Shown: piece by piece, positions 1-64,000 of the stretch
Position numbering within the stretch: position 1 is the first letter of the stretch
How the letters are laid out: every line of letters begins with the position of its first letter
Assembly (NCBI GenBank): GCA_002894685.1
Contig: NCRC01000011.1
Coordinates: forward strand, 62,001 to 126,000
Length of the DNA stretch: 64,000 nucleotides
DNA from: Salinivenus lutea
GTDB taxonomy: Bacteria > Bacteroidota > Rhodothermia > Rhodothermales > Salinibacteraceae
Direction of reading: 5' to 3'
Position numbers and translations under genes: made by a program
Notes under the pieces: generated by a model
Databases searched by the model: none
The model's input: only the letters and a program-made list of their open reading frames with translations
Told to the model about the DNA's origin: nothing

Positions 1-1
1 G

Positions 2-898
2 CGCGTGACGGATGTGCTCCCCTGCGATGGGGTCACCGAAGAGGATGTGCTCCGCACTGCCGTTCCTGTCGAGAACCTCAGTGACCATCCTCTCGCAAGG
101 GCGGTCGTGGAATTTGGGAAGGAGAAGCTCGGAAGCAAAGCTTTTGACGACGCCCATGATCTCGAAAGTATCACCGGTCGGGGAGTTAAGGCTTCGATGG
201 GCAGAGAGCCGGTCTACATCGGCAAAGAAGCGCTATTCGGTGAGATCGGCGGCCCGGCCGTCCCGGATGCCCTTCGAGAGACAGTTCAGGAGATGCAGTC
301 CGATGGCCAAACGACGATGATCGTTCGGAGAGGCAAAGAATACCTCGGTGTGATCGGGCTCGCGGATACCCCCCGCAAGGAGGCCGCAGAGGTGGTACAG
401 AAGCTACGAGAGATTGGGATCGAGCATCAGGTTGTGATTTCTGGGGACAACCAGCGGGTCGTCGACGCCGTCGCCAAGAAGCTCGGAATCGACGAGGCCC
501 GAGGAGATCTCCTCCCTGACGACAAAGTCGAGGCGATCCGGCAGCTCAGCGAAGAGGAGCGCGTAGCCATGGTCGGCGACGGTGTGAACGATGCACCTGC
601 AATGGCCAACGCGACCGTGGGCATCGCCATGGGCGCTGCCGGGTCGGACGTGGCGCTGGAGACGGCCGACGTGGCCCTCATGGCCGACGACCTCTCCCAC
701 CTTCCCTTCGCGGTGGGCCTTAGTCGGCAGACGAGTCGCATTATCCGCCAAAACCTCTGGGTCGCTCTCGGCATGGTGTTGATCCTAATTCCGGCTACCA
801 TCGCCGGACTTAACATCGGGCTTGCCGTCGTGCTCCATGAAGGATCGACGCTGGTCGTGGTGGGAAATGCGCTTCGTCTTCTGGGATACTCGTCGTAA
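2..898 (+). CDS. Heavy-metal P1B-type ATPase, C-terminal part (5' end outside window)
   Basis: This is the catalytic and C-terminal part of a cation-exporting P-type ATPase of the ZntA/CadA type, which uses ATP to expel divalent metals across the inner membrane. The reading frame is open to the left edge, so the metal-binding, transmembrane and phosphorylation parts lie outside. Visible are the nucleotide-domain HP motif (SDHPLA), the P-domain hinge MVGDGVNDAPA, and the last two membrane helices ending with HEGSTLVVVGNALRLL, a typical ending of Zn/Cd/Pb pumps. An ArsR-type sensor gene follows in the same direction, which suits metal-controlled expression. The metal is inferred from the family, not proven. 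Confidence 0.93.
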   Translation, partial: RVTDVLPCDGVTEEDVLRTAVPVENLSDHPLARAVVEFGKEKLGSKAFDDAHDLESITGRGVKASMGREPVYIGKEALFGEIGGPAVPDALRETVQEMQSDGQTTMIVRRGKEYLGVIGLADTPRKEAAEVVQKLREIGIEHQVVISGDNQRVVDAVAKKLGIDEARGDLLPDDKVEAIRQLSEEERVAMVGDGVNDAPAMANATVGIAMGAAGSDVALETADVALMADDLSHLPFAVGLSRQTSRIIRQNLWVALGMVLILIPATIAGLNIGLAVVLHEGSTLVVVGNALRLLGYSS

Positions 899-983
899 TG
901 GGCTCCCTAAAGATGGAGCAACTGAAGGAGGGGTCTTGTATTGAGAAAGGCTTGTAGCCCTTCGAGCAGTGCAACGTCTTCTT

Positions 984-1352
984 ATGGATTCCGACCTGGC
1001 CGAAGACCCCTCCGACTCACTCGAAACCACCTGTGGTGCCGAGGGGACGCTTTCTCAGACGCTGCCGGCGGAAGCAGTAACCGAGGAGACGGCCCGTCTC
1101 CTCAAGGGATTTGCCAATGAGACCCGGCTTCGAATCCTATGTCTTCTCCGGGGCCGAGAGGTCTGCGTGCACGACATCGTGGAAGCTCTCGGCATGAGCC
1201 AGTCGGCCATTAGTCACCAACTACGGACGCTCCGCGATGCCCGGCTCGTCTCCCACCGTCGCGAGGGACGACACGTCTACTATCGCCTTTCAGATGACCA
1301 TGTCCGTGAGATGCTGGAAAATGCCCTAACTCATGGGGCTGAGGAGCAATAG
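984..1352 (+). CDS. ArsR/SmtB-family metal-sensing repressor
   Basis: This is a winged-helix repressor that releases its promoter when it binds metal. The central domain reads ETRLRILCLLRGREVC, then the recognition helix SQSAISHQLRTLR and a beta-wing. The last helix has the DxH-x10-HxxE spacing (SDDHVREML through THGAEE) that forms the alpha5 zinc site of SmtB/CzrA proteins, so Zn or Co sensing is likely. ATG 984 was chosen; a GTG at 969 would add five residues. It probably controls the upstream P-type ATPase and itself. The alpha3 motif has EVCVHD in place of the ELCVCD of ArsR/CadC, arguing against As or Cd as the main ligand. Confidence 0.9.
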   Translation: MDSDLAEDPSDSLETTCGAEGTLSQTLPAEAVTEETARLLKGFANETRLRILCLLRGREVCVHDIVEALGMSQSAISHQLRTLRDARLVSHRREGRHVYYRLSDDHVREMLENALTHGAEEQ

Positions 1353-1456
1353 AGAAGTCGACACGAAGTGGGCTGGGGAGGCAATTCGTCCAACGGGTAT
1401 CTGTGGCTGATCCGGTCTGGCGTTCGTCCCTCTCGAATTTCAACAAGTGGGCGGTC

Positions 1457-1715
1457 GTTTCAGAAACAGCGGTTTCTGAAGCGGCCCTTTTGGATGACGC
1501 CGGGGATGGCTCCACACGACGTTGCAAATCCGAGTTATCGGCAGCCTGGAAAAGAAGTGTCTACACCCACCGTTTCAAAACCCGATAGGCCGACCATGAT
1601 TTGATACAATCGGTTTTGAAGCAACTTATGAAACGTGGCCGCCGTCCCTGAGAGCCGTTCAGGCGGGGTGGGAGGGAGGCGGTCACGTCGTTTCAAAAAC
1701 CCTGGTTTTTGAAAC
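1457..1715. repeat. Three palindromic GTTTCAAAACC-type motifs
   Basis: In the gene-poor stretch between the ArsR gene and the fluoride riboswitch there are three inverted repeats with the same arms. At 1457-1482 GTTTCAGAAAC faces GTTTCTGAAGC. At 1572-1622 GTTTCAAAACC faces GGTTTTGAAGC with a long centre. At 1690-1715 GTTTCAAAAACC faces its perfect 12-bp complement across two bases. The arms recur at 45408-45458 and, singly, at 16110. They could be recombination or protein-binding sites. No open reading frame in this stretch is convincing. Confidence 0.7.
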
Positions 1716-1802
1716 ATGTGATGCGATGTGGTAGAGAACGCCTGGGAAAAGATCCAGTCGAACGGGAAAACTGTAGCAACGGGGGCCACATACGAGTTTG
1801 GG

Positions 1803-1910
1803 ATCGATGGCGATGGGGTCCGCCGATAACCGCCCTTTCCTTTAGGTCAGAGGGTTCTTGTCTGCTTGACTGTGGGCTGATGACTCCTATTGAATCTCAC
1901 TGATAGGAGC
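1803..1910 (+). promoter_or_regulatory. Fluoride riboswitch (crcB motif) upstream of crcB
   Basis: The conserved blocks of the fluoride aptamer are present in order: GGCGATGG (1809-1816), CCGCC (1820-1824), AACCGC (1828-1833), a variable arm, and GCTGATGACTCCTA (1876-1889). Fluoride binding to this RNA turns on downstream genes in known cases. CTCCTAT (1884-1890) can pair with ATAGGAG (1903-1909), giving an expression-platform hairpin that overlaps the aptamer end. A TTGAAT and TATAAT pair, 16 bases apart (1890-1917), could be an additional promoter between aptamer and gene. The crcB start lies 19 bases downstream of the hairpin. Confidence 0.9.
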
Positions 1911-1928
1911 ATATAATCCCGCACACCT

Positions 1929-2318
1929 ATGCAAAATTTTCTCTGGGTCGCTTTAGGTGGAGGTCTCGGAGCCGCCCTACGGCATAGCTTCTCCAAAGCT
2001 GCGTATTGGCTTCTCGGCGAAGGATTTCCTTGGGGAACCCTCGTTGCGAACTTAGTCGGATGCTTTCTGATCGGCTTCCTTTGGGCAACGGCCAAACGCT
2101 TTTCTCTTCCTACGAATGCTCGCCTGTTCATCTTTACCGGCACGGTTGGAGCCTTAACGACCTTCTCGACCTACGGTCTGGAAAGCTTCATGCTACTACA
2201 CGAGGGAAGATATGCTGCTGGGGCAATCAACATAGCGGTTCATAACCTCCTGGGTATTGGACTGGTCGTGCTCGGTTTTGTCTGTGTAGAACTCCTTCTT
2301 GAGGGAAGTATCTCTTAA
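1929..2318 (+). CDS. crcB: Fluoride ion channel/exporter CrcB (Fluc)
   Basis: This 129-residue protein has four hydrophobic segments and acts in the inner membrane as a dual-topology dimer that lets fluoride leave the cell. Family motifs are visible: GGGLGAALRH near the N-terminus, TLVANLVGCFLIG in helix 2, and GALTTFSTYGLES with the Phe and Thr/Ser residues of the fluoride pathway in helix 3. The length is normal for the family. The fluoride riboswitch directly upstream independently supports the assignment and predicts induction by fluoride. It stands alone between the ATPase/ArsR pair and the convergent efflux operon. Confidence 0.96.
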   Translation: MQNFLWVALGGGLGAALRHSFSKAAYWLLGEGFPWGTLVANLVGCFLIGFLWATAKRFSLPTNARLFIFTGTVGALTTFSTYGLESFMLLHEGRYAAGAINIAVHNLLGIGLVVLGFVCVELLLEGSIS

Positions 2319-2381
2319 AGCCTCTTGGGGAAGACTCTCAGGGAGGGCATCTGGTTCTACTCTCCACAGCCGCACTCTCTC

Positions 2382-5300
2382 TTAACTCGAAAGCTCCTGT
2401 CCTTGCTGTTGCCGAAGCTGCTCTACATCGCCGAACCGGGTAAAGAGCACCGGAACGACGACCATATTAAGGAAGGTTGAGGTGAGGAGCCCCCCGATGG
2501 TGACGATAGCAAGAGGCGTCTGGATTTCTTTACCTGGCTCTCCGCCACCCAGAGCCAGTGGGACGAGCGCGAGGCCCGCCGTGAGTGCCGTCATGAGGAT
2601 GGGGTTGAGTCGCTCCATCGAGCCCTGCACCACGGCCTCTCGGAGCGATTTATCCTCTTTTAGCAGGGTGATGTAGTGGCTCACGAGGAGGATGCCGTTC
2701 CGTACGGCAATTCCGAAGAGGGTCACGAACCCAACCATCGCTGCAATGTCGAGCGTACCACCCAAGAAGAGAAAGAGGGCGGCCACCCCGCCGGTGAGCG
2801 CGAGCGGCAGATTGACGAGAACGAGCGTCGCCGCTCGGGCACTGCCGAACTCCTGGTAGAGGAGGAGAAAAACGACCAACAGCGCGACGAGGGACAGCCA
2901 CCCGATCCGGCGGGACGCCTGCTGGGCGTTTTCGTACTGCCCGCCCACCTCGTAATAGTAGTTCTCCGGCAGTTCGACCTGATTTCCAATGCGCCGCTTC
3001 AGGTCAGCCACGACGCTGCCCACGTCTCGCCCACTGGTGTTGGCGGAGACGACGATCTTCCGCTGCACGTCCTCGCGGCTGATCGTGTTGGGGCCACGTT
3101 CGTGCTGCACCTGGGCAAGGCGCGAAACCGGCACCTTTGGGCCCGCGGGCGTGTCAATCAGTACATTTCGGATGGACTTTGCCCCAGCCCGGCGAGCCGA
3201 ATCAAGCCGCACGGTGAGACCAAAGGTCTGCTGTCCCTCGCGCACCTGCGAGACAGCCTCTCCTCCCACAAGAGCCTCAACGGCGTGGTTGAGCTTTCCG
3301 GGCGTGACGCCGTACTTGGCCATCTCTTGACGCTTCGCGTAGAGGCGGAGCTGCGACACGTCGGCCTGCTGCTCGACGGAGAGGTCGACGAGGCCCGGCG
3401 TGCCCTCGGCCGCCCCGCGCACCTGCTCCGCCAGGTCCCGAAGCTCGTAGAGATCCGGGCCAAAGATCTTGAGGGCAATGTCAGTCCGCGTGCCCGACAG
3501 CATGTGGTCGATGCGGTGCCCGATTGGCTGGCCGATTGTTACGTTCGTGCCCGGAATCGAGGAAAGCGCCGTGCGCACATCGGCGGTGACCTCGCTCATT
3601 TCCATTTTCGAAAGATCGACCTGAACATCGATCTCGGAGGCGTTGGCGCCCTGCGCATGAGCGCTCAGCTCGGCGCGACCGGTGCGGCGAGACGTAGCCT
3701 CAACTGCCGGGTGCTCCAGGAGCCGGTCCTCAATATCCTGCGCGATGTGGGTTGAGGCCTGCAGGCTCGTCCCCGGTGCCGTTACAGCACTGATGACAAG
3801 CGTGCCCTCCTGAAAATCCGGCAGGAAGCCGCGCCCCATAAACGGGAGTGTGGCCAGCGTGGCCGCGAGAAGCAGGGCGGCGGCCCCGAGCACAAACCGA
3901 GAGTGCCCGAGCACCCAGTCCAGCGTCGAACGGTAGGTGCTGTGCAGTCGCTTCACTAGCCAGGTCTCCTCGCCCTCACGGACCGTGGACGACTGCGGGA
4001 GCAGGTAGTAGCAGAGGACCGGCGTCACCGTCACCGCCACGAAGAGGGAGGCAAGAATGGCCACGATGTAGGCCAGTCCCAGCGGCTGCAATAGGCGTCC
4101 CTGCACGCCGGAGAGGAAGAAGAGGGGCACGAATACGACGCTGATGATGAGCGTCGCGTTCAGGATGGGCCCGCGCACCTCCATTGACGCCTCGTAGACG
4201 ACCCGGAGGATGTTCTTCTGCGTATCGGGGGGCTCCTGAGCGTTTTCCTTGAGCCGTCGGAAGACGTTCTCCACGTCGATGATTGCGTCGTCAACGAGCG
4301 CCCCGATCGCGATGGCGAGGCCCCCGAGCGTCATGGTGTTGATCGTGATGCCGAGACCGTACATCACCACCATCGCCACGGACAGCGAGAGCGGAATGGC
4401 GAGAATCGAGATCGCCGTCGTCCGCACGTTCCACAAGAAGAGGAAGAGGATGATGAGAACGAGAAATGCCCCATCACGGAGGGCCTCGATCACGTTGTTG
4501 ACCGCCAGCGAGATGAAATCGGCCTGTCGAAAGATCGAGCGATTGACCTCCATCCCGGGCGGGAGCTGTCCCTCGATCTGGTCGAGTTCGGCGGCGACGC
4601 GCTCGGTGAGTTCGAGGGTGTTGGCCCCAGGCTGCTTCTGGATGGAGACGATGACCCCCGACTCGCCGCTCACCGATCCGGTGCCAAGGCGGGGCCGCTG
4701 GGTGCCTACTTTGACCTCCGCCACATCGCGGAGCCGGATCGGCGCCCCGTCCCGGCTCGTCACGACTGTCGCCCCGATCTCCTGAATCTCGTTGGTCCGC
4801 CCGAGGCCGCGAACGAGCACCTCGCGCCCGTCTTGCTGGTAGACGCCACCCGCCGCGTTTTCATTGGAGCCCTCCGCCGCCTCCATCACCGCCGACAGGG
4901 GAATGTCGAGCGCCCGCATCCGCTCTTGATCGGCAATGACCTGATAGGCTTTCACCTCGCCCCCGTGTGGAATGACCTGCGCTACGCCGTCGACGGCCAG
5001 AAGCCGACGGCGCACGACGCGGTCTGCGGCCGTGCGCACCTCACGCATCGAATGGTCCTCGCTCGTTAGACCGACCAGCAGGATCTCTCCCATGATGGAC
5101 GTGATCGGGGCCATCACGGGAGCATCCACTCCGTCCGGAAGCTGGCCGCCCACGAGCTGGAGCTTTTCGTTTACGATCTGGCGGGCCTGGTAGATGTCGG
5201 TCCCCCACTCAAACTCGACCCAAACGATGGAGTAGCCCTGCGCGGAGCTGGACCGCACGCGGCGGACGCTCGCGGCTCCGTTGACCGCCGTCTCAATCGG

Positions 5301-5501
5301 GTAGGTCACCAGCTTCTCCACCTCCTCGGGCGCCATTCCGTGCGACTCGGTAATCACCGTCACGCGCGGGGCCGTCAGGTCCGGAAATACATCCACCGGC
5401 ATTGTGAGGGCCGCGTACCCGCCCGCCGCGAGCAGAAGCACGGCACCGACGAGCGTCGTCAGTCGATTTGAAAGTGCCCACTGAATCGTGCGGTCAAGCA
5501 T
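2382..5501 (-). CDS. Heavy-metal efflux RND pump (CzcA/CusA family)
   Basis: This 1039-residue inner-membrane pump uses proton influx to drive metal ions out through a tripartite complex. The N-terminus has the first membrane helix followed by PVDVFPDLTAP and APEEVEKLVTYPIETAVNG, the hallmark of heavy-metal RND proteins. The helix-4 segment AIGALVDDAIIDVENVFRR carries the proton-relay acidic residues. Two large periplasmic loops alternate with membrane bundles as usual. The start is ATG 5501, in front of MLDRTIQWAL; upstream in-frame codons do not look protein-like. It is last in an operon with adaptor, His-rich lipoprotein and outer-membrane channel. Helix 4 is not a clean match to the Zn or the Cu/Ag subclass, so the substrate is open. 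Confidence 0.95.
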   Translation of the reverse strand: MLDRTIQWALSNRLTTLVGAVLLLAAGGYAALTMPVDVFPDLTAPRVTVITESHGMAPEEVEKLVTYPIETAVNGAASVRRVRSSSAQGYSIVWVEFEWGTDIYQARQIVNEKLQLVGGQLPDGVDAPVMAPITSIMGEILLVGLTSEDHSMREVRTAADRVVRRRLLAVDGVAQVIPHGGEVKAYQVIADQERMRALDIPLSAVMEAAEGSNENAAGGVYQQDGREVLVRGLGRTNEIQEIGATVVTSRDGAPIRLRDVAEVKVGTQRPRLGTGSVSGESGVIVSIQKQPGANTLELTERVAAELDQIEGQLPPGMEVNRSIFRQADFISLAVNNVIEALRDGAFLVLIILFLFLWNVRTTAISILAIPLSLSVAMVVMYGLGITINTMTLGGLAIAIGALVDDAIIDVENVFRRLKENAQEPPDTQKNILRVVYEASMEVRGPILNATLIISVVFVPLFFLSGVQGRLLQPLGLAYIVAILASLFVAVTVTPVLCYYLLPQSSTVREGEETWLVKRLHSTYRSTLDWVLGHSRFVLGAAALLLAATLATLPFMGRGFLPDFQEGTLVISAVTAPGTSLQASTHIAQDIEDRLLEHPAVEATSRRTGRAELSAHAQGANASEIDVQVDLSKMEMSEVTADVRTALSSIPGTNVTIGQPIGHRIDHMLSGTRTDIALKIFGPDLYELRDLAEQVRGAAEGTPGLVDLSVEQQADVSQLRLYAKRQEMAKYGVTPGKLNHAVEALVGGEAVSQVREGQQTFGLTVRLDSARRAGAKSIRNVLIDTPAGPKVPVSRLAQVQHERGPNTISREDVQRKIVVSANTSGRDVGSVVADLKRRIGNQVELPENYYYEVGGQYENAQQASRRIGWLSLVALLVVFLLLYQEFGSARAATLVLVNLPLALTGGVAALFLFLGGTLDIAAMVGFVTLFGIAVRNGILLVSHYITLLKEDKSLREAVVQGSMERLNPILMTALTAGLALVPLALGGGEPGKEIQTPLAIVTIGGLLTSTFLNMVVVPVLFTRFGDVEQLRQQQGQELSS

Positions 5502-5594
5502 TCTGGGTCTGCGTGTGTTGGATGGAGGGTGGGGAGAGAAGGGAAGAAGCTCAGGCGCCACCTCCTTTCGTCCGTACCTAAGGGGCGTTCATAC

Positions 5595-7127
5595 CTAGTG
5601 AGGGTGGCCATGGCCACCCGTCTGACTGCTACCCAGGGAGGCGAGGTAGACCTGATAGGCCCCGGCGGTGACGACGTGCTCGCCCGCCTGGACGCCCTGC
5701 TCTACGAGAGTGTATTGCCCGTCGGTGGGGCCGAGCTGGAGGGACCGCCGCTCGAACGATTCACCGCCGGTCTCGACATAGGCGACGGGCTGCCCATCTT
5801 CGGTCTGGATGGCCTCATTCGGGATGGCCGTGCCGGTCTGGGTGTTTTCCAGGAGGAGTTGGGCGTCGGCCATCATGCCGATCTTGAGTTCGCCGTTCGG
5901 GTTGGGGGCTTCGAGGCGAACGGGGAGCGTCCGCGTATCCGTGTCAATGGAAGCGCCTGTGGACACCACCCGGCTCGCCTGGTGGGTGACACTACTTCCT
6001 TCGGTGGTGAAGACCGCCCCAGTAGCCTGATTTACTGATCCCGCGTGGTCGGCTGGCACCCGGAGACGGACCCACACGCGGCTCGGGTCGACGATCGTGT
6101 AGAGGACCGTGCCCACCCCCACGCGGCTCCCCGGCGCCAGGTGACGCTCTTGGATCCGGCCGCTGATTGGAGCCCTTAGCTCGTAGTTGAAGCTACTGCC
6201 GCTTGCGGAGGGTCCGCCCGGCGTTGAGGCGGATTGCGGGGCTGATCCGCTACTGGTGCCCATGGATTCGAAGGCGGCCCGGGCCAGCTCCAGATCGTGG
6301 CGCGCCTCGACAAGTCTCTTTTGTGGAATCGCCTCGGCTTCCACCAGCCGCTCGGCCCGACGCACCTCTCGCTCCAGCCGCTCGACGCGCCCTTTGAGGT
6401 CGGCGTAGGAGCCTTCCCCGCCCGATGGGCTCAGGACTCCCAACGTCTGCCCCTCGCGCACACGGTCACCAGGGGCGGGCATGTCCAGGTTCGCTCGGGC
6501 CGGGGTCAGGCCGCTCACCGGCGCCGACACTTTCGCAAACTGCCCTGCCACCGGCTCGATCGTGCCGGATGCTTCGATAGACCGCTGAATCGAACGCTGC
6601 TGTGCCTCCGCGACTCCGAATGACGTCTCCCACTGCTGCTCCTTGAGATACGTGATCTCAGCCGTCGTGGACGGCGGCGTCGGGATGGCCTCTGCAGACT
6701 CGTACACGTTCACCTCCCCCACCTCAAGAGTGTCTTGAACCCGGGGGCTCTCTACAATCACGAAGAGCTGAAACGTCCCGGCTTCGGGAATGGTGGGTTG
6801 CGGCGTGAAGATACCGGGGCGCGACGGCGCGTTCGACGTATGCACGTATGCCGCACCGTCCGGGCGGCGGAAGCGGAGCGTAAGCGAGCCCTCCCTCACC
6901 GGCTGAAATTCGTCGAGCTGGGTCACGTGGATGGCCCACGGACCACTCTCGCGGCCGGCTACCAAAAGCGGATACTCGTAGAACAGCTCGGTGTCCGAGG
7001 ACCAGACGGTTACGGCCTGGCTCGGAAGGGAGGAGTCCTCGCCGGCCGCTGTCTCCTGGGTTGATTGCTCCCCGCACCCGGTCACCAGGAGCGCGAAGAT
7101 CGAAAGAAGTGCAAGCTGCTTCATCAT
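5595..7127 (-). CDS. RND periplasmic adaptor (membrane fusion) lipoprotein, CusB/CzcB type
   Basis: This 510-residue protein joins the RND pump to the outer-membrane channel. It starts with a lipoprotein signal (lipobox LVTGC), so it is tethered to a membrane. Residues about 40-150 form an extra N-terminal domain of beta character, seen in a subset of metal adaptors. Next come the barrel-sandwich halves with SAPVSGLTPARANL and RAPISGRIQERHLAPGS flanking an alpha-hairpin (about 245-300), then the beta-barrel and membrane-proximal domains. A Ser/Gly-rich insertion lies in the hairpin end. The C-terminus GGHGHPH could bind metal. It sits 93 bases upstream of the pump gene in one operon. Confidence 0.93.
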   Translation of the reverse strand: MMKQLALLSIFALLVTGCGEQSTQETAAGEDSSLPSQAVTVWSSDTELFYEYPLLVAGRESGPWAIHVTQLDEFQPVREGSLTLRFRRPDGAAYVHTSNAPSRPGIFTPQPTIPEAGTFQLFVIVESPRVQDTLEVGEVNVYESAEAIPTPPSTTAEITYLKEQQWETSFGVAEAQQRSIQRSIEASGTIEPVAGQFAKVSAPVSGLTPARANLDMPAPGDRVREGQTLGVLSPSGGEGSYADLKGRVERLEREVRRAERLVEAEAIPQKRLVEARHDLELARAAFESMGTSSGSAPQSASTPGGPSASGSSFNYELRAPISGRIQERHLAPGSRVGVGTVLYTIVDPSRVWVRLRVPADHAGSVNQATGAVFTTEGSSVTHQASRVVSTGASIDTDTRTLPVRLEAPNPNGELKIGMMADAQLLLENTQTGTAIPNEAIQTEDGQPVAYVETGGESFERRSLQLGPTDGQYTLVEQGVQAGEHVVTAGAYQVYLASLGSSQTGGHGHPH

Positions 7128-7233
7128 GGTGTGGCGTACTGGGGTCGGTTCTAGTTCGGGCGCTTGTCACGAGCGACTGTTCGGAATGGCTCTCCGCAGG
7201 CCGTGTGCTACGCCGAAGTGTGCCCGCGTGAGT

Positions 7234-7527
7234 CTACTCGTGGTTGTGCTCATCTCCATCGTGGCTGTGTCCCTCGTCGTCATGCTCGTGAGTGCTGTCT
7301 TCGTCCATGCCCGAGGTGTCGAGGCGGGTCGTTGAGGTGTCATCGTGGGCGTGATCGCCATTGTGGGCGTGATCGCCGTTTCCGTGACTGGCAGTCTGCT
7401 CGTGTGAATGGCTGTCGCCCCCGTGTGAGGTGCTGCCCTGACTGTCACTTCCACAGGCCGGAAGCGCGGCAGTGAGCGCGAGGACAAGGCAGGCAGTGAA
7501 AAGTGAAGAGGTCCAACTGCGGTTCAT
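7234..7527 (-). CDS. His/Asp-rich lipoprotein, probable periplasmic metal-binding protein
   Basis: This 97-residue protein has a lipoprotein signal ending in LPAC and a mature part made almost only of His, Asp, Glu, Ser and Gly, with many HxH and DHAH clusters. There is no recognisable fold, and low complexity prevents family assignment. Its place between the outer-membrane channel and the adaptor of a metal efflux operon suggests it chelates or delivers metal ions in the periplasm. This is inference from composition and context. The frame on the other strand is a shadow of the repetitive codons. Confidence 0.8.
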   Translation of the reverse strand: MNRSWTSSLFTACLVLALTAALPACGSDSQGSTSHGGDSHSHEQTASHGNGDHAHNGDHAHDDTSTTRLDTSGMDEDSTHEHDDEGHSHDGDEHNHE

Positions 7528-7574
7528 TGCTGAATAGGTTGTATTAGAAAGAGACGTCGAAACGGAAAACGAAA

Positions 7575-8924
7575 TTATGGAAGGTCGAGCGGCTCTCCCA
7601 TCGCGCGAAGCAACCGGAAGTACCGGGTCCAGAGGTTGGCGCGGAGACCGACGGACCGTAGTCGGGCGTCGCGGTACGCATCCGCCGCGTCGAGAAGCTC
7701 CACAAGAGACATCTCCCCTTCGCCGTAGCTAGCCTGCGCGATGCGCAGCAGGTCGCCCGAGCCCCTGAGCAGGTCGCCGTCGAGGAGCTGAAATTGGCGG
7801 CGCGCGCTGCTGTAGGCGGCGTAGGCGCGGCGCACCTCATTGCGGATCTCACGGCGAGCAAGAATCTGCCCCGTCTCTGCGGCCCGGAGCCGGGCGGACT
7901 CGGCTTCGGCGGCCCCCCGGTTGCGATCGAAAAAGGGAAGGGGAATGCTGGCGCCGAGGAAGGCGCCCTCAAAACCGTCGGACTGCCGTTTGTACCCTGC
8001 CGTGACGGACGGGTCCGGCCAGGCCTCTCTTCGAGCGGCTCGAAGGGCCGCTCTTTGGGCACTGACCTCAGACTGCCGGCGCCGAAGCTCCGGCCGGTCT
8101 TGGAGCGCCATGCGGAAGGCCTCCCCCCGAGAAATGGATGAGGGTTTTCCTTTGGGAAGCGACTCGGCCGCGACCGACGATGCGTCGTCGGGTAGAATCA
8201 GAAGCGCAAGCTGTCGCCGAGCCCTCTGGGCCTCCAGGCGAGCGGCGGCCAGGCGCTGCTCGTAGCGAGCCCGCTCCAGCCGGATGCGACGGGCGGCGTA
8301 GCCGGACGCGTCGCCTTCGCCTCGCCGCTCAGCTATGCTGGAGTCGGCTTGGCGAAAGACCTGGGTCACCTGCTCTAAGCGCCGCCGGCGCGTCTGGGCG
8401 GTGGCGGCCTCCACGTAGGCCTCGGTTACCTGGAGGGCCAACTGCACGCTGTCCACCGCGGCGCGGGCTTGGGCGGCCACTGCTCTCTTCTGAGCAGACT
8501 GGATACGGGCCGAGCGTCCGCTCCACTCCAGCTGCTGACTGAGATTCAGGTACGTCTCCGACTGTCGCGTATCGCCCCGCGAAATCGGCTCGTAGGTAGC
8601 CTGAAAGGTCGGGTTCGGATAGGTCTTCGCCTGCCGGGCTTCTCCCTGAAGCGCCCGTGCCTCTGACCGTGCCCGCCGCAGAGATAAGTTATTCTCCCGG
8701 AAGAGACGCAGCGCCTCGCGTAGGCCGACGGTCCGAAGCGAATCTGCCCGAAGCGAATCTGCCGAGTCGCCGAGGGTCCCTTTACGATCGAGCTCGGCTG
8801 TTGGGGAGGCCGAGGCTGGTGCAGGGGCCTCCACCTGGGCGAAGACTGGTTGCATAGTAACCGTCATGCTGAGCACACAAAGGACGGCGGCGCGTGCAAC
8901 GTAACGAAAGGAAAGAGGAGACAT
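7575..8924 (-). CDS. Outer-membrane efflux channel, TolC family (CzcC/CusC-like)
   Basis: This 449-residue protein has a signal peptide (hydrophobic stretch about residues 10-28, cleavage likely after VFAQ) and the two repeated helical halves of the outer-membrane efflux family. Visible features are LREALRLFRENNLSLRRARS, TYPNPTFQATYEP, and in the second half DRPELRRRQSEVSAQRAAL and WPDPSVTAGYK. It should form the trimeric outer-membrane exit duct for the RND pump. It is upstream of the His-rich lipoprotein, adaptor and pump genes on the same strand. It lacks an obvious lipobox, unlike CusC. Confidence 0.92.
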   Translation of the reverse strand: MSPLSFRYVARAAVLCVLSMTVTMQPVFAQVEAPAPASASPTAELDRKGTLGDSADSLRADSLRTVGLREALRLFRENNLSLRRARSEARALQGEARQAKTYPNPTFQATYEPISRGDTRQSETYLNLSQQLEWSGRSARIQSAQKRAVAAQARAAVDSVQLALQVTEAYVEAATAQTRRRRLEQVTQVFRQADSSIAERRGEGDASGYAARRIRLERARYEQRLAAARLEAQRARRQLALLILPDDASSVAAESLPKGKPSSISRGEAFRMALQDRPELRRRQSEVSAQRAALRAARREAWPDPSVTAGYKRQSDGFEGAFLGASIPLPFFDRNRGAAEAESARLRAAETGQILARREIRNEVRRAYAAYSSARRQFQLLDGDLLRGSGDLLRIAQASYGEGEMSLVELLDAADAYRDARLRSVGLRANLWTRYFRLLRAMGEPLDLP

Positions 8925-8971
8925 GCGTACTGCGAGAACAAGTCGTTATGAACACGTCGTCCGGGCAGTGT

Positions 8972-9181
8972 TTACTGCATGGATTCCTGCAGCTCCTCAC
9001 CGGCCATGGACGGATCTCGGGACCCGTCTTTTCTCTGGACCGGAGCGTCGAGGGAGCGCCCGACCTGAACCCACACCCACAGAAGGAGGGCGGTCCAAAG
9101 CACCAGTCCGAGAGCGAAAGGCCACACGATGGCAGGGGGGATGACCAAAATGCCGTCGAGTACGTCTAAAGCATAAGCCAC
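8972..9181 (-). CDS. Small single-pass membrane protein at head of efflux operon
   Basis: This 69-residue frame with a GTG start encodes one clear membrane helix (IVWPFALGLVLWTALLLWVW) followed by a charged tail. It lies 47 bases upstream of the TolC-like gene on the same strand and 74 bases from the divergent response regulator, so it would be the first gene of the efflux operon. No family is recognised. No Shine-Dalgarno is visible for this start. A role in anchoring or modulating the pump is only a guess. The opposite-strand frame over the same bases has no hydrophobic logic. Confidence 0.5.
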   Translation of the reverse strand: MAYALDVLDGILVIPPAIVWPFALGLVLWTALLLWVWVQVGRSLDAPVQRKDGSRDPSMAGEELQESMQ

Positions 9182-9255
9182 AGCGGCTGTTAGGAGGTTG
9201 TCGTCAACCTGAAAATTCTTAAAGGTTCTCTTCTCAGGTAGATCATTGTCTCTTA

Positions 9256-10047
9256 ATGCCCTCTACAAGCGCTTCGCTTTCTCCCGAACAGGTCCTCTTC
9301 ATCGAGGACGAGGCGGACGTGGCCGGGCCCATCAAGCGGGGCCTGGAGGAAGAGGGTTACCGTGTGAGTTGGACGACGGAAGGGGAGGAAGGCCTTGCCG
9401 AGGCGCTTTCCGGATCCTACGACATTCTCATCGTCGACTGGCGGCTTCCCGGCATGGACGGGCGCACGCTCATCGAGCGGCTACGGCGTGAGGGGAGCCC
9501 CACGCCCGTGCTCATGCTTACGGCCCTACAAGACGTAGATCACCGCGTCGCAGGCCTGGATGCCGGGGCGGACGATTACCTCACAAAGCCCTTCTCCTTC
9601 GAAGAGCTCCTGGCCCGCCTCAGAGCTTTGACGCGACGATCAAGCCGCGACTCGTCCTCTCCGGACACTCAGAAAACACACCTGAAGGCGGGGGCTCTCA
9701 CGATGGATACCGCTCGTCGAGCGGCGCGCTACGGCCCATCGCCCCTCGACCTGCGCCCGAAGGCATTCCGCCTGCTGGAGCTCCTGCTCCGTCAGAAAGG
9801 CACGGTTGTGACACGAACGACCATCGCCGAACGCGTGTGGGGCTCGCCCTACGACGTGACGGCCAATGCCATCGACGTGACGGTTTCGAGTCTCCGACAG
9901 GTACTCCAAAGCGTAGACCTCGCAGGCGAGTCCCTTACCACCGTAAGCATCGAGACAGAGCGGGGAGTCGGTTACCGGCTGACCGTTTCGCCGCCACCAG
10001 GCGATCCGCCTCAGGAGGCGTCGCCTACCACGAGCGATTCCGATTAG
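9256..10047 (+). CDS. OmpR/CusR-type response regulator
   Basis: This 263-residue two-component regulator has a receiver domain (about 12-125) with acidic pocket EDE at 17-19, phospho-acceptor Asp61 in IVDWRLPGMDG, and the conserved Thr/Lys region (LTKPF). A winged-helix DNA-binding domain follows, with VVTRTTIAERVWG and a wing near RGVGYRL. It is transcribed divergently from the metal efflux operon, and the kinase gene follows 16 bases later, so it probably activates the efflux operon on metal stress. The shared 74-bp divergent region contains AACCT and AGGTT as an imperfect dyad, a possible binding site. Confidence 0.94.
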   Translation: MPSTSASLSPEQVLFIEDEADVAGPIKRGLEEEGYRVSWTTEGEEGLAEALSGSYDILIVDWRLPGMDGRTLIERLRREGSPTPVLMLTALQDVDHRVAGLDAGADDYLTKPFSFEELLARLRALTRRSSRDSSSPDTQKTHLKAGALTMDTARRAARYGPSPLDLRPKAFRLLELLLRQKGTVVTRTTIAERVWGSPYDVTANAIDVTVSSLRQVLQSVDLAGESLTTVSIETERGVGYRLTVSPPPGDPPQEASPTTSDSD

Positions 10048-10063
10048 CATTCGTCTGCTTCTC

Positions 10064-11452
10064 ATGAACCTTAGCGGCCTTGTCTCCCGGTTGTCGATCT
10101 CGACGCGCCTGACGCTTTGGTTTGGAACGAGCCTGCTGGTGCTACTGACTCTTTTCGTCGCGGGGCTCTACGTGAGCGTGCACCTGGGCCTACACGACGA
10201 CCTTGAAGCGCGGCTGCGTGAAGAGGCCGAAGCGGTCCAGGCTCACCTCAAAGCACACGGCTTCGACCTGGCGGAGGCGTCCTCCCCCCACGAGCTTCGG
10301 TCCACCCCTGGCACCTTCGTTCGCCTGGTTGCTCCCCGGTGGGACATTACTCAGGCAAGCCCAGCCTTCCAGACCCGCCCACCTCTTCCTATCGATCTGC
10401 CCAGGTCGCGCACAACGACCCTGCAAACGAGAATCTGGGGGGGGATCTCAGCACAATCGTTATACCTTCCGCTTGAGAATGCGCCGGGGGCCGCCTCGTG
10501 GCTCGAAGTGACGAAGCTGCAGTCTCCCATTCATCGCCTGCTCCATACTCTTCGCTGGTGGCTCGCGCTGGGTATCTTGCTGGGCGTCGGCCTCGCCATG
10601 GTCGTGGGCTACGGGCTGGCCCAGCGGGCCCTGCGTCCGGTGGCCGCCCTTACCGCCGCGGCCAACGACATGCAAGATCGGCCCACCGGCACCTTGCCTA
10701 CAGACTTCGGCGCCGAGGACGAGTTGACCGACCTGGCCAACACGTTCAACGGTCTGATCGGACGTCTCCGAGACTCCCTCCAGCGGGAGCGGCGCTTCCG
10801 CGCCGACGCGGCCCACAACATGTTCACGCCGCTTACGGCGATCCAGAGCGAACTCGACGTGACGCTTCGCAGTCCCCGCTCCGAGGCCGAGTATCGGGAC
10901 GCGCTCCGTGCGGTACAGCGGCACACCGAAACCCTCTCGTCACTGCTCGACGAGCTGATGACCCTCTCGCGCATAGAGGCCCGCGACGACCGGTCGTCCC
11001 ACACACGCATCGACGCGGGCCGACAGGTCGAGGACCGGATTCGCCGGGCGCGGCAGGACCACCCTGAGGCGGCTTCGATCGAGTGGGAGGGAAGCTCAGG
11101 GATTGAAGCCACCGTCTCTCCAGAAGACCTGAATCTCGTCGTCGATCACCTTCTCAACAACGCCCTGAAGTACACGCCCGAAGAGGGGCACGTGACTGTG
11201 CAGGTGGCTGAGGAAGATGGTGAGGTCGTCCTGCGCGTATCGGATTCGGGAATTGGATTCGACGCCGACGCCGCGGGCCGACTCTTCGAGCGGTTTCACC
11301 GCACCGGTGCGGCGGAGCAGCATGCCGATGGAGGAGGGCTCGGGCTTTCGATCGTGAAGGCAGTGGCGGAGAGCTATGGAGGAACGGTGACAGCCTGGAG
11401 TTCGGGCCAGAAGGAGGGCAGCACCTTTGAGGTGCGGCTCCCCGAGCGTTAG
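10064..11452 (+). CDS. Sensor histidine kinase (metal-responsive type) with unusual H-box
   Basis: This 462-residue inner-membrane kinase has helix 1 at about 20-42, a periplasmic sensor of about 120 residues, helix 2 at about 163-186, a HAMP linker, a dimerisation domain and an ATPase domain. The phospho-acceptor is His251 in DAAHNMFTPLTAI. Most relatives have HELRTP here, so the Glu after the His is Asn in this protein. The ATPase boxes are present: NNALKYTPEEG, DSGIGFD and GGGLGLSIVKA. The Glu to Asn change may shift the balance between kinase and phosphatase activity. It is paired with the preceding response regulator. Confidence 0.93.
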   Translation: MNLSGLVSRLSISTRLTLWFGTSLLVLLTLFVAGLYVSVHLGLHDDLEARLREEAEAVQAHLKAHGFDLAEASSPHELRSTPGTFVRLVAPRWDITQASPAFQTRPPLPIDLPRSRTTTLQTRIWGGISAQSLYLPLENAPGAASWLEVTKLQSPIHRLLHTLRWWLALGILLGVGLAMVVGYGLAQRALRPVAALTAAANDMQDRPTGTLPTDFGAEDELTDLANTFNGLIGRLRDSLQRERRFRADAAHNMFTPLTAIQSELDVTLRSPRSEAEYRDALRAVQRHTETLSSLLDELMTLSRIEARDDRSSHTRIDAGRQVEDRIRRARQDHPEAASIEWEGSSGIEATVSPEDLNLVVDHLLNNALKYTPEEGHVTVQVAEEDGEVVLRVSDSGIGFDADAAGRLFERFHRTGAAEQHADGGGLGLSIVKAVAESYGGTVTAWSSGQKEGSTFEVRLPER

Positions 11453-11934
11453 CGGCAGGGGGTAACTCTGGACCGAGTGTATCAGAAAGGTCCTTTTCTG
11501 GGCTGTCCTCGGAGAGGGGCCACCAGTCAACCTGAGCGGCATGCTCATCCGCCGTGGACCCTCCTGTGGCACCGTCACCGTGGCCGCCCTTGGTAGAACG
11601 GAATAAGCCCGTATCTGCAGTCCTGGGGGAGCCTATTCGGCGGCTACGGCCGGAAAGCCGACCGGTGATCCCGTTTTCGAAAAAAACACTGGCTCACCGT
11701 CGGTCGCGAGCAGCGTGAGTCCGCTCCTCTAGCACTGCGGCGCTCTCGTAACCGGGGATATGATTGGGGGTTGTCCTACTGGTGTGGTTGACCGAGTCGA
11801 CAGGAGAGGGGGGCGTGACCGCTCCTGGCGCTGGTTTTGTGAATAGTCGAGACGCATCGGAACGCTGTACCATACTACAGCCCGTGCCAGGTACTGCCTG
11901 TCTGCAAAATCTTTCCCCAAAACGAGGCTCTGTT
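11453..11934. other. Intergenic region between kinase gene and mercury cluster
   Basis: These 482 bases hold no convincing gene on either strand; the open frames are short and low in protein character. The last 100 bases must contain the promoter of the thioredoxin-like gene. I see no clear MerR-type 19-bp-spaced dyad promoter. Confidence 0.5.
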
Positions 11935-12201
11935 ATGTCTGAATCCCGAACCGTTGAGGTCTTCACCGCCGGCTGCCCGCTCTGCAGCGACGTAGTCGAC
12001 ACGGTGCGAGAGATGGCCTGCCAGTCATGTGAGGTGCGTGTCGTGAGCCTGCAGGACGAGTCCGGCACGCAGCGGGCCCGTGAGGTAGGCGTTCAGTCCG
12101 TTTCGGCCGTTGCCATCAACGGAACGCTGGCCTCGTGCTGCCGAGGCCAGGGCGTGTCTCGGGGAACCCTCCGAGAGGCGGGAGTCGGCGTGCCGATTTA
12201 G
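11935..12201 (+). CDS. Thioredoxin-like small Cys-rich protein of the mercury cluster
   Basis: This 88-residue protein has the shape of a thioredoxin/glutaredoxin-like fold: strand VEVFTAGCPLC with a CPLC active site, a second CQSC pair, a cis-Pro-like region around SVSAVAINGT, and a late CC pair. ATG 11935 was chosen because the preceding in-frame codons are not protein-like and the family begins directly with the first strand. It lies 60 bases upstream of merR. Proteins of this kind are found in mercury and arsenic clusters of related bacteria, where they may pass Hg(II) between thiols; that role is inference. Confidence 0.75.
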   Translation: MSESRTVEVFTAGCPLCSDVVDTVREMACQSCEVRVVSLQDESGTQRAREVGVQSVSAVAINGTLASCCRGQGVSRGTLREAGVGVPI

Positions 12202-12261
12202 ACGTTCTCTACAGCCTGCGCCCCCGTTCCCGAGACAAACGCCTATTAGCAGCTAAGTCCC

Positions 12262-12711
12262 ATGGATGAGATGACCCGGAGTGAGGTCGCCGAGCGTGTC
12301 GGCGTCAATCCAGAAACCCTACGCTACTACGAGCGCAAAGCGCTCATCCCGACGCCGCCCCGCTCGGACGGGGGATTTCGGCTCTACGACGAGAGCTACG
12401 TCGACCGCCTCCGCTTCATCCAGCGGGCCAAGGATCTCGGGTTCACGCTTTCAGAGATCAAGGGCCTCTTCGACCTGCGCGTCGACGAGGAGGCGACCTG
12501 CCGGGACGTGCGAGCCCAGGCCGAGGAGAAGATCGAGGAGGTGGAGGCCAAGATGGAGGATCTGAGACGGATTCGGAACGCCCTGACGACATTGGCCGAG
12601 GCCTGCCGAGATCAGGTCGGCCCGACGAGCGAGTGCCCGATCCTCGATTCTCTGGAGGACGAGGCGGGATCAGGCGACGTCTCCACATCCCCACTGCTCT
12701 CGGAGGAGTAA
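12262..12711 (+). CDS. merR: MerR-family Hg(II)-responsive regulator
   Basis: This 149-residue regulator has the N-terminal helix-turn-helix and wing (TLRYYERKALIPTPPRSDGG), a long dimerisation helix, and the three cysteines of the Hg(II) site: one in ATCRDV, one in LAEACRD and one in SECPIL. Their order and spacing match MerR of mercury operons. MerR twists the operator DNA and activates the mer promoter when Hg(II) bridges the dimer. Here it is co-directional with the genes it would control: the MerTP fusion starts 70 bases downstream. No merA reductase gene follows. Confidence 0.92.
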   Translation: MDEMTRSEVAERVGVNPETLRYYERKALIPTPPRSDGGFRLYDESYVDRLRFIQRAKDLGFTLSEIKGLFDLRVDEEATCRDVRAQAEEKIEEVEAKMEDLRRIRNALTTLAEACRDQVGPTSECPILDSLEDEAGSGDVSTSPLLSEE

Positions 12712-12781
12712 TCGATCGGGAGACCGGTTCCTGAATCGGTCCGCTTCCTTTCCGAAAGACGAACTGTTCAACTTGACCGCT

Positions 12782-13432
12782 ATGAACTCGCAAAAGCCCT
12801 CGAATACGTCGGCGAACTGGAGCCTAGGAGCGGCGATCGGCGCAGCCGTGGCCGCATCGGCCTGCTGCACGATCCCGCTCGGGCTGGTCACCTTAGGCAT
12901 CGGCGGGGCGTGGATTTCCGGCCTCACGGCACTAGCGCCGTACCGATGGATCTTCGTGACGGTCGCCCTCGGTGCTCTTGGCTACGCGGGGTACAATGAG
13001 TGGCAACTCAGCCGGAGGCCCGACTGTGACTGCGAGACCATCTTCTCTTCTTCGGCTCGCAGCTCGCTGCTGGGCGTGGGAGCGTTGGCCATTGTGGCAC
13101 TTGTCGTGAGCCCATGGCTACTCGGCACCTCGCCCAGTAGCGTGACAGGGCAGGCCCAGGCCTCAATCGCAGGCGCGCAGGACGGGTCGGGAGCGTCGGC
13201 TACGCCCGCGTCGTTCCGTCAAATCGTACTGGAGGTGGAGGGGATGACGTGTGCAGCGTGCCCGAAAACCGTAAAGACGGCGCTTGAGGGCGTCGATGGG
13301 GTCTACAGCGCCGAGGCGACGTTCAAGCCCCCCGAGGCTGTCGTCCGCTTTGACCCAGATAAGGTTTCGGTGGAGGAGTTGACCAGAGCCACGGAAAACG
13401 CCGGCTTCCCCTCGTCAAAAGTCTCCTCATAG
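12782..13432 (+). CDS. Mercuric ion transporter, MerT-MerP fusion
   Basis: This 216-residue protein imports Hg(II). The N-terminal part has three membrane helices, the first with the vicinal cysteine pair of MerT (ASACCTIP), and a cytoplasmic loop with CDCE. After a Ser/Gly/Ala linker the C-terminal 65 residues form a heavy-metal-associated domain with GMTCAACP, equal to MerP. The fused layout places the MerP part outside, tethered to the membrane. ATG 12782 was preferred over the TTG at 12773. The GDCCVxC gene follows after 13 bases. Without a reductase in view, imported mercury would need MerA elsewhere or another sink. Confidence 0.92.
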   Translation: MNSQKPSNTSANWSLGAAIGAAVAASACCTIPLGLVTLGIGGAWISGLTALAPYRWIFVTVALGALGYAGYNEWQLSRRPDCDCETIFSSSARSSLLGVGALAIVALVVSPWLLGTSPSSVTGQAQASIAGAQDGSGASATPASFRQIVLEVEGMTCAACPKTVKTALEGVDGVYSAEATFKPPEAVVRFDPDKVSVEELTRATENAGFPSSKVSS

Positions 13433-13445
13433 CGCTTTAGCCCCT

Positions 13446-13667
13446 GTGCCCGATACTCCAACGATAGATCGCACCTCAACGGTGACCTGCCCCGAGTGCG
13501 GGCAGGAAACAGAAGTACGGATGCCGGTGGAAAGCTGTCAATTCTTCTGGGAATGTCCGGTGTGCGCAACGGTCCTCCGACCGGAAGAGGGAGACTGTTG
13601 TGTGTTTTGTTCGTACGGGACGGTCCCCTGCCCACCGGTCCAACGGCAGGATGAGTCCTGCTGCTGA
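13446..13667 (+). CDS. GDCCVxC domain protein
   Basis: This 73-residue, cysteine-rich protein contains the pattern EGDCCVFCSYG that names a small family found next to merT/merP-like genes. It also has CPECG and CPVC pairs like a zinc ribbon and ends in ESCC. It begins at GTG 13446, 13 bases after the MerTP gene, and so belongs to the mercury operon. Its biochemical role is unknown; Hg(II) or Zn(II) binding is a reasonable guess. It has no signal peptide and should be cytoplasmic. Confidence 0.85.
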   Translation: MPDTPTIDRTSTVTCPECGQETEVRMPVESCQFFWECPVCATVLRPEEGDCCVFCSYGTVPCPPVQRQDESCC

Positions 13668-13773
13668 GCCTACAGTCTGATTGGTGGTTATCCACGAGAG
13701 GCGTATGACACCACCAGCTGGGTGCCCATGATAGACTGAATATGCTCGCCTGCAGCGGTGGACCTGCGAGAGC

Positions 13774-14388
13774 CTATCCGGCGGCGGGCTCGGAATGGAG
13801 GTGTTCTTCAAATCCTTTCTCGTTCCACACTACGTCGGTACCGCCGCCGATGACCCAGAGTACGGCGAGCGCTTCGGCCACCTCCGCCTTGGTCGCTCCG
13901 ACCTCTAGGGCCGCCTCCATGTGCGAGCGTGTACAGTGACGGCACCGGTGCTGGCAACTCACCGCCGTGGCGAGAAGCTCCTTCGTTTTTCGGGGCAGGG
14001 CGCCGCCGTCAAAGATGTCGCTCTTGAACTCCCAGAAGGCCGCGTCAGGGCCTGGCAGAAAGTCTCGGCGCCAGTTCTCTCCAAGAATGTCGGCGAAGTC
14101 CTCCTTCATCCAGAACACCTGCGTGCCGCTGCCCTGAGCCCAAGCCACGGCAAGCGCCTCGGCGATCTCCTGCTCGGAGGCTCCGGTCTCTTTGGCCCCC
14201 TCAATGTGCCCCTCGGTGCAGTGGGGACAGCGGCCCACCGACGCTGTCGCGACGGCGATGAGTTCCTTCGTTTTGCGGTCCAGCTCTCCGTTCTCGTAGA
14301 CCTGCTGGGCAAACTCGACAAACTTGTCTTGGGGGCCGGAAAGGTGCTTGGCAATCCAGCTGTTGGGGTCGGAGACGTTCTGTGCCAT
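13774..14388 (-). CDS. Tandem carboxymuconolactone decarboxylase (AhpD-like) family protein
   Basis: This 204-residue protein has two copies of the carboxymuconolactone decarboxylase/AhpD domain, each with a CxxC-H redox motif: CPHCTEGH (about 54-61) and CRHCTRSH (about 148-155). AhpD-like proteins act as thiol peroxidases or reductants. The gene is divergent from the ArsR-type regulator at 14779, and similar pairs occur in arsenic or mercury islands, so a thiol-based role in metal stress is likely. It converges with the mercury operon. The two halves are similar enough to suggest an internal duplication. Confidence 0.88.
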   Translation of the reverse strand: MAQNVSDPNSWIAKHLSGPQDKFVEFAQQVYENGELDRKTKELIAVATASVGRCPHCTEGHIEGAKETGASEQEIAEALAVAWAQGSGTQVFWMKEDFADILGENWRRDFLPGPDAAFWEFKSDIFDGGALPRKTKELLATAVSCQHRCRHCTRSHMEAALEVGATKAEVAEALAVLWVIGGGTDVVWNEKGFEEHLHSEPAAG

Positions 14389-14487
14389 TGCGCGTGTCGT
14401 TGATCTGAATGCAAGAGGAAGAAGGAGGATGCCTCTGCCTGCGGTGGTTGGGAGGAGGGAAGCGCTCGTATAATCGGTATGGATCCG

Positions 14488-14604
14488 TCAGGGTTGCGTC
14501 GCCCACTCGATGACCTGGCCCGGTTCTAATTGGCGGCCGTCGTGGAGGGAATAGTGGTTCTGCTGCCTGTAGACCTCCCCAGGAACGCTATTCTGGGGAT
14601 TCAT
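14488..14604 (-). CDS. Possible 38-residue protein
   Basis: A short frame starting at ATG 14604 encodes a protein with the pattern PGEVYRQQ..GRQLEPGQVIEW. Regularly placed Gly and Pro resemble small YjzC-like proteins, but the similarity is weak. It lies in a 390-base gap between the AhpD-like gene and the ArsR-type gene. No ribosome binding site is visible. It may be a chance frame. Confidence 0.3.
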   Translation of the reverse strand: MNPQNSVPGEVYRQQNHYSLHDGRQLEPGQVIEWATQP

Positions 14605-14740
14605 GCTCTGATAAGGAAGAGACCCGTCACGATTGGAAGTGTTCGCATCACCTGATCGCCGGGGCCTCCCTCCGTGCCTGCTCTCCCTTGACGGTCTATT
14701 CAAAAGCATTCTCAGAACACATACCGTTCGATTGTTTTAT

Positions 14741-14756
14741 ATACATCGAAATGTAT
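14741..14756. promoter_or_regulatory. Operator-like dyad upstream of ArsR-type gene
   Basis: ATACATCGAAATGTAT is a perfect 6-bp inverted repeat around four bases, located 22 bases before the ArsR-type start in an AT-rich promoter stretch (TTGTTTTATATACAT). Size and position fit an ArsR-family operator. It probably serves autoregulation and possibly the divergent AhpD-like gene. Confidence 0.65.
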
Positions 14757-14778
14757 TGCGAGCCGCATTCTCACTTCC

Positions 14779-15108
14779 ATGGACACCGACCTGGCGGAAG
14801 CCTTCAAAGCCCTCTCCAATCCGAACCGCCTTGCCCTCATGGAGCGGCTCCTGGAGCAGGCTGTCTCCTGTTCGGAGGTAGATCGGCCCGAGGAATGCAG
14901 TATGGACCCGACTTGTTGCGGCTTCGCCGAGTTGGCCGACCGTCTCGACATTGGCAAGGCAACCGTCTCCCATCACCTCAAGGAGCTCCGTCAGGCCGGG
15001 CTCATCGAACGGATTCGGGAGGGCCGCAGGGTGTATGTTCGTGCTAACACCGACCGGGTCGAAGAACTTCGGCGGTTTCTGGATGCTCGCGCAACACGAG
15101 ACGCCTAA
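14779..15108 (+). CDS. ArsR-family regulator with Cys-rich insert
   Basis: This 109-residue winged-helix protein has FKALSNPNRLALMERL, the recognition helix KATVSHHLKELRQAGLI and a wing (REGRRVYVRAN). Between helices 2 and 3 is an insert with four cysteines (SCSEVDRPEECSMDPTCCG) that is absent from the usual ArsR fold and is a likely metal(loid) or redox site. It is followed by a membrane-protein gene and a small CC-motif protein gene and is divergent from the AhpD-like gene. The natural ligand is unknown; As(III), Hg(II) or a thiol oxidant are options. Confidence 0.88.
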   Translation: MDTDLAEAFKALSNPNRLALMERLLEQAVSCSEVDRPEECSMDPTCCGFAELADRLDIGKATVSHHLKELRQAGLIERIREGRRVYVRANTDRVEELRRFLDARATRDA

Positions 15109-15153
15109 CAGATTCCTTTCTCACCGGCTTTCTCACCGAGGCCCCTTCTACCG

Positions 15154-15663
15154 ATGTCGAACTCCACCGATCAAGCAGCGTCCTCCCAATCAGGTACCTC
15201 TCAATCAGCGATTTCTTCTGACAATGTTGGCTCCGGGCCGTCCAGGGTCTGGCGAGGCTTCGGGTGGGGCGTGGCCGCGACGATCGCCATGTCGATCCCG
15301 ATGGCGGTCGGGATGGCCACCGGCGTGGCGCCGATGCCCGAGCCGATTCCGAAGGCGCTCGTGACGCTTATTTTTGGAGGTGGACTCCCGGCGTCCCTTC
15401 TAATGGGGCTCTCCGCTGGCAGCCATCTCGGATACGGTGGGGTCTTCGGCGCCCTGCTCGCGCGTCTATTTCCGGAGGCTGGGCTCCGAGAGGGACTTGG
15501 CATGGGCGCCCTTCTCTGGCTCGTGATGCAAGTGGTGATCCTCCCGCTTCTGGGGTGGGGCTTCTTCGGCGCATCGATCACGCCGAAAATCGCAGTCGCG
15601 ACCCTGGTGCTTCACCTGATCTATGGCGCGACGCTCGGGTGGGGGCTGGCGCGGAAGCGTTAA
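15154..15663 (+). CDS. Four-helix membrane protein of unknown function
   Basis: This 169-residue protein has a Ser-rich N-terminus and four hydrophobic segments: about 38-60, 68-92, 112-136 and 142-165. Glycines are frequent in the helices (GFGWGVAATIAMSIPMAVGMA, GLSAGSHLGYGGVFGALLA). I do not recognise a named family. It follows the ArsR-type gene by 45 bases and is probably co-transcribed with it and with the next gene. A role in metal or metalloid handling is inferred from context only. Confidence 0.75.
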   Translation: MSNSTDQAASSQSGTSQSAISSDNVGSGPSRVWRGFGWGVAATIAMSIPMAVGMATGVAPMPEPIPKALVTLIFGGGLPASLLMGLSAGSHLGYGGVFGALLARLFPEAGLREGLGMGALLWLVMQVVILPLLGWGFFGASITPKIAVATLVLHLIYGATLGWGLARKR

Positions 15664-15726
15664 GCCGCCTCCTCATTGGAGACCCTCCTATTGTACTTGA
15701 CGCAGGTTGATCTTTCCATCCCGCCT

Positions 15727-16074
15727 ATGCAAACCACTGATCTTTTCGACCCGACCCCAACGGAGGACACAGCCATCGCGTGTGACCTCTCGGTGTTGGA
15801 GAACCCGGCCCGCCACAAAGAGCAGTTCGAACGCCTTTTTGAAAAGCGGGAAGAAGTGCGGAAGGTCGAGGGCGGCCTCGCGGTGCGCTTCCCCGGCGGG
15901 ACGCGCTTCGCGGAGCAGGCCCTTCAGTTCGTGAGCCGTGAGCGGAAGTGTTGCCCGTTTCTGACCTTTCAGATTGCCATCGCCCCGAAGGGGCGTGGCG
16001 TCTGGCTTTACATGGGCGGGGACGAAGAAGTCGAAGACTACATCACCAGTGCCTTCGATCACACTTGGATGTGA
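15727..16074 (+). CDS. Small soluble protein with ERKCCPFL motif
   Basis: This 115-residue protein contains a conserved-looking core, RFPGGTRFAEQALQFV followed by SRERKCCPFLTFQIAI, and ends with a likely helix. A vicinal CC in a small cytoplasmic protein within a metal island suggests binding of a thiophilic metal. Proteins with the same core occur unnamed in mercury and arsenic loci. ATG 15727 was chosen over the upstream frame at 15676, which overlaps promoter-like DNA. It is the last gene of the ArsR unit. Confidence 0.7.
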   Translation: MQTTDLFDPTPTEDTAIACDLSVLENPARHKEQFERLFEKREEVRKVEGGLAVRFPGGTRFAEQALQFVSRERKCCPFLTFQIAIAPKGRGVWLYMGGDEEVEDYITSAFDHTWM

Positions 16075-16109
16075 GGGCCGACGAGCGTGCGCTTTCCACA
16101 CCATTCTCG

Positions 16110-16288
16110 TTTCAAAAACGGTCGGATACTGTTGGCGAACCCGATTCAAGGGCAGATGGAAACCGAAAAGAGAAGCACCTCCCACTGATCAGGAAAGGTT
16201 TCTGGGCTGGGAAGGGAGACTTCAATCAGTGCTAAAGGCAAAGATGGGTGTTTCATAGAGTTCGCCAACAGTATCCGGTCGTTTCTGA
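16110..16288. repeat. MITE-like inverted-repeat element
   Basis: The 29-base arms at 16112-16140 and 16260-16288 are inverted copies that match at 26 positions (core GATACTGTTGGCGAAC). They enclose about 120 bases without a gene. The layout resembles a miniature inverted-repeat transposable element or a very large hairpin. The left arm starts with TTTCAAAAACGG, related to the GTTTCAAAACC palindromes elsewhere in the window. No target-site duplication is obvious. Confidence 0.6.
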
Positions 16289-16339
16289 GTGACTGTGAAC
16301 GGGGATGTGGATCCGAGGGAGGTGGAAACAAAACAAAAG

Positions 16340-16364
16340 GTACCCCATAGGGGTATGGGGTATG
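16340..16364. promoter_or_regulatory. CsoR/RcnR-like operator before the permease gene
   Basis: GTACCCCATAGGGGTATGGG and its continuation form two overlapping G/C-tract palindromes: TACCCC-ATA-GGGGTA, and ACCCCATA facing TATGGGGT. Such A/T-flanked C4 and G4 tracts are typical of CsoR/RcnR-family operators. No CsoR gene is in the window. The site is about 45 bases before the permease start, so metal-dependent control of that gene is likely. Confidence 0.6.
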
Positions 16365-16406
16365 TAAAGGTAAGGGGCATATACTCTGAAAAAGCAACCC
16401 CACTCG

Positions 16407-17639
16407 ATGAGCTCCTTGATTTGGGCCTGGTACGGCGAGGCGGCGAAGACGGCCGTCGGCTTCTTCTGGAAGAGCGGCTGGGCGTTTGTGCTCGGCTACA
16501 CCATCAGCGCCATGATTCAGTCGTTTGTCCCCAAGGCGCGGCTCACGAAGTACATGGGAGAACCGGACACAAAGAGCATTACGCTGTCTACGTTCTTCGG
16601 CGCGGCGTCCTCGTCTTGTTCGTTTGCGGCCCTGGCGGCGGCCCGGTCCTTAGTGGCGAAGGGAGCGCATTTCATCACGGCGGTCGCCTTCATGTTTGCC
16701 TCGACGAACCTCGTCATCGAGCTGGGCATCCTCATTCTTATCTTTCTCGGGCCGCAGTACCTCGCCGCTGAGATCGTGGGCGGGCTGGTGCTCATCGCGA
16801 TCTCCAGCCTGCTGATCCGGTGGACCTATCCGAACGATTGGATCGACGCCGCTCGCGAGAAGGTAGAGCGAGAAGCGCCGGAGATGGAGGATGACTTCGA
16901 CTGGAAAAAGCGCATCCGCAGCCGAATGGGCTGGCACATGGTCGGCAAATCGTTTGTCGACGAGTGGAAGATGGTGTGGGAGGAGATCCTGATCGGATTC
17001 ACCGTGGCGGGCTTCGTGGCGGTGTTGGTGCCGCAAGCGTTCTGGGAGGCCCTCTTCCTCACCAACTTCCAGGGCCAGTTGCCCGGGTGGCTGATTGCGC
17101 TGGAGAACGCTGTTGTCGCGCCGTTCGTGGCGGCGGCCACCTTCATCGGGTCGATGGGCAACATTCCGCTCGCCACTGTGCTGGCCTCGAACGGCGTTCT
17201 CTTTGCCGGAATCATGGGGTTTATCTACTCGGATCTCATGGTGCCCCCGCTCGTCGCGGCCAACGCTGAATACTACGGGTGGCGCGTGGCGCTGTACATC
17301 GCCGGGATTATGTTCGTGAGCATCGTGGCAACTGCGCTACTGTTGGACGGGGCCTTCGCGCTCGCTGGCTGGACACCGGAGGGGGCCCGGGAGATCGCCG
17401 GACTGACCCAATTCAAAATCGACTACACGTTTTGGATGAACGTCGTCTCGGTCGGGGTCGTCGGGGGACAGGTCTATCTCCGGCGCCAGCATCGGCGGAT
17501 GCACGAAGAAGAGCATGGCGGACATGACCACGACCATGGCGGGACCGGACTATCGGGCAAACGCCTCGTCGTATATCTCTTCATTGCGGTCCTCGTCGTC
17601 GGCCTCGTTGCCTTTGCCCTCACGGGCGGCACTGCGTAA
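16407..17639 (+). CDS. ArsP/DUF318-type permease
   Basis: This 410-residue membrane protein has about ten hydrophobic segments and the signature FFGAASSSCSFAALAAARSL of the permease family that includes ArsP and SO_0444-like exporters. Known members export trivalent organoarsenicals, other metalloids or metals. The loop at about 145-190 is charged, and a late loop EEHGGHDHDHGG is His-rich, suggesting metal binding. The CsoR-like operator upstream hints at a metal inducer rather than arsenic. The following genes are copper related, so copper or zinc export is a fair alternative. Confidence 0.85.
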   Translation: MSSLIWAWYGEAAKTAVGFFWKSGWAFVLGYTISAMIQSFVPKARLTKYMGEPDTKSITLSTFFGAASSSCSFAALAAARSLVAKGAHFITAVAFMFASTNLVIELGILILIFLGPQYLAAEIVGGLVLIAISSLLIRWTYPNDWIDAAREKVEREAPEMEDDFDWKKRIRSRMGWHMVGKSFVDEWKMVWEEILIGFTVAGFVAVLVPQAFWEALFLTNFQGQLPGWLIALENAVVAPFVAAATFIGSMGNIPLATVLASNGVLFAGIMGFIYSDLMVPPLVAANAEYYGWRVALYIAGIMFVSIVATALLLDGAFALAGWTPEGAREIAGLTQFKIDYTFWMNVVSVGVVGGQVYLRRQHRRMHEEEHGGHDHDHGGTGLSGKRLVVYLFIAVLVVGLVAFALTGGTA

Positions 17640-17799
17640 GTACCAAACGCAACCCCCCTCATCTCACGGAGGTCATTACTGGGCTGATGGCATGTGGCCA
17701 TCGTTGGACTGGAATGCGCCACCCGAACCGCGGAGAATCAGGAACAACGGATCTCCACTCGCTGTGTCCGCACCTGCTTTCCAGAAGAATCAATGTCGG

Positions 17800-18186
17800 A
17801 TGACGACCCACTCCTCTACATACCGGCTCGCCGCGGCCCTCACCGCCCTTCTGTTTGTGCTGGGCTGGGGCGTGCCCACCGTCCAGGCTGGATGTGTGTC
17901 TCCGGGGACGATGGGCGGAGAGCACTGTGGGAGACCCGAAACCGAGCAGCACTGCGACGCGGGAGTGGGCACGTCGGGCGTGTGCCTGACCCACCATGCC
18001 AGCCAGGACGCGCGTACGGAAGAGAGCCCGTCGGTCGATTCATTGACGACGGGAGGCGGCGCCCAGCCCGTCCGAGCGCCGGATTCACTTTGGAAGCGCA
18101 CCACCACCTCTTTTCTCTTTTCTAAAAGGTCCGCGACTCGGCGGGCCCATCGGCTCCATGCCCACGTCGGGGTGTGGCTTGAGTGA
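17800..18186 (+). CDS. Secreted Cys/His-containing protein of unknown function
   Basis: This 128-residue frame begins at ATG 17800 with a clear signal peptide (LAAALTALLFVLGWGVPTVQA) followed by a mature part with cysteines at regular spacing (GC, HC, HC, VC) and histidines. No family is recognised. It sits between the permease gene and copA and may belong to the copper unit as a periplasmic metal-binding protein. Upstream in-frame codons overlap the permease gene and are not used. Confidence 0.6.
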   Translation: MTTHSSTYRLAAALTALLFVLGWGVPTVQAGCVSPGTMGGEHCGRPETEQHCDAGVGTSGVCLTHHASQDARTEESPSVDSLTTGGGAQPVRAPDSLWKRTTTSFLFSKRSATRRAHRLHAHVGVWLE

Positions 18187-18348
18187 GTAGGAGGAGGCCA
18201 CCGTGCGGATCCGCCGCTTATTTTGGCGATGCTCGGACGGTGTGCCTCCAGCAGTCTTTCTGTAGGATCTCGCCGTCGTGCTGAGATCCTGCTTTGGGGC
18301 CGTCGCGCCTCTTCTGCACCCGACTGTCCACCTACTCCAACTCTATCC

Positions 18349-20298
18349 ATGCCTACCCACGAGACTTCTTCTGTATCGACGCCGAATACGCCGGACCCCT
18401 CCGATTTGGAATCGGCTATGGTCTCGCGCCGTGACTTCCTGCGTAGTGCCGGGGCCCTCACCGCAGTGGCCGGTATCCAGACGCTCCTTCCGGCCTGGGT
18501 CCAGGCGAGTGGGGACGCTCATGCCGGTGGACTGACCGGCCTGCAGCCGACCCGGCGCGACGGAAACCGCGTCGAATATGACATCACCATCGACCGGACG
18601 CCCTTCGAGGTGGCGGGCAAGCGCGCGACCGCCATCACCATGAACGGCACCGTGCCGGGGCCGCTGATTCGCCTCCAGGAAGGTGAGGAGGTAGTTCTTC
18701 GCTACCACAACAAGCTAGACGAGGAGACCTCCATCCACTGGCACGGCCTTCTGCTGCCCAACCAATTCGACGGGGTGCCAAAGGTGAACTACCCCGCCGT
18801 TGCCCCTGGGGAGACCTTTGAGGCCGGGCCCTTCGAAGTGCGCCAGTACGGCACCTACTGGTACCACAGTCACTCCGGCCTCCAGGAGCAACTGGGGCAC
18901 TATGGGCCTCTGGTCATTGACCCCGCCGGTGAAGAGCCGCAGCCCTACGATCGGGAGCACGTGGTCGTGCTGTCGGACTGGACGTTCGAGGACCCGTATC
19001 AGGTCCTGGCCAACCTGAAGAAGGGGGAGCACTACTACAACTTTCAGCAGCAGACCGTCGGCGAGTTCTGGTCGGACGTCTCGGAGGACGGGTTCTGGGA
19101 CACGCTCAAGAACCGCCTCAGCTGGGACCGGATGAGGATGAGCGCCACCGACCTGTCAGCTGTCCGTGCGCCCACGTACAGCTACCTCATGAACGGACAG
19201 GCGCCGGGCGCCAACTGGACCGGCCTCTTCAATCCCGGCGAGCGGGTGCGGCTGCGCGTCATCAACGCCAGCGCGGCCTCCATCTTCGACGTGCGGGTGC
19301 CGGGCCTGGAGATGGACGTGGTGCAGGTGAGCGGGCAGAACGTAGAGCCGGTGACCACCGACGAGTTCCGCATCGGGACGGCCGAGCGGTACGACGTGAT
19401 TGTGGGGCCGACCGACGATCGCGCCTACACCGTCTTCGCCGAGTCGCTGGATCGCAGCAGTTACGCCCGCGGCACGCTCGCCCCGCGGGAGGGCATGGAA
19501 GGTCCCGTCCCCGACCAGCGCGAGCGGCCCACCCTCACGATGGCCGCAATGGGCATGAGCGGCATGGGCGATGGTGAAATGGGCGATGGCGACATGGAGG
19601 ACATGCAGCACGGAGACATGGGCGGGATGGACCACAGCAACATGGACATGGACCATGGCGATATGTCCGAGGGCATGAGTGGGGACATGGGGGAGTCGGA
19701 CGGTCTGCGTCCGCCGGGCACGCTCCCCGAGCCGGTGATGCACGATCCGGACGAGGGCCACGGGCCTGCGGAGGCCGGCCTGCCGATGATGACGAAGTCG
19801 AGGCTGCACGAGCCCGGCATTGGTCTGGGCAACGACGGCTGGCGCGTGCTCACCTACGACCAGCTTAAGGCCTCGGACGAGAAGGACGCATTTCGCGCGC
19901 CCGATCGGGAGATCGAACTGCACCTCACCGGCAACATGGAGCGCTTCATGTGGGGCATCAACGGCGTGGAGTTTTCCGACGCCGATCCGATTCGTGTCGG
20001 GCACGACGAGCGGGTGCGGCTCACCATGGTGAACGACACCATGATGAACCACCCGATGCACCTGCATGGGCAGTTTATGGAGCTGGAGAACGGGCACGGC
20101 AAGCGGGCACCTCTCATCGACACGATCACCGTGAAGCCCGCCGAGCGGGTGTCGCTCCTCATCGACGGCCATGAGAAGGGTCCGTGGTTCTTTCATTGCC
20201 ACATCCTCTACCACATGGATGCGGGTATGGCACGTGTCTTCTACGTAGAACCCGCGCCCGACAGCGAAGAGGAGTTCTATTACGACCTCCCTGCCTAA
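18349..20298 (+). CDS. copA: Multicopper oxidase, copper resistance protein CopA
   Basis: This 649-residue periplasmic enzyme oxidises Cu(I) and sequesters copper. A twin-arginine signal (SRRDFLRSAGAL) follows a short Ser/Thr-rich leader; ATG 18418, directly before the signal, is an alternative start. The copper sites are visible: HWHGLLLPNQFDG, WYHSHSGLQ, HPMHLHG and HCHILYHMDAGM. A Met/His/Asp-rich insert (about residues 397-450, with many GDM, GMDH and MDHGDM repeats) is the Cu-binding tract typical of the CopA/PcoA family. The copB gene follows 44 bases later. Length and domain order are normal. Confidence 0.95.
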   Translation: MPTHETSSVSTPNTPDPSDLESAMVSRRDFLRSAGALTAVAGIQTLLPAWVQASGDAHAGGLTGLQPTRRDGNRVEYDITIDRTPFEVAGKRATAITMNGTVPGPLIRLQEGEEVVLRYHNKLDEETSIHWHGLLLPNQFDGVPKVNYPAVAPGETFEAGPFEVRQYGTYWYHSHSGLQEQLGHYGPLVIDPAGEEPQPYDREHVVVLSDWTFEDPYQVLANLKKGEHYYNFQQQTVGEFWSDVSEDGFWDTLKNRLSWDRMRMSATDLSAVRAPTYSYLMNGQAPGANWTGLFNPGERVRLRVINASAASIFDVRVPGLEMDVVQVSGQNVEPVTTDEFRIGTAERYDVIVGPTDDRAYTVFAESLDRSSYARGTLAPREGMEGPVPDQRERPTLTMAAMGMSGMGDGEMGDGDMEDMQHGDMGGMDHSNMDMDHGDMSEGMSGDMGESDGLRPPGTLPEPVMHDPDEGHGPAEAGLPMMTKSRLHEPGIGLGNDGWRVLTYDQLKASDEKDAFRAPDREIELHLTGNMERFMWGINGVEFSDADPIRVGHDERVRLTMVNDTMMNHPMHLHGQFMELENGHGKRAPLIDTITVKPAERVSLLIDGHEKGPWFFHCHILYHMDAGMARVFYVEPAPDSEEEFYYDLPA

Positions 20299-20342
20299 CA
20301 CGTCTCGGCATGTCCGCTCCCATTCCACACACACCGAAATTG

Positions 20343-21071
20343 ATGATGCGTATCCTTCAGTATGCTATTGGTCTTTTCATGGCGACTACGTTCCTGGTCG
20401 GGCTTCCGGCACAACCTGCCCAGGCACAGACCATGGACGACAAGCCGCGCGCCTTCCTGCTCTTTCACAAACTCGAATACGTCCCCGAGCCCGCCGAGCG
20501 GCCGGTCGAGATGGAGGCCACCAGTTGGATTGGCGGAGACGTCAACCGGCTGTGGCTCCGCGGAGAAGGGGAAACTTCCACCGTCCACCGAGAGGGCGAG
20601 ATAGAAGCCGAGGCACTCTACGGTCGCCTCATCAGCCCTTTCTTTGACGCCGTCGCCGGAGTACGCGTGGATCGGCGCTGGGGAGAAGACCCAGCCACAC
20701 GGGGACACCTGGCGGTTGGACTCCAGGGGCTGGCTCCGTACAACTTTGAGGTTGAGCCTACCCTGTACGTGAGTGACGAGGGTAACGTGTCCGCCGGGTT
20801 TGCAGCATCCTACCACGTCCTCTTCACGCAGCGGCTGAAACTGGAGTCGGAACTGGAGACGACGGCGGCCCTGCAGGAGGTGCCCGAGTGGGGCGTCGGC
20901 AACGGCGTCAACGACCTGGGCCTCGGCTTCCGCTTGCGGTATGAGTTCCACCGCAAGTTTGCCCCGTACGTCGGCTACGACCATAGCTGGGCGTTCGGGG
21001 AGACGGCCGACTTTGCCGGAGGCGACACCAGCAGCGGCGCTTTCGTTTTTGGGGTGCGAATCTGGCGATGA
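20343..21071 (+). CDS. copB: Outer-membrane copper resistance protein CopB
   Basis: This 242-residue protein begins with a signal peptide (MMRILQYAIGLFMATTFLVG, cleavage near AQA-Q) and continues as a beta-barrel with alternating hydrophobic residues. Family motifs include EAEALYGRLISPFFDAVAGV, GLAPYNFEVEPTLYV and the C-terminal YVGYDHSW ending in a barrel strand, as in CopB/PcoB. ATG 20310 would add 11 residues; the shorter form gives the cleaner signal. CopB lacks the Met-rich N-terminal repeats seen in Pseudomonas CopB. It acts with CopA in copper sequestration. Confidence 0.92.
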   Translation: MMRILQYAIGLFMATTFLVGLPAQPAQAQTMDDKPRAFLLFHKLEYVPEPAERPVEMEATSWIGGDVNRLWLRGEGETSTVHREGEIEAEALYGRLISPFFDAVAGVRVDRRWGEDPATRGHLAVGLQGLAPYNFEVEPTLYVSDEGNVSAGFAASYHVLFTQRLKLESELETTAALQEVPEWGVGNGVNDLGLGFRLRYEFHRKFAPYVGYDHSWAFGETADFAGGDTSSGAFVFGVRIWR

Positions 21072-21307
21072 CAAGTACAGGCCCGACCGAGGTGGTTCAG
21101 CCACTAACTATCTCCATGGGGGCACCCTGAGGTCTCATGCAAGACCGGTCATTGAGCCCGTTGCTCTGGCGGCACGCCGCCCTGAACAGTTTGCCGATCA
21201 ACATGCTGTAGGAGTTTAGTCAGTTTCAGAATCGGGTAACATTGAAAGAGGACGCCTGTGGCGGCATCCTAGAGTGAACCGCTTCACTCAACCACCACAG
21301 ACGTCCC

Positions 21308-22348
21308 ATGACCACAGCATACCTTGGCCTCGACCTGCATCCAAACTCCTGTACCCTGGGCGTGATGAGCGAAGGTGGCACCTACCAGGGGGACCAGCAG
21401 TTTCCAACGGCGGAGTCGGAGCTGGTCCCTCGGATCGCCTCTGTGGACGCTTCGGAGAAGAGATTGGCCCTGGAGGCATCTACGCTCTCTCGGTGGGCTG
21501 CTCGCCTGCTTGACCCTTACGTCGATGAGGTCTTCGTCTGCGACCCCCGAGAGAACCACCTGCTGAGCCGCAACCCCAGCAAGAGCGACCGGTCGGATGT
21601 ATACAACCTGTGCCGCTTGCTTCGTCTCGGAGAACTGAAGGAGGTCTATCAGGCACAGGAAGACCACCGGGCCGTCTTCAAGGCAGCCGCCCAGCGCTAT
21701 ATCGACCACCGGAAGCAGCAGGTTGCCCTGAAGCAGAAGATCAAGGCAACCTTCAGGCGCTGGGGAGTCGTTGATGTTGAGGGCCGACGCCCCTTTTCCG
21801 AAGAGGGAAGAGAAGAGTACATCGACCGTCTTCCTGGTCCAGAGACCGTCGAGCAAGTCCGCAGCCTTTACCGAATGCTCGATGTCGCCCTCGACACGCA
21901 GAGCGAGGCGAAGAGCCAGATGCTCCGTCTGGGCGGGCGGTACTCAGAGATCAAGGATTTTCAGGACGCACCGGGAGTTGGCCCTGTCGGTTCTCACCTG
22001 TTTGACGCGTTTATCCAGATTCCCTTCCGGTTTTCCACGAAGCAGAAGCTTTGGAGCTACTGCCAGCTCGGTATTCGGAGTCAGACTTCTGATGGGAAGC
22101 CCCTTGGCTACGAAGAATTAGATCCGAACGGACGGAGCGAACTGAAGGCGTTTAGCTACCGGGCCTGGATGGCTGCCCTCCGCCATGGAGACAACGAGGT
22201 GGCACGGTTCTTTGACCAGTCTCTGGAGCGGACGGGGGATCGCAGTCATGCCCGCCTGAACACCCAGCGCAAGATCTTGGCGACCCTTCTGTCTCTTTGG
22301 AAAAACGACAGCAACTACCGACCTGAGAGATTTCTCGGTTCCGCGTAA
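21308..22348 (+). CDS. IS110-family transposase (DEDD recombinase)
   Basis: This 346-residue protein has the N-terminal RuvC-like DEDD domain with Asp9 (LGLDLH), Glu56 (LALEAS), Asp94 and Asp97 (KSDRSD), a coiled coil, and a C-terminal Transposase_20 domain (DAPGVGPVGSHL) where IS110 enzymes carry a catalytic Ser. Enzymes of this family use a bridge RNA encoded in the non-coding end of the element. Here 236 non-coding bases precede the gene (21072-21307) and 440 follow it; either may hold the RNA. The insertion lies exactly between the metal island and the defence zone. Its exact ends cannot be set by eye because the family lacks long inverted repeats. Confidence 0.93.
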   Translation: MTTAYLGLDLHPNSCTLGVMSEGGTYQGDQQFPTAESELVPRIASVDASEKRLALEASTLSRWAARLLDPYVDEVFVCDPRENHLLSRNPSKSDRSDVYNLCRLLRLGELKEVYQAQEDHRAVFKAAAQRYIDHRKQQVALKQKIKATFRRWGVVDVEGRRPFSEEGREEYIDRLPGPETVEQVRSLYRMLDVALDTQSEAKSQMLRLGGRYSEIKDFQDAPGVGPVGSHLFDAFIQIPFRFSTKQKLWSYCQLGIRSQTSDGKPLGYEELDPNGRSELKAFSYRAWMAALRHGDNEVARFFDQSLERTGDRSHARLNTQRKILATLLSLWKNDSNYRPERFLGSA

Positions 22349-22789
22349 GGCAGCTGCCTGACCTGCACGGCCAACAGGCAGGTTCGGCGGTGCCCAGAAC
22401 GGATCCGAGGGGCCGGGGAAGACTCCTAAAAACCAATAGCCGCCCCCTCTGCGGGGTAGGCTCAAAAGCGGGATAGTCCCCCGGCCTTCAAACCCGATGT
22501 GACATTAGACCAGGAAGCCTTCCTGAGTCTCAGATACGGGACTGGTTGAAAGACCCACTCCGGTCACGATCGATCCGGTGAAGGCCTGCCCCGAACCTTC
22601 CGTAAACTCAACCGCGCTCGTGCATCATCCCGACGGTTTGCCAGCAGCCACAGGCGTCCCGCGAAGATCACCCGCGCGGGCGGATAGGAGACCTGCGCGC
22701 TTGACCTTCTCTTTCATACGGATTGGTTTTTATGCCTTAAGGCTGATCCTCATCGGAAGAGCTCTGCCGAAAAAGCAATCTAGGGGTGG
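22349..22789. other. Non-coding region after the IS110 transposase
   Basis: These 441 bases hold no convincing gene. Short self-complementary segments are present, for example GGCAGCTGCC at 22349-22358 and GGGCCGGGG-type tracts, so a structured RNA is possible. The region probably contains the right end of the IS and the tail-to-tail junction with the TPR gene on the other strand. Confidence 0.45.
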
Positions 22790-25700
22790 TTACATGTCGT
22801 CTGGAATCAACTTCCGAAGCTCCTCATCTATGATCTTTCTTGCGTGCTTAGGGTCTGGTTGAACGGACTCTTCTGTTTCTTCTGACAGCCTCTGAGCTGC
22901 CGTGAACGGCCAAAGGAGATATTTCGTGGGTTCGGTGTCTTTGATACTTTCGACTTCGTCGACCGCCCACTTCTGAAGCTGCTGTACAAGCCGCTGGAGG
23001 TGATTCGTCCGATCATCCACATCGAGGCTAGAGAGCGTCAGGAATATGTGCACGCCGACCTGGGACATCGGCTCAGGTGTCTCCTCAGAGGTAGACGCAT
23101 TCTCAGCGAAAATATTCTGCGCTCGTGCGAGCGCAGCGGCGTAATGCTGGCAGCCCTCAAAGTGTCTACGACGACTCTTCCCCAAATAGTAGTCGCCGAT
23201 TTTCATTTGGATGTCGATATATATTTCGTCGAGCTCGTATTTCTCCGTAAGCTCTTTGGTGTTCTCTTCAAGACTTTCAATCATCCTGTCATCCTCTCGC
23301 ATGAAGCCGATGTCGAGGTGTGAAGCTAAAACCCGAGCCTTGTCTTGAGGTCCCGATGCATATTGGAGAGCTGTCTGGAATTTATCATCAGCTTCGTTCG
23401 TGAATCCTTCGCGCTCATCTAGACGCGCTAGGGAGAAGAGGGACGTTAGAGCCTTTTCTTTGTCCTCAATGCGACGGGCGATATGACGCGCGTGTGACCA
23501 GCAACTTCTTGCGTTTGGAAGATCACCGTTCTGCTCGTAAGTCTCTGCGAGAGTCACGAAGTAGCTGTACTGTTGGGGTAGGTCGACCTCGGCCACGATA
23601 TTTTCGAGCGGCTGGAGGGTCCGAATTGCCTTTTCATCCTCATCAAACTCCAGAAGGAGGGAGCTATAATTGATACCAGCGTCAATTGCAGTTTTGACCT
23701 CTCCGAGTTCTTTAGAGCGTTGAACTGCGTTCTTGAAGAGAGAAAGGGTATCCCTGCAAGGATCGTCCTGCCAAGCGAGGATTGCTTTTCCGTGTAGCGC
23801 GCGGGCAAGCTCCCTTGTCGATCCAGTCGTCCCTGCTTCTGCTTCAATCTGGCCCATCAGGTCTTTCGCCTCTTTTAGCCGACCGAGGTCGGAGAGCGCG
23901 AGTGCACGGTTGTGAGCAATGGAAAGTCGCTCCTCCTGATCATCTCGACTTTGTGCTCGATTTTCTGCCTTCTCATAGGTCTCAACGGCTTGCTTTGGGC
24001 GCCCGGTCTTGCGATAGAGCTCGCCGAGATTGTTAAGAGAAGTCTCGGCACCTCGGTCGTCATCGATCTTACGGGACGTGCGAAGCGACTGGATGTGTGC
24101 GTCCTCTGCCTCTTCGTACCGACCAAGGCGTTGAAGACAAGCGCCCCGTTCGTCCTCAAAGTCAGCACCTTCTGGGTGATCTTCCGGGATCGCCCCCTGC
24201 GCTTCTTCAAGCACATCCAGGGCCTTCTGATACGCCCCCCGGCTTCGACGAAAGTCATAAATCCGCCCATACACTTCGACGACCTTCTCGGTATTACCAG
24301 CCTTCTGAAAAGCCATCAGTGCCTCTTGGAGCGGGCAAATCACCGCAGCAGGCTCACCATCGGGATCTGAGTCTTCGGTAACCTCTTGTTGCTTGAGGGC
24401 TTCTTCGGAAGCCGAAATCCAAAGGCGCCCGGCAATGTTGAAATTACCTCTCTCCATCTCGCTGTTGGCAGCTTTCTCAAGCTGGGAAACTACCATGGTG
24501 GAACCGTTCCCTTTATGCGTTGCCGCCAAAGTAGCTTGATTACGGTAGATCCACTCATCCAATCCGTCTCTTCTAGCTTGGTGGAGGCTCCGACGCAGAG
24601 TCTGTTGTCCCTTCTCAGGGTGCCCTGCCTTGTTCAGGCAAACTCCCAGGTCGTGAAGGGCACCGGTTGCAGCGCGGATATTGCCTGCTTTGTGTTCGAG
24701 TTGGTGTAGCCTTTCAAATACTGGTATTGCATTCGCGTATGCCCCATTCTGAGTCAGGACTACTCCTTTCCCTCGAAGGGTGAGTCGAAGTGGGTATCGC
24801 AGGTCCTGCTCTTCGGAAAGGTCTTGAGCTTCCGAGTAAGAGGAGAGAGCATCATCGGGGCGCCCCTGATCTGCTCTAACGCTCCCAAGGTTCTGGAGGG
24901 CAATTGCTTTTAGGTAGCGCCGGTCGAGCCGGTCGGCTTCTTCTACGGCGTGCTTGAAGTGTCTTTCTGCACGTTTGAGATTGCCAGCTTCCACAGCGAT
25001 GGTTCCCCGATTGAGTTTTGTACCCACGAGCCCTGCATAATCATTATCTGACTGCTTCAATTCCTCGCTTTCCTCCAACAGGTCAATGGCGCGATCGGGA
25101 TCGCTGTCGGCTTTTAGGGAGGCAAGATTACTTAGGGCTCGGCTCAGCAGTCCTTCGTTTTCCTGGCGCCGGGCGTGCTTGACGGCTTTCTCGTAACTAC
25201 TTTTGGCTTTTTCCTCGTTCCCGAGATAGAAATTGGCAACTCCGGAGTTGATATAGGCTTGCCCGATCCCCCAGGCGTCGTTTACCGATCGGCTGTGATC
25301 ATGTAGCTTGTCAAACCAAGAGAGGGCCTCCTCATTTCGACCGTTTCTCGCTAGACACAGCCCGAAAGCATTGTAAGTCCGGGTGATGTCGTGATCAGAT
25401 AACTCGTCAATATCCTCTAGGTCTGCCTGAGTCAGAATCGGCTCTAAGGCCGAGCACAGTAGGTCGTTCTCACTTCCCGGCTCGACTAAATAGACTGAGT
25501 CGACAAGCGACCGAATTGCACTGCCCACGTTGTTCTGCCCTATGTATTTGAGAGCAAGAAAGATAGCAACATCGGGGTGAAGGCGATGGGGCCTGAGCGC
25601 GTCGAACCAAGTTTCATCGAGGCGAACCTGCTCTTCTTCGGCTTCCAGAACTCGTTCCTTGACAGACTCTGGAAGGCTTAAATGGTTTTCATCCCAACGG

Positions 25701-26461
25701 ATGAGTTCCCGGGTCGAGAGGGAGCTGATGAGAGAATCCCAGTCACGATTAGGAAAGATCGCTTCGAGCCATTCGGGACGAGGAGAAATTGGAGCAGTAG
25801 CGATGAGTCCAAGAGCTTCACGTTCCTTGCTTGGAAGGGGCAGTGAACGGCGCTGAATATCTTCCGATCTTTTACTTCGTCCCCTTTGTGCTTGTAAGTC
25901 CTGCAGAATATCTGGCAACTCATAGAGCAGATCAACAAGCTCCTTTTCCTTTAGGAGATGAGCCTCGATCTCGCCCTCTGATTGCCCAGAAGAATCGCCG
26001 CCCAGTAGGTGCGTCTCGAGTATGTCGCGGATCTGATCCAGGCGTTGATGTGTTTCCTCAGCCTTGTGCTCGACGCGTCTTCCTAAAAACCGTAGTCCTT
26101 CTTCGCCTTCGAGTGCGACATCGCGTAGATTGCGAACGAGAGCACGGACAACTCTTTCGGCCACCTCCAGTTTTTCAGCTTCTTCGATAGGCCCTAACTC
26201 TGCGTGTTCGAGGAAGGAGCGGGCTACTGACTCGTCGTTGACATCCTCACCGCGAAAGACCTTGCCTGCGTAGTAGTCCAGCGCACCCTCTTTAAACCAA
26301 CGGTCGAGTCCGTTTCGGATCCCGGGTTTGGACTTGTATACATGCTTTGTCTCTTCGATAGCGCGGCGGAGCGGAATCCGAAGCTGACTTTTGATTTCCT
26401 CCCAAGTAGTTGCTCCAGCGTTCTTCGCTATTGCGAAAATAACAGTATCGAATAGACCCAT
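22790..26461 (-). CDS. 1223-residue TPR-repeat protein, possible defence sensor/regulator
   Basis: This large cytoplasmic protein has a helical N-terminal domain of about 190 residues (ending in a KAEETHQRLDQIRDILETH coiled segment), a winged-helix-like middle (about 195-290) and more than fifteen tetratricopeptide repeats (about 360-1090) with signatures such as GIGQAYINSGVANFYLGN and SLNNLGELYRKTGRPKQAVE. No P-loop, protease or nuclease motif is seen. The layout resembles TPR sensor arms of STAND/AP-ATPase-like proteins with the ATPase missing. It is a single gene with its own promoter. It is at the edge of a region full of defence genes, which is the only hint of function. Confidence 0.85.
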   Translation of the reverse strand: MGLFDTVIFAIAKNAGATTWEEIKSQLRIPLRRAIEETKHVYKSKPGIRNGLDRWFKEGALDYYAGKVFRGEDVNDESVARSFLEHAELGPIEEAEKLEVAERVVRALVRNLRDVALEGEEGLRFLGRRVEHKAEETHQRLDQIRDILETHLLGGDSSGQSEGEIEAHLLKEKELVDLLYELPDILQDLQAQRGRSKRSEDIQRRSLPLPSKEREALGLIATAPISPRPEWLEAIFPNRDWDSLISSLSTRELIRWDENHLSLPESVKERVLEAEEEQVRLDETWFDALRPHRLHPDVAIFLALKYIGQNNVGSAIRSLVDSVYLVEPGSENDLLCSALEPILTQADLEDIDELSDHDITRTYNAFGLCLARNGRNEEALSWFDKLHDHSRSVNDAWGIGQAYINSGVANFYLGNEEKAKSSYEKAVKHARRQENEGLLSRALSNLASLKADSDPDRAIDLLEESEELKQSDNDYAGLVGTKLNRGTIAVEAGNLKRAERHFKHAVEEADRLDRRYLKAIALQNLGSVRADQGRPDDALSSYSEAQDLSEEQDLRYPLRLTLRGKGVVLTQNGAYANAIPVFERLHQLEHKAGNIRAATGALHDLGVCLNKAGHPEKGQQTLRRSLHQARRDGLDEWIYRNQATLAATHKGNGSTMVVSQLEKAANSEMERGNFNIAGRLWISASEEALKQQEVTEDSDPDGEPAAVICPLQEALMAFQKAGNTEKVVEVYGRIYDFRRSRGAYQKALDVLEEAQGAIPEDHPEGADFEDERGACLQRLGRYEEAEDAHIQSLRTSRKIDDDRGAETSLNNLGELYRKTGRPKQAVETYEKAENRAQSRDDQEERLSIAHNRALALSDLGRLKEAKDLMGQIEAEAGTTGSTRELARALHGKAILAWQDDPCRDTLSLFKNAVQRSKELGEVKTAIDAGINYSSLLLEFDEDEKAIRTLQPLENIVAEVDLPQQYSYFVTLAETYEQNGDLPNARSCWSHARHIARRIEDKEKALTSLFSLARLDEREGFTNEADDKFQTALQYASGPQDKARVLASHLDIGFMREDDRMIESLEENTKELTEKYELDEIYIDIQMKIGDYYLGKSRRRHFEGCQHYAAALARAQNIFAENASTSEETPEPMSQVGVHIFLTLSSLDVDDRTNHLQRLVQQLQKWAVDEVESIKDTEPTKYLLWPFTAAQRLSEETEESVQPDPKHARKIIDEELRKLIPDDM

Positions 26462-26881
26462 TGGTTTGAATCACGAGCTACCTGAAAAGGACGACTACTA
26501 ACGGTGGGTCGATAAATGTCAGCGCTTCACCTGATGTCGGAGTGCCAGGGCGAGAAGTGCTACGATCGGCGGGGAGGTCACTCTTTGGAATACACTAAGT
26601 AGCCGAGGTCCCACGTCCTGAAAATCCGCCGACTGAACCGGTAAAAAGGTCGATTCGGCGCTCACGATCAGACCACGAGCCCAGCCTGACAGGCTCCCTG
26701 GTAAAAGTGCACTGGCACGGTCTCCTGAAATTGCTCCTTGAAAGACGTATCTTGACGTGCAGACAAGAATGATCCCGACGAGCCAAAGCGATACCGGAAG
26801 AGTCCACTCTCCTCACCCGCTTACCAGCGATAGTCTCTCATCAGCACAAACTAAATTCTACTCGATACTCTCGCTTGAGCT
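26462..26881. other. Intergenic region, no gene seen
   Basis: These 420 bases separate the TPR gene from the next gene on the opposite strand and so hold two divergent promoters. Frames on both strands are short and lack protein character. One short hairpin-like stretch, AGCCTGACAGGCT, is at about 26684. Confidence 0.45.
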
Positions 26882-27199
26882 ATGATCATTGAGGTCTACC
26901 ACCGGCAACACTCCCCGACCGGCGCCGGACATCAAGTTTTCGAGGAGCGGCCCGATGTGCCCTGGACCGAAAGGCAGTATGAATACGAGCGCTCGGCGAC
27001 CGTCGAGGTGCAGGCGGCCGGCCGCCGCGAGGCGCTCGGGCGAGCCCTCCGCCTAATGCGGCACAGGCCGTCGACGGCCGATTCTGGGGCCGCCCTCAAG
27101 CTTCACCGCGACAGCGTTCGGCGTTCGTCGATTGGAGACGTGCTTGTGGTGGGCGGGGCGGCCTACGAAGTGCAGGACGGAGGATTCGAGCAGATCTGA
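26882..27199 (+). CDS. Hypothetical protein, 105 residues
   Basis: A small soluble protein with a plausible alpha/beta pattern: an N-terminal strand (MIIEVYHRQHS), a helix (GRREALGRALRLMRHRP) and two C-terminal strands (GDVLVVGGAAYEVQ). High GC at third codon positions and a clean start support a real gene. No family is recognised. It stands alone between the TPR gene and the DUF2188-like gene. Confidence 0.65.
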   Translation: MIIEVYHRQHSPTGAGHQVFEERPDVPWTERQYEYERSATVEVQAAGRREALGRALRLMRHRPSTADSGAALKLHRDSVRRSSIGDVLVVGGAAYEVQDGGFEQI

Positions 27200-27349
27200 G
27201 AGCCCATTTCGACTTTCGGGGAGGGTCCCTGATGGAGTAGCCCTCCAACGCGTGTAGCAGACATCTACAAGCCCCGCCGTGCCTCTCGCGCGGCGCCCAT
27301 CGCGTAGGTCTGGATTCAGATCATTCCGAGATTTGGCAGGCGCCCAGGC

Positions 27350-27577
27350 TCACCCATCGGGCGGATGAGGATCATTTCCATGGCTATCAGAATCTTGAAT
27401 TGTGCCGTCTGAGCGGTGGATGACGAACTCGGTGTTCTGATTTTGGCTCACCCTACGGCCGTAGTCTTCCCCCTCAGCTTTCGTGTCGAATCGCCGTGAG
27501 GCTTCGGGGTCGCCGCTCTTTTTCACTTGCCATCCCCCGTCAGGGTGAGGTGTCAGGTGGTGTGATTCGTCGCTCAT
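27350..27577 (-). CDS. DUF2188-like small protein
   Basis: This 75-residue protein has the DUF2188 pattern: HLTPHPDGGWQVKKSG, then a segment RRFDTKAEGEDYGRRV and a strand EFVIHRSDGTIQDSDS. The family is widespread, small and of unknown function. The Asp/His-rich tail follows. It is in a sparsely coded stretch on the strand opposite to the restriction genes. Confidence 0.8.
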   Translation of the reverse strand: MSDESHHLTPHPDGGWQVKKSGDPEASRRFDTKAEGEDYGRRVSQNQNTEFVIHRSDGTIQDSDSHGNDPHPPDG

Positions 27578-28028
27578 ATCAGGTCAGGGGATTGATATGG
27601 AAAAGCTGCTTCAAACAACTCTTTGATTATTAAGGAACGGCAAATAAACATGTTTCGAACACATATAGCCTGAGTCAAGCATGGAGGGGTCTGTGGATAG
27701 GAGGCTGGTCTCAGACCGAGTGATAATCGCTCAACTCTCTTAGTATTATCCAGCCTGGTAAAGGTGTTCTCCACCCTGGGCCACGGACGCCGCCCATTCG
27801 GAGAGTCATTTTTCCAGCTGTCAATCTCACGCTGCCTCAGACTTGGCGACAAGAGGCGACGTCGGTCTTCTGAAGTTCAGGACGCTTTTTTCGGGCCGTA
27901 GAAAACGCTTTGCCTGCACTGTTCCACTTTGAAATTGGGGCAGCAGTTGTAGGCGTGTGCGTGTCCGTCGGATGAGCATTACCTTTGAAACGCATGGTCT
28001 TTTGCCGCGCGACGCCGATCCGATAAGC
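27578..28028. other. Intergenic region before the restriction gene
   Basis: About 450 bases without a convincing gene. The DNA is less GC-rich than its neighbours. The promoter for the restriction-modification pair must lie in its right part. Two in-frame starts for the endonuclease (27957 and 27972) fall here but would add residues unlike the family N-terminus. Confidence 0.45.
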
Positions 28029-28787
28029 ATGGCTTCTTCTCCCGATTCAGGAGGCGGAAATGGGCTCCCGTCCCTCGATAATCTCCCTCCGGAGATCGCC
28101 AGTGCTGTCCAATTCTACTGGGAAACCCGCCTGGGGCAGGCCGAAGACCAGCGCGCCTCCGATAACACGGCCCGCGGCCGACGGGCGGAAGTGCTGGGAG
28201 GGGGGCAGATGGACGGATTCGCTGGCCTCGTCGAGGACCTCCTCGTAGCGGAGGGCGTGCCCCGAGCGTCGGTCAAGCACGACTACCAAGCGACCTTGCC
28301 CGGCTTTTTTCGCCACGAGAAGGAATGGGACACGGCTGTCGTTTACGACGGAAAGCTTCTCGCGGCGGTTGAGTACAAGTCACAGGCCAGCTCCTTCGGT
28401 AACAACCTGAACAACCGGGCCGAAGAGGCGATCGGAAGCAATACCGACCTTTTGGAGGCCTACGAGGAGGGTGTGTTTGCGCCCTCGCCCCAGCCGTTTG
28501 TCGGGTACCTTATGCTCATGGCCGACAACGAGCGGTCTCGGGAATCGGTGGGGCTCCGAGAGCCCAACTTTGAGGCCGACGATGAATTTCAGGGAGCAAG
28601 CTACGCCCGCCGGGCGGAGCTGCTTTGCCTTCGAATGGTGCGAAAGCGGCTGGTAAGCGGAGCCGCCTTACTTATGAGCGGGCAGGAGGAAGGGCTTGAG
28701 GGTGGGTACAGCGAGCCTAATGAGGAGCTCCAGTTCGAGCGATTTGTACGAGAGCTTACCTCACACGTAGGGGCTCACGTGGACTGA
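28029..28787 (+). CDS. PaeR7I/XhoI-like type II restriction endonuclease
   Basis: This 252-residue protein matches the PaeR7I family, whose members cut CTCGAG. The catalytic PD-(D/E)xK core is visible as EWDTAVVYDGKLLAAVEYKS, giving Asp101 and Glu115-x-Lys117, followed by the family block SSFGNNLNNRAEEAIGSNTD. The start at ATG 28029 gives a normal length. The matching methyltransferase gene follows after 86 bases. Specificity for CTCGAG is inferred from the family. Intact CTCGAG sites are present in the window (for example near 32364 and 51806), so the host must rely on methylation. Confidence 0.9.
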   Translation: MASSPDSGGGNGLPSLDNLPPEIASAVQFYWETRLGQAEDQRASDNTARGRRAEVLGGGQMDGFAGLVEDLLVAEGVPRASVKHDYQATLPGFFRHEKEWDTAVVYDGKLLAAVEYKSQASSFGNNLNNRAEEAIGSNTDLLEAYEEGVFAPSPQPFVGYLMLMADNERSRESVGLREPNFEADDEFQGASYARRAELLCLRMVRKRLVSGAALLMSGQEEGLEGGYSEPNEELQFERFVRELTSHVGAHVD

Positions 28788-28873
28788 CGATCAGCCTATC
28801 CGACCCCGAGAACGCTAGTTCTGCAGGGCTCCCATACACACGGCATTCCATCTCACAGAGAATCCGGGTCCGC

Positions 28874-30280
28874 ATGAAAGGTCATCACCCTACGCCACCG
28901 CCTTTGGCCGAGCACATGGCCCGCCGTCTATTCGACGGCAATCCCCCTTCTGAGGGCGACCGGATCCTCTATCCGGGCTGCGGGGGGAAGGCGCCATTCG
29001 CTAAGGCGGTAGAAGCGATCTGCCAGGACGAAGGGTATCCTCTTCCGCAAGGCCTCGCCGTTGAAAACGATCCGGACCTCGCCAAACAGGCGGAGAACCT
29101 TAAGATCAAGCACCTCCGCCTACGGAAGGTGGACTTTCTCGGGCCGGAGATCGCCGAGGAGGGATCGTTCGACTATGTGTTGGGTAATCCGCCGTATGTC
29201 CCGATCGAGGGCCTCTCAGAGGAAGAGAAGGCGCGCTATCGCTCTGACTTTCGGGTCGCCAAGGGCCGTTTCGACCTGTATCTTTTGTTTTTCGAGCGAG
29301 CGTTGTCTCTCCTCGCGCCGGGCGGACGACTCGTGTTCGTGACGCCGGAGAAGTGGGAGTACGTCGAGACCGCCCGGCCGCTCCGCCAACTGGTAACTGG
29401 CAGGGGATCCGGGAGCGCAAGCTACCACGTTGAAGAGATCAACCACGTGGATGAAGATGCCTTTCCGCAGCTGACGGCCTACCCGTCGGTGACGACGATT
29501 CGGAGGATTGAGGACAACGCTGAATCTGTTAGTAGAACGACTCAAATCCGCACCCGAGACGGAACGAGTTACCAGACACAGCTTCCTTCGGGGGGGGAGA
29601 GTTGGGCGGCGGCGGTGCGGGGGAAGGAACTTTCGGGGATGGAGACGGGCCTTACCCTCGGGGACGTGACCGTTCGCGTGTCTCCGGGAATGGCCACCGG
29701 GGCCGACGCGGTTTTCGTGTTCGATAAAGATGAGGTGCCCGAGGGCCTCAGTCCAAAGTGGACGCGGCCGACGGTTTCGGGAAAGGAGCTTACCCACGGT
29801 GGCGCCTTGGACCCGCAAAGCGTCTTCGCCTGTCCCTACCGAAGCGATGGGACGCTTCCGGAGGAGAGTGACCTCGGGGCCTTCGGGGAGTGGGCCGCGC
29901 GGCACCGCGAGCGGTTGGAGGACCGGTCCTGCGTTCAGAAGGCCGGGAAGCGGTGGTACGCATGGCACGAAACGCCGCCAATGGAAGACATCCTTCGCCC
30001 GAAGATTGTCTTCAAGGACATTGCGAAGGAGCCGAAGTTCTGGGCCGAGCGCACCGGCGAAATTATCCCACGGCACACAGTGTACTACCTCGTGCCGGAG
30101 GAGGGCGTCTCATTCGACCAGCTCCTCAGCTACCTCAACGGCCCGGTTGCGAAGGAATGGATGGAGGCCCATTGCCAGCGGGCAGCAAACGGGTTCCTCC
30201 GGCTCCAGAGCCGGGTGTTGCGCAAGCTGCCGGTGCCGGTCGAGGTCGCTCGAGAGCGGCAGGGAGCGCTGTCGTTCTGA
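28874..30280 (+). CDS. Adenine-specific DNA methyltransferase of the PaeR7I-like system
   Basis: This 468-residue N6-adenine methyltransferase has the SAM-binding region ILYPGCGGKAPFAKA (about 31-45), an acidic ligand after strand 2 (LAVENDPD) and the catalytic NPPY at 105-108 (LGNPPYVP). A C-terminal target-recognition domain completes it, ending with RLQSRVLRKLPVP as in Eco57I/TaqI-like enzymes. It protects host DNA from the upstream endonuclease. The pair is a complete type II restriction-modification system. No controller (C) protein gene is seen, so timing control is unknown. Confidence 0.93.
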   Translation: MKGHHPTPPPLAEHMARRLFDGNPPSEGDRILYPGCGGKAPFAKAVEAICQDEGYPLPQGLAVENDPDLAKQAENLKIKHLRLRKVDFLGPEIAEEGSFDYVLGNPPYVPIEGLSEEEKARYRSDFRVAKGRFDLYLLFFERALSLLAPGGRLVFVTPEKWEYVETARPLRQLVTGRGSGSASYHVEEINHVDEDAFPQLTAYPSVTTIRRIEDNAESVSRTTQIRTRDGTSYQTQLPSGGESWAAAVRGKELSGMETGLTLGDVTVRVSPGMATGADAVFVFDKDEVPEGLSPKWTRPTVSGKELTHGGALDPQSVFACPYRSDGTLPEESDLGAFGEWAARHRERLEDRSCVQKAGKRWYAWHETPPMEDILRPKIVFKDIAKEPKFWAERTGEIIPRHTVYYLVPEEGVSFDQLLSYLNGPVAKEWMEAHCQRAANGFLRLQSRVLRKLPVPVEVARERQGALSF

Positions 30281-30333
30281 TCGTCGTCTGACTTTTAAAA
30301 CAGTAGAAGTCATCGCTGAGCTGGTGCTATACT

Positions 30334-31332
30334 ATGACTTCAAATGACACATTTCAGAGGCTTGAAAGTGAGCTCATTGAGGCAGCTTCACTCAGCGTAC
30401 GATTCGGACTCAGGGAAATTCTCCGACGACGAGACGAACCCGAAGAACCTGATTATGTCGCTGGGCTAGTGTGCGAATCTAGTCGGCTTTTGGGGGCAGC
30501 CTGGAACGAGATTTTAATGTCGCATGGGGTAGCTGTCTCCGTTCTTGGAGTTTTCTGCCACGGCTCTCCGATGGTCGCATTTCAAGGAATAGATGCCACA
30601 CACCGCGAGATTGGGGATCTGCTGATTGCCCATGTGCATCACGGAGAAGGTCCCAAGAGTCGCCGAGCAATATTACTACAGGCGAAAATGTGTGATGGGG
30701 AGCCAACGAATCTCAAAGATGATGGTGATAAAGAGCAGCTTCATCTATACGTTAGATGGCCTGAATTTACCTACACTCAACCGAGTAGGGTGGAGGGGGA
30801 AAAGCGAAAGATAGTTTATACCCCACATGCTGGGGCCCGATACCTACTTATAGATGATCTTTCTTCCTCAAGAAACTCCAGACTACGACCCAGGAGAGAT
30901 CCAGTGAGAGTTGCCCCCCCTGCTGAAGGGCTCAAAAGTAGATGGTCACTAGAAGAGGCGATGTACGGGCTATTCCTTCAACAAGCAGGACGTCCCTTTA
31001 GGGGGAAAAATACCCCCCACCAATCTGGTTGGGACAAAGTTGTATGGGACCTGTTACACCTAGCTACGAATAAAGCCTTCAATCGTCGAGGGGCCGGATA
31101 TCAAGATAGGTCTCGTTACACGGAGTCTGGAGTACCGGTCGACGGTGCCACTGTAAGCGCTGGAAGTGTACACAAAACTACAACTAGCACTGTCAGAGCA
31201 ATTCACGGGCCTGACGGCCAGTCTCTTTACAACCCGAACAGTGAGCCTCCCGAAGAACCTGTAGATCAGGAGGCTGATGAGCCTGCGGGACCATCGGTGA
31301 TTCTGATAGAAACCTCCACTGCTTTCGAATAG
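30334..31332 (+). CDS. Putative PD-(D/E)xK nuclease-like protein (QxK type)
   Basis: This 332-residue protein is not a known family to me. Residues 40-120 carry a pattern fitting a restriction-endonuclease fold: Glu49 (LVCESSR), GD at 94-95 (IGDLLIAHV), and a strand RAILLQAK ending in Gln116-x-Lys118, as in Mrr-like nucleases. The C-terminal 100 residues are polar and probably disordered. Codon use is more AT-rich than in the restriction-modification genes just upstream, which suggests separate acquisition. The trypsin-like gene follows on the same strand after 248 bases, so the two may be one system. The nuclease call is inference. Confidence 0.55.
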   Translation: MTSNDTFQRLESELIEAASLSVRFGLREILRRRDEPEEPDYVAGLVCESSRLLGAAWNEILMSHGVAVSVLGVFCHGSPMVAFQGIDATHREIGDLLIAHVHHGEGPKSRRAILLQAKMCDGEPTNLKDDGDKEQLHLYVRWPEFTYTQPSRVEGEKRKIVYTPHAGARYLLIDDLSSSRNSRLRPRRDPVRVAPPAEGLKSRWSLEEAMYGLFLQQAGRPFRGKNTPHQSGWDKVVWDLLHLATNKAFNRRGAGYQDRSRYTESGVPVDGATVSAGSVHKTTTSTVRAIHGPDGQSLYNPNSEPPEEPVDQEADEPAGPSVILIETSTAFE

Positions 31333-31502
31333 AAGGTTACGGTAGAACCACCCGCAGTTGGGTGATTTTCGAGGTCTCTCCCCCAATAGGTGGGTCCGGA
31401 ATCGGCTCATTCAAATCAAGCTGTTCTCTCTCATTGCTGGTCTAGACATCTGGGCTTGTACTGTGTAGAAAAGCTCTATCCCTGTAGTTTAGGGGACTGA
31501 GT

Positions 31503-31526
31503 CCGAATTCGCAGTGTCCAATTCGG
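31503..31526. promoter_or_regulatory. Inverted repeat upstream of the trypsin-like gene
   Basis: CCGAATT (31503-31509) and AATTCGG (31520-31526) are perfect 7-bp complements about 55 bases before the protease start. The site could be an operator. The surrounding 247-base gap holds no gene. Confidence 0.4.
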
Positions 31527-31580
31527 GGATGCTAAACGTCACCTGGAAGCAGTCTCACGGTACCAGATTTCGTATTAGCT

Positions 31581-32762
31581 ATGAACAGGACAGAACTGTG
31601 TCAGAAAGTTAGAGAGGCCACTAGGCAAGTCATGGTGGTCGGAGAGGATAAACTACTGGCAACTGGAACGGGTGTCACCATTGACAGTCAAGGGACAGTT
31701 CTTACTGCCGGACACGTTCTCTGCGACGATGGAGAATTTCGTAGTGAAAGAGTGCTGGTCACGACAGATGAAGGGCTCTTTCCCTACAAGCCGGTGCTAT
31801 CTGGTGATCTTGCATTTGAAATGGACCTTAAAGGTCTTTCCGGTTCTCTTGAGATTGACCTGAACATTCTTACCCCTCTCGTCCAGCTCTCGGACGCAAG
31901 CTACCTTCCTCTGTCCGGATCAGTGAGTGAAGTGGGGGAAGAGATGATCATGGCAGGGTATTCCGATGAGATTGTCTTTCAGGTACATCCAGACCAGTTC
32001 GTTGACCTTGATGCTTTTGAGGGGGAGGATCCCCGCACACGTTTAGAGAAAGAGATCTTCAGCGAGCGGTTTAAAGTAGAGATGCTGAAGCGGGGGATGG
32101 TTGGTAATGTCCAGAAGCTGTATCTAAGCAATGTAGATCTGGAGCGGGCAGGGATTGACGACAGTATCTCGATTGAGGGAGCCTACTACGGCATAGACAC
32201 TCATCTGACAGAGGGTGGAAGCGGAGGCCCTGTCGTGAACAAAAATGGTGAGGTGATCGGGGTTGTAATCAGAAGGTCCAAGACCGAGTCAGGAAACCGG
32301 TGGGTACCGTTACTTCCAGCCGACACAGGAGTCGTTCTCTCTCATCATCTCGCATCGTGGGCACTCGAGTACATGGGACTTCATCGAGAGCCTGACTGGA
32401 AACGCAGCTCAAGGCCTGGCGGCGGTGGAGGGACTATTCGTCCAGAGGACGTTGAATCCATGCCTCTGGGCCAAACTGTCGTTACTAAAAACGACAACAG
32501 GGCAAAGGTGGAGGTAACAAAAACAGGCCCCGGAGAGACGACGGTCGTCTACAGAGATCCCACTAGCGGGGAGGTTGTACTGCTTGCGCAGTGGATACCC
32601 AGAGACAGTGGTTTAGTGGTCGACCCCAATACCATCAACCCTTCATTCTGGACGCTGATTGTCGACGGGGAGGAGACCCCAGTCTCCAAGTTTGAGGAGG
32701 TAGCCAATTCGACCAGCACAGGAGCGGCCATCGATGGAGATGACAGAACCATCAAGCTCTGA
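31581..32762 (+). CDS. Trypsin-like serine protease (cytoplasmic, defence-associated type)
   Basis: This 393-residue protein has a chymotrypsin-fold protease domain with the triad His45 (LTAGHVL), Asp93 (LEIDLNIL) and Ser214 (EGGSGGPVV). There is no signal peptide, so it should act in the cytoplasm. After a Gly-rich linker (about 275-285) comes a C-terminal beta-rich domain of about 110 residues that I do not recognise. Cytoplasmic trypsin-like proteases are effectors or processors in several phage-defence systems. The neighbour is a putative nuclease. Its base composition is similar to that gene, which supports joint transfer. Confidence 0.85.
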   Translation: MNRTELCQKVREATRQVMVVGEDKLLATGTGVTIDSQGTVLTAGHVLCDDGEFRSERVLVTTDEGLFPYKPVLSGDLAFEMDLKGLSGSLEIDLNILTPLVQLSDASYLPLSGSVSEVGEEMIMAGYSDEIVFQVHPDQFVDLDAFEGEDPRTRLEKEIFSERFKVEMLKRGMVGNVQKLYLSNVDLERAGIDDSISIEGAYYGIDTHLTEGGSGGPVVNKNGEVIGVVIRRSKTESGNRWVPLLPADTGVVLSHHLASWALEYMGLHREPDWKRSSRPGGGGGTIRPEDVESMPLGQTVVTKNDNRAKVEVTKTGPGETTVVYRDPTSGEVVLLAQWIPRDSGLVVDPNTINPSFWTLIVDGEETPVSKFEEVANSTSTGAAIDGDDRTIKL

Positions 32763-32766
32763 CCTA

Positions 32767-33075
32767 TCATTTCCGCCGCTCCCCGTCGGGCCCAACGTAG
32801 CGGTAGAGCGTCGCCCGTGAAATATCAAACCGCTCGCAGATGTCCGAGGTGGAGGCCTCCTCGTTTTGCATAAGCGACTGCACCTGCGGGATTTCCTCTT
32901 CGGTGAGGGCCGGCGGACTCCCTCCTACCCTGTCCCACTCCCGGGCGGCCCGGAGGTCGGCCATCCACCCCACTGTTAGTTCGCGTTCGAACTCGGCGAG
33001 GCCCCAAAGGTGCGAGAGGTGAGCCTTCCCTGCGCGGTTGGGTATCGATTCCTTCGGTCAGGAAGTCGACTTATC
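32767..33075 (-). pseudogene. Remnant of a serine recombinase (resolvase/invertase)
   Basis: The last 68 codons (from 32973) encode the C-terminal helix-turn-helix of a serine recombinase: PALTEEEIPQVQSLMQ and DICERFDISRATLYRYVG. They are nearly identical to the end of the intact recombinase at 44821-45387. Upstream DNA to about 33075 still aligns with that gene but contains frameshifts and gaps, and the catalytic domain is lost. It marks a decayed mobile element at the boundary of the nuclease/protease pair. Confidence 0.85.
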
Positions 33076-33103
33076 TCCCGTTCTGCGGCAGGCGCTTTCC
33101 CCG

Positions 33104-33255
33104 CCTCAGTCCCCACGTCCGTGGGGACACCTTGGGGTTGGCGGGCCGCTCTGCTGCATCCCCAGATCTATCCCCGCTGACGCGGGGCTACCCTCACGGG
33201 TGCTGCAAGGATTTAATCTCAGGGGCTATCCCCGCGAGTGCGTGACCACCGGCCA
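33104..33255. CRISPR. Possible decayed CRISPR-like array (three degenerate units)
   Basis: Three related segments occur: CAGTCCCCACGTCCGTGGGG at about 33107, CTATCCCCGCTGACGCGGGG at about 33167 and CTATCCCCGCGAGTGCGTGA at about 33226. The first two are short palindromes (CCCC...GGGG) like type I-E repeats. Starts of the conserved TCCCC are 61 and 58 bases apart, as expected for 29-base repeats with 32-base spacers. The units differ by a quarter or more of their bases, and no cas genes are in the window. It could be a relic array or unrelated hairpins. Confidence 0.35.
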
Positions 33256-33456
33256 AGGTGAATGGTCTGCAGGTCAGTTACATTGCCTTTGGGTTCATTC
33301 AACACGGCCCCTACCGCTTCAGAAAGGGCCATTCGGGGTGAATGGTCACCGTCGGATGGACGTGGTGGACCAGATGAACGTGAGCTATTTGTCATGGGCC
33401 CGAGGTATTGTTTTGGTAGGGGTTGGCCTGAATCTTTTATAAACACCGTTCATCTG

Positions 33457-34125
33457 TCACTCACGACGCCCAACAGCAACCCAAGAATACCCCATCACAC
33501 CGTAGGACCGGTCTACAGGTGTTGTGTTGACCCTGAAGCCATCTTCCCAAATACTCTCAACCCTCACGGCAGTAAACCCATCGAAATAAGATCCAACGCC
33601 CCCGAGAGCTTCAATTGGGCTAAGAAATACAGCCGGTCTGTTCTCGAACGTTTGCTGGAACTCCACGCTGTCAGTTCTACCCATTTGTTCGGGGGATACC
33701 CTACCGTACTCGATTCGCAAGACCCGGCCGGTCGTGTCAGTCAAAGTAAGCGACTGCCGACCCACTCTGAAGGGGAGAAATCGAACAGCGCTTAGACGAG
33801 ATTCAAGTGTGTCGGCTGCACCACGTGCAGCCGTAACAATTCGCTGAAGCTCAGGGAGCCGCCGCTCGGTGGTCTCCACGACTCGTCGGGTAAAGTCTTC
33901 AGACCGGACAATCTCCCCGATCTTCTGTTCCGTTACCTCACGTGCTGTGCCTTCAACCGTGCTCTGAAATGTCCACCAGAGTCCACTACCCACAAGTAGC
34001 GACAGTACACTCGCCACAGCGACAACCCAAGTGACAACTGTACTCCTCAACTGCTCCTTAATCCGGAGCGTGATGTTCTTATACTCCTCTGAAGAAAGTC
34101 TTACCTCATCAGAATCGCTTTTCAT
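33457..34125 (-). CDS. Single-pass membrane protein with coiled coil and H-lectin-like domain
   Basis: This 222-residue protein has a charged N-terminus, one membrane helix (VVTWVVAVASVLSLLVGSGL, about 29-48), a coiled-coil stalk (about 60-110) and a C-terminal beta domain. The latter has VEFQQTFENRPAVFLSPI, a GF-strand and ends VMGYSWVAVG, a pattern like H-type lectins or phage tail-tip domains. If so it displays a binding head outside the cytoplasmic membrane. No partner gene is adjacent. A 263-base gap without a clear gene precedes it. Confidence 0.65.
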   Translation of the reverse strand: MKSDSDEVRLSSEEYKNITLRIKEQLRSTVVTWVVAVASVLSLLVGSGLWWTFQSTVEGTAREVTEQKIGEIVRSEDFTRRVVETTERRLPELQRIVTAARGAADTLESRLSAVRFLPFRVGRQSLTLTDTTGRVLRIEYGRVSPEQMGRTDSVEFQQTFENRPAVFLSPIEALGGVGSYFDGFTAVRVESIWEDGFRVNTTPVDRSYGVMGYSWVAVGRRE

Positions 34126-34389
34126 ACCGACTCAGCTCAAGGAAATCACTTATAAAAGAACCAGAAAGCTCAATCTAGGGCGTGCTCGTGTTGGGACGCA
34201 CAGGCCAACCGGAAGACACTCCGTAGCCTTGCCTCACGAAATGGCAGGTTATTCCGACGATTTCAGGTCTGTAGCGCCTTCTATGCCCCTGTCTTCGTTC
34301 GCACGTCCGCAACGCTTCTTGTGCCACGTCTCGTCCACGGTGGTCCGTGAGAAAAGAGTAAGTGGCTCCCATGAAGACAATACACTGAT

Positions 34390-35700
34390 TTAAAGTGGGA
34401 TCGCATTAAGCAGCTCAGAGGCTTTCCCATTCAGCTTAATTTTCGGGGAGAGTCCTTGAAGCTCCAAATCTCCATTGAAGCTATTTCGCAGGCCAAACTG
34501 CACGTTCAGCTTTGGCGAGATAGAGATGGAGCCTCCATATGAGACGAGCGTTTCGACTGGCCGGTCGCCCCAGCGATAACCTGTTTCCACGAAAAAGTTT
34601 GCGTCGCCCCCCCCGTAGCGAAGGTTCCCGCCGACGAAATACGTCTCAGCTTCTCCTCGGTCGATCGCCCGAGCTAACCCGCTGAAAAGCCAGTCCTCCG
34701 TTCCAAAACCTGTTGCGCCGTTGACCCAGGCGCCCCATCCAGCTGAGTCGAGCGAAAGGCTGTCCAGTTGCTGAACGCTCGCGGAGGTTGTGAAACCGTA
34801 AACTCGGCCCCCAGCCAGGTCGACTCGCGTATCGTTCCAGTGCTCCCTCTCGTACTGTTTCTTGATGGAGCGGAGGCGCTGAGCCGTCATCTCGGATACG
34901 TCCTTCATTGTCTGGTGAGCCTCTCGAAGCTTTTGGACGCGAGGTTCGAGCTCACGCTTGTTCTCCTTTGAGAGACTCCGATATGCTGAGACAGAGGAGG
35001 GATCAAATTCCCCAAACTGAGTCGCCTGATCCGCGAGCCGATCAATGGCTTGGCGCTGCGCCTCCGTGAGGGTGGTGTCCTTAAAGGCTCTGAACACGAC
35101 GTTATCGATCGTGTCTTGTGCGCGGGTTTGAGCCTCTGAGAATCCCAGAGTCCGAGAGAGTTGGTTCGTGTAACTGGTGTCCGCAACGGGATTGGATTCC
35201 TGGTACAGGGTTAGTTTCCCAGCGATCGAAAGAGAGCGGTTCTGGCCTTCTCCCACGGTTGCAGCTGACACGTTAAGCGTGGACAGTGACTGCATAGCCC
35301 AGGACTTTTTCCGGTATTCTGAGGCGCTCACGTTGCCGAAGCCGAAAAGCCAGACGGGCGCTGCTTCGATTGCGAGGTTGGAGGCGAGCTGATTTCCCTG
35401 AATGAGCCAGTCTACCCGAAAATCACGCGGGAAGTGGGGAGTGTGCACCGCCGAGGGACTAGCATCCAGAAACGCATACGCTGGCGCAGACGGGATCGAG
35501 TAGTCCGTTGCGCTCGCGATCGCCGAGCTCGTCTGGACACTTTGCTCCTCGGCTGACTCCTGGGCGACAGCAGGCAGACAGAACACCGATCCCACGCCGA
35601 ACAGAATAAGGAAAGATACGAGATAGGTGCCTATCTGACGGAGAATGATTTTCGTTATGAGGTGCCACGCCGAGAGGTCCTGAGCCAACTGAGCCGACAA
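34390..35700 (-). CDS. Exported beta-rich protein, fourth gene of the EEP operon
   Basis: This 436-residue protein has an N-terminal signal (YLVSFLILFGVGSVFCLPAVAQ) after a longer charged leader, a Ser/Ala-rich stretch, a helical middle (about 195-300) and a C-terminal region of alternating strands (YFVGGNLRYGGGDANFFVETG, VQFGLRNSFNGD) that looks like an outer-membrane barrel or a periplasmic beta domain. It starts one base after the upstream gene ends, so it is translated from the same operon. No family is recognised. Confidence 0.7.
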   Translation of the reverse strand: MSAQLAQDLSAWHLITKIILRQIGTYLVSFLILFGVGSVFCLPAVAQESAEEQSVQTSSAIASATDYSIPSAPAYAFLDASPSAVHTPHFPRDFRVDWLIQGNQLASNLAIEAAPVWLFGFGNVSASEYRKKSWAMQSLSTLNVSAATVGEGQNRSLSIAGKLTLYQESNPVADTSYTNQLSRTLGFSEAQTRAQDTIDNVVFRAFKDTTLTEAQRQAIDRLADQATQFGEFDPSSVSAYRSLSKENKRELEPRVQKLREAHQTMKDVSEMTAQRLRSIKKQYEREHWNDTRVDLAGGRVYGFTTSASVQQLDSLSLDSAGWGAWVNGATGFGTEDWLFSGLARAIDRGEAETYFVGGNLRYGGGDANFFVETGYRWGDRPVETLVSYGGSISISPKLNVQFGLRNSFNGDLELQGLSPKIKLNGKASELLNAIPL

Positions 35701-35701
35701 G

Positions 35702-36079
35702 CTAGCTCTGAAATATAAATCGGTGCGAGAATCTCATGTAGGGCTTATCTTCGGCCCTCTCTTCGATTTGCGTCTTGTGGATTTCTTCTCCGTCTTGGGT
35801 AAAGGTGTAGGCTACCTTCACTTGGCTGTGGCCGGGAGCGGGCTTGTAGTTCCCACGAATGACCACCATTCTCCCGTCGATCTCATCTTCAGGAATCGGA
35901 ATAATGACGGAGTCTGGCACCTCGTCGTCGATCCGGCGCGGGCGATCTTTAGCAAACTGGACGTACTCTCCGTCTTTCAACCGGGCCAGCTGATAGGAAC
36001 CGATCGATGCATATCCGGAGGTTATGTCCACGGAGATCGGTCCATCGTCTTCATCGAAGGAGATGCGCTTTGTTGGCAT
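35702..36079 (-). CDS. Hypothetical soluble protein, third gene of the EEP operon
   Basis: This 125-residue acidic protein is predicted to be all beta: strands such as GPISVDITSG, RMVVIRGNYK and QVKVAYTFTQDGEEIHKTQI. It has no signal or membrane segment. It starts three bases after the tiny membrane-protein gene and ends one base before the exported protein gene. No family is recognised. Its place suggests it works with the operon's phosphoesterase. Confidence 0.7.
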   Translation of the reverse strand: MPTKRISFDEDDGPISVDITSGYASIGSYQLARLKDGEYVQFAKDRPRRIDDEVPDSVIIPIPEDEIDGRMVVIRGNYKPAPGHSQVKVAYTFTQDGEEIHKTQIEERAEDKPYMRFSHRFIFQS

Positions 36080-36082
36080 CGT

Positions 36083-36271
36083 TCAGGATATAGGTTGTGA
36101 GTGATAAGCTAGCAAGCAGTGGATCTGGCGGTTGCTAAGGGAAGAAGGCTGGGCTTCAGCAAATTTCTGAACCGCCTTGAAGGCAAATGCCGCTACGAAA
36201 AACATCGTTGTGAAATATGCTCTGATGATGAGTCCAAGCGCGATGATCTTTGGGGGAGCCGCCGTGCTCAT
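36083..36271 (-). CDS. 62-residue membrane protein, translationally coupled to EEP gene
   Basis: This small frame starts with ATG 36271, overlapping the stop of the phosphoesterase gene as ATGA. It encodes a hydrophobic segment (PKIIALGLIIRAYFTTMFFV through FAFKAVQKF), one long or two short membrane helices, and a polar tail. It ends three bases before the next gene. The tight overlaps on both sides are strong evidence that it is real although it is short. No family is recognised; it could anchor the neighbour proteins or be a toxin-like pore. Confidence 0.7.
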   Translation of the reverse strand: MSTAAPPKIIALGLIIRAYFTTMFFVAAFAFKAVQKFAEAQPSSLSNRQIHCLLAYHSQPIS

Positions 36272-37239
36272 CGCCGAAACTCGGACCAGAGCGGAAAGTG
36301 ATCGGAGATACGCCACGAAAGCGATCGCGAACTCAAATCCCGCGAGGGGAGGGCCTCGCCGCGAAAGTCGAAGTGTCCGCTCCGTGCATAGTTCATCGAT
36401 AGCGCTGGATTTCCTGCCTCTCCAGTAAACCAAGCGATCTGGTCGTAAAACTTCTCAGAGGCGGGATCTTCCTCATCGCTGAAAATCGTGCGAGGGACCT
36501 CATGCAGACGATCAGGGACGGTAAGGCCCGTGGAGGTGAAAGTCTGGTAGAGGGGACTTCCCTTCCGATCAACGTTAAAATCCCCGAGGGCAATCAGGTC
36601 GTGATCCCAGACATCCTCGTCGCGTGCCCAGCGGGAAATCCACTCGGCAATCGCCTTAAGTTCTGGCTTCCGATCTTCTGGAGACTCTCCATACAGCACG
36701 TGCAACGTCACGAGAACGAAGGTTTCGTCTCCGCTACGAAAGCTGACCGCGTAGGGTGTTCGGGCAAACTGGCGGGAGAGAGCATCTCCGGCAATCCTTC
36801 CTTTCTCTTCCTCAGGCACGACGAGCTCGCCGGCTAGTCCGCTCAAACGGACAGTTCGCCGGTCGAAGATGAAGGCCAAACGCTCACCATTTCCCCGATC
36901 TCCACGAGTGATATCAGTCAAGACATGGTCCCAGTTGGGGCCGAGCAGATCAAGAACGGCTCGGAGAGCGCTCACGTCACCCCTCACCTCTTGAACAGCG
37001 ACGACGTCAAAGCGCCGCAAGATTTCACTGATTGCCAAAAGCGAGTGGCGATCCCGTTTCGGACTATCGTCTTCACCGGACTCCCACTTATCGGTGTAGC
37101 CTCCGAACGCTCGGATATTCCACGTCCCAATCAGTAGATTTTGATCGAGAACGCGCGGAGGCAACTGGTTGTCGAGTGCCACGCGGAGCATCTCTACACC
37201 CTTCTCCACAGGAACGGGTGCGTCAGAAAAATCAATCAC
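36268..37239 (-). CDS. Endonuclease/exonuclease/phosphatase (EEP) family protein
   Basis: This 323-residue protein belongs to the DNase I/sphingomyelinase-like superfamily. Motifs are in order: IGTWNIRAFGG (Asn), VVAVQEVRG (catalytic Glu), LVTLHVLYG, LIALGDFNVDRK (Asp-x-Asn) and SWRISDHFPLW (Asp-His pair). There is no signal peptide, so it acts in the cytoplasm on DNA, RNA or a phosphorylated small molecule. It is first in a four-gene operon with a tiny membrane protein, a soluble protein and an exported protein. That combination is not one I know. Confidence 0.88.
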   Translation of the reverse strand: MIDFSDAPVPVEKGVEMLRVALDNQLPPRVLDQNLLIGTWNIRAFGGYTDKWESGEDDSPKRDRHSLLAISEILRRFDVVAVQEVRGDVSALRAVLDLLGPNWDHVLTDITRGDRGNGERLAFIFDRRTVRLSGLAGELVVPEEEKGRIAGDALSRQFARTPYAVSFRSGDETFVLVTLHVLYGESPEDRKPELKAIAEWISRWARDEDVWDHDLIALGDFNVDRKGSPLYQTFTSTGLTVPDRLHEVPRTIFSDEEDPASEKFYDQIAWFTGEAGNPALSMNYARSGHFDFRGEALPSRDLSSRSLSWRISDHFPLWSEFRR

Positions 37240-37449
37240 AGTCCGACCGGCTAGGGTAACCAGTGGTATTTGAGAGGATGAAAGGTGGAGAGGGAGAGAC
37301 GTGAGCCGATGTTAGCGTAAACTGATCGGCTTCAACGCCTCAGTTCTTCAGACAAATCAGTTCCCCGATCTACCAAGTGAAAGAAAGGTCAACGTGAGAA
37401 ATACCGTCTTCCGACGAAGAACGGTTTCTGTACGATCAGTCAGCAACGT

Positions 37450-38052
37450 CTAGAGGGAAATCCAAGCCCAACTTTGCCGGGTAACTTCAATCTCACCATG
37501 ATTACCTCTCTGTTCGCCAGTGTAGTAGCGCCCTACCAACCGGTTATTTCCGTCAAGGCGTAGTTTCGCTGTGCCTTCGTGAGTTGCCATACCTTCCTCA
37601 GCGGAGGGGGCAGGGCGATTCCTATACGTGTAGGTCAGCTCAGATCCCGAGCGGTCGCTTTTAAGGAAGGCCGAGGTACTTTCAGATCTTGAACTATCAG
37701 TATGTGCCTCCACGAAGATCTGATTCCATTGCTGTTCGATCTCAATTGTGAAGGGCCATTCCTCCTCGAAGTCGTCGCCGAAAGACGATCGGAGAACCCC
37801 CTCCCACGTCCCACCAAGGTTGGCAACGTTTAGAAGACCTACCTCCGCCCCCACCCGCCAGAGGAAGTTCTGAAAGAGCCAGTAAGCGGCATAGAAGACT
37901 GTCAGCACCGATGGAACAGTGAGGGAGATTCCAGCCATCTGGGAGAGATCCGAAATCGCCCCGCTTAAATAGTAGTGAATAGGCCAGCAAGCGAGAGCAA
38001 TGAGTCCAATAATCCTCCACCGGCGCGAGGAATCATTCGCGTAGGAGTGCAT
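37450..38052 (-). CDS. cap15: Cap15-like CBASS effector (membrane helices plus beta-barrel)
   Basis: This 200-residue protein has two membrane helices (about 13-34 and 45-66), then a beta-barrel domain with LGGTWEG, TYTYRNRP, HEGTAKLRL and HGEIEVTR, which is the pattern of Cap15. In CBASS, a cyclic nucleotide binds the small barrel and the oligomer disrupts the inner membrane, killing the infected cell. It starts two bases after the CD-NTase gene, so the two are translated together. The C-terminus is complete. Assignment rests on domain layout and context. Confidence 0.8.
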   Translation of the reverse strand: MHSYANDSSRRWRIIGLIALACWPIHYYLSGAISDLSQMAGISLTVPSVLTVFYAAYWLFQNFLWRVGAEVGLLNVANLGGTWEGVLRSSFGDDFEEEWPFTIEIEQQWNQIFVEAHTDSSRSESTSAFLKSDRSGSELTYTYRNRPAPSAEEGMATHEGTAKLRLDGNNRLVGRYYTGEQRGNHGEIEVTRQSWAWISL

Positions 38053-38054
38053 AG

Positions 38055-38981
38055 TCAGCTTCGGAGCTTATTCCAGGCTTCAAGCGTGCGATTGGCCTTC
38101 TGGGTTGACCACTGGGTTTCTTCGCCCCCGAACATTCGCAGTAGTTCATCCTGAGTACGCATTCCTGGAAGGTTCGACTCCTGATGGTAGTCGATGATGG
38201 CCTCGAAGGAGTCTCGGTAGCTTCGTTTGAAGCAACGATCCGGAGCGTTGTAGACCAGACACTCGATGAAATAAGAGGGGGCTATATCTTCCGGAATCTC
38301 ACCTTTCTCCACGAGGTACGTCCGCGCATTCTTAAAGCAGCGCACCATAGGTTTGAATCGCCGATTTGTATTTTGGTGCTTGTCCGTCCCGTTCTGGTAG
38401 TGTCGTTTAGGGAAGTTGATAATCTCATCTCCAGAGCGGGTGTCGAAGCGAATACCCGTGACGTAGTCGAATCCCTCTGGGTCTGAGTCGTCCATCAAGT
38501 AGTACAGCCGGAATTTCTGGCAGACGACCACGTCTGCATCGAGATAAGGCGTCTCGACGGCGATGCACTTATCCTTTTCGGAGACATAGTCCTCTGGGAA
38601 AATTCCGTCGTCGTTATAGTGGTCCCGAAGTGCCTCTATGACGCGTTCCCGGAAGTCCTCCAGAGAGTTTGAGGAGTAGGAAGCGCGTTCCCTGTATACT
38701 TCCTTCTGAGCCTCGGTAAGCGCAGAAAGGTCTTTGCGGTAAACCGAGTCGAGCCGAATGACTGTGTCCACATCGCTATCGCCGTGGATATTCGTGTGGT
38801 TCCTGTAGGAGCCCTGCAGGAAGGCATTGTAGCTGACCCAGTCTGGCCAGTCGTACTGGTCCAAGGCGTGTCGAACGGACTTGTGGGTTTTCTTGGCCGT
38901 CTCGACGGCTCCGCGGTTTGACCAGTGATTTTCGAGTTGGGACTCCGTTACGTTCATGAGGTCTGAGGTGAAAAGCGTCAT
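38055..38981 (-). CDS. CD-NTase (cGAS/DncV-like cyclic-nucleotide synthase) of CBASS
   Basis: This 308-residue enzyme has the nucleotidyltransferase signature GS at 57-58 (LQGSYRN) followed by GDSDVD (Asp68 to Asp72) and a third Asp near 148-150 (YLDADVVV), which hold the two metals. It would sense phage infection and make a cyclic di- or trinucleotide. ATG 38957 is an alternative start and would leave a usual distance to the palindrome at 38998. The effector gene follows at once; HTH and peptidase genes precede it. No Cap2/Cap3 or HORMA/TRIP13 genes are present, so this is a type I CBASS. Confidence 0.9.
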   Translation of the reverse strand: MTLFTSDLMNVTESQLENHWSNRGAVETAKKTHKSVRHALDQYDWPDWVSYNAFLQGSYRNHTNIHGDSDVDTVIRLDSVYRKDLSALTEAQKEVYRERASYSSNSLEDFRERVIEALRDHYNDDGIFPEDYVSEKDKCIAVETPYLDADVVVCQKFRLYYLMDDSDPEGFDYVTGIRFDTRSGDEIINFPKRHYQNGTDKHQNTNRRFKPMVRCFKNARTYLVEKGEIPEDIAPSYFIECLVYNAPDRCFKRSYRDSFEAIIDYHQESNLPGMRTQDELLRMFGGEETQWSTQKANRTLEAWNKLRS

Positions 38982-38997
38982 GGCCGAACAGTTTGTT

Positions 38998-39015
38998 GTT
39001 GATGGTCAACTCAAT
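38998..39015. promoter_or_regulatory. Operator-like palindrome before the CD-NTase gene
   Basis: GTTGATGGTCAACTCAAT lies between the peptidase gene and the CD-NTase gene. Its core GTTGA-TGG-TCAAC is a 5-bp dyad, and the whole site is nearly identical to the one before the PhoD-like gene at 41937. It may be bound by the HTH regulator of the cluster. Confidence 0.6.
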
Positions 39016-39047
39016 TTCACAATCAGGGAAGTTGCTAAGGCCCTCAG

Positions 39048-39677
39048 TTAGAATAGTGTCTGTTGTCCTTCAGATTCGCCACGTGAGCGGTAGATCCGTC
39101 CGCTGTTTTCATCGATGTAGGCGAGGTCAAGGCGCTGTAGCCGGACCTTCATGGCCTCCTTACTCACATTGAAGTCCTCACTGAGCCCAGTGACAGTTGA
39201 CCAGGTCATTTGGTCGTAGTGTGTCACTGCTCCCCTAAGATGGGGCTCTGGCATCAAGAGTCCTGTCGCAAACCAATCCGCTTGACGTTCGGTCCAGTCG
39301 TCGGACCCGTCCCGACAAAAGACGCGCTCTTTCTTGGAGCCTTCGTCAAGGGAGGGAGTAGATCCCCCAAGATTCTTTACATGGAGAACCCAGTGGCCGA
39401 TTTCATGTCCTTTAGTAAACCGGTCGAACCCGCTAATCTTGTCGAAACGGTCGGCAAAAAGCTCGTTCAGCGTGACAATCTGGCTTTCGGGATAGAGGGC
39501 CGCAAGGGTCGACTCGTTCTCGATGAGGTCGTATTCCCACCGCAATCCGCAGAGCATTTCCCCGATAAGATCAACTTCGACTGGAGGCGAGACCTTTTTT
39601 GCAGTCTCGCGTCCATACTTACGGAGCATACTGGCAGCCTTCTCCTCAACGTCGTCTCGGCTCAGATAGTCGGGCAT
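39048..39677 (-). CDS. ImmA/IrrE-type zinc peptidase, CapP-like regulator of CBASS
   Basis: This 209-residue metallopeptidase has the zinc motif HEIGH at 91-95 and the third ligand Glu130 in TERQADWFATGLLMPE. Such COG2856 peptidases cleave an HTH repressor to induce its target genes; CapP does this for CBASS operons. The C-terminal part looks like a small winged-helix domain. It lies between the HTH gene (26 bases upstream) and the CD-NTase gene (66 bases downstream). The match of this trio to known CapH-CapP-regulated CBASS is close. Confidence 0.85.
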   Translation of the reverse strand: MPDYLSRDDVEEKAASMLRKYGRETAKKVSPPVEVDLIGEMLCGLRWEYDLIENESTLAALYPESQIVTLNELFADRFDKISGFDRFTKGHEIGHWVLHVKNLGGSTPSLDEGSKKERVFCRDGSDDWTERQADWFATGLLMPEPHLRGAVTHYDQMTWSTVTGLSEDFNVSKEAMKVRLQRLDLAYIDENSGRIYRSRGESEGQQTLF

Positions 39678-39703
39678 TTTTGCTTCCGTCCGTTTGAGTC
39701 GCT

Positions 39704-40069
39704 TTAGTTCGAGTCAGAAGCTTTTCTCTGATTACGCTTCTTACGGATTTCCTTGGCCTTCTGGCGAAGCTCTTCAAGCTCCTGCTCGTCGAGGTCACTA
39801 ATTTCACGGAGGAAGGCAGGATGTTCTCTCGACTGGGTGACTACCTCCTTCACGTCGTCGGGAACGCGGCCTGCCAAAACCAGGAGTTCGTCGAGGTCGG
39901 CATCGAGCACCTCCGCCAGCTTCCGGATTGTATCCTGGGAGGGAGGCGACATCTTACCGGTCTCAATCTTGCTCAGATAGGTAAAGTCGATGCCGACCTT
40001 GTTAGATAACTCGCGCTGATTTAAGCCGTGCTCAAGCCGAAGCTCGCGAAGGCGCTTGCCGAATTCCAT
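39704..40069 (-). CDS. XRE-family HTH repressor, CapH-like
   Basis: This 121-residue protein has a phage-repressor-type helix-turn-helix (GLNQRELSNKVGIDFTYLSK) and a charged helical C-terminus. ATG 40069 was chosen because upstream in-frame codons overlap the promoter. It should repress the CBASS operon and be cut by the downstream peptidase after DNA damage or infection. Likely binding sites are the dyads at 40100-40128, 38998-39015 and 41937-41954. CapH proteins are usually shorter; the tail of about 45 residues may hold the cleavage site. Confidence 0.85.
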   Translation of the reverse strand: MEFGKRLRELRLEHGLNQRELSNKVGIDFTYLSKIETGKMSPPSQDTIRKLAEVLDADLDELLVLAGRVPDDVKEVVTQSREHPAFLREISDLDEQELEELRQKAKEIRKKRNQRKASDSN

Positions 40070-40099
40070 AGTTTCAGGGGTAATAAGTGTGCGGTGGGG

Positions 40100-40128
40100 G
40101 ATTATTGTTGCTTGCCAAATCAATAATC
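40100..40128. promoter_or_regulatory. Inverted repeat in CBASS operon promoter
   Basis: GATTATTG (40100-40107) and CAATAATC (40121-40128) are exact 8-bp complements separated by 13 bases, 31 bases before the HTH start. This fits an autoregulatory operator over the operon promoter. Confidence 0.6.
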
Positions 40129-40232
40129 GTGATTCTGTTCGTTTCCATTGCGTTCTGTGGCATCATGGTGCTGATCTCCACTTTGAGCCTCAGTGTATGT
40201 GAAGGCGCGCTGTTCGGAGGCTAGATCCACGC

Positions 40233-41900
40233 TCATTGGCTATAAGCTTTCACAACCACCTGTTCGTGGACGGGCTCAACGGTTAGGCCACCAGATCTCG
40301 TATCACTGGCCTCATAGCGCCACTGAAGCCAGAGGCGCTGGCGTTTTTCATCCTCATCGGACCCTTCAAGACCTTTGCTCTCTGGATCGTCAAATCGCCC
40401 GCTCAACCAGTTCCGCGTGCGCAGATATTCGTTGTCGGAGGAGACCGGAAGCACCTCGGTCCTGACCTGATCACCGGCATTTTCCGGCTCGTCATCTGAT
40501 GCCACCAGGATCCCCTGCCATTTCCAGTAATCGGGCGGCGGGTGTCCAATCGCAGAGGAGGTCACTTGGTGAATAATGGCTTGGTCCTTCGAGTGCCCAT
40601 TCTCAGGTAGATGATTCGGGTTGTCCGAGACGATTCGGCCTCTCGATCCGACATGCACGTCTCCCGAGAGGATAGTCACTCGGGTCCCACTGCGCCCGGC
40701 ATGCCGAAGGAGCCTCATGATGAGCCGAGCTCGTTCTCCACGGTGGCGGCTATGCTGCCACTGATCGATCAGATCATCCTGCAGATTACCAAAGTTGATC
40801 GGGAGGTGGCCGATTCGATATTGCAGGAAAACGACTGGGATTGAAGACACTAATACCAGGTGACGCGTCCGGTCATCGGAGTCTCGTCTGGCGTGTTTTT
40901 CCAGAAGCTCCTTGAGGTCGCTCCACTGGCTTTCGGCCATTACTTGATCACGAGTCCGCCCACTCCGGATGTCGATCGCAATCAAGTCCAACTCGTGACC
41001 AGGCTCCCTGTAGGTCAGCGACTGGAGGTAATGGTCTCTTTCCCCGTAGCAGTTGTTTTCCTCTCCGCCCAGCTGGAACGCCTCGAAGCAATCGGAAGCA
41101 GCCTCGTAGAGGCCCTGGAAGCAGTCCGCGTTCTGCTTCTCTTCAGGATAGGAGCCCCAGCCATCTACGATATCGTGATCGTCCCAAGTGAAGATGCCTG
41201 GGACGCGGGCAAGAACCTGCTTAGTTCCTCTTCGGGTCCATCGGTCGGCATACAGGTCGACAAACTGTTCAGTAAGGCGTGGTACAAAGTCATTACCTGT
41301 CGGCTTGTCGAGCCGCTTCTCTCCGTCCATTCCCTCAAACTCCTTCAGTGGCGGCTTCTGCCAGAGCTGATCAGCATAAAGCTGGTCCCCGCCACCAATC
41401 AGTAGGCTGTAACCGGGCTTCTCTTCTTCCTGTGATTCGCGGTGCTGACGGCGGATATCTTCCCAGAGCCGTTGCGGTTTTTCAAGCTGGTGGTAGAGGC
41501 TTTCTTCACCGACGCCGTTGCAGGAGAAGAAGGCAAAGTCTGGGATGCCCCCCTGCTTCGGTACGTAGATCCTGTCGACCGGATCTGCCAGCCAATCAGG
41601 AAGGGAAAGCTGGCTCCCTGAAGAGAAAACGCGGTAGGAAATCCAGCGTCCTTCTTCCCGTCGTTCAGCCTCTACTTTCCAACTCCAGTAGTATGCACCT
41701 TCTTCTCCATACTCGGGAAAGGAATGGGTGAGGCTTGGATCCCCGACTTGAACACCGTCTGCTTGCGAGTCGATGGTGATTGGTGGCTCTTCTTCTGCCT
41801 CAGTGACAAGCATCTGAGCACGAAAGCTCCAAACATCTCCGTTTGGGTCACTTGTAGCACCCGACTCGGCGTAGAGAATGGGACCAAGCTTGAGCTTCAT
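40233..41900 (-). CDS. PhoD-like metallophosphatase/phosphodiesterase
   Basis: This 555-residue protein belongs to the PhoD (alkaline phosphatase D) family. Metal-site motifs are present: GGGDQLYADQLW, FTWDDHDIVDGWG and LSGDVHVGSRG. There is no signal peptide, so unlike Bacillus PhoD it is cytoplasmic; start ATG 41900 is immediately before a strand (MKLKLGPILYAE). It is on the same strand upstream of the CBASS operon and has a near-identical operator-like palindrome in its promoter. Cytoplasmic PhoD-like enzymes could hydrolyse phosphodiesters such as cyclic nucleotides; that is speculation. Confidence 0.85.
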   Translation of the reverse strand: MKLKLGPILYAESGATSDPNGDVWSFRAQMLVTEAEEEPPITIDSQADGVQVGDPSLTHSFPEYGEEGAYYWSWKVEAERREEGRWISYRVFSSGSQLSLPDWLADPVDRIYVPKQGGIPDFAFFSCNGVGEESLYHQLEKPQRLWEDIRRQHRESQEEEKPGYSLLIGGGDQLYADQLWQKPPLKEFEGMDGEKRLDKPTGNDFVPRLTEQFVDLYADRWTRRGTKQVLARVPGIFTWDDHDIVDGWGSYPEEKQNADCFQGLYEAASDCFEAFQLGGEENNCYGERDHYLQSLTYREPGHELDLIAIDIRSGRTRDQVMAESQWSDLKELLEKHARRDSDDRTRHLVLVSSIPVVFLQYRIGHLPINFGNLQDDLIDQWQHSRHRGERARLIMRLLRHAGRSGTRVTILSGDVHVGSRGRIVSDNPNHLPENGHSKDQAIIHQVTSSAIGHPPPDYWKWQGILVASDDEPENAGDQVRTEVLPVSSDNEYLRTRNWLSGRFDDPESKGLEGSDEDEKRQRLWLQWRYEASDTRSGGLTVEPVHEQVVVKAYSQ

Positions 41901-41936
41901 TGCTGAGGGAGGGAGATTTCTGTAATATCTACTTGT

Positions 41937-41954
41937 GTTGATAATCAACTCAAC
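41937..41954. promoter_or_regulatory. Operator-like palindrome before the PhoD-like gene
   Basis: GTTGATAATCAACTCAAC contains a perfect 13-base palindrome (GTTGAT-A-ATCAAC), 37 bases before the start. It matches the site at 38998-39015 at 15 of 18 bases, suggesting shared control with the CD-NTase gene. The rest of the gap to 42266 has a hairpin but no gene. Confidence 0.65.
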
Positions 41955-42072
41955 AAAATGGAAGGTGTTTCACAGCAAGAATGCGTAATCCCGATACGTC
42001 TTCGGGGAACTCCCTACGAGGACTGATTCGACCCTGATCTGTCCAGTCATCCTTCAATTCCATCTCTACTAC

Positions 42073-42093
42073 AACAACCGATGAGCGGTTGTT
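42073..42093. terminator. Hairpin in divergent region (possible terminator or regulatory hairpin)
   Basis: AACAACCG and CGGTTGTT pair perfectly around the loop ATGAG. The stem is short of a clear U-tract, so termination is uncertain. It lies between the divergent PhoD-like gene and the membrane-protein gene. Confidence 0.35.
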
Positions 42094-42266
42094 ATTCAAC
42101 ACTTGTGGTACACCCTCTTGTTGAACTGATCACCATCTTACAGTACCTTCGTGCAGCGCCATGTTACGCCTCTTGAGGAAGCCCTCGACTCGATCGTGAG
42201 CGACCCATCGGTAGACGCAATAACTATAGTATTTCCCCTCGAAAGATAACAAGACTGGGTAAAGAC

Positions 42267-43709
42267 ATGTCGTCAGCCAGAGATGCACGAGACTCAGGCG
42301 ACCCCAAGAGAGGATTCTGGAATTGTCTCTCCGGCGTATTTTCAAAAGGGGGATGGATTGGAAAGCGAGTTGCTAAAACAGTGGGAAAAGCCTCTCCACT
42401 CAGAACCTCCGGTGGAGAGGTGACCACCGGCAAGAAAAAGGACTGTCAACGACTCAGTTTCTGGGACTATCTGGAATGGATTGGGCGGAGCTACTTTTAT
42501 GCTCCCATCGTCGCAGTGTCCGTAGCCTGGGTCGGCGTTATGGCGTCATTATATCCGTCGCAGATTCGAGCCTCCCTCGGGAATGTCGCACTTTTCAGTG
42601 GTGACCCTCTCAACAAAACGGCTACTTGGTTCTGGTTTCTGACGATAGTGGCAGGACTTCTCTTTTGGGGACGGCGAGCCGCAGAAGGACGAGCCCTCAA
42701 ACGGGAAAATAGAGAACGAAAGCGCCTGATCAAAAGTCAAGAGGAGGCAGCTGAGCAGCTTCGTCTCGAGGTACGGACAATGCCTCCCGATAGCTTTCTG
42801 AGTCAATTCAGCACCTCTTTTCGAAGTGTCGAGCGAGCTTTCACCAAGGCCCTGGAAGCCTTCGGGGACACTGAGAGTGGATATGGTGCTCAACGCGAGA
42901 CCCTGGTTCTCAGCATTCAGTCAGGTCTTCTCAGCATGATCGAGTTGGCACGATCATTCGACGAAAATAAGTCGGATCGGTACGCGGCCAACGTAATGCT
43001 TTACATACCGTCGGGCGCTCTGAACGATGATGCAGTTCAAGAGGTCGACGATAGACTCTTGCACGCGGCTGATGAGGTGAGTTCGAGAAATCTAAGAGGC
43101 GTGCTAGATCTTCGGACGGATCTAACAGTGGTTTCTGAATCTGCAGAAGAGGATTGGAGCACAGACGAAGATCTTCAGACAGTGGCGTTTGCCATTCCGC
43201 AAAAGCACCGATCACAGGAAACCTCCTATCGGGATGAGCAAAAGTGGCGGACTGGACCTGGGGCGCCAAAGGCGCTGCTTACCGGTAATGCCGACTTGTT
43301 CGGGGACACGAGGGAGATTAGAGAGTGGCTAAACAACTGGTCGACTCTCGAGGAAGATGCTAAATTCAGAATCCTAGGATACATCACCAGCGAAGGACAA
43401 CCCCAAATAGGGAGCTTCTTCTCTTCGCCCCTAATTCCTAGCTCCGACGACGCGAATATTTTCCTCGATGGTCCGGAAGACGAAACCGAGGAAAATGTAG
43501 ATTCTCAGACAAACCCTCTCCTCGATCATGCTCTGCCGTACGGGGTTCTCAATATGCACCGCTCCGAATCGGGAATTTTGAAAGGAAGGGCAGAAAGCCA
43601 GGAGTACTTCGAACTCGTTACTCTGCCTATCAAAGATCGACTAGCGCGTCTCGTAGGCCTCCTCGCTCACTTAGAGTATGACAAGCACAGCACGTGGCAG
43701 CATCTGTGA
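42267..43709 (+). CDS. Two-helix membrane protein with coiled coil and C-terminal sensor-like domain
   Basis: This 480-residue protein has a basic N-terminus, two membrane helices (about 77-95 and 110-132), a coiled coil (about 135-175), a helical bundle, and a C-terminal alpha/beta region (about 230-470) that resembles a GAF-like domain in pattern (NVMLYIPSG, LFGDTREIREWL, YGVLNMHRSES, LVTLPIKDRLARLVGLLAH). No catalytic motif is seen. Membrane-plus-sensor layouts occur in abortive-infection effectors, and it is adjacent to CBASS. The function is unknown. Confidence 0.7.
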   Translation: MSSARDARDSGDPKRGFWNCLSGVFSKGGWIGKRVAKTVGKASPLRTSGGEVTTGKKKDCQRLSFWDYLEWIGRSYFYAPIVAVSVAWVGVMASLYPSQIRASLGNVALFSGDPLNKTATWFWFLTIVAGLLFWGRRAAEGRALKRENRERKRLIKSQEEAAEQLRLEVRTMPPDSFLSQFSTSFRSVERAFTKALEAFGDTESGYGAQRETLVLSIQSGLLSMIELARSFDENKSDRYAANVMLYIPSGALNDDAVQEVDDRLLHAADEVSSRNLRGVLDLRTDLTVVSESAEEDWSTDEDLQTVAFAIPQKHRSQETSYRDEQKWRTGPGAPKALLTGNADLFGDTREIREWLNNWSTLEEDAKFRILGYITSEGQPQIGSFFSSPLIPSSDDANIFLDGPEDETEENVDSQTNPLLDHALPYGVLNMHRSESGILKGRAESQEYFELVTLPIKDRLARLVGLLAHLEYDKHSTWQHL

Positions 43710-43816
43710 GCCGTCGTCTCTCTTCAGGAGATTGAACTTAGAATTGATCCTCGCAACATTCTGATATTACGCGCATTGGAGTCTTCCAATTAGCTAAAAA
43801 ATGCCTCCTGAGGCCC

Positions 43817-44011
43817 ATGAGCAACGCTCAGCGTCGGATCCAAGACATAAGAGACATCATGGAAGAGCTCAATGGCTCCTCGTCTCGTTCCGCTGACGAT
43901 CAAATCAGCTCCACACATGAGACTACGAGCCATACCTCTATCCACATTCCCTCGGAATCCAGAGAGCTGGAGCGTCGACAACAGGAAAACGTTTCTCCGT
44001 CTTCTTCCTGA
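43817..44011 (+). CDS. Small polar protein, 64 residues
   Basis: This short frame has a helical start (RRIQDIRDIMEEL) and a Ser/Thr/Glu-rich tail. It ends 29 bases before a strong terminator, which supports a transcribed gene, possibly as the last gene of the membrane-protein unit upstream (gap 107 bases). No family is recognised. Confidence 0.5.
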   Translation: MSNAQRRIQDIRDIMEELNGSSSRSADDQISSTHETTSHTSIHIPSESRELERRQQENVSPSSS

Positions 44012-44039
44012 GTGGTCGTAATCGTATCTGAACTGAGCA

Positions 44040-44078
44040 CGCCCTGCCGTTCGAAGAGTCGGCAGGGCGTTTCTATTT
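44040..44078 (+). terminator. Rho-independent terminator
   Basis: CGCCCTGCCG (44040-44049) pairs with CGGCAGGGCG (44060-44069) around a ten-base loop and is followed by TTTCTATTTT. It ends the plus-strand unit that contains the two genes before it. Confidence 0.85.
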
Positions 44079-44137
44079 TGCCGAACACCAACATCTCAAC
44101 GCAAGGCAGTAAACCGACACGGAGGTTATGAACAGCC

Positions 44138-44752
44138 TCACTGTAAGGAAGAGACGGAGCGTACCACGTCCTTGACCTCCTCGTTGTAGCTTTCGATCTC
44201 TCCGCTCCGCATTGCGTAGGCCCAGTGGTATAGCGGGACGAGAGTGTGTACCGGAACGCCGTGGAGACGGGTATGGACCTCTCCAATCTTGGAAGGCATC
44301 TCAAGTCCATGCAGCTCAAAAACTGCGTCGATCACGTCCCGGCCGTAGAGAAGAATCGTCTCTGGGGAAACGGTTGCGAGCTCTTGGAGGAAGTACCCTC
44401 AGCAGTTTTCGTACCGTGCCCGCCACGTGCTTTCCCCTTCGTTGCACTTCGCGAGGTTCGTGAAGTAGAGATCCGTGATCCCCAGGCTTGCCGCCTCGGC
44501 GACGAAGAGGATCTGTCTCCAGAGCGGATTCATTGACTCACGGCGGTTTTCCTCCATGACCTGCCTGGCCCGGTCCCATTTCATCTCTAGGTCGACAGTG
44601 TCCCGTTCGACTTTATAGGCGGGCTCCTGGGCGACGAGCACGGGATCCGAGTTTGGGGCGCCCAGACCTCCGAGCGGGTAGGGTGCGTCGCAACCGGGAC
44701 ATCCTTCGCAGAGAGAGGTACAGTCGCACCGATTTTGCCAAACCGCTTCCAT
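44138..44752 (-). pseudogene. Uracil-DNA glycosylase family gene broken by one in-frame TGA
   Basis: The frame encodes a family-4-like uracil-DNA glycosylase: a Cys cluster (CDCTSLCEGCPGC) for an Fe-S centre, the active-site block around NSDPVLVAQEPA, the NLAKC segment, and VSPETILLYGRDVIDA. A TGA at 44399-44401 interrupts it after RYENC; the same frame continues with GYFLQELATVSPE. Relatives usually have Arg after this Cys, so a CGA to TGA change explains the stop. No other frame defect is visible. Recent inactivation or a sequencing error are both possible. Selenocysteine is unlikely at this place. Confidence 0.8.
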
Positions 44753-44820
44753 ATCTCTCGTGGTCCGTGATTCGAGGACCTTCGAGAACTAGAACACTTC
44801 CAAACGCACCGCTGCCCCTA

Positions 44821-45387
44821 TCATTTTCGCCTATCACCATCAGGCCCGACATAGCGGTACAAGGTTGCCCGACTGATGCCAAACCGCTCGCAGATGTCCG
44901 AGGTAGAGACGTCTTCGTCTTGCATCAAAGCCTGTACCTGGGGAATGTCTTCCTCGCAAAGAGCTGGCGGCCTCCCTCCTACTCTCCCGCGCTCACGTGC
45001 CGCCCGGAGGCCCGCCATGGTGCGCTCCCTCGCCAGTTCGCGTTCAAATTCGGCCAGGGCGCCGAAGATGTGGAAGGTGAGTTTGCCCTGCGCGGTGGTC
45101 GTGTCAATGCCCTCAGTCAGCGAGACGAAGTCTACGCCCTTTTCCTCCAAAGCCTCCATCTTGGACACTAAGTCTTTCAACGATCGACCAAAGCGGTCGA
45201 GGCGCCAGACGACGAGGGTGTCTCCCTCACGGAGCTCTTCGAGACAGCGCTCTAGCTCAGGTCGGGACTCGGCGGCACCGGAGACCTGCTCCTGGTAGAC
45301 CCGCTCGCAGCCGGCCTCCTCGAGCTCATCGAGCTGGAGGTCCAGTTTCTGTTCGCCGGTGGAGACACGGGCGTACCCAATCCGCAT
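44821..45387 (-). CDS. Serine recombinase (resolvase/invertase family)
   Basis: This 188-residue recombinase is complete: nucleophile Ser9 in YARVSTGEQ, the Arg-rich catalytic region (WRLDRFGRSLKDL), the long E helix, and a C-terminal helix-turn-helix (DICERFGISRATLYRYV). It cuts and rejoins DNA at short paired sites. A dyad (45408-45458) of the GTTTCAAAACC type lies directly upstream, a good candidate for its own site. A decayed relative is at 32767-33075. No transposase of the Tn3 type is nearby, so it may be an inversion or integration enzyme. Confidence 0.93.
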   Translation of the reverse strand: MRIGYARVSTGEQKLDLQLDELEEAGCERVYQEQVSGAAESRPELERCLEELREGDTLVVWRLDRFGRSLKDLVSKMEALEEKGVDFVSLTEGIDTTTAQGKLTFHIFGALAEFERELARERTMAGLRAARERGRVGGRPPALCEEDIPQVQALMQDEDVSTSDICERFGISRATLYRYVGPDGDRRK

Positions 45388-45407
45388 GTGGCAGGTTGAT
45401 TTAGCTT

Positions 45408-45458
45408 GTTTCAGAACCCAATTCGCCTATCAAGTTATGAGACAGAAGGTTTTGAAAC
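45408..45458. repeat. GTTTCARAACC inverted repeat upstream of the serine recombinase
   Basis: GTTTCAGAACC (45408-45418) faces GGTTTTGAAAC (45448-45458), complements with one mismatch. The arms equal those of the motifs at 1457-1715. Another arm-like GGTTCAAAAACC is near 45520. The rest of the 335-base gap holds no gene. It may be the recombinase's promoter-operator or crossover site. Confidence 0.6.
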
Positions 45459-45722
45459 AACTTCTGGGACGCTCAGGACACACCTGCGCCAGCTCTGGAG
45501 AAGGTTTATTGCTCTGGTTCAAAAACCACCGTCTCTGACTCAACTAGCTCTAAAAATCCATCACCAATACTGGATGGACGTTCCTTGACGTGAGTCCCGT
45601 CTGTCGGGGAGCATTCAGTAAGGGACATAGAGCCAGGTGCGATTCGGGGAAATGCAGGAGGGGAGAGGTAGTAAATTGAACGACGAGGGCCGGGCTACCT
45701 GGGTCAGCAACTGTCCCGGTCG

Positions 45723-47210
45723 TCACTTTTCCTCTGAATCCGAATCCCCGGGCACCTTCCCATCCAGGGTTGGCACAGGGATCTCGTGGCGGATGCACTG
45801 CCGGCGAACGAGTGATTTACCTACGTCTAAGAGGCGGGCCGCGCCGCTGATCGACCCGGCCTCCTCAATTGCTTCTCGGTAGTCGGCTTCCGAATGTCCT
45901 TTCCGCCCGCCCCCGAGGCCTCCACGGTCGGGCACGTCGAGAATCTCAGGGCCATCCTCGCCGGGAAGTCGGGGCGGTTCCGACGGGTCAAACCACCATT
46001 CAGAAATCTCCAGCTGAGAGTCCTCCTCAGAGTCTGGCTCTGGGAGGTCCGCCTCGAGCTGTTCGGGAAGCTCCAGTCCCATCGCCTCGGCTGCGCCCTG
46101 CATGTCCGAGTGACCGTTCGTGTCGTGCCGGGCGTACATGAGGCTCTGCTCCTCTCGGTTGTGGCGAAGCCGGCTCTTTAGGCCTGCGATATTGCCGCCG
46201 CCACGAAGGTAGTGCGCTGCGAAGGTGTGGCGGAGGTCCTTAAGACGAACCCCGTCCTCGTATCCGTTTTGCGGCGTGAGCCCAGCCGCTTTCCGGGCCT
46301 TCCGCCAACGGTAGTCGAGTTGTCCTTTGCTTAGGCGAAACGCCCGCTCCTCGGTCCTACGGTCCTCAAGAAGCACCTGTAGGGCGTACATGGCCACAGG
46401 AGGGAGGTCAATCCGAGCGCTCCGCTCGCGGGTCTTGTTGTCACGAACGAAGAGGGTCCAGTTCTCTTTGTCGATATCCCGACCCCGAATTCGGAGGATG
46501 GGGGACTTGTCAATCCCGGTCGAGGCCTTAATCACTAGAAACATCCGGACTTCCCACTCAGCCGCCGAGATTACCCGGTGTAGGGCTTCGGGGGGGAGAA
46601 CCACGTCCCGCCGGTCGTCCTCGCTCGGCCGATCGGCCTCGCTCAAAATGGCCCGCGCCTCAGGCGTCCCGAGCCGGTCTTGCAGGAACTTGGACAAGAA
46701 GCCCCAAAGGCCGTTTTTGACCGTGTTCGGCTTATATCCTTCGGTGTCGACCATGTAATCCACACACTGGTCAATATGACTCGGGTCGCACAGCCAGCTT
46801 ACACGGGCCTCGGATCCGGCGAGACCGGGCCCTGTCGGGTCCACAGTGAGTCTCAGGAGGTGCCGGGCGCCGAGCCGATGATTGTCATAATCAAGGGTTT
46901 CGGCAAAGGCTTTGACGGCGCCCTTTAGGGGCGGATCGTTAATCTGGCGGGAGAGCTCGTCCAACTCCTCGCGGCGCCAGGCGTGGTACAGAGCGGGAAG
47001 ATCGATCCGGCCGCCCCGTCCGGACCCCTCTGGCTCAAGCGCCTCGACCAGCTCATAATAGCCGTCCTCCCAGATGTGGCGAAGGGCCTGTTCCATCTTT
47101 TCGGCGACGGACTTCCGCTTGGATTTCGTGCTGAGCCGCGGGGTCTCGCCATAGCCGGGGAGGACGATCTCAACCTTGTAATATTTGCTGTTGCTGGCCT
47201 TGAAGGGCAT
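45723..47210 (-). CDS. Tyrosine recombinase-like integrase with altered active site
   Basis: This 495-residue protein has an N-terminal AP2-like arm-binding region, a core-binding domain and a tyrosine-recombinase fold. The second box is intact enough (RLKDLRHTFAAHYL) and the nucleophile is probably Tyr in SLMYARH. The first box reads STGIDKSPILRIRGRDI; the invariant Arg (usually TGLRxSE) is Asp. After residue about 440 is an added helix-turn-helix (ISGAARLLDVGKSLVRRQ) and an acidic tail. It is followed upstream by an excisionase-like gene. The loss of Arg suggests either a dead enzyme or a non-standard one. Confidence 0.82.
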   Translation of the reverse strand: MPFKASNSKYYKVEIVLPGYGETPRLSTKSKRKSVAEKMEQALRHIWEDGYYELVEALEPEGSGRGGRIDLPALYHAWRREELDELSRQINDPPLKGAVKAFAETLDYDNHRLGARHLLRLTVDPTGPGLAGSEARVSWLCDPSHIDQCVDYMVDTEGYKPNTVKNGLWGFLSKFLQDRLGTPEARAILSEADRPSEDDRRDVVLPPEALHRVISAAEWEVRMFLVIKASTGIDKSPILRIRGRDIDKENWTLFVRDNKTRERSARIDLPPVAMYALQVLLEDRRTEERAFRLSKGQLDYRWRKARKAAGLTPQNGYEDGVRLKDLRHTFAAHYLRGGGNIAGLKSRLRHNREEQSLMYARHDTNGHSDMQGAAEAMGLELPEQLEADLPEPDSEEDSQLEISEWWFDPSEPPRLPGEDGPEILDVPDRGGLGGGRKGHSEADYREAIEEAGSISGAARLLDVGKSLVRRQCIRHEIPVPTLDGKVPGDSDSEEK

Positions 47211-47238
47211 GGCACCTCCTCGATTCTACAATCGAAAA

Positions 47239-47751
47239 TCAGTCGGTAGAGGCGGACCCATCCGAGAGTTCGGGAAGGTTGGATTGATAAGGACGTCCGT
47301 TTTCTGTCTCCTCGTCGGGAGACGACGGCTGCCCATTTGACCGAGTGGAGGTTGGAGGTTGCTCCGCTCGCTTATCCTCCAGTCGGGGGAGAGACTCCTC
47401 TATGTGATCCTCCACGTCGACGCCCTCGTAGCGTAGAATGTCGATGCCGCGGTACCGGATCTCTCCGCCCTTCCAGCCGGTGCGAGGGAGCTCGCCCTGA
47501 GACTTCTTCCGGACGTTATCCTCCGATACGTCCCAGCGCTCGGCTAGGAAAGACACCGGGTATAGGGCGTGAGGCTCGATCCCCATGATTTCAGGATCGT
47601 CGCTGAGACCAAACTCGCCCGAGGGGTCCGGCGTCTTCTCAAGCTCCCGGGCGACCCTGGCAGCCAGCTCTGACAGGAGCTTTTCTTCGTGCTCTCGGAG
47701 CGCCTCGGCGATGCGCAAGGCGAGGTCATTAGTATCGACTTGTAGCTCCAT
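47239..47751 (-). CDS. Excisionase-like DNA-binding protein
   Basis: This 170-residue protein has a helical N-terminus and a MerR/excisionase-like wHTH: LYPVSFLAERWDVSEDNVRK, then GGEIRYRGIDILRYEGVD. The C-terminal 60 residues are polar and disordered. ATG 47751 was chosen over 47799. It is 28 bases upstream of the integrase-like gene in the same direction and probably directs its excision reaction or represses it. Confidence 0.7.
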   Translation of the reverse strand: MELQVDTNDLALRIAEALREHEEKLLSELAARVARELEKTPDPSGEFGLSDDPEIMGIEPHALYPVSFLAERWDVSEDNVRKKSQGELPRTGWKGGEIRYRGIDILRYEGVDVEDHIEESLPRLEDKRAEQPPTSTRSNGQPSSPDEETENGRPYQSNLPELSDGSASTD

Positions 47752-48028
47752 TGGAAGGGCGGAGGCCAGCGCGAATCGGGTTTGCGATCGTGCTGGCACT
47801 ACCCTCTATTGGGCGCCCTGTTCAGGGCGTCCGGGCCGCCTCGTGGACAAATGATTGAGGGTTTCGTCAACGCGTTTTGCCGCGGTGTCCACGCCGTGGA
47901 TCCTCCGGTGAAGTCACCTCACCTCATCAGGGCTCAGACGGAATCGGGCCAGGATGACGTGGACGAGAGAATCGCCACCTCGTCTACGCGATCTTCGGCC
48001 AGTTCTGGACCACTTCGGTCTGGCAAAG

Positions 48029-48787
48029 CTATTGCTCCCGGCGGCTGAACGCCTGGTTCAAGGCCTTCCGGACGCCTCGCTCGTCGGTTTTTCCGTTGTA
48101 GTTTGGGGCGAGTTCGTATTCCTGCCAGGCGAGGTCGACACGTTCGGCCCGCGGTTTCTCTGCGTGCTCAGCCTGCACCGTTTTTGCAATCTCAGACGGG
48201 GAGCTAAGTACTGTTTTCGGATCGGCCTCGTAAATGTCGTGGCCCTCTACATAGCGGCCGACCTCGTCTATCACGTCGAGAGCAATCCCGTGGCGGGCCG
48301 CCTCCAGCGCCCGCCGCCCGAGCTCCTCGATTTCGCCAGGGGCCAAGGCGTAGACCTCCAGGTCTTCTTCAGATCCGTCTTCCATTTGAAGGAGATCCTG
48401 TACCTGCGAGGTAGACGTGTCATGAATTGCTTTGCATAGTATCTCGCGTACGATTGCGTCATCGACGTCTGCGAGCGAGAGTCTGCCCATGGGCTCTCCC
48501 TGCGCGAGGGCGAGGGCTTTCTGCCAGAGCTGGCGGAGATGGAGGGAGCGTTCCTTTTCATGGAACGAACGGCGCCGCTCTTCGAGCTCCTTGAACTTCT
48601 CGTATGAGGTCCCATCCCAATCCTGACGAAACTCCGCTCGAAACGATTTCGTCTTTTCGGCCAGCTTGGCGTACTGATTTCCAAAGAACCCGGTGCCAGA
48701 GGAGTGGCCGATCTCGTGCAGGTAACTCATGTGCCGGACAGCGGCCTGCCAGAAATGGCGTTCCTTCTGAGTTGTAGTGGTTGGCAT
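48029..48787 (-). CDS. Hypothetical helical protein of the integrase cluster
   Basis: This 252-residue acidic protein is almost wholly helical, with HEIGHSSGTGFFGNQY near residue 25. That segment resembles a zinc-metallopeptidase HExxH motif (HEIGH), but the surrounding pattern is not typical. It may be an antirestriction-type ArdC-like relative, where the same HEIGHSTG-like motif occurs. The middle and C-terminal parts are not recognised. It follows the double-HTH gene on the same strand. Confidence 0.65.
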   Translation of the reverse strand: MPTTTTQKERHFWQAAVRHMSYLHEIGHSSGTGFFGNQYAKLAEKTKSFRAEFRQDWDGTSYEKFKELEERRRSFHEKERSLHLRQLWQKALALAQGEPMGRLSLADVDDAIVREILCKAIHDTSTSQVQDLLQMEDGSEEDLEVYALAPGEIEELGRRALEAARHGIALDVIDEVGRYVEGHDIYEADPKTVLSSPSEIAKTVQAEHAEKPRAERVDLAWQEYELAPNYNGKTDERGVRKALNQAFSRREQ

Positions 48788-48862
48788 TGGAATCTGCATC
48801 TGGTGTAGGGTATAGCGAGCGCTTAGGAGGTTGCTGTCTGGTCCGGGAAGAACGGCCGGGAG

Positions 48863-49513
48863 TTATGGGTCAATTCGAAGACTGCAGGCCTCTTCGCAGA
48901 AGGCCCCATACCCCTCGGTTTTGAGCTCGTCCCAGCTGGCCCGCGGTTCTGGGTAGGCCGGTCGGCGGGAATCCGCGGAGAGGTCGAGCGCAAAAAGAGC
49001 CGCTCGAATCGAGTGGCTAAACGTCGCGTCGCCGCTTTCCCAAACGGTAGGTACGGAGTGGGTTACGCCGAGGAAGCGGGCAAACTCGGTTTGCGTCCAG
49101 CCCAGCCGGTCCCGCAGATTGAAAACAATTTTCCAGTCCATCGGCCGGTCGATCCCGCCCTCGCTGAGCCGGGGACTTTCGTGTACGGCAGCAGTCATGG
49201 CTCGGACCACGCCAGCCTTCAAAAGGACCTTGCCGACCTGCTTTTCTTGCACAGGGGAGCGATCCAGCGTACGTTCGATAAGGCGAAGGGCAGCCTTTCG
49301 GGCTTCGGTCTCACCGGAGCCATGCTTTTCCCATCGGTGCCCCGTGATTTTCGAGACGCCAAAGAAGGTGCCCAATTCTGCCTGCGTCCACCCAAGTCGC
49401 CGACGGAGCTCACCTAGCTTTTCCTCAAAGAAGTCCGGCGTCGTGATGGGCTCGCGGTTGGGCTTTATTCCTTCGGCGTCACCAATAGAGGGGTCCCTAC
49501 TGCCGTCTGGCAT
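48863..49513 (-). CDS. Regulator with two HTH domains
   Basis: This 216-residue protein has two similar helix-turn-helix domains: LGWTQAELGTFFGVSKIT (about 40-57) and LGWTQTEFARFLGVTHSV (about 138-155), each ending in a W-E pair, an internal duplication. Its start codon CAT abuts an ATG on the other strand at 49514, so the divergent promoter is compact. It probably controls the integrase cluster. No peptidase or sensor domain is seen. Confidence 0.8.
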   Translation of the reverse strand: MPDGSRDPSIGDAEGIKPNREPITTPDFFEEKLGELRRRLGWTQAELGTFFGVSKITGHRWEKHGSGETEARKAALRLIERTLDRSPVQEKQVGKVLLKAGVVRAMTAAVHESPRLSEGGIDRPMDWKIVFNLRDRLGWTQTEFARFLGVTHSVPTVWESGDATFSHSIRAALFALDLSADSRRPAYPEPRASWDELKTEGYGAFCEEACSLRIDP

Positions 49514-49588
49514 ATGTCGGACCGCGTTGTTATCATTATCAGGGAATCAGGGTATACAGTTGATATAGCACTACCAGCAGAACATCAA

Positions 49589-50059
49589 ATGACTTCCCCT
49601 AACCCGCCCGACTTAGAGCATAAGGGGTCCGGCCCAAGCCGAGACCTGATGGAGGAGTTTCTCTCCCGCTATGACAGTTACCAGACGCGCCGGAACTACC
49701 GGGCGGACCTGAAGCAGTTTTTTGGGGAGGACGGAGCGACCCGGACGGAGGCCGCCCAGGTCGAAACCGAAGACATTGTGGAGTTTCTCACCGAGAAGGC
49801 TACCTCGCTCGCGCGATCGACATTGAAGCGGAAGGCGGAGACGCTGCGGTCCTTCTTCCAGTGGCTCTCGACCCAAGGCCTAATCGAAAAGAGGCCGATC
49901 GGTAGCGATCAGAAAACGACTGATCTAATCGAGCAGGTGGTGTCGAAGACTGGGGATGATACCGAGGAGGAGAAGGATTCAGACGGAGGGGAAGAACCAG
50001 TCTCCGACGAGGCACACGCGTCAGATTGCCAGAAGACTCCTGATGGGCACCGGCAGTGA
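49589..50059 (+). CDS. Stand-alone N-terminal (SAM-like) domain of a tyrosine recombinase
   Basis: This 156-residue protein matches the core-binding domain of phage integrases: LMEEFLSRYDSYQTRRNYRA, VETEDIVEFLTEKA and TLKRKAETLRSFFQWLSTQG. The catalytic domain is absent; instead the protein ends in a Glu/Asp-rich tail. It may be a truncated integrase or a DNA-binding competitor. ATG 49589 leaves a 75-base divergent promoter region with the double-HTH gene. In-frame ATG 49514 is possible but less likely. Confidence 0.7.
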   Translation: MTSPNPPDLEHKGSGPSRDLMEEFLSRYDSYQTRRNYRADLKQFFGEDGATRTEAAQVETEDIVEFLTEKATSLARSTLKRKAETLRSFFQWLSTQGLIEKRPIGSDQKTTDLIEQVVSKTGDDTEEEKDSDGGEEPVSDEAHASDCQKTPDGHRQ

Positions 50060-50382
50060 GCTGACCTCGGACAGAGGAGGTTATGTTTGCTTCCTCAACG
50101 TGTCTTGGAGAACCGTTGTCTCTGCCCGCGGACGCAGTGGCGGGCTGAAAGGTTGCCGCGAGATTCTTACTGTAGCGCCGAGCGAGAACGGAAATGCTGG
50201 CCGACAGCATGATTCCAGCTTCTCGCCTGACTGAGTGGCGGGGCTATCGTTCTTGAAAGCCCAGAAGTGAAATCCTCCCTGTTGAAAGATCGGAATGCAA
50301 CCCTGACAGTTATCCTGACACCGACATTTTCAGCAGAGAGGTGAATTGGGCTTGTATCGACTTCTAGCGGCCACAGACGTAG

Positions 50383-50417
50383 AAAAAGCCTGCCTGAGAA
50401 CGCATCTCAAGCAGGCT
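50383..50417 (-). terminator. Rho-independent terminator for tRNA-Leu
   Basis: Read on the minus strand, AGCCTGC-type arms (50387-50393 and 50411-50417) form a hairpin, extended by GAG/CTC pairs, ending in TTTTT. It lies ten bases after the tRNA 3' end. The upstream 50060-50382 stretch holds no clear gene. Confidence 0.8.
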
Positions 50418-50425
50418 GTGAATAG

Positions 50426-50511
50426 TGCCCGAGAGAGGACTCGAACCTCCACGGCCTATAATGGCCACATGGCCCTCAACCATGCGCGTCTACCAATTCC
50501 GCCACTCGGGC
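50426..50511 (-). tRNA. tRNA-Leu (anticodon GAG)
   Basis: The minus-strand sequence begins GCCCGAGTGGCGGAATTGG, a typical leucine tRNA 5' half, has the anticodon stem-loop CATGG-TTGAGGG-CCATG with anticodon GAG, a long variable arm, the T arm GTTCGAGTC and the closing CTCGGGC with discriminator A. CCA is not encoded. The 5' 26 bases are part of the left direct repeat of the element that starts here, so this is an integration hot spot. Confidence 0.95.
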
Positions 50512-50646
50512 AAATCGAATTTGCAGTTGTGGAATTTGGATTGGGGTCTGGTGTTCCTTTCGCAGTGACCCGCAGCACGCCGAACCCGACACTCCACACT
50601 GTAGCGGTGACCCCACCAGGACTCGAACCTGGGACTCACGGATTAA
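50486..50646. repeat. Left att-like direct repeat (161 bp)
   Basis: This 161-base segment is repeated at 63724-63884 with one mismatch (T at 50547 versus G at 63785). It starts inside tRNA-Leu and ends at TTAA in a half tRNA whose T arm reads GGTTCGAGTCCTGG and whose anticodon region reads TTAATCCG, most like tRNA-Lys. The matching 5' half tRNA is missing on both sides. It is the left boundary of the element. Confidence 0.9.
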
Positions 50647-50815
50647 CTCTTTCTTCTCTCCTACGTCCTTCAATCTCGAAAAATGCGGTGTGCTTCGGAA
50701 GGAGGAAGAGGGGGAGCATCTACAAGGCTCTGGAGAATTTTTTCCTGCTAGAACTAAATAGCTTCGAGATGCGACAGAAAGACTTCGACATCTAAGCATC
50801 AAATCTAAACTCGGT

Positions 50816-51643
50816 ATGAGCGCCTGTCTCCTTACCTGGAATCCAGAAAAATGGACTTGGCACGAACTTCCGGAACTGGCTGACTCGATTAAACGACACG
50901 GACCGCAAGTCAATCGGTGGAGTTCCGGGGTAACCAAATACAAGATTGATGAGGGGGATCGGGCTTTTCTTCTGCGGCAGTCGGAAGACCCAACGGGTAT
51001 CATCGGTTCGGGAACGGTAGTTGTGCCGCCGTATCAAGCTCCCCATTGGAACGACGAGAAAAGAAAGGAGGGGCAGAAAGCGAATTTCGTTCGGGTGCGA
51101 TTTGATGCTCTACTTGTTCCCAACGACGATCCGATTTTACCTCGAGATCTTTTGAGAGAAGAATCAGGACTTTCCGGCGTTAATTGGGATACCCAAGCTT
51201 CAGGCACGACAATCTCGGACGATGAAGCGGAATTACTCGAAGGGATTTGGCAGAGTCACCTCAACCAGGCAGGATTTAAATTTGAGGAATCAGAAAGTGA
51301 GAACTTAGCAGATACAGAAGAGCCTAATCGTGTCCGTCGGGAAACGGTCAGGATTATTCGAGACTCAGCACACTCCCGAGCCGTCAAGGAAGAGAACGAC
51401 TACGAGTGCCAAATCTGCGGCAGGACGCTCCGATTAGCGAACGGCGACCGCTACGCAGAGGCGCATCACGTTCATCCTTTGGGAGAAGGTGGAGAAGACA
51501 CCCCAGCCAACATTATGTGCGTCTGTCCCAATCATCACGCCCTGCTCGACTACGGGGCGATTCCACTCGACTCAGAGGAAATTGAAGGTGTGGGAAGCAA
51601 ATACATCCAGTATCACAACCGGAAGATTTTTGAATCGGAGTAG
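50816..51643 (+). CDS. EVE/PUA-like plus HNH endonuclease, type IV restriction candidate
   Basis: This 275-residue protein starts with an EVE/PUA-like domain (about 1-105; LTWNPEKWTW, DRAFLLRQSEDPTGIIGSG), a fold that reads modified bases. The C-terminal HNH domain has CQICGRTL, EAHHVHPLGEGG and CVCPNHHALLDYG, with zinc cysteines and the His catalytic site. This order is known in McrA-like enzymes that cut methylated or otherwise modified phage DNA. It is the first gene inside the left repeat and transcribed away from it. It likely protects the element or host. Confidence 0.85.
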   Translation: MSACLLTWNPEKWTWHELPELADSIKRHGPQVNRWSSGVTKYKIDEGDRAFLLRQSEDPTGIIGSGTVVVPPYQAPHWNDEKRKEGQKANFVRVRFDALLVPNDDPILPRDLLREESGLSGVNWDTQASGTTISDDEAELLEGIWQSHLNQAGFKFEESESENLADTEEPNRVRRETVRIIRDSAHSRAVKEENDYECQICGRTLRLANGDRYAEAHHVHPLGEGGEDTPANIMCVCPNHHALLDYGAIPLDSEEIEGVGSKYIQYHNRKIFESE

Positions 51644-51888
51644 GAGAATGGCGGTTAGCTTCCGTTCATAGCGAGGCTTCTCGTTGCTTCTCTCCGCCTC
51701 GGTAGTTTTACCCAGCTCCCAAATGTGAGGGTCCCCCTATCCGGTGGCGTTTCTCTCAAACTCTAGCAGCAGCGAGCCGAAGCGGGACAGTAAAACTCTC
51801 GATATTCTCGAGGTGAAACATCAAACCGCTGCTTCATCTTAGTTTGTAGTAACTTTTTGATCCTTGTAAGTACTCATTTATACAAAAT

Positions 51889-52601
51889 ATGACCATAAAA
51901 GAAGTTGCAAACAAAATTGACAAAGTGAGGACTAGAAAGGTTAAAGCGTTGGCTAGATTTATAGGCGTTAATGAAAAAAAAAGAGAGAGAAACTTATAGA
52001 AGAAATAAAAAGAGACTATAGATACAGGATAATAATAAACAGGTGTGAAAAAGTAAAAACAGAAAAAATTAGGAGGTTTGGAGAAAGTATAGATGCAAGC
52101 GTCAAACAGAAGAGTGAAATTCACGTAATAAATAAATTTGGTAAAAGTGAAGATACGAATGAAAGTGGTAAATATAGAAGTAGAACTCAAATAATAAAAG
52201 CGGTACAAAAAGAGTGCAGTAAAATAAGCGTAGAAAGAGCCCTAAAAAAGTTGCCAAAAAGTAGCAAGGGAGGCAAAGAAATATCAAGAAAAAGTAGCAA
52301 GAAAGGGAAAGGAAATTCAAAAGATGAGGGGTATGTATATGTAATGGTAAGCTCGGAAAAGCCGAACCTAGTAAAAATAGGAATGACCAAAAGAAGCCCT
52401 AAAGAAAGAGCAAGGGAATTAAGCTCAAGTACAGGCGTATCTATGCCGTATATAGTCGCATATAAAGCTAAAGTAAAGAACCCCTCACAGGTGGAAAAAA
52501 CTGTTCACGAAAAGCTTTCTAATAATAGGGTTAATCCAGACAGGGAGTTTTTCGAAGTTGAAACCAGTAAAGCAGTGCGTATAATTGAACAAGTGAAGTA
52601 G
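51889..52601 (+). CDS. GIY-YIG-like (T5orf172) protein gene with frameshift in an A9 tract
   Basis: The zero frame from ATG 51889 stops at 51997-51999 after 36 codons. One base back in an A9 tract (51974-51982), the minus-one frame stays open to 52601 and joins the T5orf172 domain: GYVYVMVSSEKPNLVKIGMT, RARELSSSTG, KTVHEKLS and DREFFEV, a GIY-YIG superfamily variant. The joined protein has about 237 residues with a Lys-rich middle. Base composition is very AT-rich compared with its surroundings, a sign of recent transfer. Programmed slippage, mutation and sequencing error are all possible. A TTG at 52251 could start the domain alone. Confidence 0.75.
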
Positions 52602-52992
52602 AAATATTGTTATGTATATTGGGTCTAGTTATGCTAGATCGTCCATACTTCCTCGGTTTCTAGCTGTTTTCCCTTGGAACGTTGGTTGCCTGTCCTTCCG
52701 GCACTTCAAAGTGGTATAAGCGCCCCCTTTAGGAACGTCTGTTTGAGCTATGTCCAAGCCAGGGGCGTTGCTTTGTCTCGATGTCGTCGATAAAGCGCCG
52801 TTCTAAGCGTTCTTGGGGGGTATCTCTTTTCTTGTCAGCGGTCCAAATCTGACAGTAGCCGCTATGCCTCTATTTTGGAAACGAAATACCTGTCCGATAG
52901 AGAATCGGTAGTGCCTTAACTTCTCCGAGAGCAGTTATATGCCTGAATAGAGCACCGAAGGGCGTAGTCCATTTGTCATTCTGAGGGTGATT
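52602..52992. other. Intergenic region, no gene seen
   Basis: These 391 bases lie between two convergent genes. Frames are short. The sequence changes from AT-rich to average composition, possibly marking an insertion boundary of the GIY-YIG gene. Confidence 0.4.
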
Positions 52993-53568
52993 TCATTCCT
53001 CCTCTGCTTCTTGGAAGAGACTTATCTCCTCCACCTTATCATCCAGTTTTTTTATCGCAGCTCTCAATACCTGTATATCACCTTCCAAGTCGGCTATTGA
53101 GAGGGAAGTATGCTCCATACAGTCGTTTCTGGTCTCTTCTATACTTCCTGACAGCTCTTCTTTCGTGCTCCGCAACTCGTCCTCGTATTCTTCTATCTTT
53201 CCGCTCAGGCTCTCCACTTTTTCGCCTACCTCATTCAACCTGTTTTCGAGTTTCTCCAACTCTTCTTCCATCCGATTCTCCATCTCTGATTTGATCTCCT
53301 CCACCTCGCTTACATAGCGCTTGAACACGCCAAACCCTACCAGACCGATGAGCGCAGCAAAAAGACCGACAACCGTTCCGAAAGTCCATCTCTGACTTGC
53401 CAGAATGCTCTGGAAATAATCCTCTCTGGCTCGATACGCCAACACCTGTTTCTCCAACTCGGTAATGCGACCTTCCAACTTATCGACCCTCTGAGCAGAA
53501 ACTGAATCTTGGGCGGGCTGGACAGGCGTTCCGAGCAGTAGAAGGGAGACAAGGAGAGAAATGCTCAT
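52993..53568 (-). CDS. Exported or membrane-anchored coiled-coil protein
   Basis: This 191-residue protein has a signal peptide (ISLLVSLLLLGTPVQPAQ), a short coiled coil, a membrane helix (WTFGTVVGLFAALIGLVGFG, about 70-90) and a long coiled coil (about 95-180) rich in Glu and Lys. Start ATG 53568 is preferred because the longer frame adds no protein-like residues. A membrane-tethered coiled coil could form a scaffold. No family is recognised. Confidence 0.65.
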   Translation of the reverse strand: MSISLLVSLLLLGTPVQPAQDSVSAQRVDKLEGRITELEKQVLAYRAREDYFQSILASQRWTFGTVVGLFAALIGLVGFGVFKRYVSEVEEIKSEMENRMEEELEKLENRLNEVGEKVESLSGKIEEYEDELRSTKEELSGSIEETRNDCMEHTSLSIADLEGDIQVLRAAIKKLDDKVEEISLFQEAEEE

Positions 53569-53877
53569 AGCTTCGAGTTGTGGAGTGGCATCAGTTATTT
53601 CAGCAGTAATCAATTCATCAGTTTCGAAAGTAGGCACCGTCCGAAAGAATGCCCAGCGGAACTCTAATCCGTTGCTCCACCTCCAAAAATCCCCGTCAGA
53701 CCGCTTGAGATGCCGATTTTCGGAACTGCGGTAGTAAAGAACCCGACTTCCCACCCCGATTTCGGGGCTATATCATCCGTTCAGCGCCGAAAAACGGGCG
53801 TTGTGCTCGGCTCCCGAGAGGACGTGTCAGAGCCGCTGTCTTCCGACGAGAGAGGGACGTGAAGTGAAGGTGCTCTG

Positions 53878-54021
53878 CTACTCGTCGTCGGTTTCTTCCC
53901 GACGCTCCTTCGCATACTGGTCCAAGCGGTCGTGTTTGTTCATCAGCTCAATCCACTCTTCCACCGTCAGAGTGGTGCCGCTGGTCTCATTCCGCTTCTC
54001 TGATTGCTCCTTGCCGGGCAT
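53878..54021 (-). CDS. Small polar protein, 47 residues
   Basis: ATG 54021 opens a frame that encodes a charged helical peptide (TLTVEEWIELMNKHDRLDQY) ending in acidic residues. Its codon usage resembles the neighbours. It lies between the coiled-coil gene and the methyltransferase gene, with a 255-base promoter region on its right that has no other gene. No family is recognised. Confidence 0.45.
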   Translation of the reverse strand: MPGKEQSEKRNETSGTTLTVEEWIELMNKHDRLDQYAKERREETDDE

Positions 54022-54276
54022 TGAGGAAGGGGAGGGTTGATTGACCGATTTTCTTTTCGGGGTATGGGGGCTTCACTCAAACAGAACTTCAGGGGTTTTC
54101 TGTGTGGCTCGGGTGTGCACACAGGGAGAAAAGGTGCCTCCCTTGATCAACTGGACAGTTTCCCACGACAATAGTTTGAACCGTCATAACGAACGTATGT
54201 AGGTTTCAACCGCCGAAGAAAAAATAGCTCTTCCGACCTTGCACCAGAGCGACTTTTCATCTCTCTCCTCAATTCT

Positions 54277-57200
54277 ATGGATTCAGTCGATCTCCAGCCC
54301 GACGATGAGAGCGTGAAGCGGTACTACGACAAGCTCAATGAATACCGTAACCTCGATGAAACTCACGAAGGCACGGTCAAGGCTGCCTTTCAGCACGTTC
54401 TGGAGGACGTGGGGCAGGAACTCGGATGGACGCTCGTGCAGGAGCACTATATGAAGGAGCGGAGCATCCGAGTTGACGGGGCTCTCAAAAACGAGTACAA
54501 CCTATACCACGGCTATTGGGAAGCGAAGGACTCCGATGACGACCTGCAGAAGGAGGTCAAGAAGAAGCTTGAGAAGGACTACCCGAAGAAGAATACCGTC
54601 TTCCAAGCCCCAAACCGAGCCGTACTCGTTCAGGATGGGGGGATTACCTTTGACGGCTCAATTGAGGATCCTCAGCGGCTCGTCGATCTGCTGAGTCAAT
54701 TCTTCCAATACCGTGAGCCCGCTCACGACGACTGGGAGAACGCCGTCGAAGATTTCAAGGGTCGAGTACCCGAATTGGGTGAGGCGGTGCGGGAGATCAT
54801 CGAAACCGAGCTTGAGGAGAATCAGCGGTTTCGGACTGCCTTCCAAGAGTTCTTCGAAACTTGCAAGCAGGCGATCAACCCGAACCTCGCCGAGGAAGCC
54901 GTTCAGGAGATGCTCATCCAACACCTCCTTACCGAGCGGATCTTCCGAACGGTGTTCAACAATCCAGACTTCGTTCGGCGGAACGTGATCGCCAGAGAGA
55001 TCGAAAAGGTAATTGAGGCGCTCACGAGTCGGTCGTTCTCAAGGCAGGAGTTCTTGAAGCAACTCGACCGCTTCTATATTGCAATTGAGGAAGCCGCTGA
55101 GGCGGCGGAGGACTTCTCCGAGAAGCAGGAGTTTCTGCACACGCTCTACGAGCAATTCTTTCAGGGCTTTGCCGTGGATAAAGCAGATACCCACGGTATC
55201 GTCTACACGCCCCAACCGATCGTCGACTTCATAGTCAATAGCGTGTCGGGGCTCCTTGAAGAAGAGTTCGACGTGGGACTGGGAGATGAGGACGTTCACG
55301 TGCTCGATCCATTCGTAGGGACTGGAAACTTTGTCGTGCGTACGATGAGGGAGATTCCGACGAGAAGCCTGCCCAAGAAGTATGGAGCAGAGGGCGATCC
55401 GGAACTCCACGCAAATGAGGTAATGCTGCTTCCATACTACATCGCTTCGATGAACATTGAACACGAGTACTACGACCGTGTCGGTCAGTATTCACCGTTT
55501 GAAGGAATATGCTTGGTGGACACGTTCGGATCGGAGGACGAGCGGCAACGCCCACAGCTATTTACGGAGGAGAATACCGAACGGGTCAAACGGCAGCAAG
55601 ACCAGTCCATCAAGGTTGTGCTCGGCAACCCGCCGTACAACGCCTGGCAGGTGAACGCCAACGACAACAACCAGAACCGCACCTACGAGCACGTAGACGA
55701 CCGCGTGCGCTCGACCTATGCGAAGGACTCCTCAGCCACGCTCAAAAATGCGCTCTACGATCCTTACGTGAAGGCCATCCGCTGGGCCACCGACCGGATT
55801 GGAGAGGAGGGCATCGTCGGGTTCGTGACGAACAACAGCTTCGTCGACAACCTCGCTTTCGACGGGATGCGCAAGCACCTCACAGAGGACTTCGACCGCA
55901 TCTATGTGCTCGACTGCGGCGGCAACGTGCGCAAAAACCCCAAGCTCTCGGGCACCACACACAACGTCTTCGGCATTCAGGTGGGAGTGAGCGTCAATTT
56001 CTTCGTCAAGACGCCCGGCGAGAGTGGAGAGTGCCGCCTCTTCTATCATAGAATGGGCGAGTTTCTGCGGAAGGAGGAGCGGTACGAGGTGATGGACGAG
56101 TCCGGGGACTGGCGCGGCATCGACTGGGAGGAGCTGGAGCCCGACGATAAACACCGCTGGCTCGTGGAGCCGACCACGCGGGAGTTTGAGTCGTACGTGC
56201 CGGTTGGAAAAACGGACAATGAGGTCGAAGGGGAGCAGCTGCGAGCGATTTTCGAGGAATACACGGTTGGCGTAAAGACCTCAAAAGATGCGTACGCCTA
56301 CGATTTCGACGAGGACGCTCTCACTGAGCGTATGGAGACGATGATCGAACTCTACAACAGCGAGGTGGACCGCTGGGCCAATCGCTCCAACCGTGACGCC
56401 AACCTGCGAGAGTTTCTGCTTTCGGACGACGACCGAATCAAGTGGACCCGAGAACTCCGGCGCAGTGCGAAAAACGGTCGCAAGGCCGAGTACAGCGATC
56501 AGAAGATCCGAGAGGCAATTTTCCGACCGTTCACCAAGAAGAAGCTGTACTTCGATGAGACTCTACTGAACAGAAGAGGGCGGTTCCCTGCCTTCTATCC
56601 TGATGAAGACGAGGAAGCCCGATCCGAAAACAGAGCGCTCTGCATTAGCGACGTTGGATACCGGACGATATTCTCAGCACTAATGACTGCAGAGCCAGCC
56701 GATCTTCACCTCTGCGCAAGCAAGGACACTTACCAGTTCTTCCCCTTCTACGTCTACGACGAGGACGGGAGCAACCGCCGCGAGAACATTACCGACTGGG
56801 CGCTGGAGCAATTCCAGTCACACTACGGGGATGCGTCGATCGCGAAGTGGGACATTTTCCACTACGTCTACGCCGTTTTGCACCACCCGCGCTATCGCGA
56901 GCGCTACCAGGGCAACCTGAAGCGGCAGTTGCCCCGCATCCCCTACGCCCCGTCGCGCGCGGCCTTCCGGCAGTTCGTGGACGCCGGCGAGCGACTGGCC
57001 ACCCTTCACGTGGGCTACGAAGACGCCGACCCCTACGACCTGAACGAGGTGGAAGACGACACCGCCGAGTACGAGTGGCGCGTCGAGAAGATGAAATTCG
57101 TCGACGACGCCCAGACGGTGCTCCGCTACAACGACTTCCTCTCGCTGGAGGGCATCCCCGAGCGGGCGCACGACTACCGCCTGGGCAACCGCAGCGCGCT

Positions 57201-57381
57201 GGAGTGGCTCGTCAACCAGTACAAGGTGCGCACCTACCACCGCTACGACATCACCCACGACCCCAACGACCCCGATGACAAGTGGCACATCTTGGACCTC
57301 GTGAAGCGGGTGACCACCGTGAGCGTGAAGACGGTCGATATCGTCAATAACCTTCCGGACTTGGGGCTTCCTGAGGACTGA
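54277..57381 (+). CDS. Type ISP/IIG-like DNA methyltransferase with N-terminal nuclease
   Basis: This 1034-residue protein joins a nuclease-like N-terminus, a methyltransferase and a type ISP-like specificity region. Residues 65-110 contain YHGYWEAKDSDDDLQ with Glu-x-Lys of a PD-(D/E)xK site. The SAM motif is VHVLDPFVGTGNFVVRTM (about 345) and the catalytic NPPY is VLGNPPYNAWQ (about 450). No helicase motif is present, so it is shorter than type ISP enzymes such as LlaBIII and could be a single-chain type IIG enzyme. It is the largest gene of the element and may defend it. Substrate is unknown. Confidence 0.88.
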   Translation: MDSVDLQPDDESVKRYYDKLNEYRNLDETHEGTVKAAFQHVLEDVGQELGWTLVQEHYMKERSIRVDGALKNEYNLYHGYWEAKDSDDDLQKEVKKKLEKDYPKKNTVFQAPNRAVLVQDGGITFDGSIEDPQRLVDLLSQFFQYREPAHDDWENAVEDFKGRVPELGEAVREIIETELEENQRFRTAFQEFFETCKQAINPNLAEEAVQEMLIQHLLTERIFRTVFNNPDFVRRNVIAREIEKVIEALTSRSFSRQEFLKQLDRFYIAIEEAAEAAEDFSEKQEFLHTLYEQFFQGFAVDKADTHGIVYTPQPIVDFIVNSVSGLLEEEFDVGLGDEDVHVLDPFVGTGNFVVRTMREIPTRSLPKKYGAEGDPELHANEVMLLPYYIASMNIEHEYYDRVGQYSPFEGICLVDTFGSEDERQRPQLFTEENTERVKRQQDQSIKVVLGNPPYNAWQVNANDNNQNRTYEHVDDRVRSTYAKDSSATLKNALYDPYVKAIRWATDRIGEEGIVGFVTNNSFVDNLAFDGMRKHLTEDFDRIYVLDCGGNVRKNPKLSGTTHNVFGIQVGVSVNFFVKTPGESGECRLFYHRMGEFLRKEERYEVMDESGDWRGIDWEELEPDDKHRWLVEPTTREFESYVPVGKTDNEVEGEQLRAIFEEYTVGVKTSKDAYAYDFDEDALTERMETMIELYNSEVDRWANRSNRDANLREFLLSDDDRIKWTRELRRSAKNGRKAEYSDQKIREAIFRPFTKKKLYFDETLLNRRGRFPAFYPDEDEEARSENRALCISDVGYRTIFSALMTAEPADLHLCASKDTYQFFPFYVYDEDGSNRRENITDWALEQFQSHYGDASIAKWDIFHYVYAVLHHPRYRERYQGNLKRQLPRIPYAPSRAAFRQFVDAGERLATLHVGYEDADPYDLNEVEDDTAEYEWRVEKMKFVDDAQTVLRYNDFLSLEGIPERAHDYRLGNRSALEWLVNQYKVRTYHRYDITHDPNDPDDKWHILDLVKRVTTVSVKTVDIVNNLPDLGLPED

Positions 57382-57525
57382 CTTTCGACATTCGGGGTAG
57401 ACCGTACGTCAACGGGAGAAGTCATATCTTTAAGCTCCTCCAAGTGAAAAAGCCGTCTTGCCGCTCAAACCTGCCTTATCACCGACGATCTGCAGCAAAT
57501 CGCCAACGAACTCGACAACTAAAAA

Positions 57526-57969
57526 TCAAAGCCCCATTTGGAAAGTGTCCTCGTAATAAGTGCCGTCGAATATATCTTGGAAACCCTCTGCGCAAGCGTG
57601 GAAGAGCCGTTCGTTGTCAACCCTTTCGTTCATATCAACTCTCCACAGCTCGAACAAGGCGCTTTTGCCGAAGTCCTCTGATATGGCACTTGAACATTCG
57701 ATCTCTTCAAACCCGTCAGCGGAGATCACTTCAACGGGCAGCTCCGGTTCTCCGTCGCCGTAGACGGACGTAACTCCGTTCCCTACACGTCGGGGAAAAA
57801 CTCGAATCGGATCGCCAATCGCTTCCCGATCTTCGTTCAAGCGGTTGCATATCACTTCAACCTCTTTCTTTTCAAAGAGCCCCGGATAAAACTTCTGCGG
57901 GTTGCCACCTTGCGGCGGGGCAACGAATTCGTCTTCAATGTCGTGGAAAAGCCTGCGGTCAATCTTCAT
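57526..57969 (-). CDS. Hypothetical protein, 147 residues
   Basis: An acidic soluble protein with beta and helical segments (DPIRVFPRRVGNGVTSVYGD, ELPVEVISADGFEEIEC). It overlaps the end of the upstream gene by 11 bases, so both are translated together. No family is recognised. It belongs to a run of small unknown genes in the element. Confidence 0.6.
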   Translation of the reverse strand: MKIDRRLFHDIEDEFVAPPQGGNPQKFYPGLFEKKEVEVICNRLNEDREAIGDPIRVFPRRVGNGVTSVYGDGEPELPVEVISADGFEEIECSSAISEDFGKSALFELWRVDMNERVDNERLFHACAEGFQDIFDGTYYEDTFQMGL

Positions 57970-58255
57970 AATAGGGGAGAAGTAGTTCGGAAATTTCGCC
58001 GATTTCGTGGTTTGGTGTCCGGTCCGGAAACCGCTCTATCTTATCCGGATCAATGCTTACACAATCCCCAATATCGAATACATCCGAAACGTGGCGGTTG
58101 GGGATAAGCGTGGTTTCCAGCTCCAACCAATCTTGGATTTCGTCCGGATTGTCAAGCGATTCCGGAAGGGGCGGGGGTTCAACGTGACACCGAAACGTCT
58201 CGTAAGAGGCGCTTCCGTCGTTTAGGATTACTTCGGTTGTATGCTCGATTTCCAT
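57959..58255 (-). CDS. Hypothetical acidic protein, 98 residues
   Basis: A small acidic soluble protein with strands at the N-terminus (EIEHTTEVILND) and a helical C-terminus (NHEIGEISELLLPYYED). It overlaps the next gene by 11 bases. A terminator lies 20 bases upstream of its start on the same strand, so it needs its own promoter in that narrow space or read-through. No family is recognised. Confidence 0.6.
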   Translation of the reverse strand: MEIEHTTEVILNDGSASYETFRCHVEPPPLPESLDNPDEIQDWLELETTLIPNRHVSDVFDIGDCVSIDPDKIERFPDRTPNHEIGEISELLLPYYED

Positions 58256-58274
58256 AAGTCGGGTTCAGGTATAG

Positions 58275-58312
58275 AAAAAGGCGGCTTGGAGATCGAATCC
58301 AAGCCGCCTTTT
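58275..58312 (-). terminator. Strong bidirectional rho-independent terminator
   Basis: GGCGGCTTGGA (58280-58290) pairs with TCCAAGCCGCC (58298-58308). A-tract and T-tract flank it, so it can stop both strands. It lies six bases after the stop of the 161-residue protein gene on the minus strand. Confidence 0.9.
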
Positions 58313-58317
58313 CGTGT

Positions 58318-58803
58318 TCAGTTGAGGCACCGTGCAACGTCGGTTGAATACGCCATCGCTGCGTGGTGAAGTGGACCAAGCACCTTTTGAAAGGATTCCG
58401 CTTTTTCTCGCTTGCCTTCACCTTGTAGCTTGCGGGAAACTGCATCGTAGTAAACGACTGCCGCCGCAAGTTGAGCGCCCGTTTTGTCCACTTCATAAGT
58501 TCGCTCGTTTAGGTCTTTGATTTCGAGATTGTCCCTCTCCAACTTCGGCAACACGCCCTCAACGGGCGAATCGAAGTCAAGCCCACTGTAACTCTCAACC
58601 GTTTTGAGAGTGAACCTGTCGTGGATGGCAACCCAATCTTCGGGCGTGGCTGGCGTTATTGACCGATACCCAACAATAACCTCCTTGTAGAACACGTTGG
58701 GCGTCATCAAATGATACCTCCGATTGGTTTCGGTGAAGTAGAAAGAGTTTTGAGGTTCTTCCACCGAGAGGTCAAACGTGAAGTGATCCTGTGATATTTC
58801 CAT
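58318..58803 (-). CDS. Hypothetical protein, 161 residues
   Basis: A soluble protein with a beta-rich N-terminus (HFTFDLSVEEPQNSFYF, YHLMTPNVFYKEVIVGYRS) and a helical C-terminus (GAQLAAAVVYYDAVSRKL). It follows the 142-residue protein gene by 16 bases and shares an identical 17-base leader upstream of its start with that gene. No family is recognised. Confidence 0.65.
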   Translation of the reverse strand: MEISQDHFTFDLSVEEPQNSFYFTETNRRYHLMTPNVFYKEVIVGYRSITPATPEDWVAIHDRFTLKTVESYSGLDFDSPVEGVLPKLERDNLEIKDLNERTYEVDKTGAQLAAAVVYYDAVSRKLQGEGKREKAESFQKVLGPLHHAAMAYSTDVARCLN

Positions 58804-59265
58804 TGTCCTAAGTGGTTTGTTATTCGAGTTCTGCGAGAGTTTCGGAAACGAAATACTCCATCATTTCCTGTTTTGCGCTTTTAGTATCAAGGCGTTCATA
58901 CATCTCCATCGCAAACCGGAAGTGTTCTTTCACTTCCATTCCAACCAAGTCTGGAACTGGAATGGTCATTCCTTTTCCACTCGTTTTCTCGATGACACCG
59001 AAGTTGCGAATATCGCAACTGAAGTCCATTGAAAATCCACTCATTACACCGTTGTCGAAGTCACGAATAAACGCCGCTTTGTATTCATCTCCCATTTCCG
59101 CAGCGATTGACATAAACACTTTGTATTCATCCTCACCTGTCTCTCCTACGGTTCCACCGTCCAACACTTTGAAGTTTTCGGTTTCGACGTAAGGTTCGTC
59201 TTGTGCGTTGAGGTTTTCAGAGACCGTCTCTACTGAATAGTCTTCCATTGTCCTAAGTGGTTTGT
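58801..59265. repeat. Identical 20-base start leaders on two neighbouring genes
   Basis: CATTGTCCTAAGTGGTTTGT occurs at 58801-58820 and 59246-59265, in each case ending at the start codon (CAT) of a minus-strand gene. On the minus strand it reads ACAAACCACTTAGGACAATG, with AGGA as ribosome binding site. The copies are exact, whereas the genes are not similar. A shared translational or regulatory leader is likely. Confidence 0.8.
58820..59248 (-). CDS. Hypothetical acidic protein, 142 residues
   Basis: A soluble acidic protein with strands (YKVFMSIAAEMGDEYKAAFI, GFSMDFSCDIRNFGVIEK) and a helical end (AKQEMMEYFVSETLAELE). The stop overlaps the leader of the next gene. First gene of a minus-strand unit of four small genes, with a divergent promoter region of 203 bases upstream. 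No family is recognised. Confidence 0.65.
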   Translation of the reverse strand: MEDYSVETVSENLNAQDEPYVETENFKVLDGGTVGETGEDEYKVFMSIAAEMGDEYKAAFIRDFDNGVMSGFSMDFSCDIRNFGVIEKTSGKGMTIPVPDLVGMEVKEHFRFAMEMYERLDTKSAKQEMMEYFVSETLAELE

Positions 59266-59310
59266 GATTGAGTCTGTGTTGATTCGTCTTCCTCGTTATT
59301 GCACTGCTTT

Positions 59311-59322
59311 ACACGCGCGTGT
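59311..59322. promoter_or_regulatory. 12-base palindrome in AT-rich divergent region
   Basis: ACACGCGCGTGT is a perfect palindrome between divergent genes (59248 minus, 59452 plus), followed by about 70 bases of very AT-rich DNA. It could be an operator or part of a replication origin used by the polymerase-like gene nearby. Confidence 0.4.
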
Positions 59323-59451
59323 ATATATTTTGTTTTCGTTTTTGGTGTCATAATTGTGGTATTCATTATTTCTAAACATTTTTATGGAACTGTAGAGGCG
59401 AGTCACTTGTCTTCAATAGGCAAGGTATTTTGAATCAGCCAGCAAAGACCA

Positions 59452-59748
59452 ATGGGCGATAAGATTAGCAAAGACGAAGCGATGACAGAGCTAAGTCAGC
59501 TCCGAAGCGGTGGGCGAGGTGGGGTTTCGATGTTCGCACCAATGCTCGATGACATCAAAGACTTAGGAGAAGACGAGGTGTTTACGGATACCGTTGACGG
59601 ATACGGTCGGGTATCAGGACTGAGGAGATATATCGACGACAACGCCAAAGGAGAGTTTGAAGTGAAGTCGGCAAAGACGCCCGGTCAGGAAGACGTTGAC
59701 CAGTCCGACGCCGAATACAAAGTGTTCGTGTTTCGCTCGGAGGAGTAG
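59452..59748 (+). CDS. Hypothetical protein, 98 residues
   Basis: A small soluble protein with a helix (KDEAMTELSQLRSG) and strands (AEYKVFVFRSEE). The last segment is like the YKVF pattern in the divergent 142-residue protein (DEYKVFMSI), a possible distant relation. ATG 59452 starts the frame; an AT-rich promoter region precedes it. No family is recognised. Confidence 0.6.
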   Translation: MGDKISKDEAMTELSQLRSGGRGGVSMFAPMLDDIKDLGEDEVFTDTVDGYGRVSGLRRYIDDNAKGEFEVKSAKTPGQEDVDQSDAEYKVFVFRSEE

Positions 59749-59814
59749 AAACGTGGGGCGGGGAGGGGGATTGCGCATTGCTTTCTGGGCACTCTCGACA
59801 GCTCTGTTCGGGCT

Positions 59815-61362
59815 TTATATTGCCGTTGGGGATGCCCTCCGTTTCTCCCCGGCTCCGCTCTCTGCCCACGCTGGTCGGTCTGGGGCAAAGTCTCTGTCGC
59901 TTCCAGAGGTGCCAGTGAAGGGCTCGAACTCTCGGCTCACGCCCACTTCGTATCCGTCGTATTCCTCGGCGAACGCCCGCTTCATCGAGTCCCGCAGTTC
60001 AACTTCTCGGCTGGCTTCAATCACGAAGCCGTCGTGGATGCCGATGGCGCCCGTTTCGGTCATCACTTGGTGGGCAAGGTCGCTGTCCTTCCGTTGAAGC
60101 CGAATGCCAGCGTCGGAATGGAAGTGGTCGGAGATGGGCTCGTGGCGTTCTCGGAGGCTCTCGACAATCGGCTGAAAGATTTCGTCTGGGAGGTTGAGAC
60201 CGATTTCCTCTTGCCAGCCCACTGAGTTTTTGAGACACCCGTAGAGTGCCTGCGAGGTCGGAGCGTTTATCAGGACGTTCGCTACGATTTTGTTGACGGG
60301 GCGCTGGAGTACTTCCAGCATATCGAAGTCGGTTCGGTAAGCATCCCCGTCCAGCGTCTTGTCCTCCTTGGCGTAGAGCATATGGAAGTGGAGATTGTCG
60401 TAGTCCAGCTCCACGACTGGCTCCCCACCGATGCGCATATGCTGCCGCCACTCGGAAGGGACGTTTTGGAAGTCCGAATAGAAGCGACCACCGCAATCCC
60501 AACTCCCTCGACAGAACTGCCGTTGGTATTTGAGCGCCGACTTGGGAACGGTGTATTCGATGCGGTCGCCGTCCAGTTCGTGTGCCCACGCCCAAGCGGT
60601 CGGGCAGTGCTCGTGTGTCACCACCTCGTGTGCCCTCTGTAGCCGCTTAGGGGATGTTCTATCCGTAATGGAGTGGGAGGACGATGAGAGGAGGGAGAGA
60701 GGAAGAGAGAGTGACACTCCCACGCCATCGGCGCTCAGCCGCTCCCCGACGGCTTCATTCACCTCCTCGACGGTGCGTTGGAAGCGGCTTGCTTTGGGAG
60801 AATCGAACGTCCGAATGAAGTTCCCATCTTCTTTCAACACCACGGCGCTCTCCTCGACGATGATGTCCACGTCGGCGCCGATTGCGGTGTTGCCGTCGAG
60901 GTATGCGTTGATTCGCTCTTCGAGTTTTCCGACGGGGTAAATCCGAGTGACCTTTCCTTTCGGGCTCCCCGTCTCGCCGTCGAGGTGCTCAGATACCCAC
61001 TCGGGTGAGCACTCCCAGAACGGCTTTCCTTTCTCCTCGACAATCAGATTTTCTCTCTTGAAGGCGTCGAGGAGCTTCCGAATGCGGGAATAAGACATAT
61101 GAGTCGCCCCGTATCGCCCCTTCCCGTTCTGAATCTGAGTGAGAGGGATGGCGACTTTGATTCGCTTTCCGCTCGCACGAGAGAGGCTCTGTGCTTTTGT
61201 CAGGTTGAAGAGGAGTTGGCTCAGGTGCTTGCGGTATTCTTCCCGAAACGAGTTCTGGCGAGGCATCACCTCCTCGACCGCTCTGTCGTCAATCATCTGT
61301 CGTGCGAGCTGTGCGGAAAATCCTCTGGCTACGTCATAAAGAATCGAGTTCTTGCTCATCAT
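59815..61362 (-). CDS. Polymerase-palm protein (PolA/T7-RNAP-like motifs), possible replicase of the element
   Basis: This 515-residue protein has an N-terminal DNA-binding-like part (HMSYSRIRKLLDAFKRENLI) and a C-terminal region with the palm motifs of family A polymerases or single-subunit RNA polymerases. Motif A is VVELDYDNLHFHMLYA (Asp320). A motif-B-like block runs from NKIVANVLINAPT to ALYG (Lys358, Tyr374, Gly375). Motif C is IGIHDGFVIEA (His443, Asp444). No 3'-5' exonuclease is visible. Proteins with the same core occur, unnamed, in other mobile elements. It may prime or copy the excised element. The function is inference. Confidence 0.7.
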   Translation of the reverse strand: MMSKNSILYDVARGFSAQLARQMIDDRAVEEVMPRQNSFREEYRKHLSQLLFNLTKAQSLSRASGKRIKVAIPLTQIQNGKGRYGATHMSYSRIRKLLDAFKRENLIVEEKGKPFWECSPEWVSEHLDGETGSPKGKVTRIYPVGKLEERINAYLDGNTAIGADVDIIVEESAVVLKEDGNFIRTFDSPKASRFQRTVEEVNEAVGERLSADGVGVSLSLPLSLLSSSSHSITDRTSPKRLQRAHEVVTHEHCPTAWAWAHELDGDRIEYTVPKSALKYQRQFCRGSWDCGGRFYSDFQNVPSEWRQHMRIGGEPVVELDYDNLHFHMLYAKEDKTLDGDAYRTDFDMLEVLQRPVNKIVANVLINAPTSQALYGCLKNSVGWQEEIGLNLPDEIFQPIVESLRERHEPISDHFHSDAGIRLQRKDSDLAHQVMTETGAIGIHDGFVIEASREVELRDSMKRAFAEEYDGYEVGVSREFEPFTGTSGSDRDFAPDRPAWAESGAGEKRRASPTAI

Positions 61363-61753
61363 TCTTCTCTGTCAGTCTTTCGGTGAAATAGAAAATCCCA
61401 ATCGCAGACGAGGAAGACTGAGCAAGCTGAAAACCTCGCCCACGATTGGGACCGTGAGTTGTGGAAAATCTATGGTATGCTTGCCAGTCTTCGGCGGTGA
61501 AAATGTCCTTTCCCGCCTCACTGGTAAGTATCAGACCACGACACGAAGGCGGCGACTGAGAGGTGAAGAAATCGTCAAGCATTGGCTCCTGATACAGGCG
61601 TGACAGACGCTCTGGAAGGGAGTGTGTCAAGGCAATAGTCGCTCCCGAAGATTGATAGAGTGGCTCTCGGCTGCCACCCGAAGCGTCTGTCAGAAGTGGG
61701 CATCTCCCCGCTTTTCCTGACGAAGGTAGATACTTATCTGTGGGCGGGGACAC
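61334..61753 (-). CDS. Possible gene upstream of and overlapping the polymerase-like gene
   Basis: This 139-residue frame overlaps the start of the polymerase-like gene by 29 bases on the same strand. The middle looks like a protein (ATIALTHSLPERLSRLYQEP, LILTSEAGKDIFTAEDWQAY). The start is uncertain. It lies on the other side of the promoter region from the plus-strand gene at 61788. It could be a coupled small gene or a chance frame. Confidence 0.45.
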   Translation of the reverse strand: MSPPTDKYLPSSGKAGRCPLLTDASGGSREPLYQSSGATIALTHSLPERLSRLYQEPMLDDFFTSQSPPSCRGLILTSEAGKDIFTAEDWQAYHRFSTTHGPNRGRGFQLAQSSSSAIGIFYFTERLTEKNDEQELDSL

Positions 61754-61787
61754 GGAAGAACACCTGAACGAAAAGCAACCAGACGCT

Positions 61788-62177
61788 ATGAACGAAAACT
61801 CAAATCAAGACCCTTACCGACAAATCTTTCTCGATCTCAAGGCAGACCTCTCGTATCTCGCCCGAAAGCACGGCGGTCGCCTTCTGGAGCAGGCGGCAAG
61901 ATCCGCCACCCAGAGTGAAATCATTCAACACCTTGCTGAAGATCTCACCCGACGCACCGAGCGATACGATGGGGAACCTGACGAGACCACCGCCGAGAAG
62001 ACGCAGGAGAATACCCCGCCCGAAGACCTCGACTACGCAGATGAGGACGTATGGAACGTGCCATCTGCGCCAGATGCGGAGGGGGAAGAGAGCGACGACG
62101 AGCACGACCTCTCTGACGCCGCCGAAAAGGTGCTTTCCGACTTGATGGACAGGCTGGGGGATAAAGTAGAGGAGTGA
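61788..62177 (+). CDS. Hypothetical acidic protein, 129 residues
   Basis: A very acidic soluble protein with a helical N-terminus (RQIFLDLKADLSYLARKHGG) and a disordered Asp/Glu-rich second half ending in a helix (AEKVLSDLMDRLGDKV). ATG 61788 is preferred over GTG 61740. It points towards the integrase gene, with which it converges. No family is recognised. Confidence 0.6.
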   Translation: MNENSNQDPYRQIFLDLKADLSYLARKHGGRLLEQAARSATQSEIIQHLAEDLTRRTERYDGEPDETTAEKTQENTPPEDLDYADEDVWNVPSAPDAEGEESDDEHDLSDAAEKVLSDLMDRLGDKVEE

Positions 62178-62300
62178 GACGAGCGACCGTCTTCCGCTCT
62201 AAGAAGCCGAGAGATTGAGGTTACCGATGCCACTTGGGATTCTCGATCTCCTCAGAGCGACAAAGACGACAACTCGTACGGCAAACGGCCGGCAGGCGCT

Positions 62301-63386
62301 CTACCCCAGTAGATCCATTGCGTCCTCCAAGTCGTCGGGAATGAAGTGGCTATACCTCTCGGTGATTTTCTCGGAGGAGTGCCCGACGATCTTCCCAACC
62401 TTATAGACGGGGACGCCCTCACGAAGCAGGTGCGTCACGACCCCGTGGCGAATGGAGTGGGAGGTGTATGGACGAGAGAGTTCATCAATCTTCTTTATTT
62501 CCTCCTTCCACTTGTGGCAGATCGTGGAGACCGTTAAGTGCTTGTCGGTCAGTGGGGAGGAAAAAACATAAGTGTCTGACGGTTCTTTCCGCTCTCTCAG
62601 ACGCTCGAACACGTCCCATACGTGCCCGACCGGGATTACTCGCAACTTCCGCTTGAACTTGATTGTGAGCGTCCGCTCTTCGGGCGTGAGATAGACGTAG
62701 TTCCGGGAGTGCCCCGTGCCGACATCTTTCGGTCCTCGCTTCCACTTTATCTGGACCATCTCACCGATTCGGCATCCCGTATGGCAGGCGAGCTTCATCA
62801 GGAGGTGAACCCAGCTTGGCGTGTCGGCTTTCTCGATCCGCTCATCGAGCCACTCCCTCAGTGCCTCGAACTCTCGTTCGGTAGGCACCACGTCACGGCG
62901 GCGAGGCTGCGGAATGTCGACCGAGGCAAGCAGGTCCTCGGTGATTTCCCCTTTCTTCCGCAGGCGAGAGAAGAAGGACTGGATGTGACGAAGGTTCGTG
63001 CCGACGGTTGTGGGCGACACACCGTCGTTCTGAAGCCTCATTTCTTTGAATCCTGAAAGGTCAATCTCACCTAACTCGTCGGAAAAGACGGTTCCGTATT
63101 CCTTCTGCGTCCAGTCCAAAAACATCGGAAGCACATACTCGTCGGTGCTCACGGTTCGGTCTGACAGCTCATCCCGCTCCACCTGTCGACGGCGGTGCTC
63201 CAAGTAGTCATCTACCAGCTTCGAAAGAGTCGACGGCGTATCGGTGCTGAACCGCTCGTCCAGCTTCGCTTTCTTCTCTTCCGCCTCAGATTTGTCCCGT
63301 GTCCGAAGCGACTGCTGAATGCGGTTCCCGTCCTCGTCCTTGCCCTGATAGTAGTAGATGCCCCGTTTCTTGTATATCGAACTCAT
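62301..63386 (-). CDS. Tyrosine site-specific integrase
   Basis: This 361-residue recombinase is complete. An N-terminal arm-binding region (MSSIYKKRGIYYYQGKDEDG) and a core-binding domain precede the catalytic domain. Catalytic residues are Arg206 (TGCRIGEM), His310 and Arg313 (HSIRHG), His336 (VGHSSE) and Tyr345 (ERYSH). It is 337 bases from the right direct repeat, the usual place for an integrase that made the insertion. It probably recombines within the tRNA-derived repeat. A pair of 22-bp-spaced repeats (63486-63517) may be its arm sites. Confidence 0.93.
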   Translation of the reverse strand: MSSIYKKRGIYYYQGKDEDGNRIQQSLRTRDKSEAEEKKAKLDERFSTDTPSTLSKLVDDYLEHRRRQVERDELSDRTVSTDEYVLPMFLDWTQKEYGTVFSDELGEIDLSGFKEMRLQNDGVSPTTVGTNLRHIQSFFSRLRKKGEITEDLLASVDIPQPRRRDVVPTEREFEALREWLDERIEKADTPSWVHLLMKLACHTGCRIGEMVQIKWKRGPKDVGTGHSRNYVYLTPEERTLTIKFKRKLRVIPVGHVWDVFERLRERKEPSDTYVFSSPLTDKHLTVSTICHKWKEEIKKIDELSRPYTSHSIRHGVVTHLLREGVPVYKVGKIVGHSSEKITERYSHFIPDDLEDAMDLLG

Positions 63387-63723
63387 AGCGACCCTTTCGT
63401 TCGTGAGGAGGAGCGCCAGATTTAGGGCGCCTCGGCTACACGAAATGGGTAGGTCGGTTCGCCAGTGGAAGTCGAAAAACCGCCGATTTACTACCGATTA
63501 GCCCGATATTTACTACCATTCCCCGAAAATGAGGGGCGCAGAAGAGACGACACACCACCAACCGTTTTCCCCTCAGCCGCCGAAAAGAGGGAGCATCAAA
63601 GAGGGTTGGACTGACCTCTCAGAGCAGGCAAATCCGACCAGTCCCCTCTCAGAAATGATAAGAGGGGAAAGGGCAGAAAAATAAAAAGACGCCCCCGAAA
63701 TCACCGTTTAACGGCGCTCAGAG
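63387..63723. other. Region between integrase gene and right repeat, with 22-bp-spaced repeats
   Basis: This 337-base stretch holds no gene. ATTTACTACC occurs at 63486-63495 and again at 63508-63517, exactly 22 bases (two helical turns) apart, in an AT-rich segment. That arrangement fits arm-type integrase or excisionase binding sites. Purine-rich tracts (AGAGGGGAAAGGGC) precede the repeat. Confidence 0.55.
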
Positions 63724-63884
63724 GCGTCTACCAATTCCGCCACTCGGGCAAATCGAATTTGCAGTTGTGGAATTTGGATTGGGGGCTGGTGTTCCTTTCG
63801 CAGTGACCCGCAGCACGCCGAACCCGACACTCCACACTGTAGCGGTGACCCCACCAGGACTCGAACCTGGGACTCACGGATTAA
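63724..63884. repeat. Right att-like direct repeat (161 bp)
   Basis: Second copy of the segment at 50486-50646, with one mismatch at 63785. It contains only the first 26 bases of tRNA-Leu and the 3' half of the Lys-like tRNA (minus strand), so neither tRNA is complete here. Immediately after it the flanking coding gene ends (63889), with no tRNA 5' half present. It is the right boundary of the element. Confidence 0.9.
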
Positions 63885-63888
63885 GGAC

Positions 63889-64000
63889 CTAGGTGGCCTG
63901 TTGCTCCCAGAGCGTGGGCATCGGCCGCCGAAGGACGAGCACCCCCTCCAGCAGAGAGCGGTCGAAGTTAATGAAGCCGTGGGCCGTGTACACCTCGGCC
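63889..64000 (-). CDS. C-terminal end of a flanking gene (5' part outside window)
   Basis: The minus strand has an open frame from the window edge to a TAG at 63889-63891. The visible 36 residues include AEVYTAHGFINFDRSLLEG and RRPMPTLWEQ. The stop is four bases from the end of the direct repeat, so the gene's end borders the att site. No family can be assigned from this short part. Confidence 0.55.
   Translation of the reverse strand, partial: AEVYTAHGFINFDRSLLEGVLVLRRPMPTLWEQQAT

What the first reader, a model, noticed from the sequence alone, without database searches (positions are those of the whole stretch)
50486..63884. 13.2-kb element bounded by 161-bp repeats that span parts of two tRNA genes
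Seen: identical repeats (one mismatch) start within tRNA-Leu and end in the anticodon loop of a Lys-like tRNA 3' half. Both repeat ends fall inside tRNA sequence, and the Lys-like 5' half is missing on both sides. Inference: the crossover is in the tRNA-Lys-like half, and an earlier insertion or deletion removed the 5' half, so this is a stacked integration site. The cargo is mostly unknown genes plus anti-phage candidates.
Basis: partly seen in the sequence, partly recalled or inferred. Interest (0 to 1): 0.75.

Follow-up and report, generated by a model that had tools for sequence, protein, structure and literature searches.

The report
Mobile element in Salinibacter tRNA operon
A 13-kb mobile DNA element has inserted itself into a pair of neighbouring tRNA genes in a salt-loving Salinibacter bacterium, an ordinary kind of insertion except that, in this assembly, the only gene for one essential lysine tRNA is left without its front half.

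Summary
Two 161-bp repeats (one mismatch) bound 13.1 kb carrying a tyrosine integrase, a Type ISP restriction-modification enzyme and mostly unknown genes. Relatives in the genus (Salinibacter) have the uninterrupted site: pyrophosphatase gene, promoter, tRNA-Lys(UUU), spacer, tRNA-Leu(GAG). The repeat runs from the tRNA-Lys anticodon loop to tRNA-Leu base 26 and is best read as the attL/attR identity block.

A related element (integrase 76% identical) in another Salinibacter genome sits in a glyoxalase gene with 227-bp repeats that end at the same element-borne terminator. This integrase group therefore appears to carry long target-gene replacements, a known type.

Stacked integration is not supported: to the right lies conserved core genome, colinear with relative G012. 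Missing are 124 bp (in G012), from 4 nt after the pyrophosphatase stop to exactly the repeat edge: the tRNA-Lys 5' half and its promoter.

No other tRNA-Lys(UUU) was found in the assembly, although relatives keep one and AAA codons are used. I favour an assembly error, or a real deletion with a replacement tRNA left unassembled. Reads would decide. A new member of a known kind, with one unresolved oddity.

The parts
50425..50511 (-). tRNA-Leu(GAG), complete; downstream member of the tRNA-Lys/tRNA-Leu operon
   Evidence: ARAGORN and Rfam; same operon in relatives
50486..50646 (-). Left copy of the 161-bp repeat: tRNA-Leu bases 1-26, spacer, tRNA-Lys(UUU) 3' half from base 35; read as one att site
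50816..51643 (+). EVE plus HNH domain protein, candidate modified-DNA restriction enzyme
   Evidence: Pfam, PADLOC
52251..52601 (+). T5orf172 (GIY-YIG type) domain protein
   Evidence: Pfam; PADLOC candidate family PDC-S57
52993..53754 (-). Coiled-coil protein of unknown function
   Evidence: only low-complexity coiled-coil matches
54277..57381 (+). Type ISP / IIG restriction-modification enzyme
   Evidence: Pfam Type_ISP_C 2.9e-94, ISP_coupler, N6_Mtase; PADLOC
57526..59748 (.). Five small ORFs of unknown function
   Evidence: no Pfam match above cut-off; the last one (59452-59748) has a homologue in G003
59815..61362 (-). 515-aa protein of unknown function, phage-related family phrog_4756; homologue in the G003 kin element
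   Evidence: structure prediction failed
61740..62177 (+). Small acidic protein of unknown function, beside the integrase in kin elements too
   Evidence: tblastx similarity of the region in G011 and G003
62301..63386 (-). Tyrosine integrase with R206, H310, R313, H336 and Y345 in place
   Evidence: Pfam Phage_integrase 7.9e-20, PHROG integrase
63675..63729 (-). Hairpin followed by a T run: element-borne terminator at the junction between repeat and integrase
   Evidence: folds to -40.2 kcal/mol, z -4.3; conserved in the G011 element and similar to tRNA-operon terminators of the genus
63724..63884 (-). Right copy of the 161-bp repeat; tRNA-Lys 3' half without its 5' half
63884..63885 (.). Point where 124 bp of the relative G012 (tRNA-Lys 5' half and promoter) are missing
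   Evidence: alignment with L039 10468-10591
63889..64000 (-). 3' end of the conserved chromosomal pyrophosphatase-family gene, intact to its stop codon

Best explanation
This is a 13-kb integrative element of Salinibacter, moved by its own tyrosine integrase and inserted in the tRNA-Lys(UUU)-tRNA-Leu(GAG) operon. Shown: an integrase at one end, long direct repeats at both ends, intact single-copy operons in relatives, and a kin element with the same layout in another gene. Inferred: the 161-bp repeat is the attL/attR identity block. The element's attP carries a replacement for the 3' part of the target (tRNA-Lys from the anticodon loop onward) followed by its own terminator. Strand exchange occurs within the block, most likely near its tRNA-Lys end, and excision would leave one copy. 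The missing 124 bp beside the right copy are not a second integration. They are either an assembly error at the repeat boundary or a deletion linked to integration, in which case an unassembled tRNA-Lys(UUU) must exist.
For: Repeats and integrase next to one of them. Intact tRNA-Lys/tRNA-Leu operon in relatives and a colinear right flank in G012. G011 element: integrase 76% identical, 227-bp repeats at 93%, made of a glyoxalase gene end, with the same terminator at the repeat/integrase joint. Low GC inside, 0.46-0.56 against 0.65 in the right flank. Literature: identity blocks reach about 250 bp when a site lies well inside the target gene, and attP then carries a replacement (PMC10111431).
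Against: No excised circle, transfer or integrase activity was seen. The usual gain, a restored target gene, is not visible on the right because the tRNA-Lys 5' half is missing. attP differs from tRNA-Lys just 5' of the block, so the anticodon-loop 7-mer itself cannot be the shared core. In G011 the two copies agree best at the terminator end, which would suit a crossover at that end instead.
Confidence: 0.78

Rival explanations
1. Sub-question, the missing tRNA-Lys half: it is an assembly error. The real chromosome keeps the 124 bp and a whole tRNA-Lys beside the right repeat copy.
For: The missing segment ends to the base at the repeat boundary, where assemblies break. No other tRNA-Lys(UUU) was found in the assembly although AAA codons are used and relatives carry exactly one.
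Against: The contig is 150 kb, continuous here, without N. The two repeat copies differ at one base, so they were told apart. The join leaves the pyrophosphatase gene whole.
Confidence: 0.5
2. Sub-question, the missing tRNA-Lys half: a real deletion that happened at or after integration. A second tRNA-Lys(UUU), on another element or plasmid, lies in unassembled DNA.
For: Clean join 4 nt after the pyrophosphatase stop that leaves this gene whole. Some satellite elements damage tRNA fragments at a fixed site (PMC10111431), although there the damaged part is described for the attR fragments.
Against: Needs two unusual facts together; the assembly is rated 99.6% complete and tRNAs for every other amino acid were recovered.
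Confidence: 0.35
3. Stacked integration: an earlier element in tRNA-Lys lay to the right and was lost together with the tRNA-Lys 5' half, leaving the present join.
For: The locus is a hotspot: the region left of tRNA-Leu is low in GC, holds integrase-like genes and differs from G012.
Against: The right flank is core genome colinear with G012, with no remnant of an element or third repeat copy. A lost element would also have to end exactly at the repeat.
Confidence: 0.1
4. Crossover at the other end of the block, next to the terminator (in tRNA-Leu near base 26; after the glyoxalase gene in G011). The long repeat would then be host DNA picked up by the element and carried as a passenger.
For: The element sequence starts at the same terminator in both elements while the repeats differ. 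In G011 the identity of the two copies is highest at that end.
Against: It gives no reason why two elements both keep 161-227 bp of target sequence, whereas gene restoration does.
Confidence: 0.3

Closest known systems
tRNA-targeting genomic islands with tyrosine integrase (Islander/TIGER type; PMC4383910)
   Same: Integrase at the end, direct repeats made of tRNA sequence, a tRNA operon as target, uninterrupted site in relatives.
   Different: The block spans parts of two tRNA genes and the restored tRNA is incomplete in this assembly.
icd-type integrations with long replacement blocks (e14, phage 21; block length as described in PMC10111431)
   Same: Long identity block; attP would carry the replacement end of the target gene. 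The G011 kin element in a glyoxalase gene is closest to this.
   Different: Unrelated host and integrase; target is a tRNA operon here.
Haemophilus phage HP1 attachment site (from memory, not verified in the library)
   Same: Recalled to have an identity block of about 180 bp covering parts of neighbouring tRNA genes, including Lys and Leu.
   Different: HP1 is a complete phage; no phage structural genes were recognised here.
Phage-inducible satellites (PICI-like)
   Same: Size near 13 kb, integrase, no recognised virion genes, and some of them damage tRNA fragments (PMC10111431).
   Different: No satellite signature genes were recognised.
Strain-specific islands of Salinibacter ruber flanked by tRNAs and XerD-like recombinases (PMC6060240)
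   Same: Genus, restriction-modification content, tRNA or recombinase at the border.
   Different: Those described are 22-113 kb; the operon used here was not named in the passages read.

Membership tests
tRNA-targeting integrative element (genomic island) | Tyrosine integrase gene at one end with intact active site | tested here: met
   62301-63386; R206, H310, R313, H336 and Y345
tRNA-targeting integrative element (genomic island) | Direct repeats at both ends made of target sequence | tested here: met
   161 bp, one mismatch
tRNA-targeting integrative element (genomic island) | Uninterrupted site with one copy in relatives | tested here: met
   Operon intact in relatives; right flank colinear in G012; left flank not colinear. 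Other species, not the same species.
tRNA-targeting integrative element (genomic island) | Target tRNA restored as a whole gene by the element | tested here: not met
   tRNA-Leu is whole at the left end, but tRNA-Lys lacks its 5' half at the right end in this assembly. Hence the claim is that it works like such an island; the failure may be an assembly fault.
tRNA-targeting integrative element (genomic island) | Excision to a circle and re-integration | not testable with these tools
   no reads or strains
Long replacement-block integration (icd type) | Identity block far longer than the 7-bp core, reaching the end of the target gene | tested here: met
   161 bp here and 227 bp in G011, the latter past the glyoxalase stop codon
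Long replacement-block integration (icd type) | Crossover at the gene-internal end of the block | tested here: inconclusive
   Only one mismatch between the copies here; in G011 the mismatches cluster at the gene-internal end
Phage or phage satellite | Packaging, structural or known satellite genes | tested here: not met
   Only the integrase and one unknown phage-related family in PHROGs; no DNA match to phages or plasmids
Integrative and conjugative or mobilisable element | Relaxase or conjugation genes | tested here: not met
   None in Pfam, NCBIfam or PHROGs scans of the main ORFs

The most novel reading that the evidence does not exclude
The bacterium truly has no complete tRNA-Lys(UUU) gene: the element's insertion destroyed its only copy, and AAA codons are read by an unrecognised route, such as a tRNA rebuilt from separate pieces or an altered tRNA-Lys(CUU).
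Probability: 0.04. Interest if true: 0.85.

Novelty: new member of a known kind. Interest (0 to 1): 0.33.

Why it matters
It defines a small Salinibacter element group, one integrase kin group at two unrelated targets, that carries long target replacements. It also gives a clear test case of whether an integration can cost a host its only copy of an essential tRNA gene. If the missing half is an assembly error, it warns that tRNA-located element ends in draft genomes need to be checked with reads.

Tried and rejected
Group I intron or split tRNA-Lys at this locus: no 5' half in the 108.7 kb of contig C3 examined or in the rest of the genome, and no intron family match within 48-64 kb. Intact tRNA-Lys(UUU) elsewhere: none. 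Second element on the right: none. Attachment repeat for the left-hand region using the tRNA-Leu 3' part: none in the 108.7 kb examined. Element relatives in viral contigs: none. The idea that the 124-bp loss equals an assembler word length was dropped, because the single mismatch splits the repeat into shorter exact parts. Long repeats around the degenerate G003 kin element: none found. Structure prediction of the 515-aa protein failed (pLDDT 35), so no fold search was made.

Full report
Setting. The window is C3:62001-126000 of a 76-contig draft genome (3.55 Mb, 99.6% complete). Its relatives are Salinibacter: relative G002 has a contig of 3,551,823 bp, which from memory is the chromosome length of S. 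ruber DSM 13855. The kin genome G011 is a named MAG, QS_3_64_15.

Observation. The 161-bp repeats are exact but for one base. ARAGORN finds one tRNA in the window, tRNA-Leu(GAG) at 50425-50511 minus. The other end of each copy equals bases 35 onward of tRNA-Lys(UUU).

Ancestral site. A search of relatives with the operon sequence, followed by ARAGORN, found tRNA-Lys(TTT) followed by tRNA-Leu(GAG) in 15 loci. A promoter-like block (GAACAGATG...GCATAYATAG) lies upstream of tRNA-Lys in the genus. In G012, G009 and G014 the gene beyond it is the same as in the window's right flank; Pfam calls it inorganic pyrophosphatase. In G012 the right flank is colinear and mostly 85-99% identical in translated comparison over 9 kb.

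What is missing. Between the right copy and the pyrophosphatase stop, G012 has 124 bp that the window lacks: the tRNA-Lys 5' half and the promoter block. This segment is not elsewhere in the assembly. ARAGORN, Rfam, BLAST and pattern searches recover tRNAs for every amino acid, but for lysine only anticodon CTT. Nine relatives each show one exact tRNA-Lys(TTT) pattern match, at this locus. AAA is used 23 times in nine right-flank genes and 76 times in the element. A true absence should therefore be lethal (established knowledge: CUU anticodons read AAG only). The edge of the missing segment equals the edge of the repeat to the base. That fits an error at a repeat boundary or a break at an integrase cut, and fits an independent deletion poorly (inference).

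The element. Between the repeats are an EVE/HNH protein, a T5orf172 nuclease, a coiled-coil protein, a Type ISP restriction-modification enzyme, small unknown ORFs, a 515-aa phage-related unknown, a small acidic protein and the integrase. GC is 0.46-0.56 against 0.65 in the right flank. No DNA match exists in the phage or plasmid collections.

Kin elements. In the family and order only G011 and G003 carry a close integrase. In G011 the integrase (76%) lies in a 6.9-kb element between 227-bp repeats (93%) of a glyoxalase gene end. The sequence joining the repeat to the integrase is the same hairpin terminator as in the window. Similar terminators follow tRNA genes of the genus, including this very operon in G010. 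G003 has a degenerate kin integrase next to a second integrase, with a homologue of the 515-aa protein; no comparable flanking repeats were found there in the 75 kb examined.

Mechanism. The simplest reading is a known one: attP carries a long block that replaces the end of the target. Blocks up to about 250 bp are described for icd and tRNA sites (PMC10111431), and islands that restore the split tRNA gene are standard (abstract of PMC4383910). In the window the block goes past tRNA-Lys into tRNA-Leu. One way to get there is an attP that once held the whole operon tail and lost most of tRNA-Leu between two ACGC words; this is inference from the G010 sequence. The crossover position is not fixed by the data.

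On confidences: the 0.78 is for the element reading. The assembly-error and real-deletion rivals are readings of one sub-question, the missing tRNA-Lys half, and are not alternatives to the element itself; nor is the rival about the crossover end.

Verdict. A real integrated element of ordinary type with a long, two-tRNA identity block. The stacked-integration reading is not supported. The missing tRNA-Lys half is the one point of interest and needs reads.

Noticed in passing
G000:C21:20966-21318 (in L087 and L035): A tRNA-Arg gene with anticodon TCT is interrupted in the anticodon loop by about 250 nt with group I-like motifs; ARAGORN and Rfam miss it, and the 5' exon pattern with a non-tRNA continuation recurs in several Salinibacter relatives.
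   Followed up: partly
G000:C2:54076-54137 and C2:101217-101290 (L033, L061): A second candidate element about 47 kb long: 52-bp repeat (98%) of the tRNA-Lys(CTT) 3' part including the whole anticodon stem-loop, with the tRNA intact at the other end.
   Followed up: partly
window 45723-50059: Left of tRNA-Leu: a tyrosine recombinase (45723-47210), HTH proteins and a short integrase N-terminal domain ORF (49514-50059), in a region not colinear with G012; no attachment repeat found.
   Followed up: partly
G000:C2:94676-94785 (L085 677-786, minus): A tRNA-like sequence beside tRNA-Gly(GCC) scores 50 bits in Rfam but has an extra stem in the anticodon/variable region and is not called by ARAGORN.
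   Followed up: no
G003:C4:172629-175088 (L103 12626-15088): A degenerate copy of the kin integrase lies head-to-head with a second, intact integrase 39% identical to the window's, suggesting replacement of one integrase by another.
   Followed up: no
L013, L016, L011 after tRNA-Leu; L108; L111: The same hairpin terminator family (CTGAGCGCCGT...CGGTGATCTC) recurs after different tRNA genes of the genus and at the ends of the mobile elements.
   Followed up: partly
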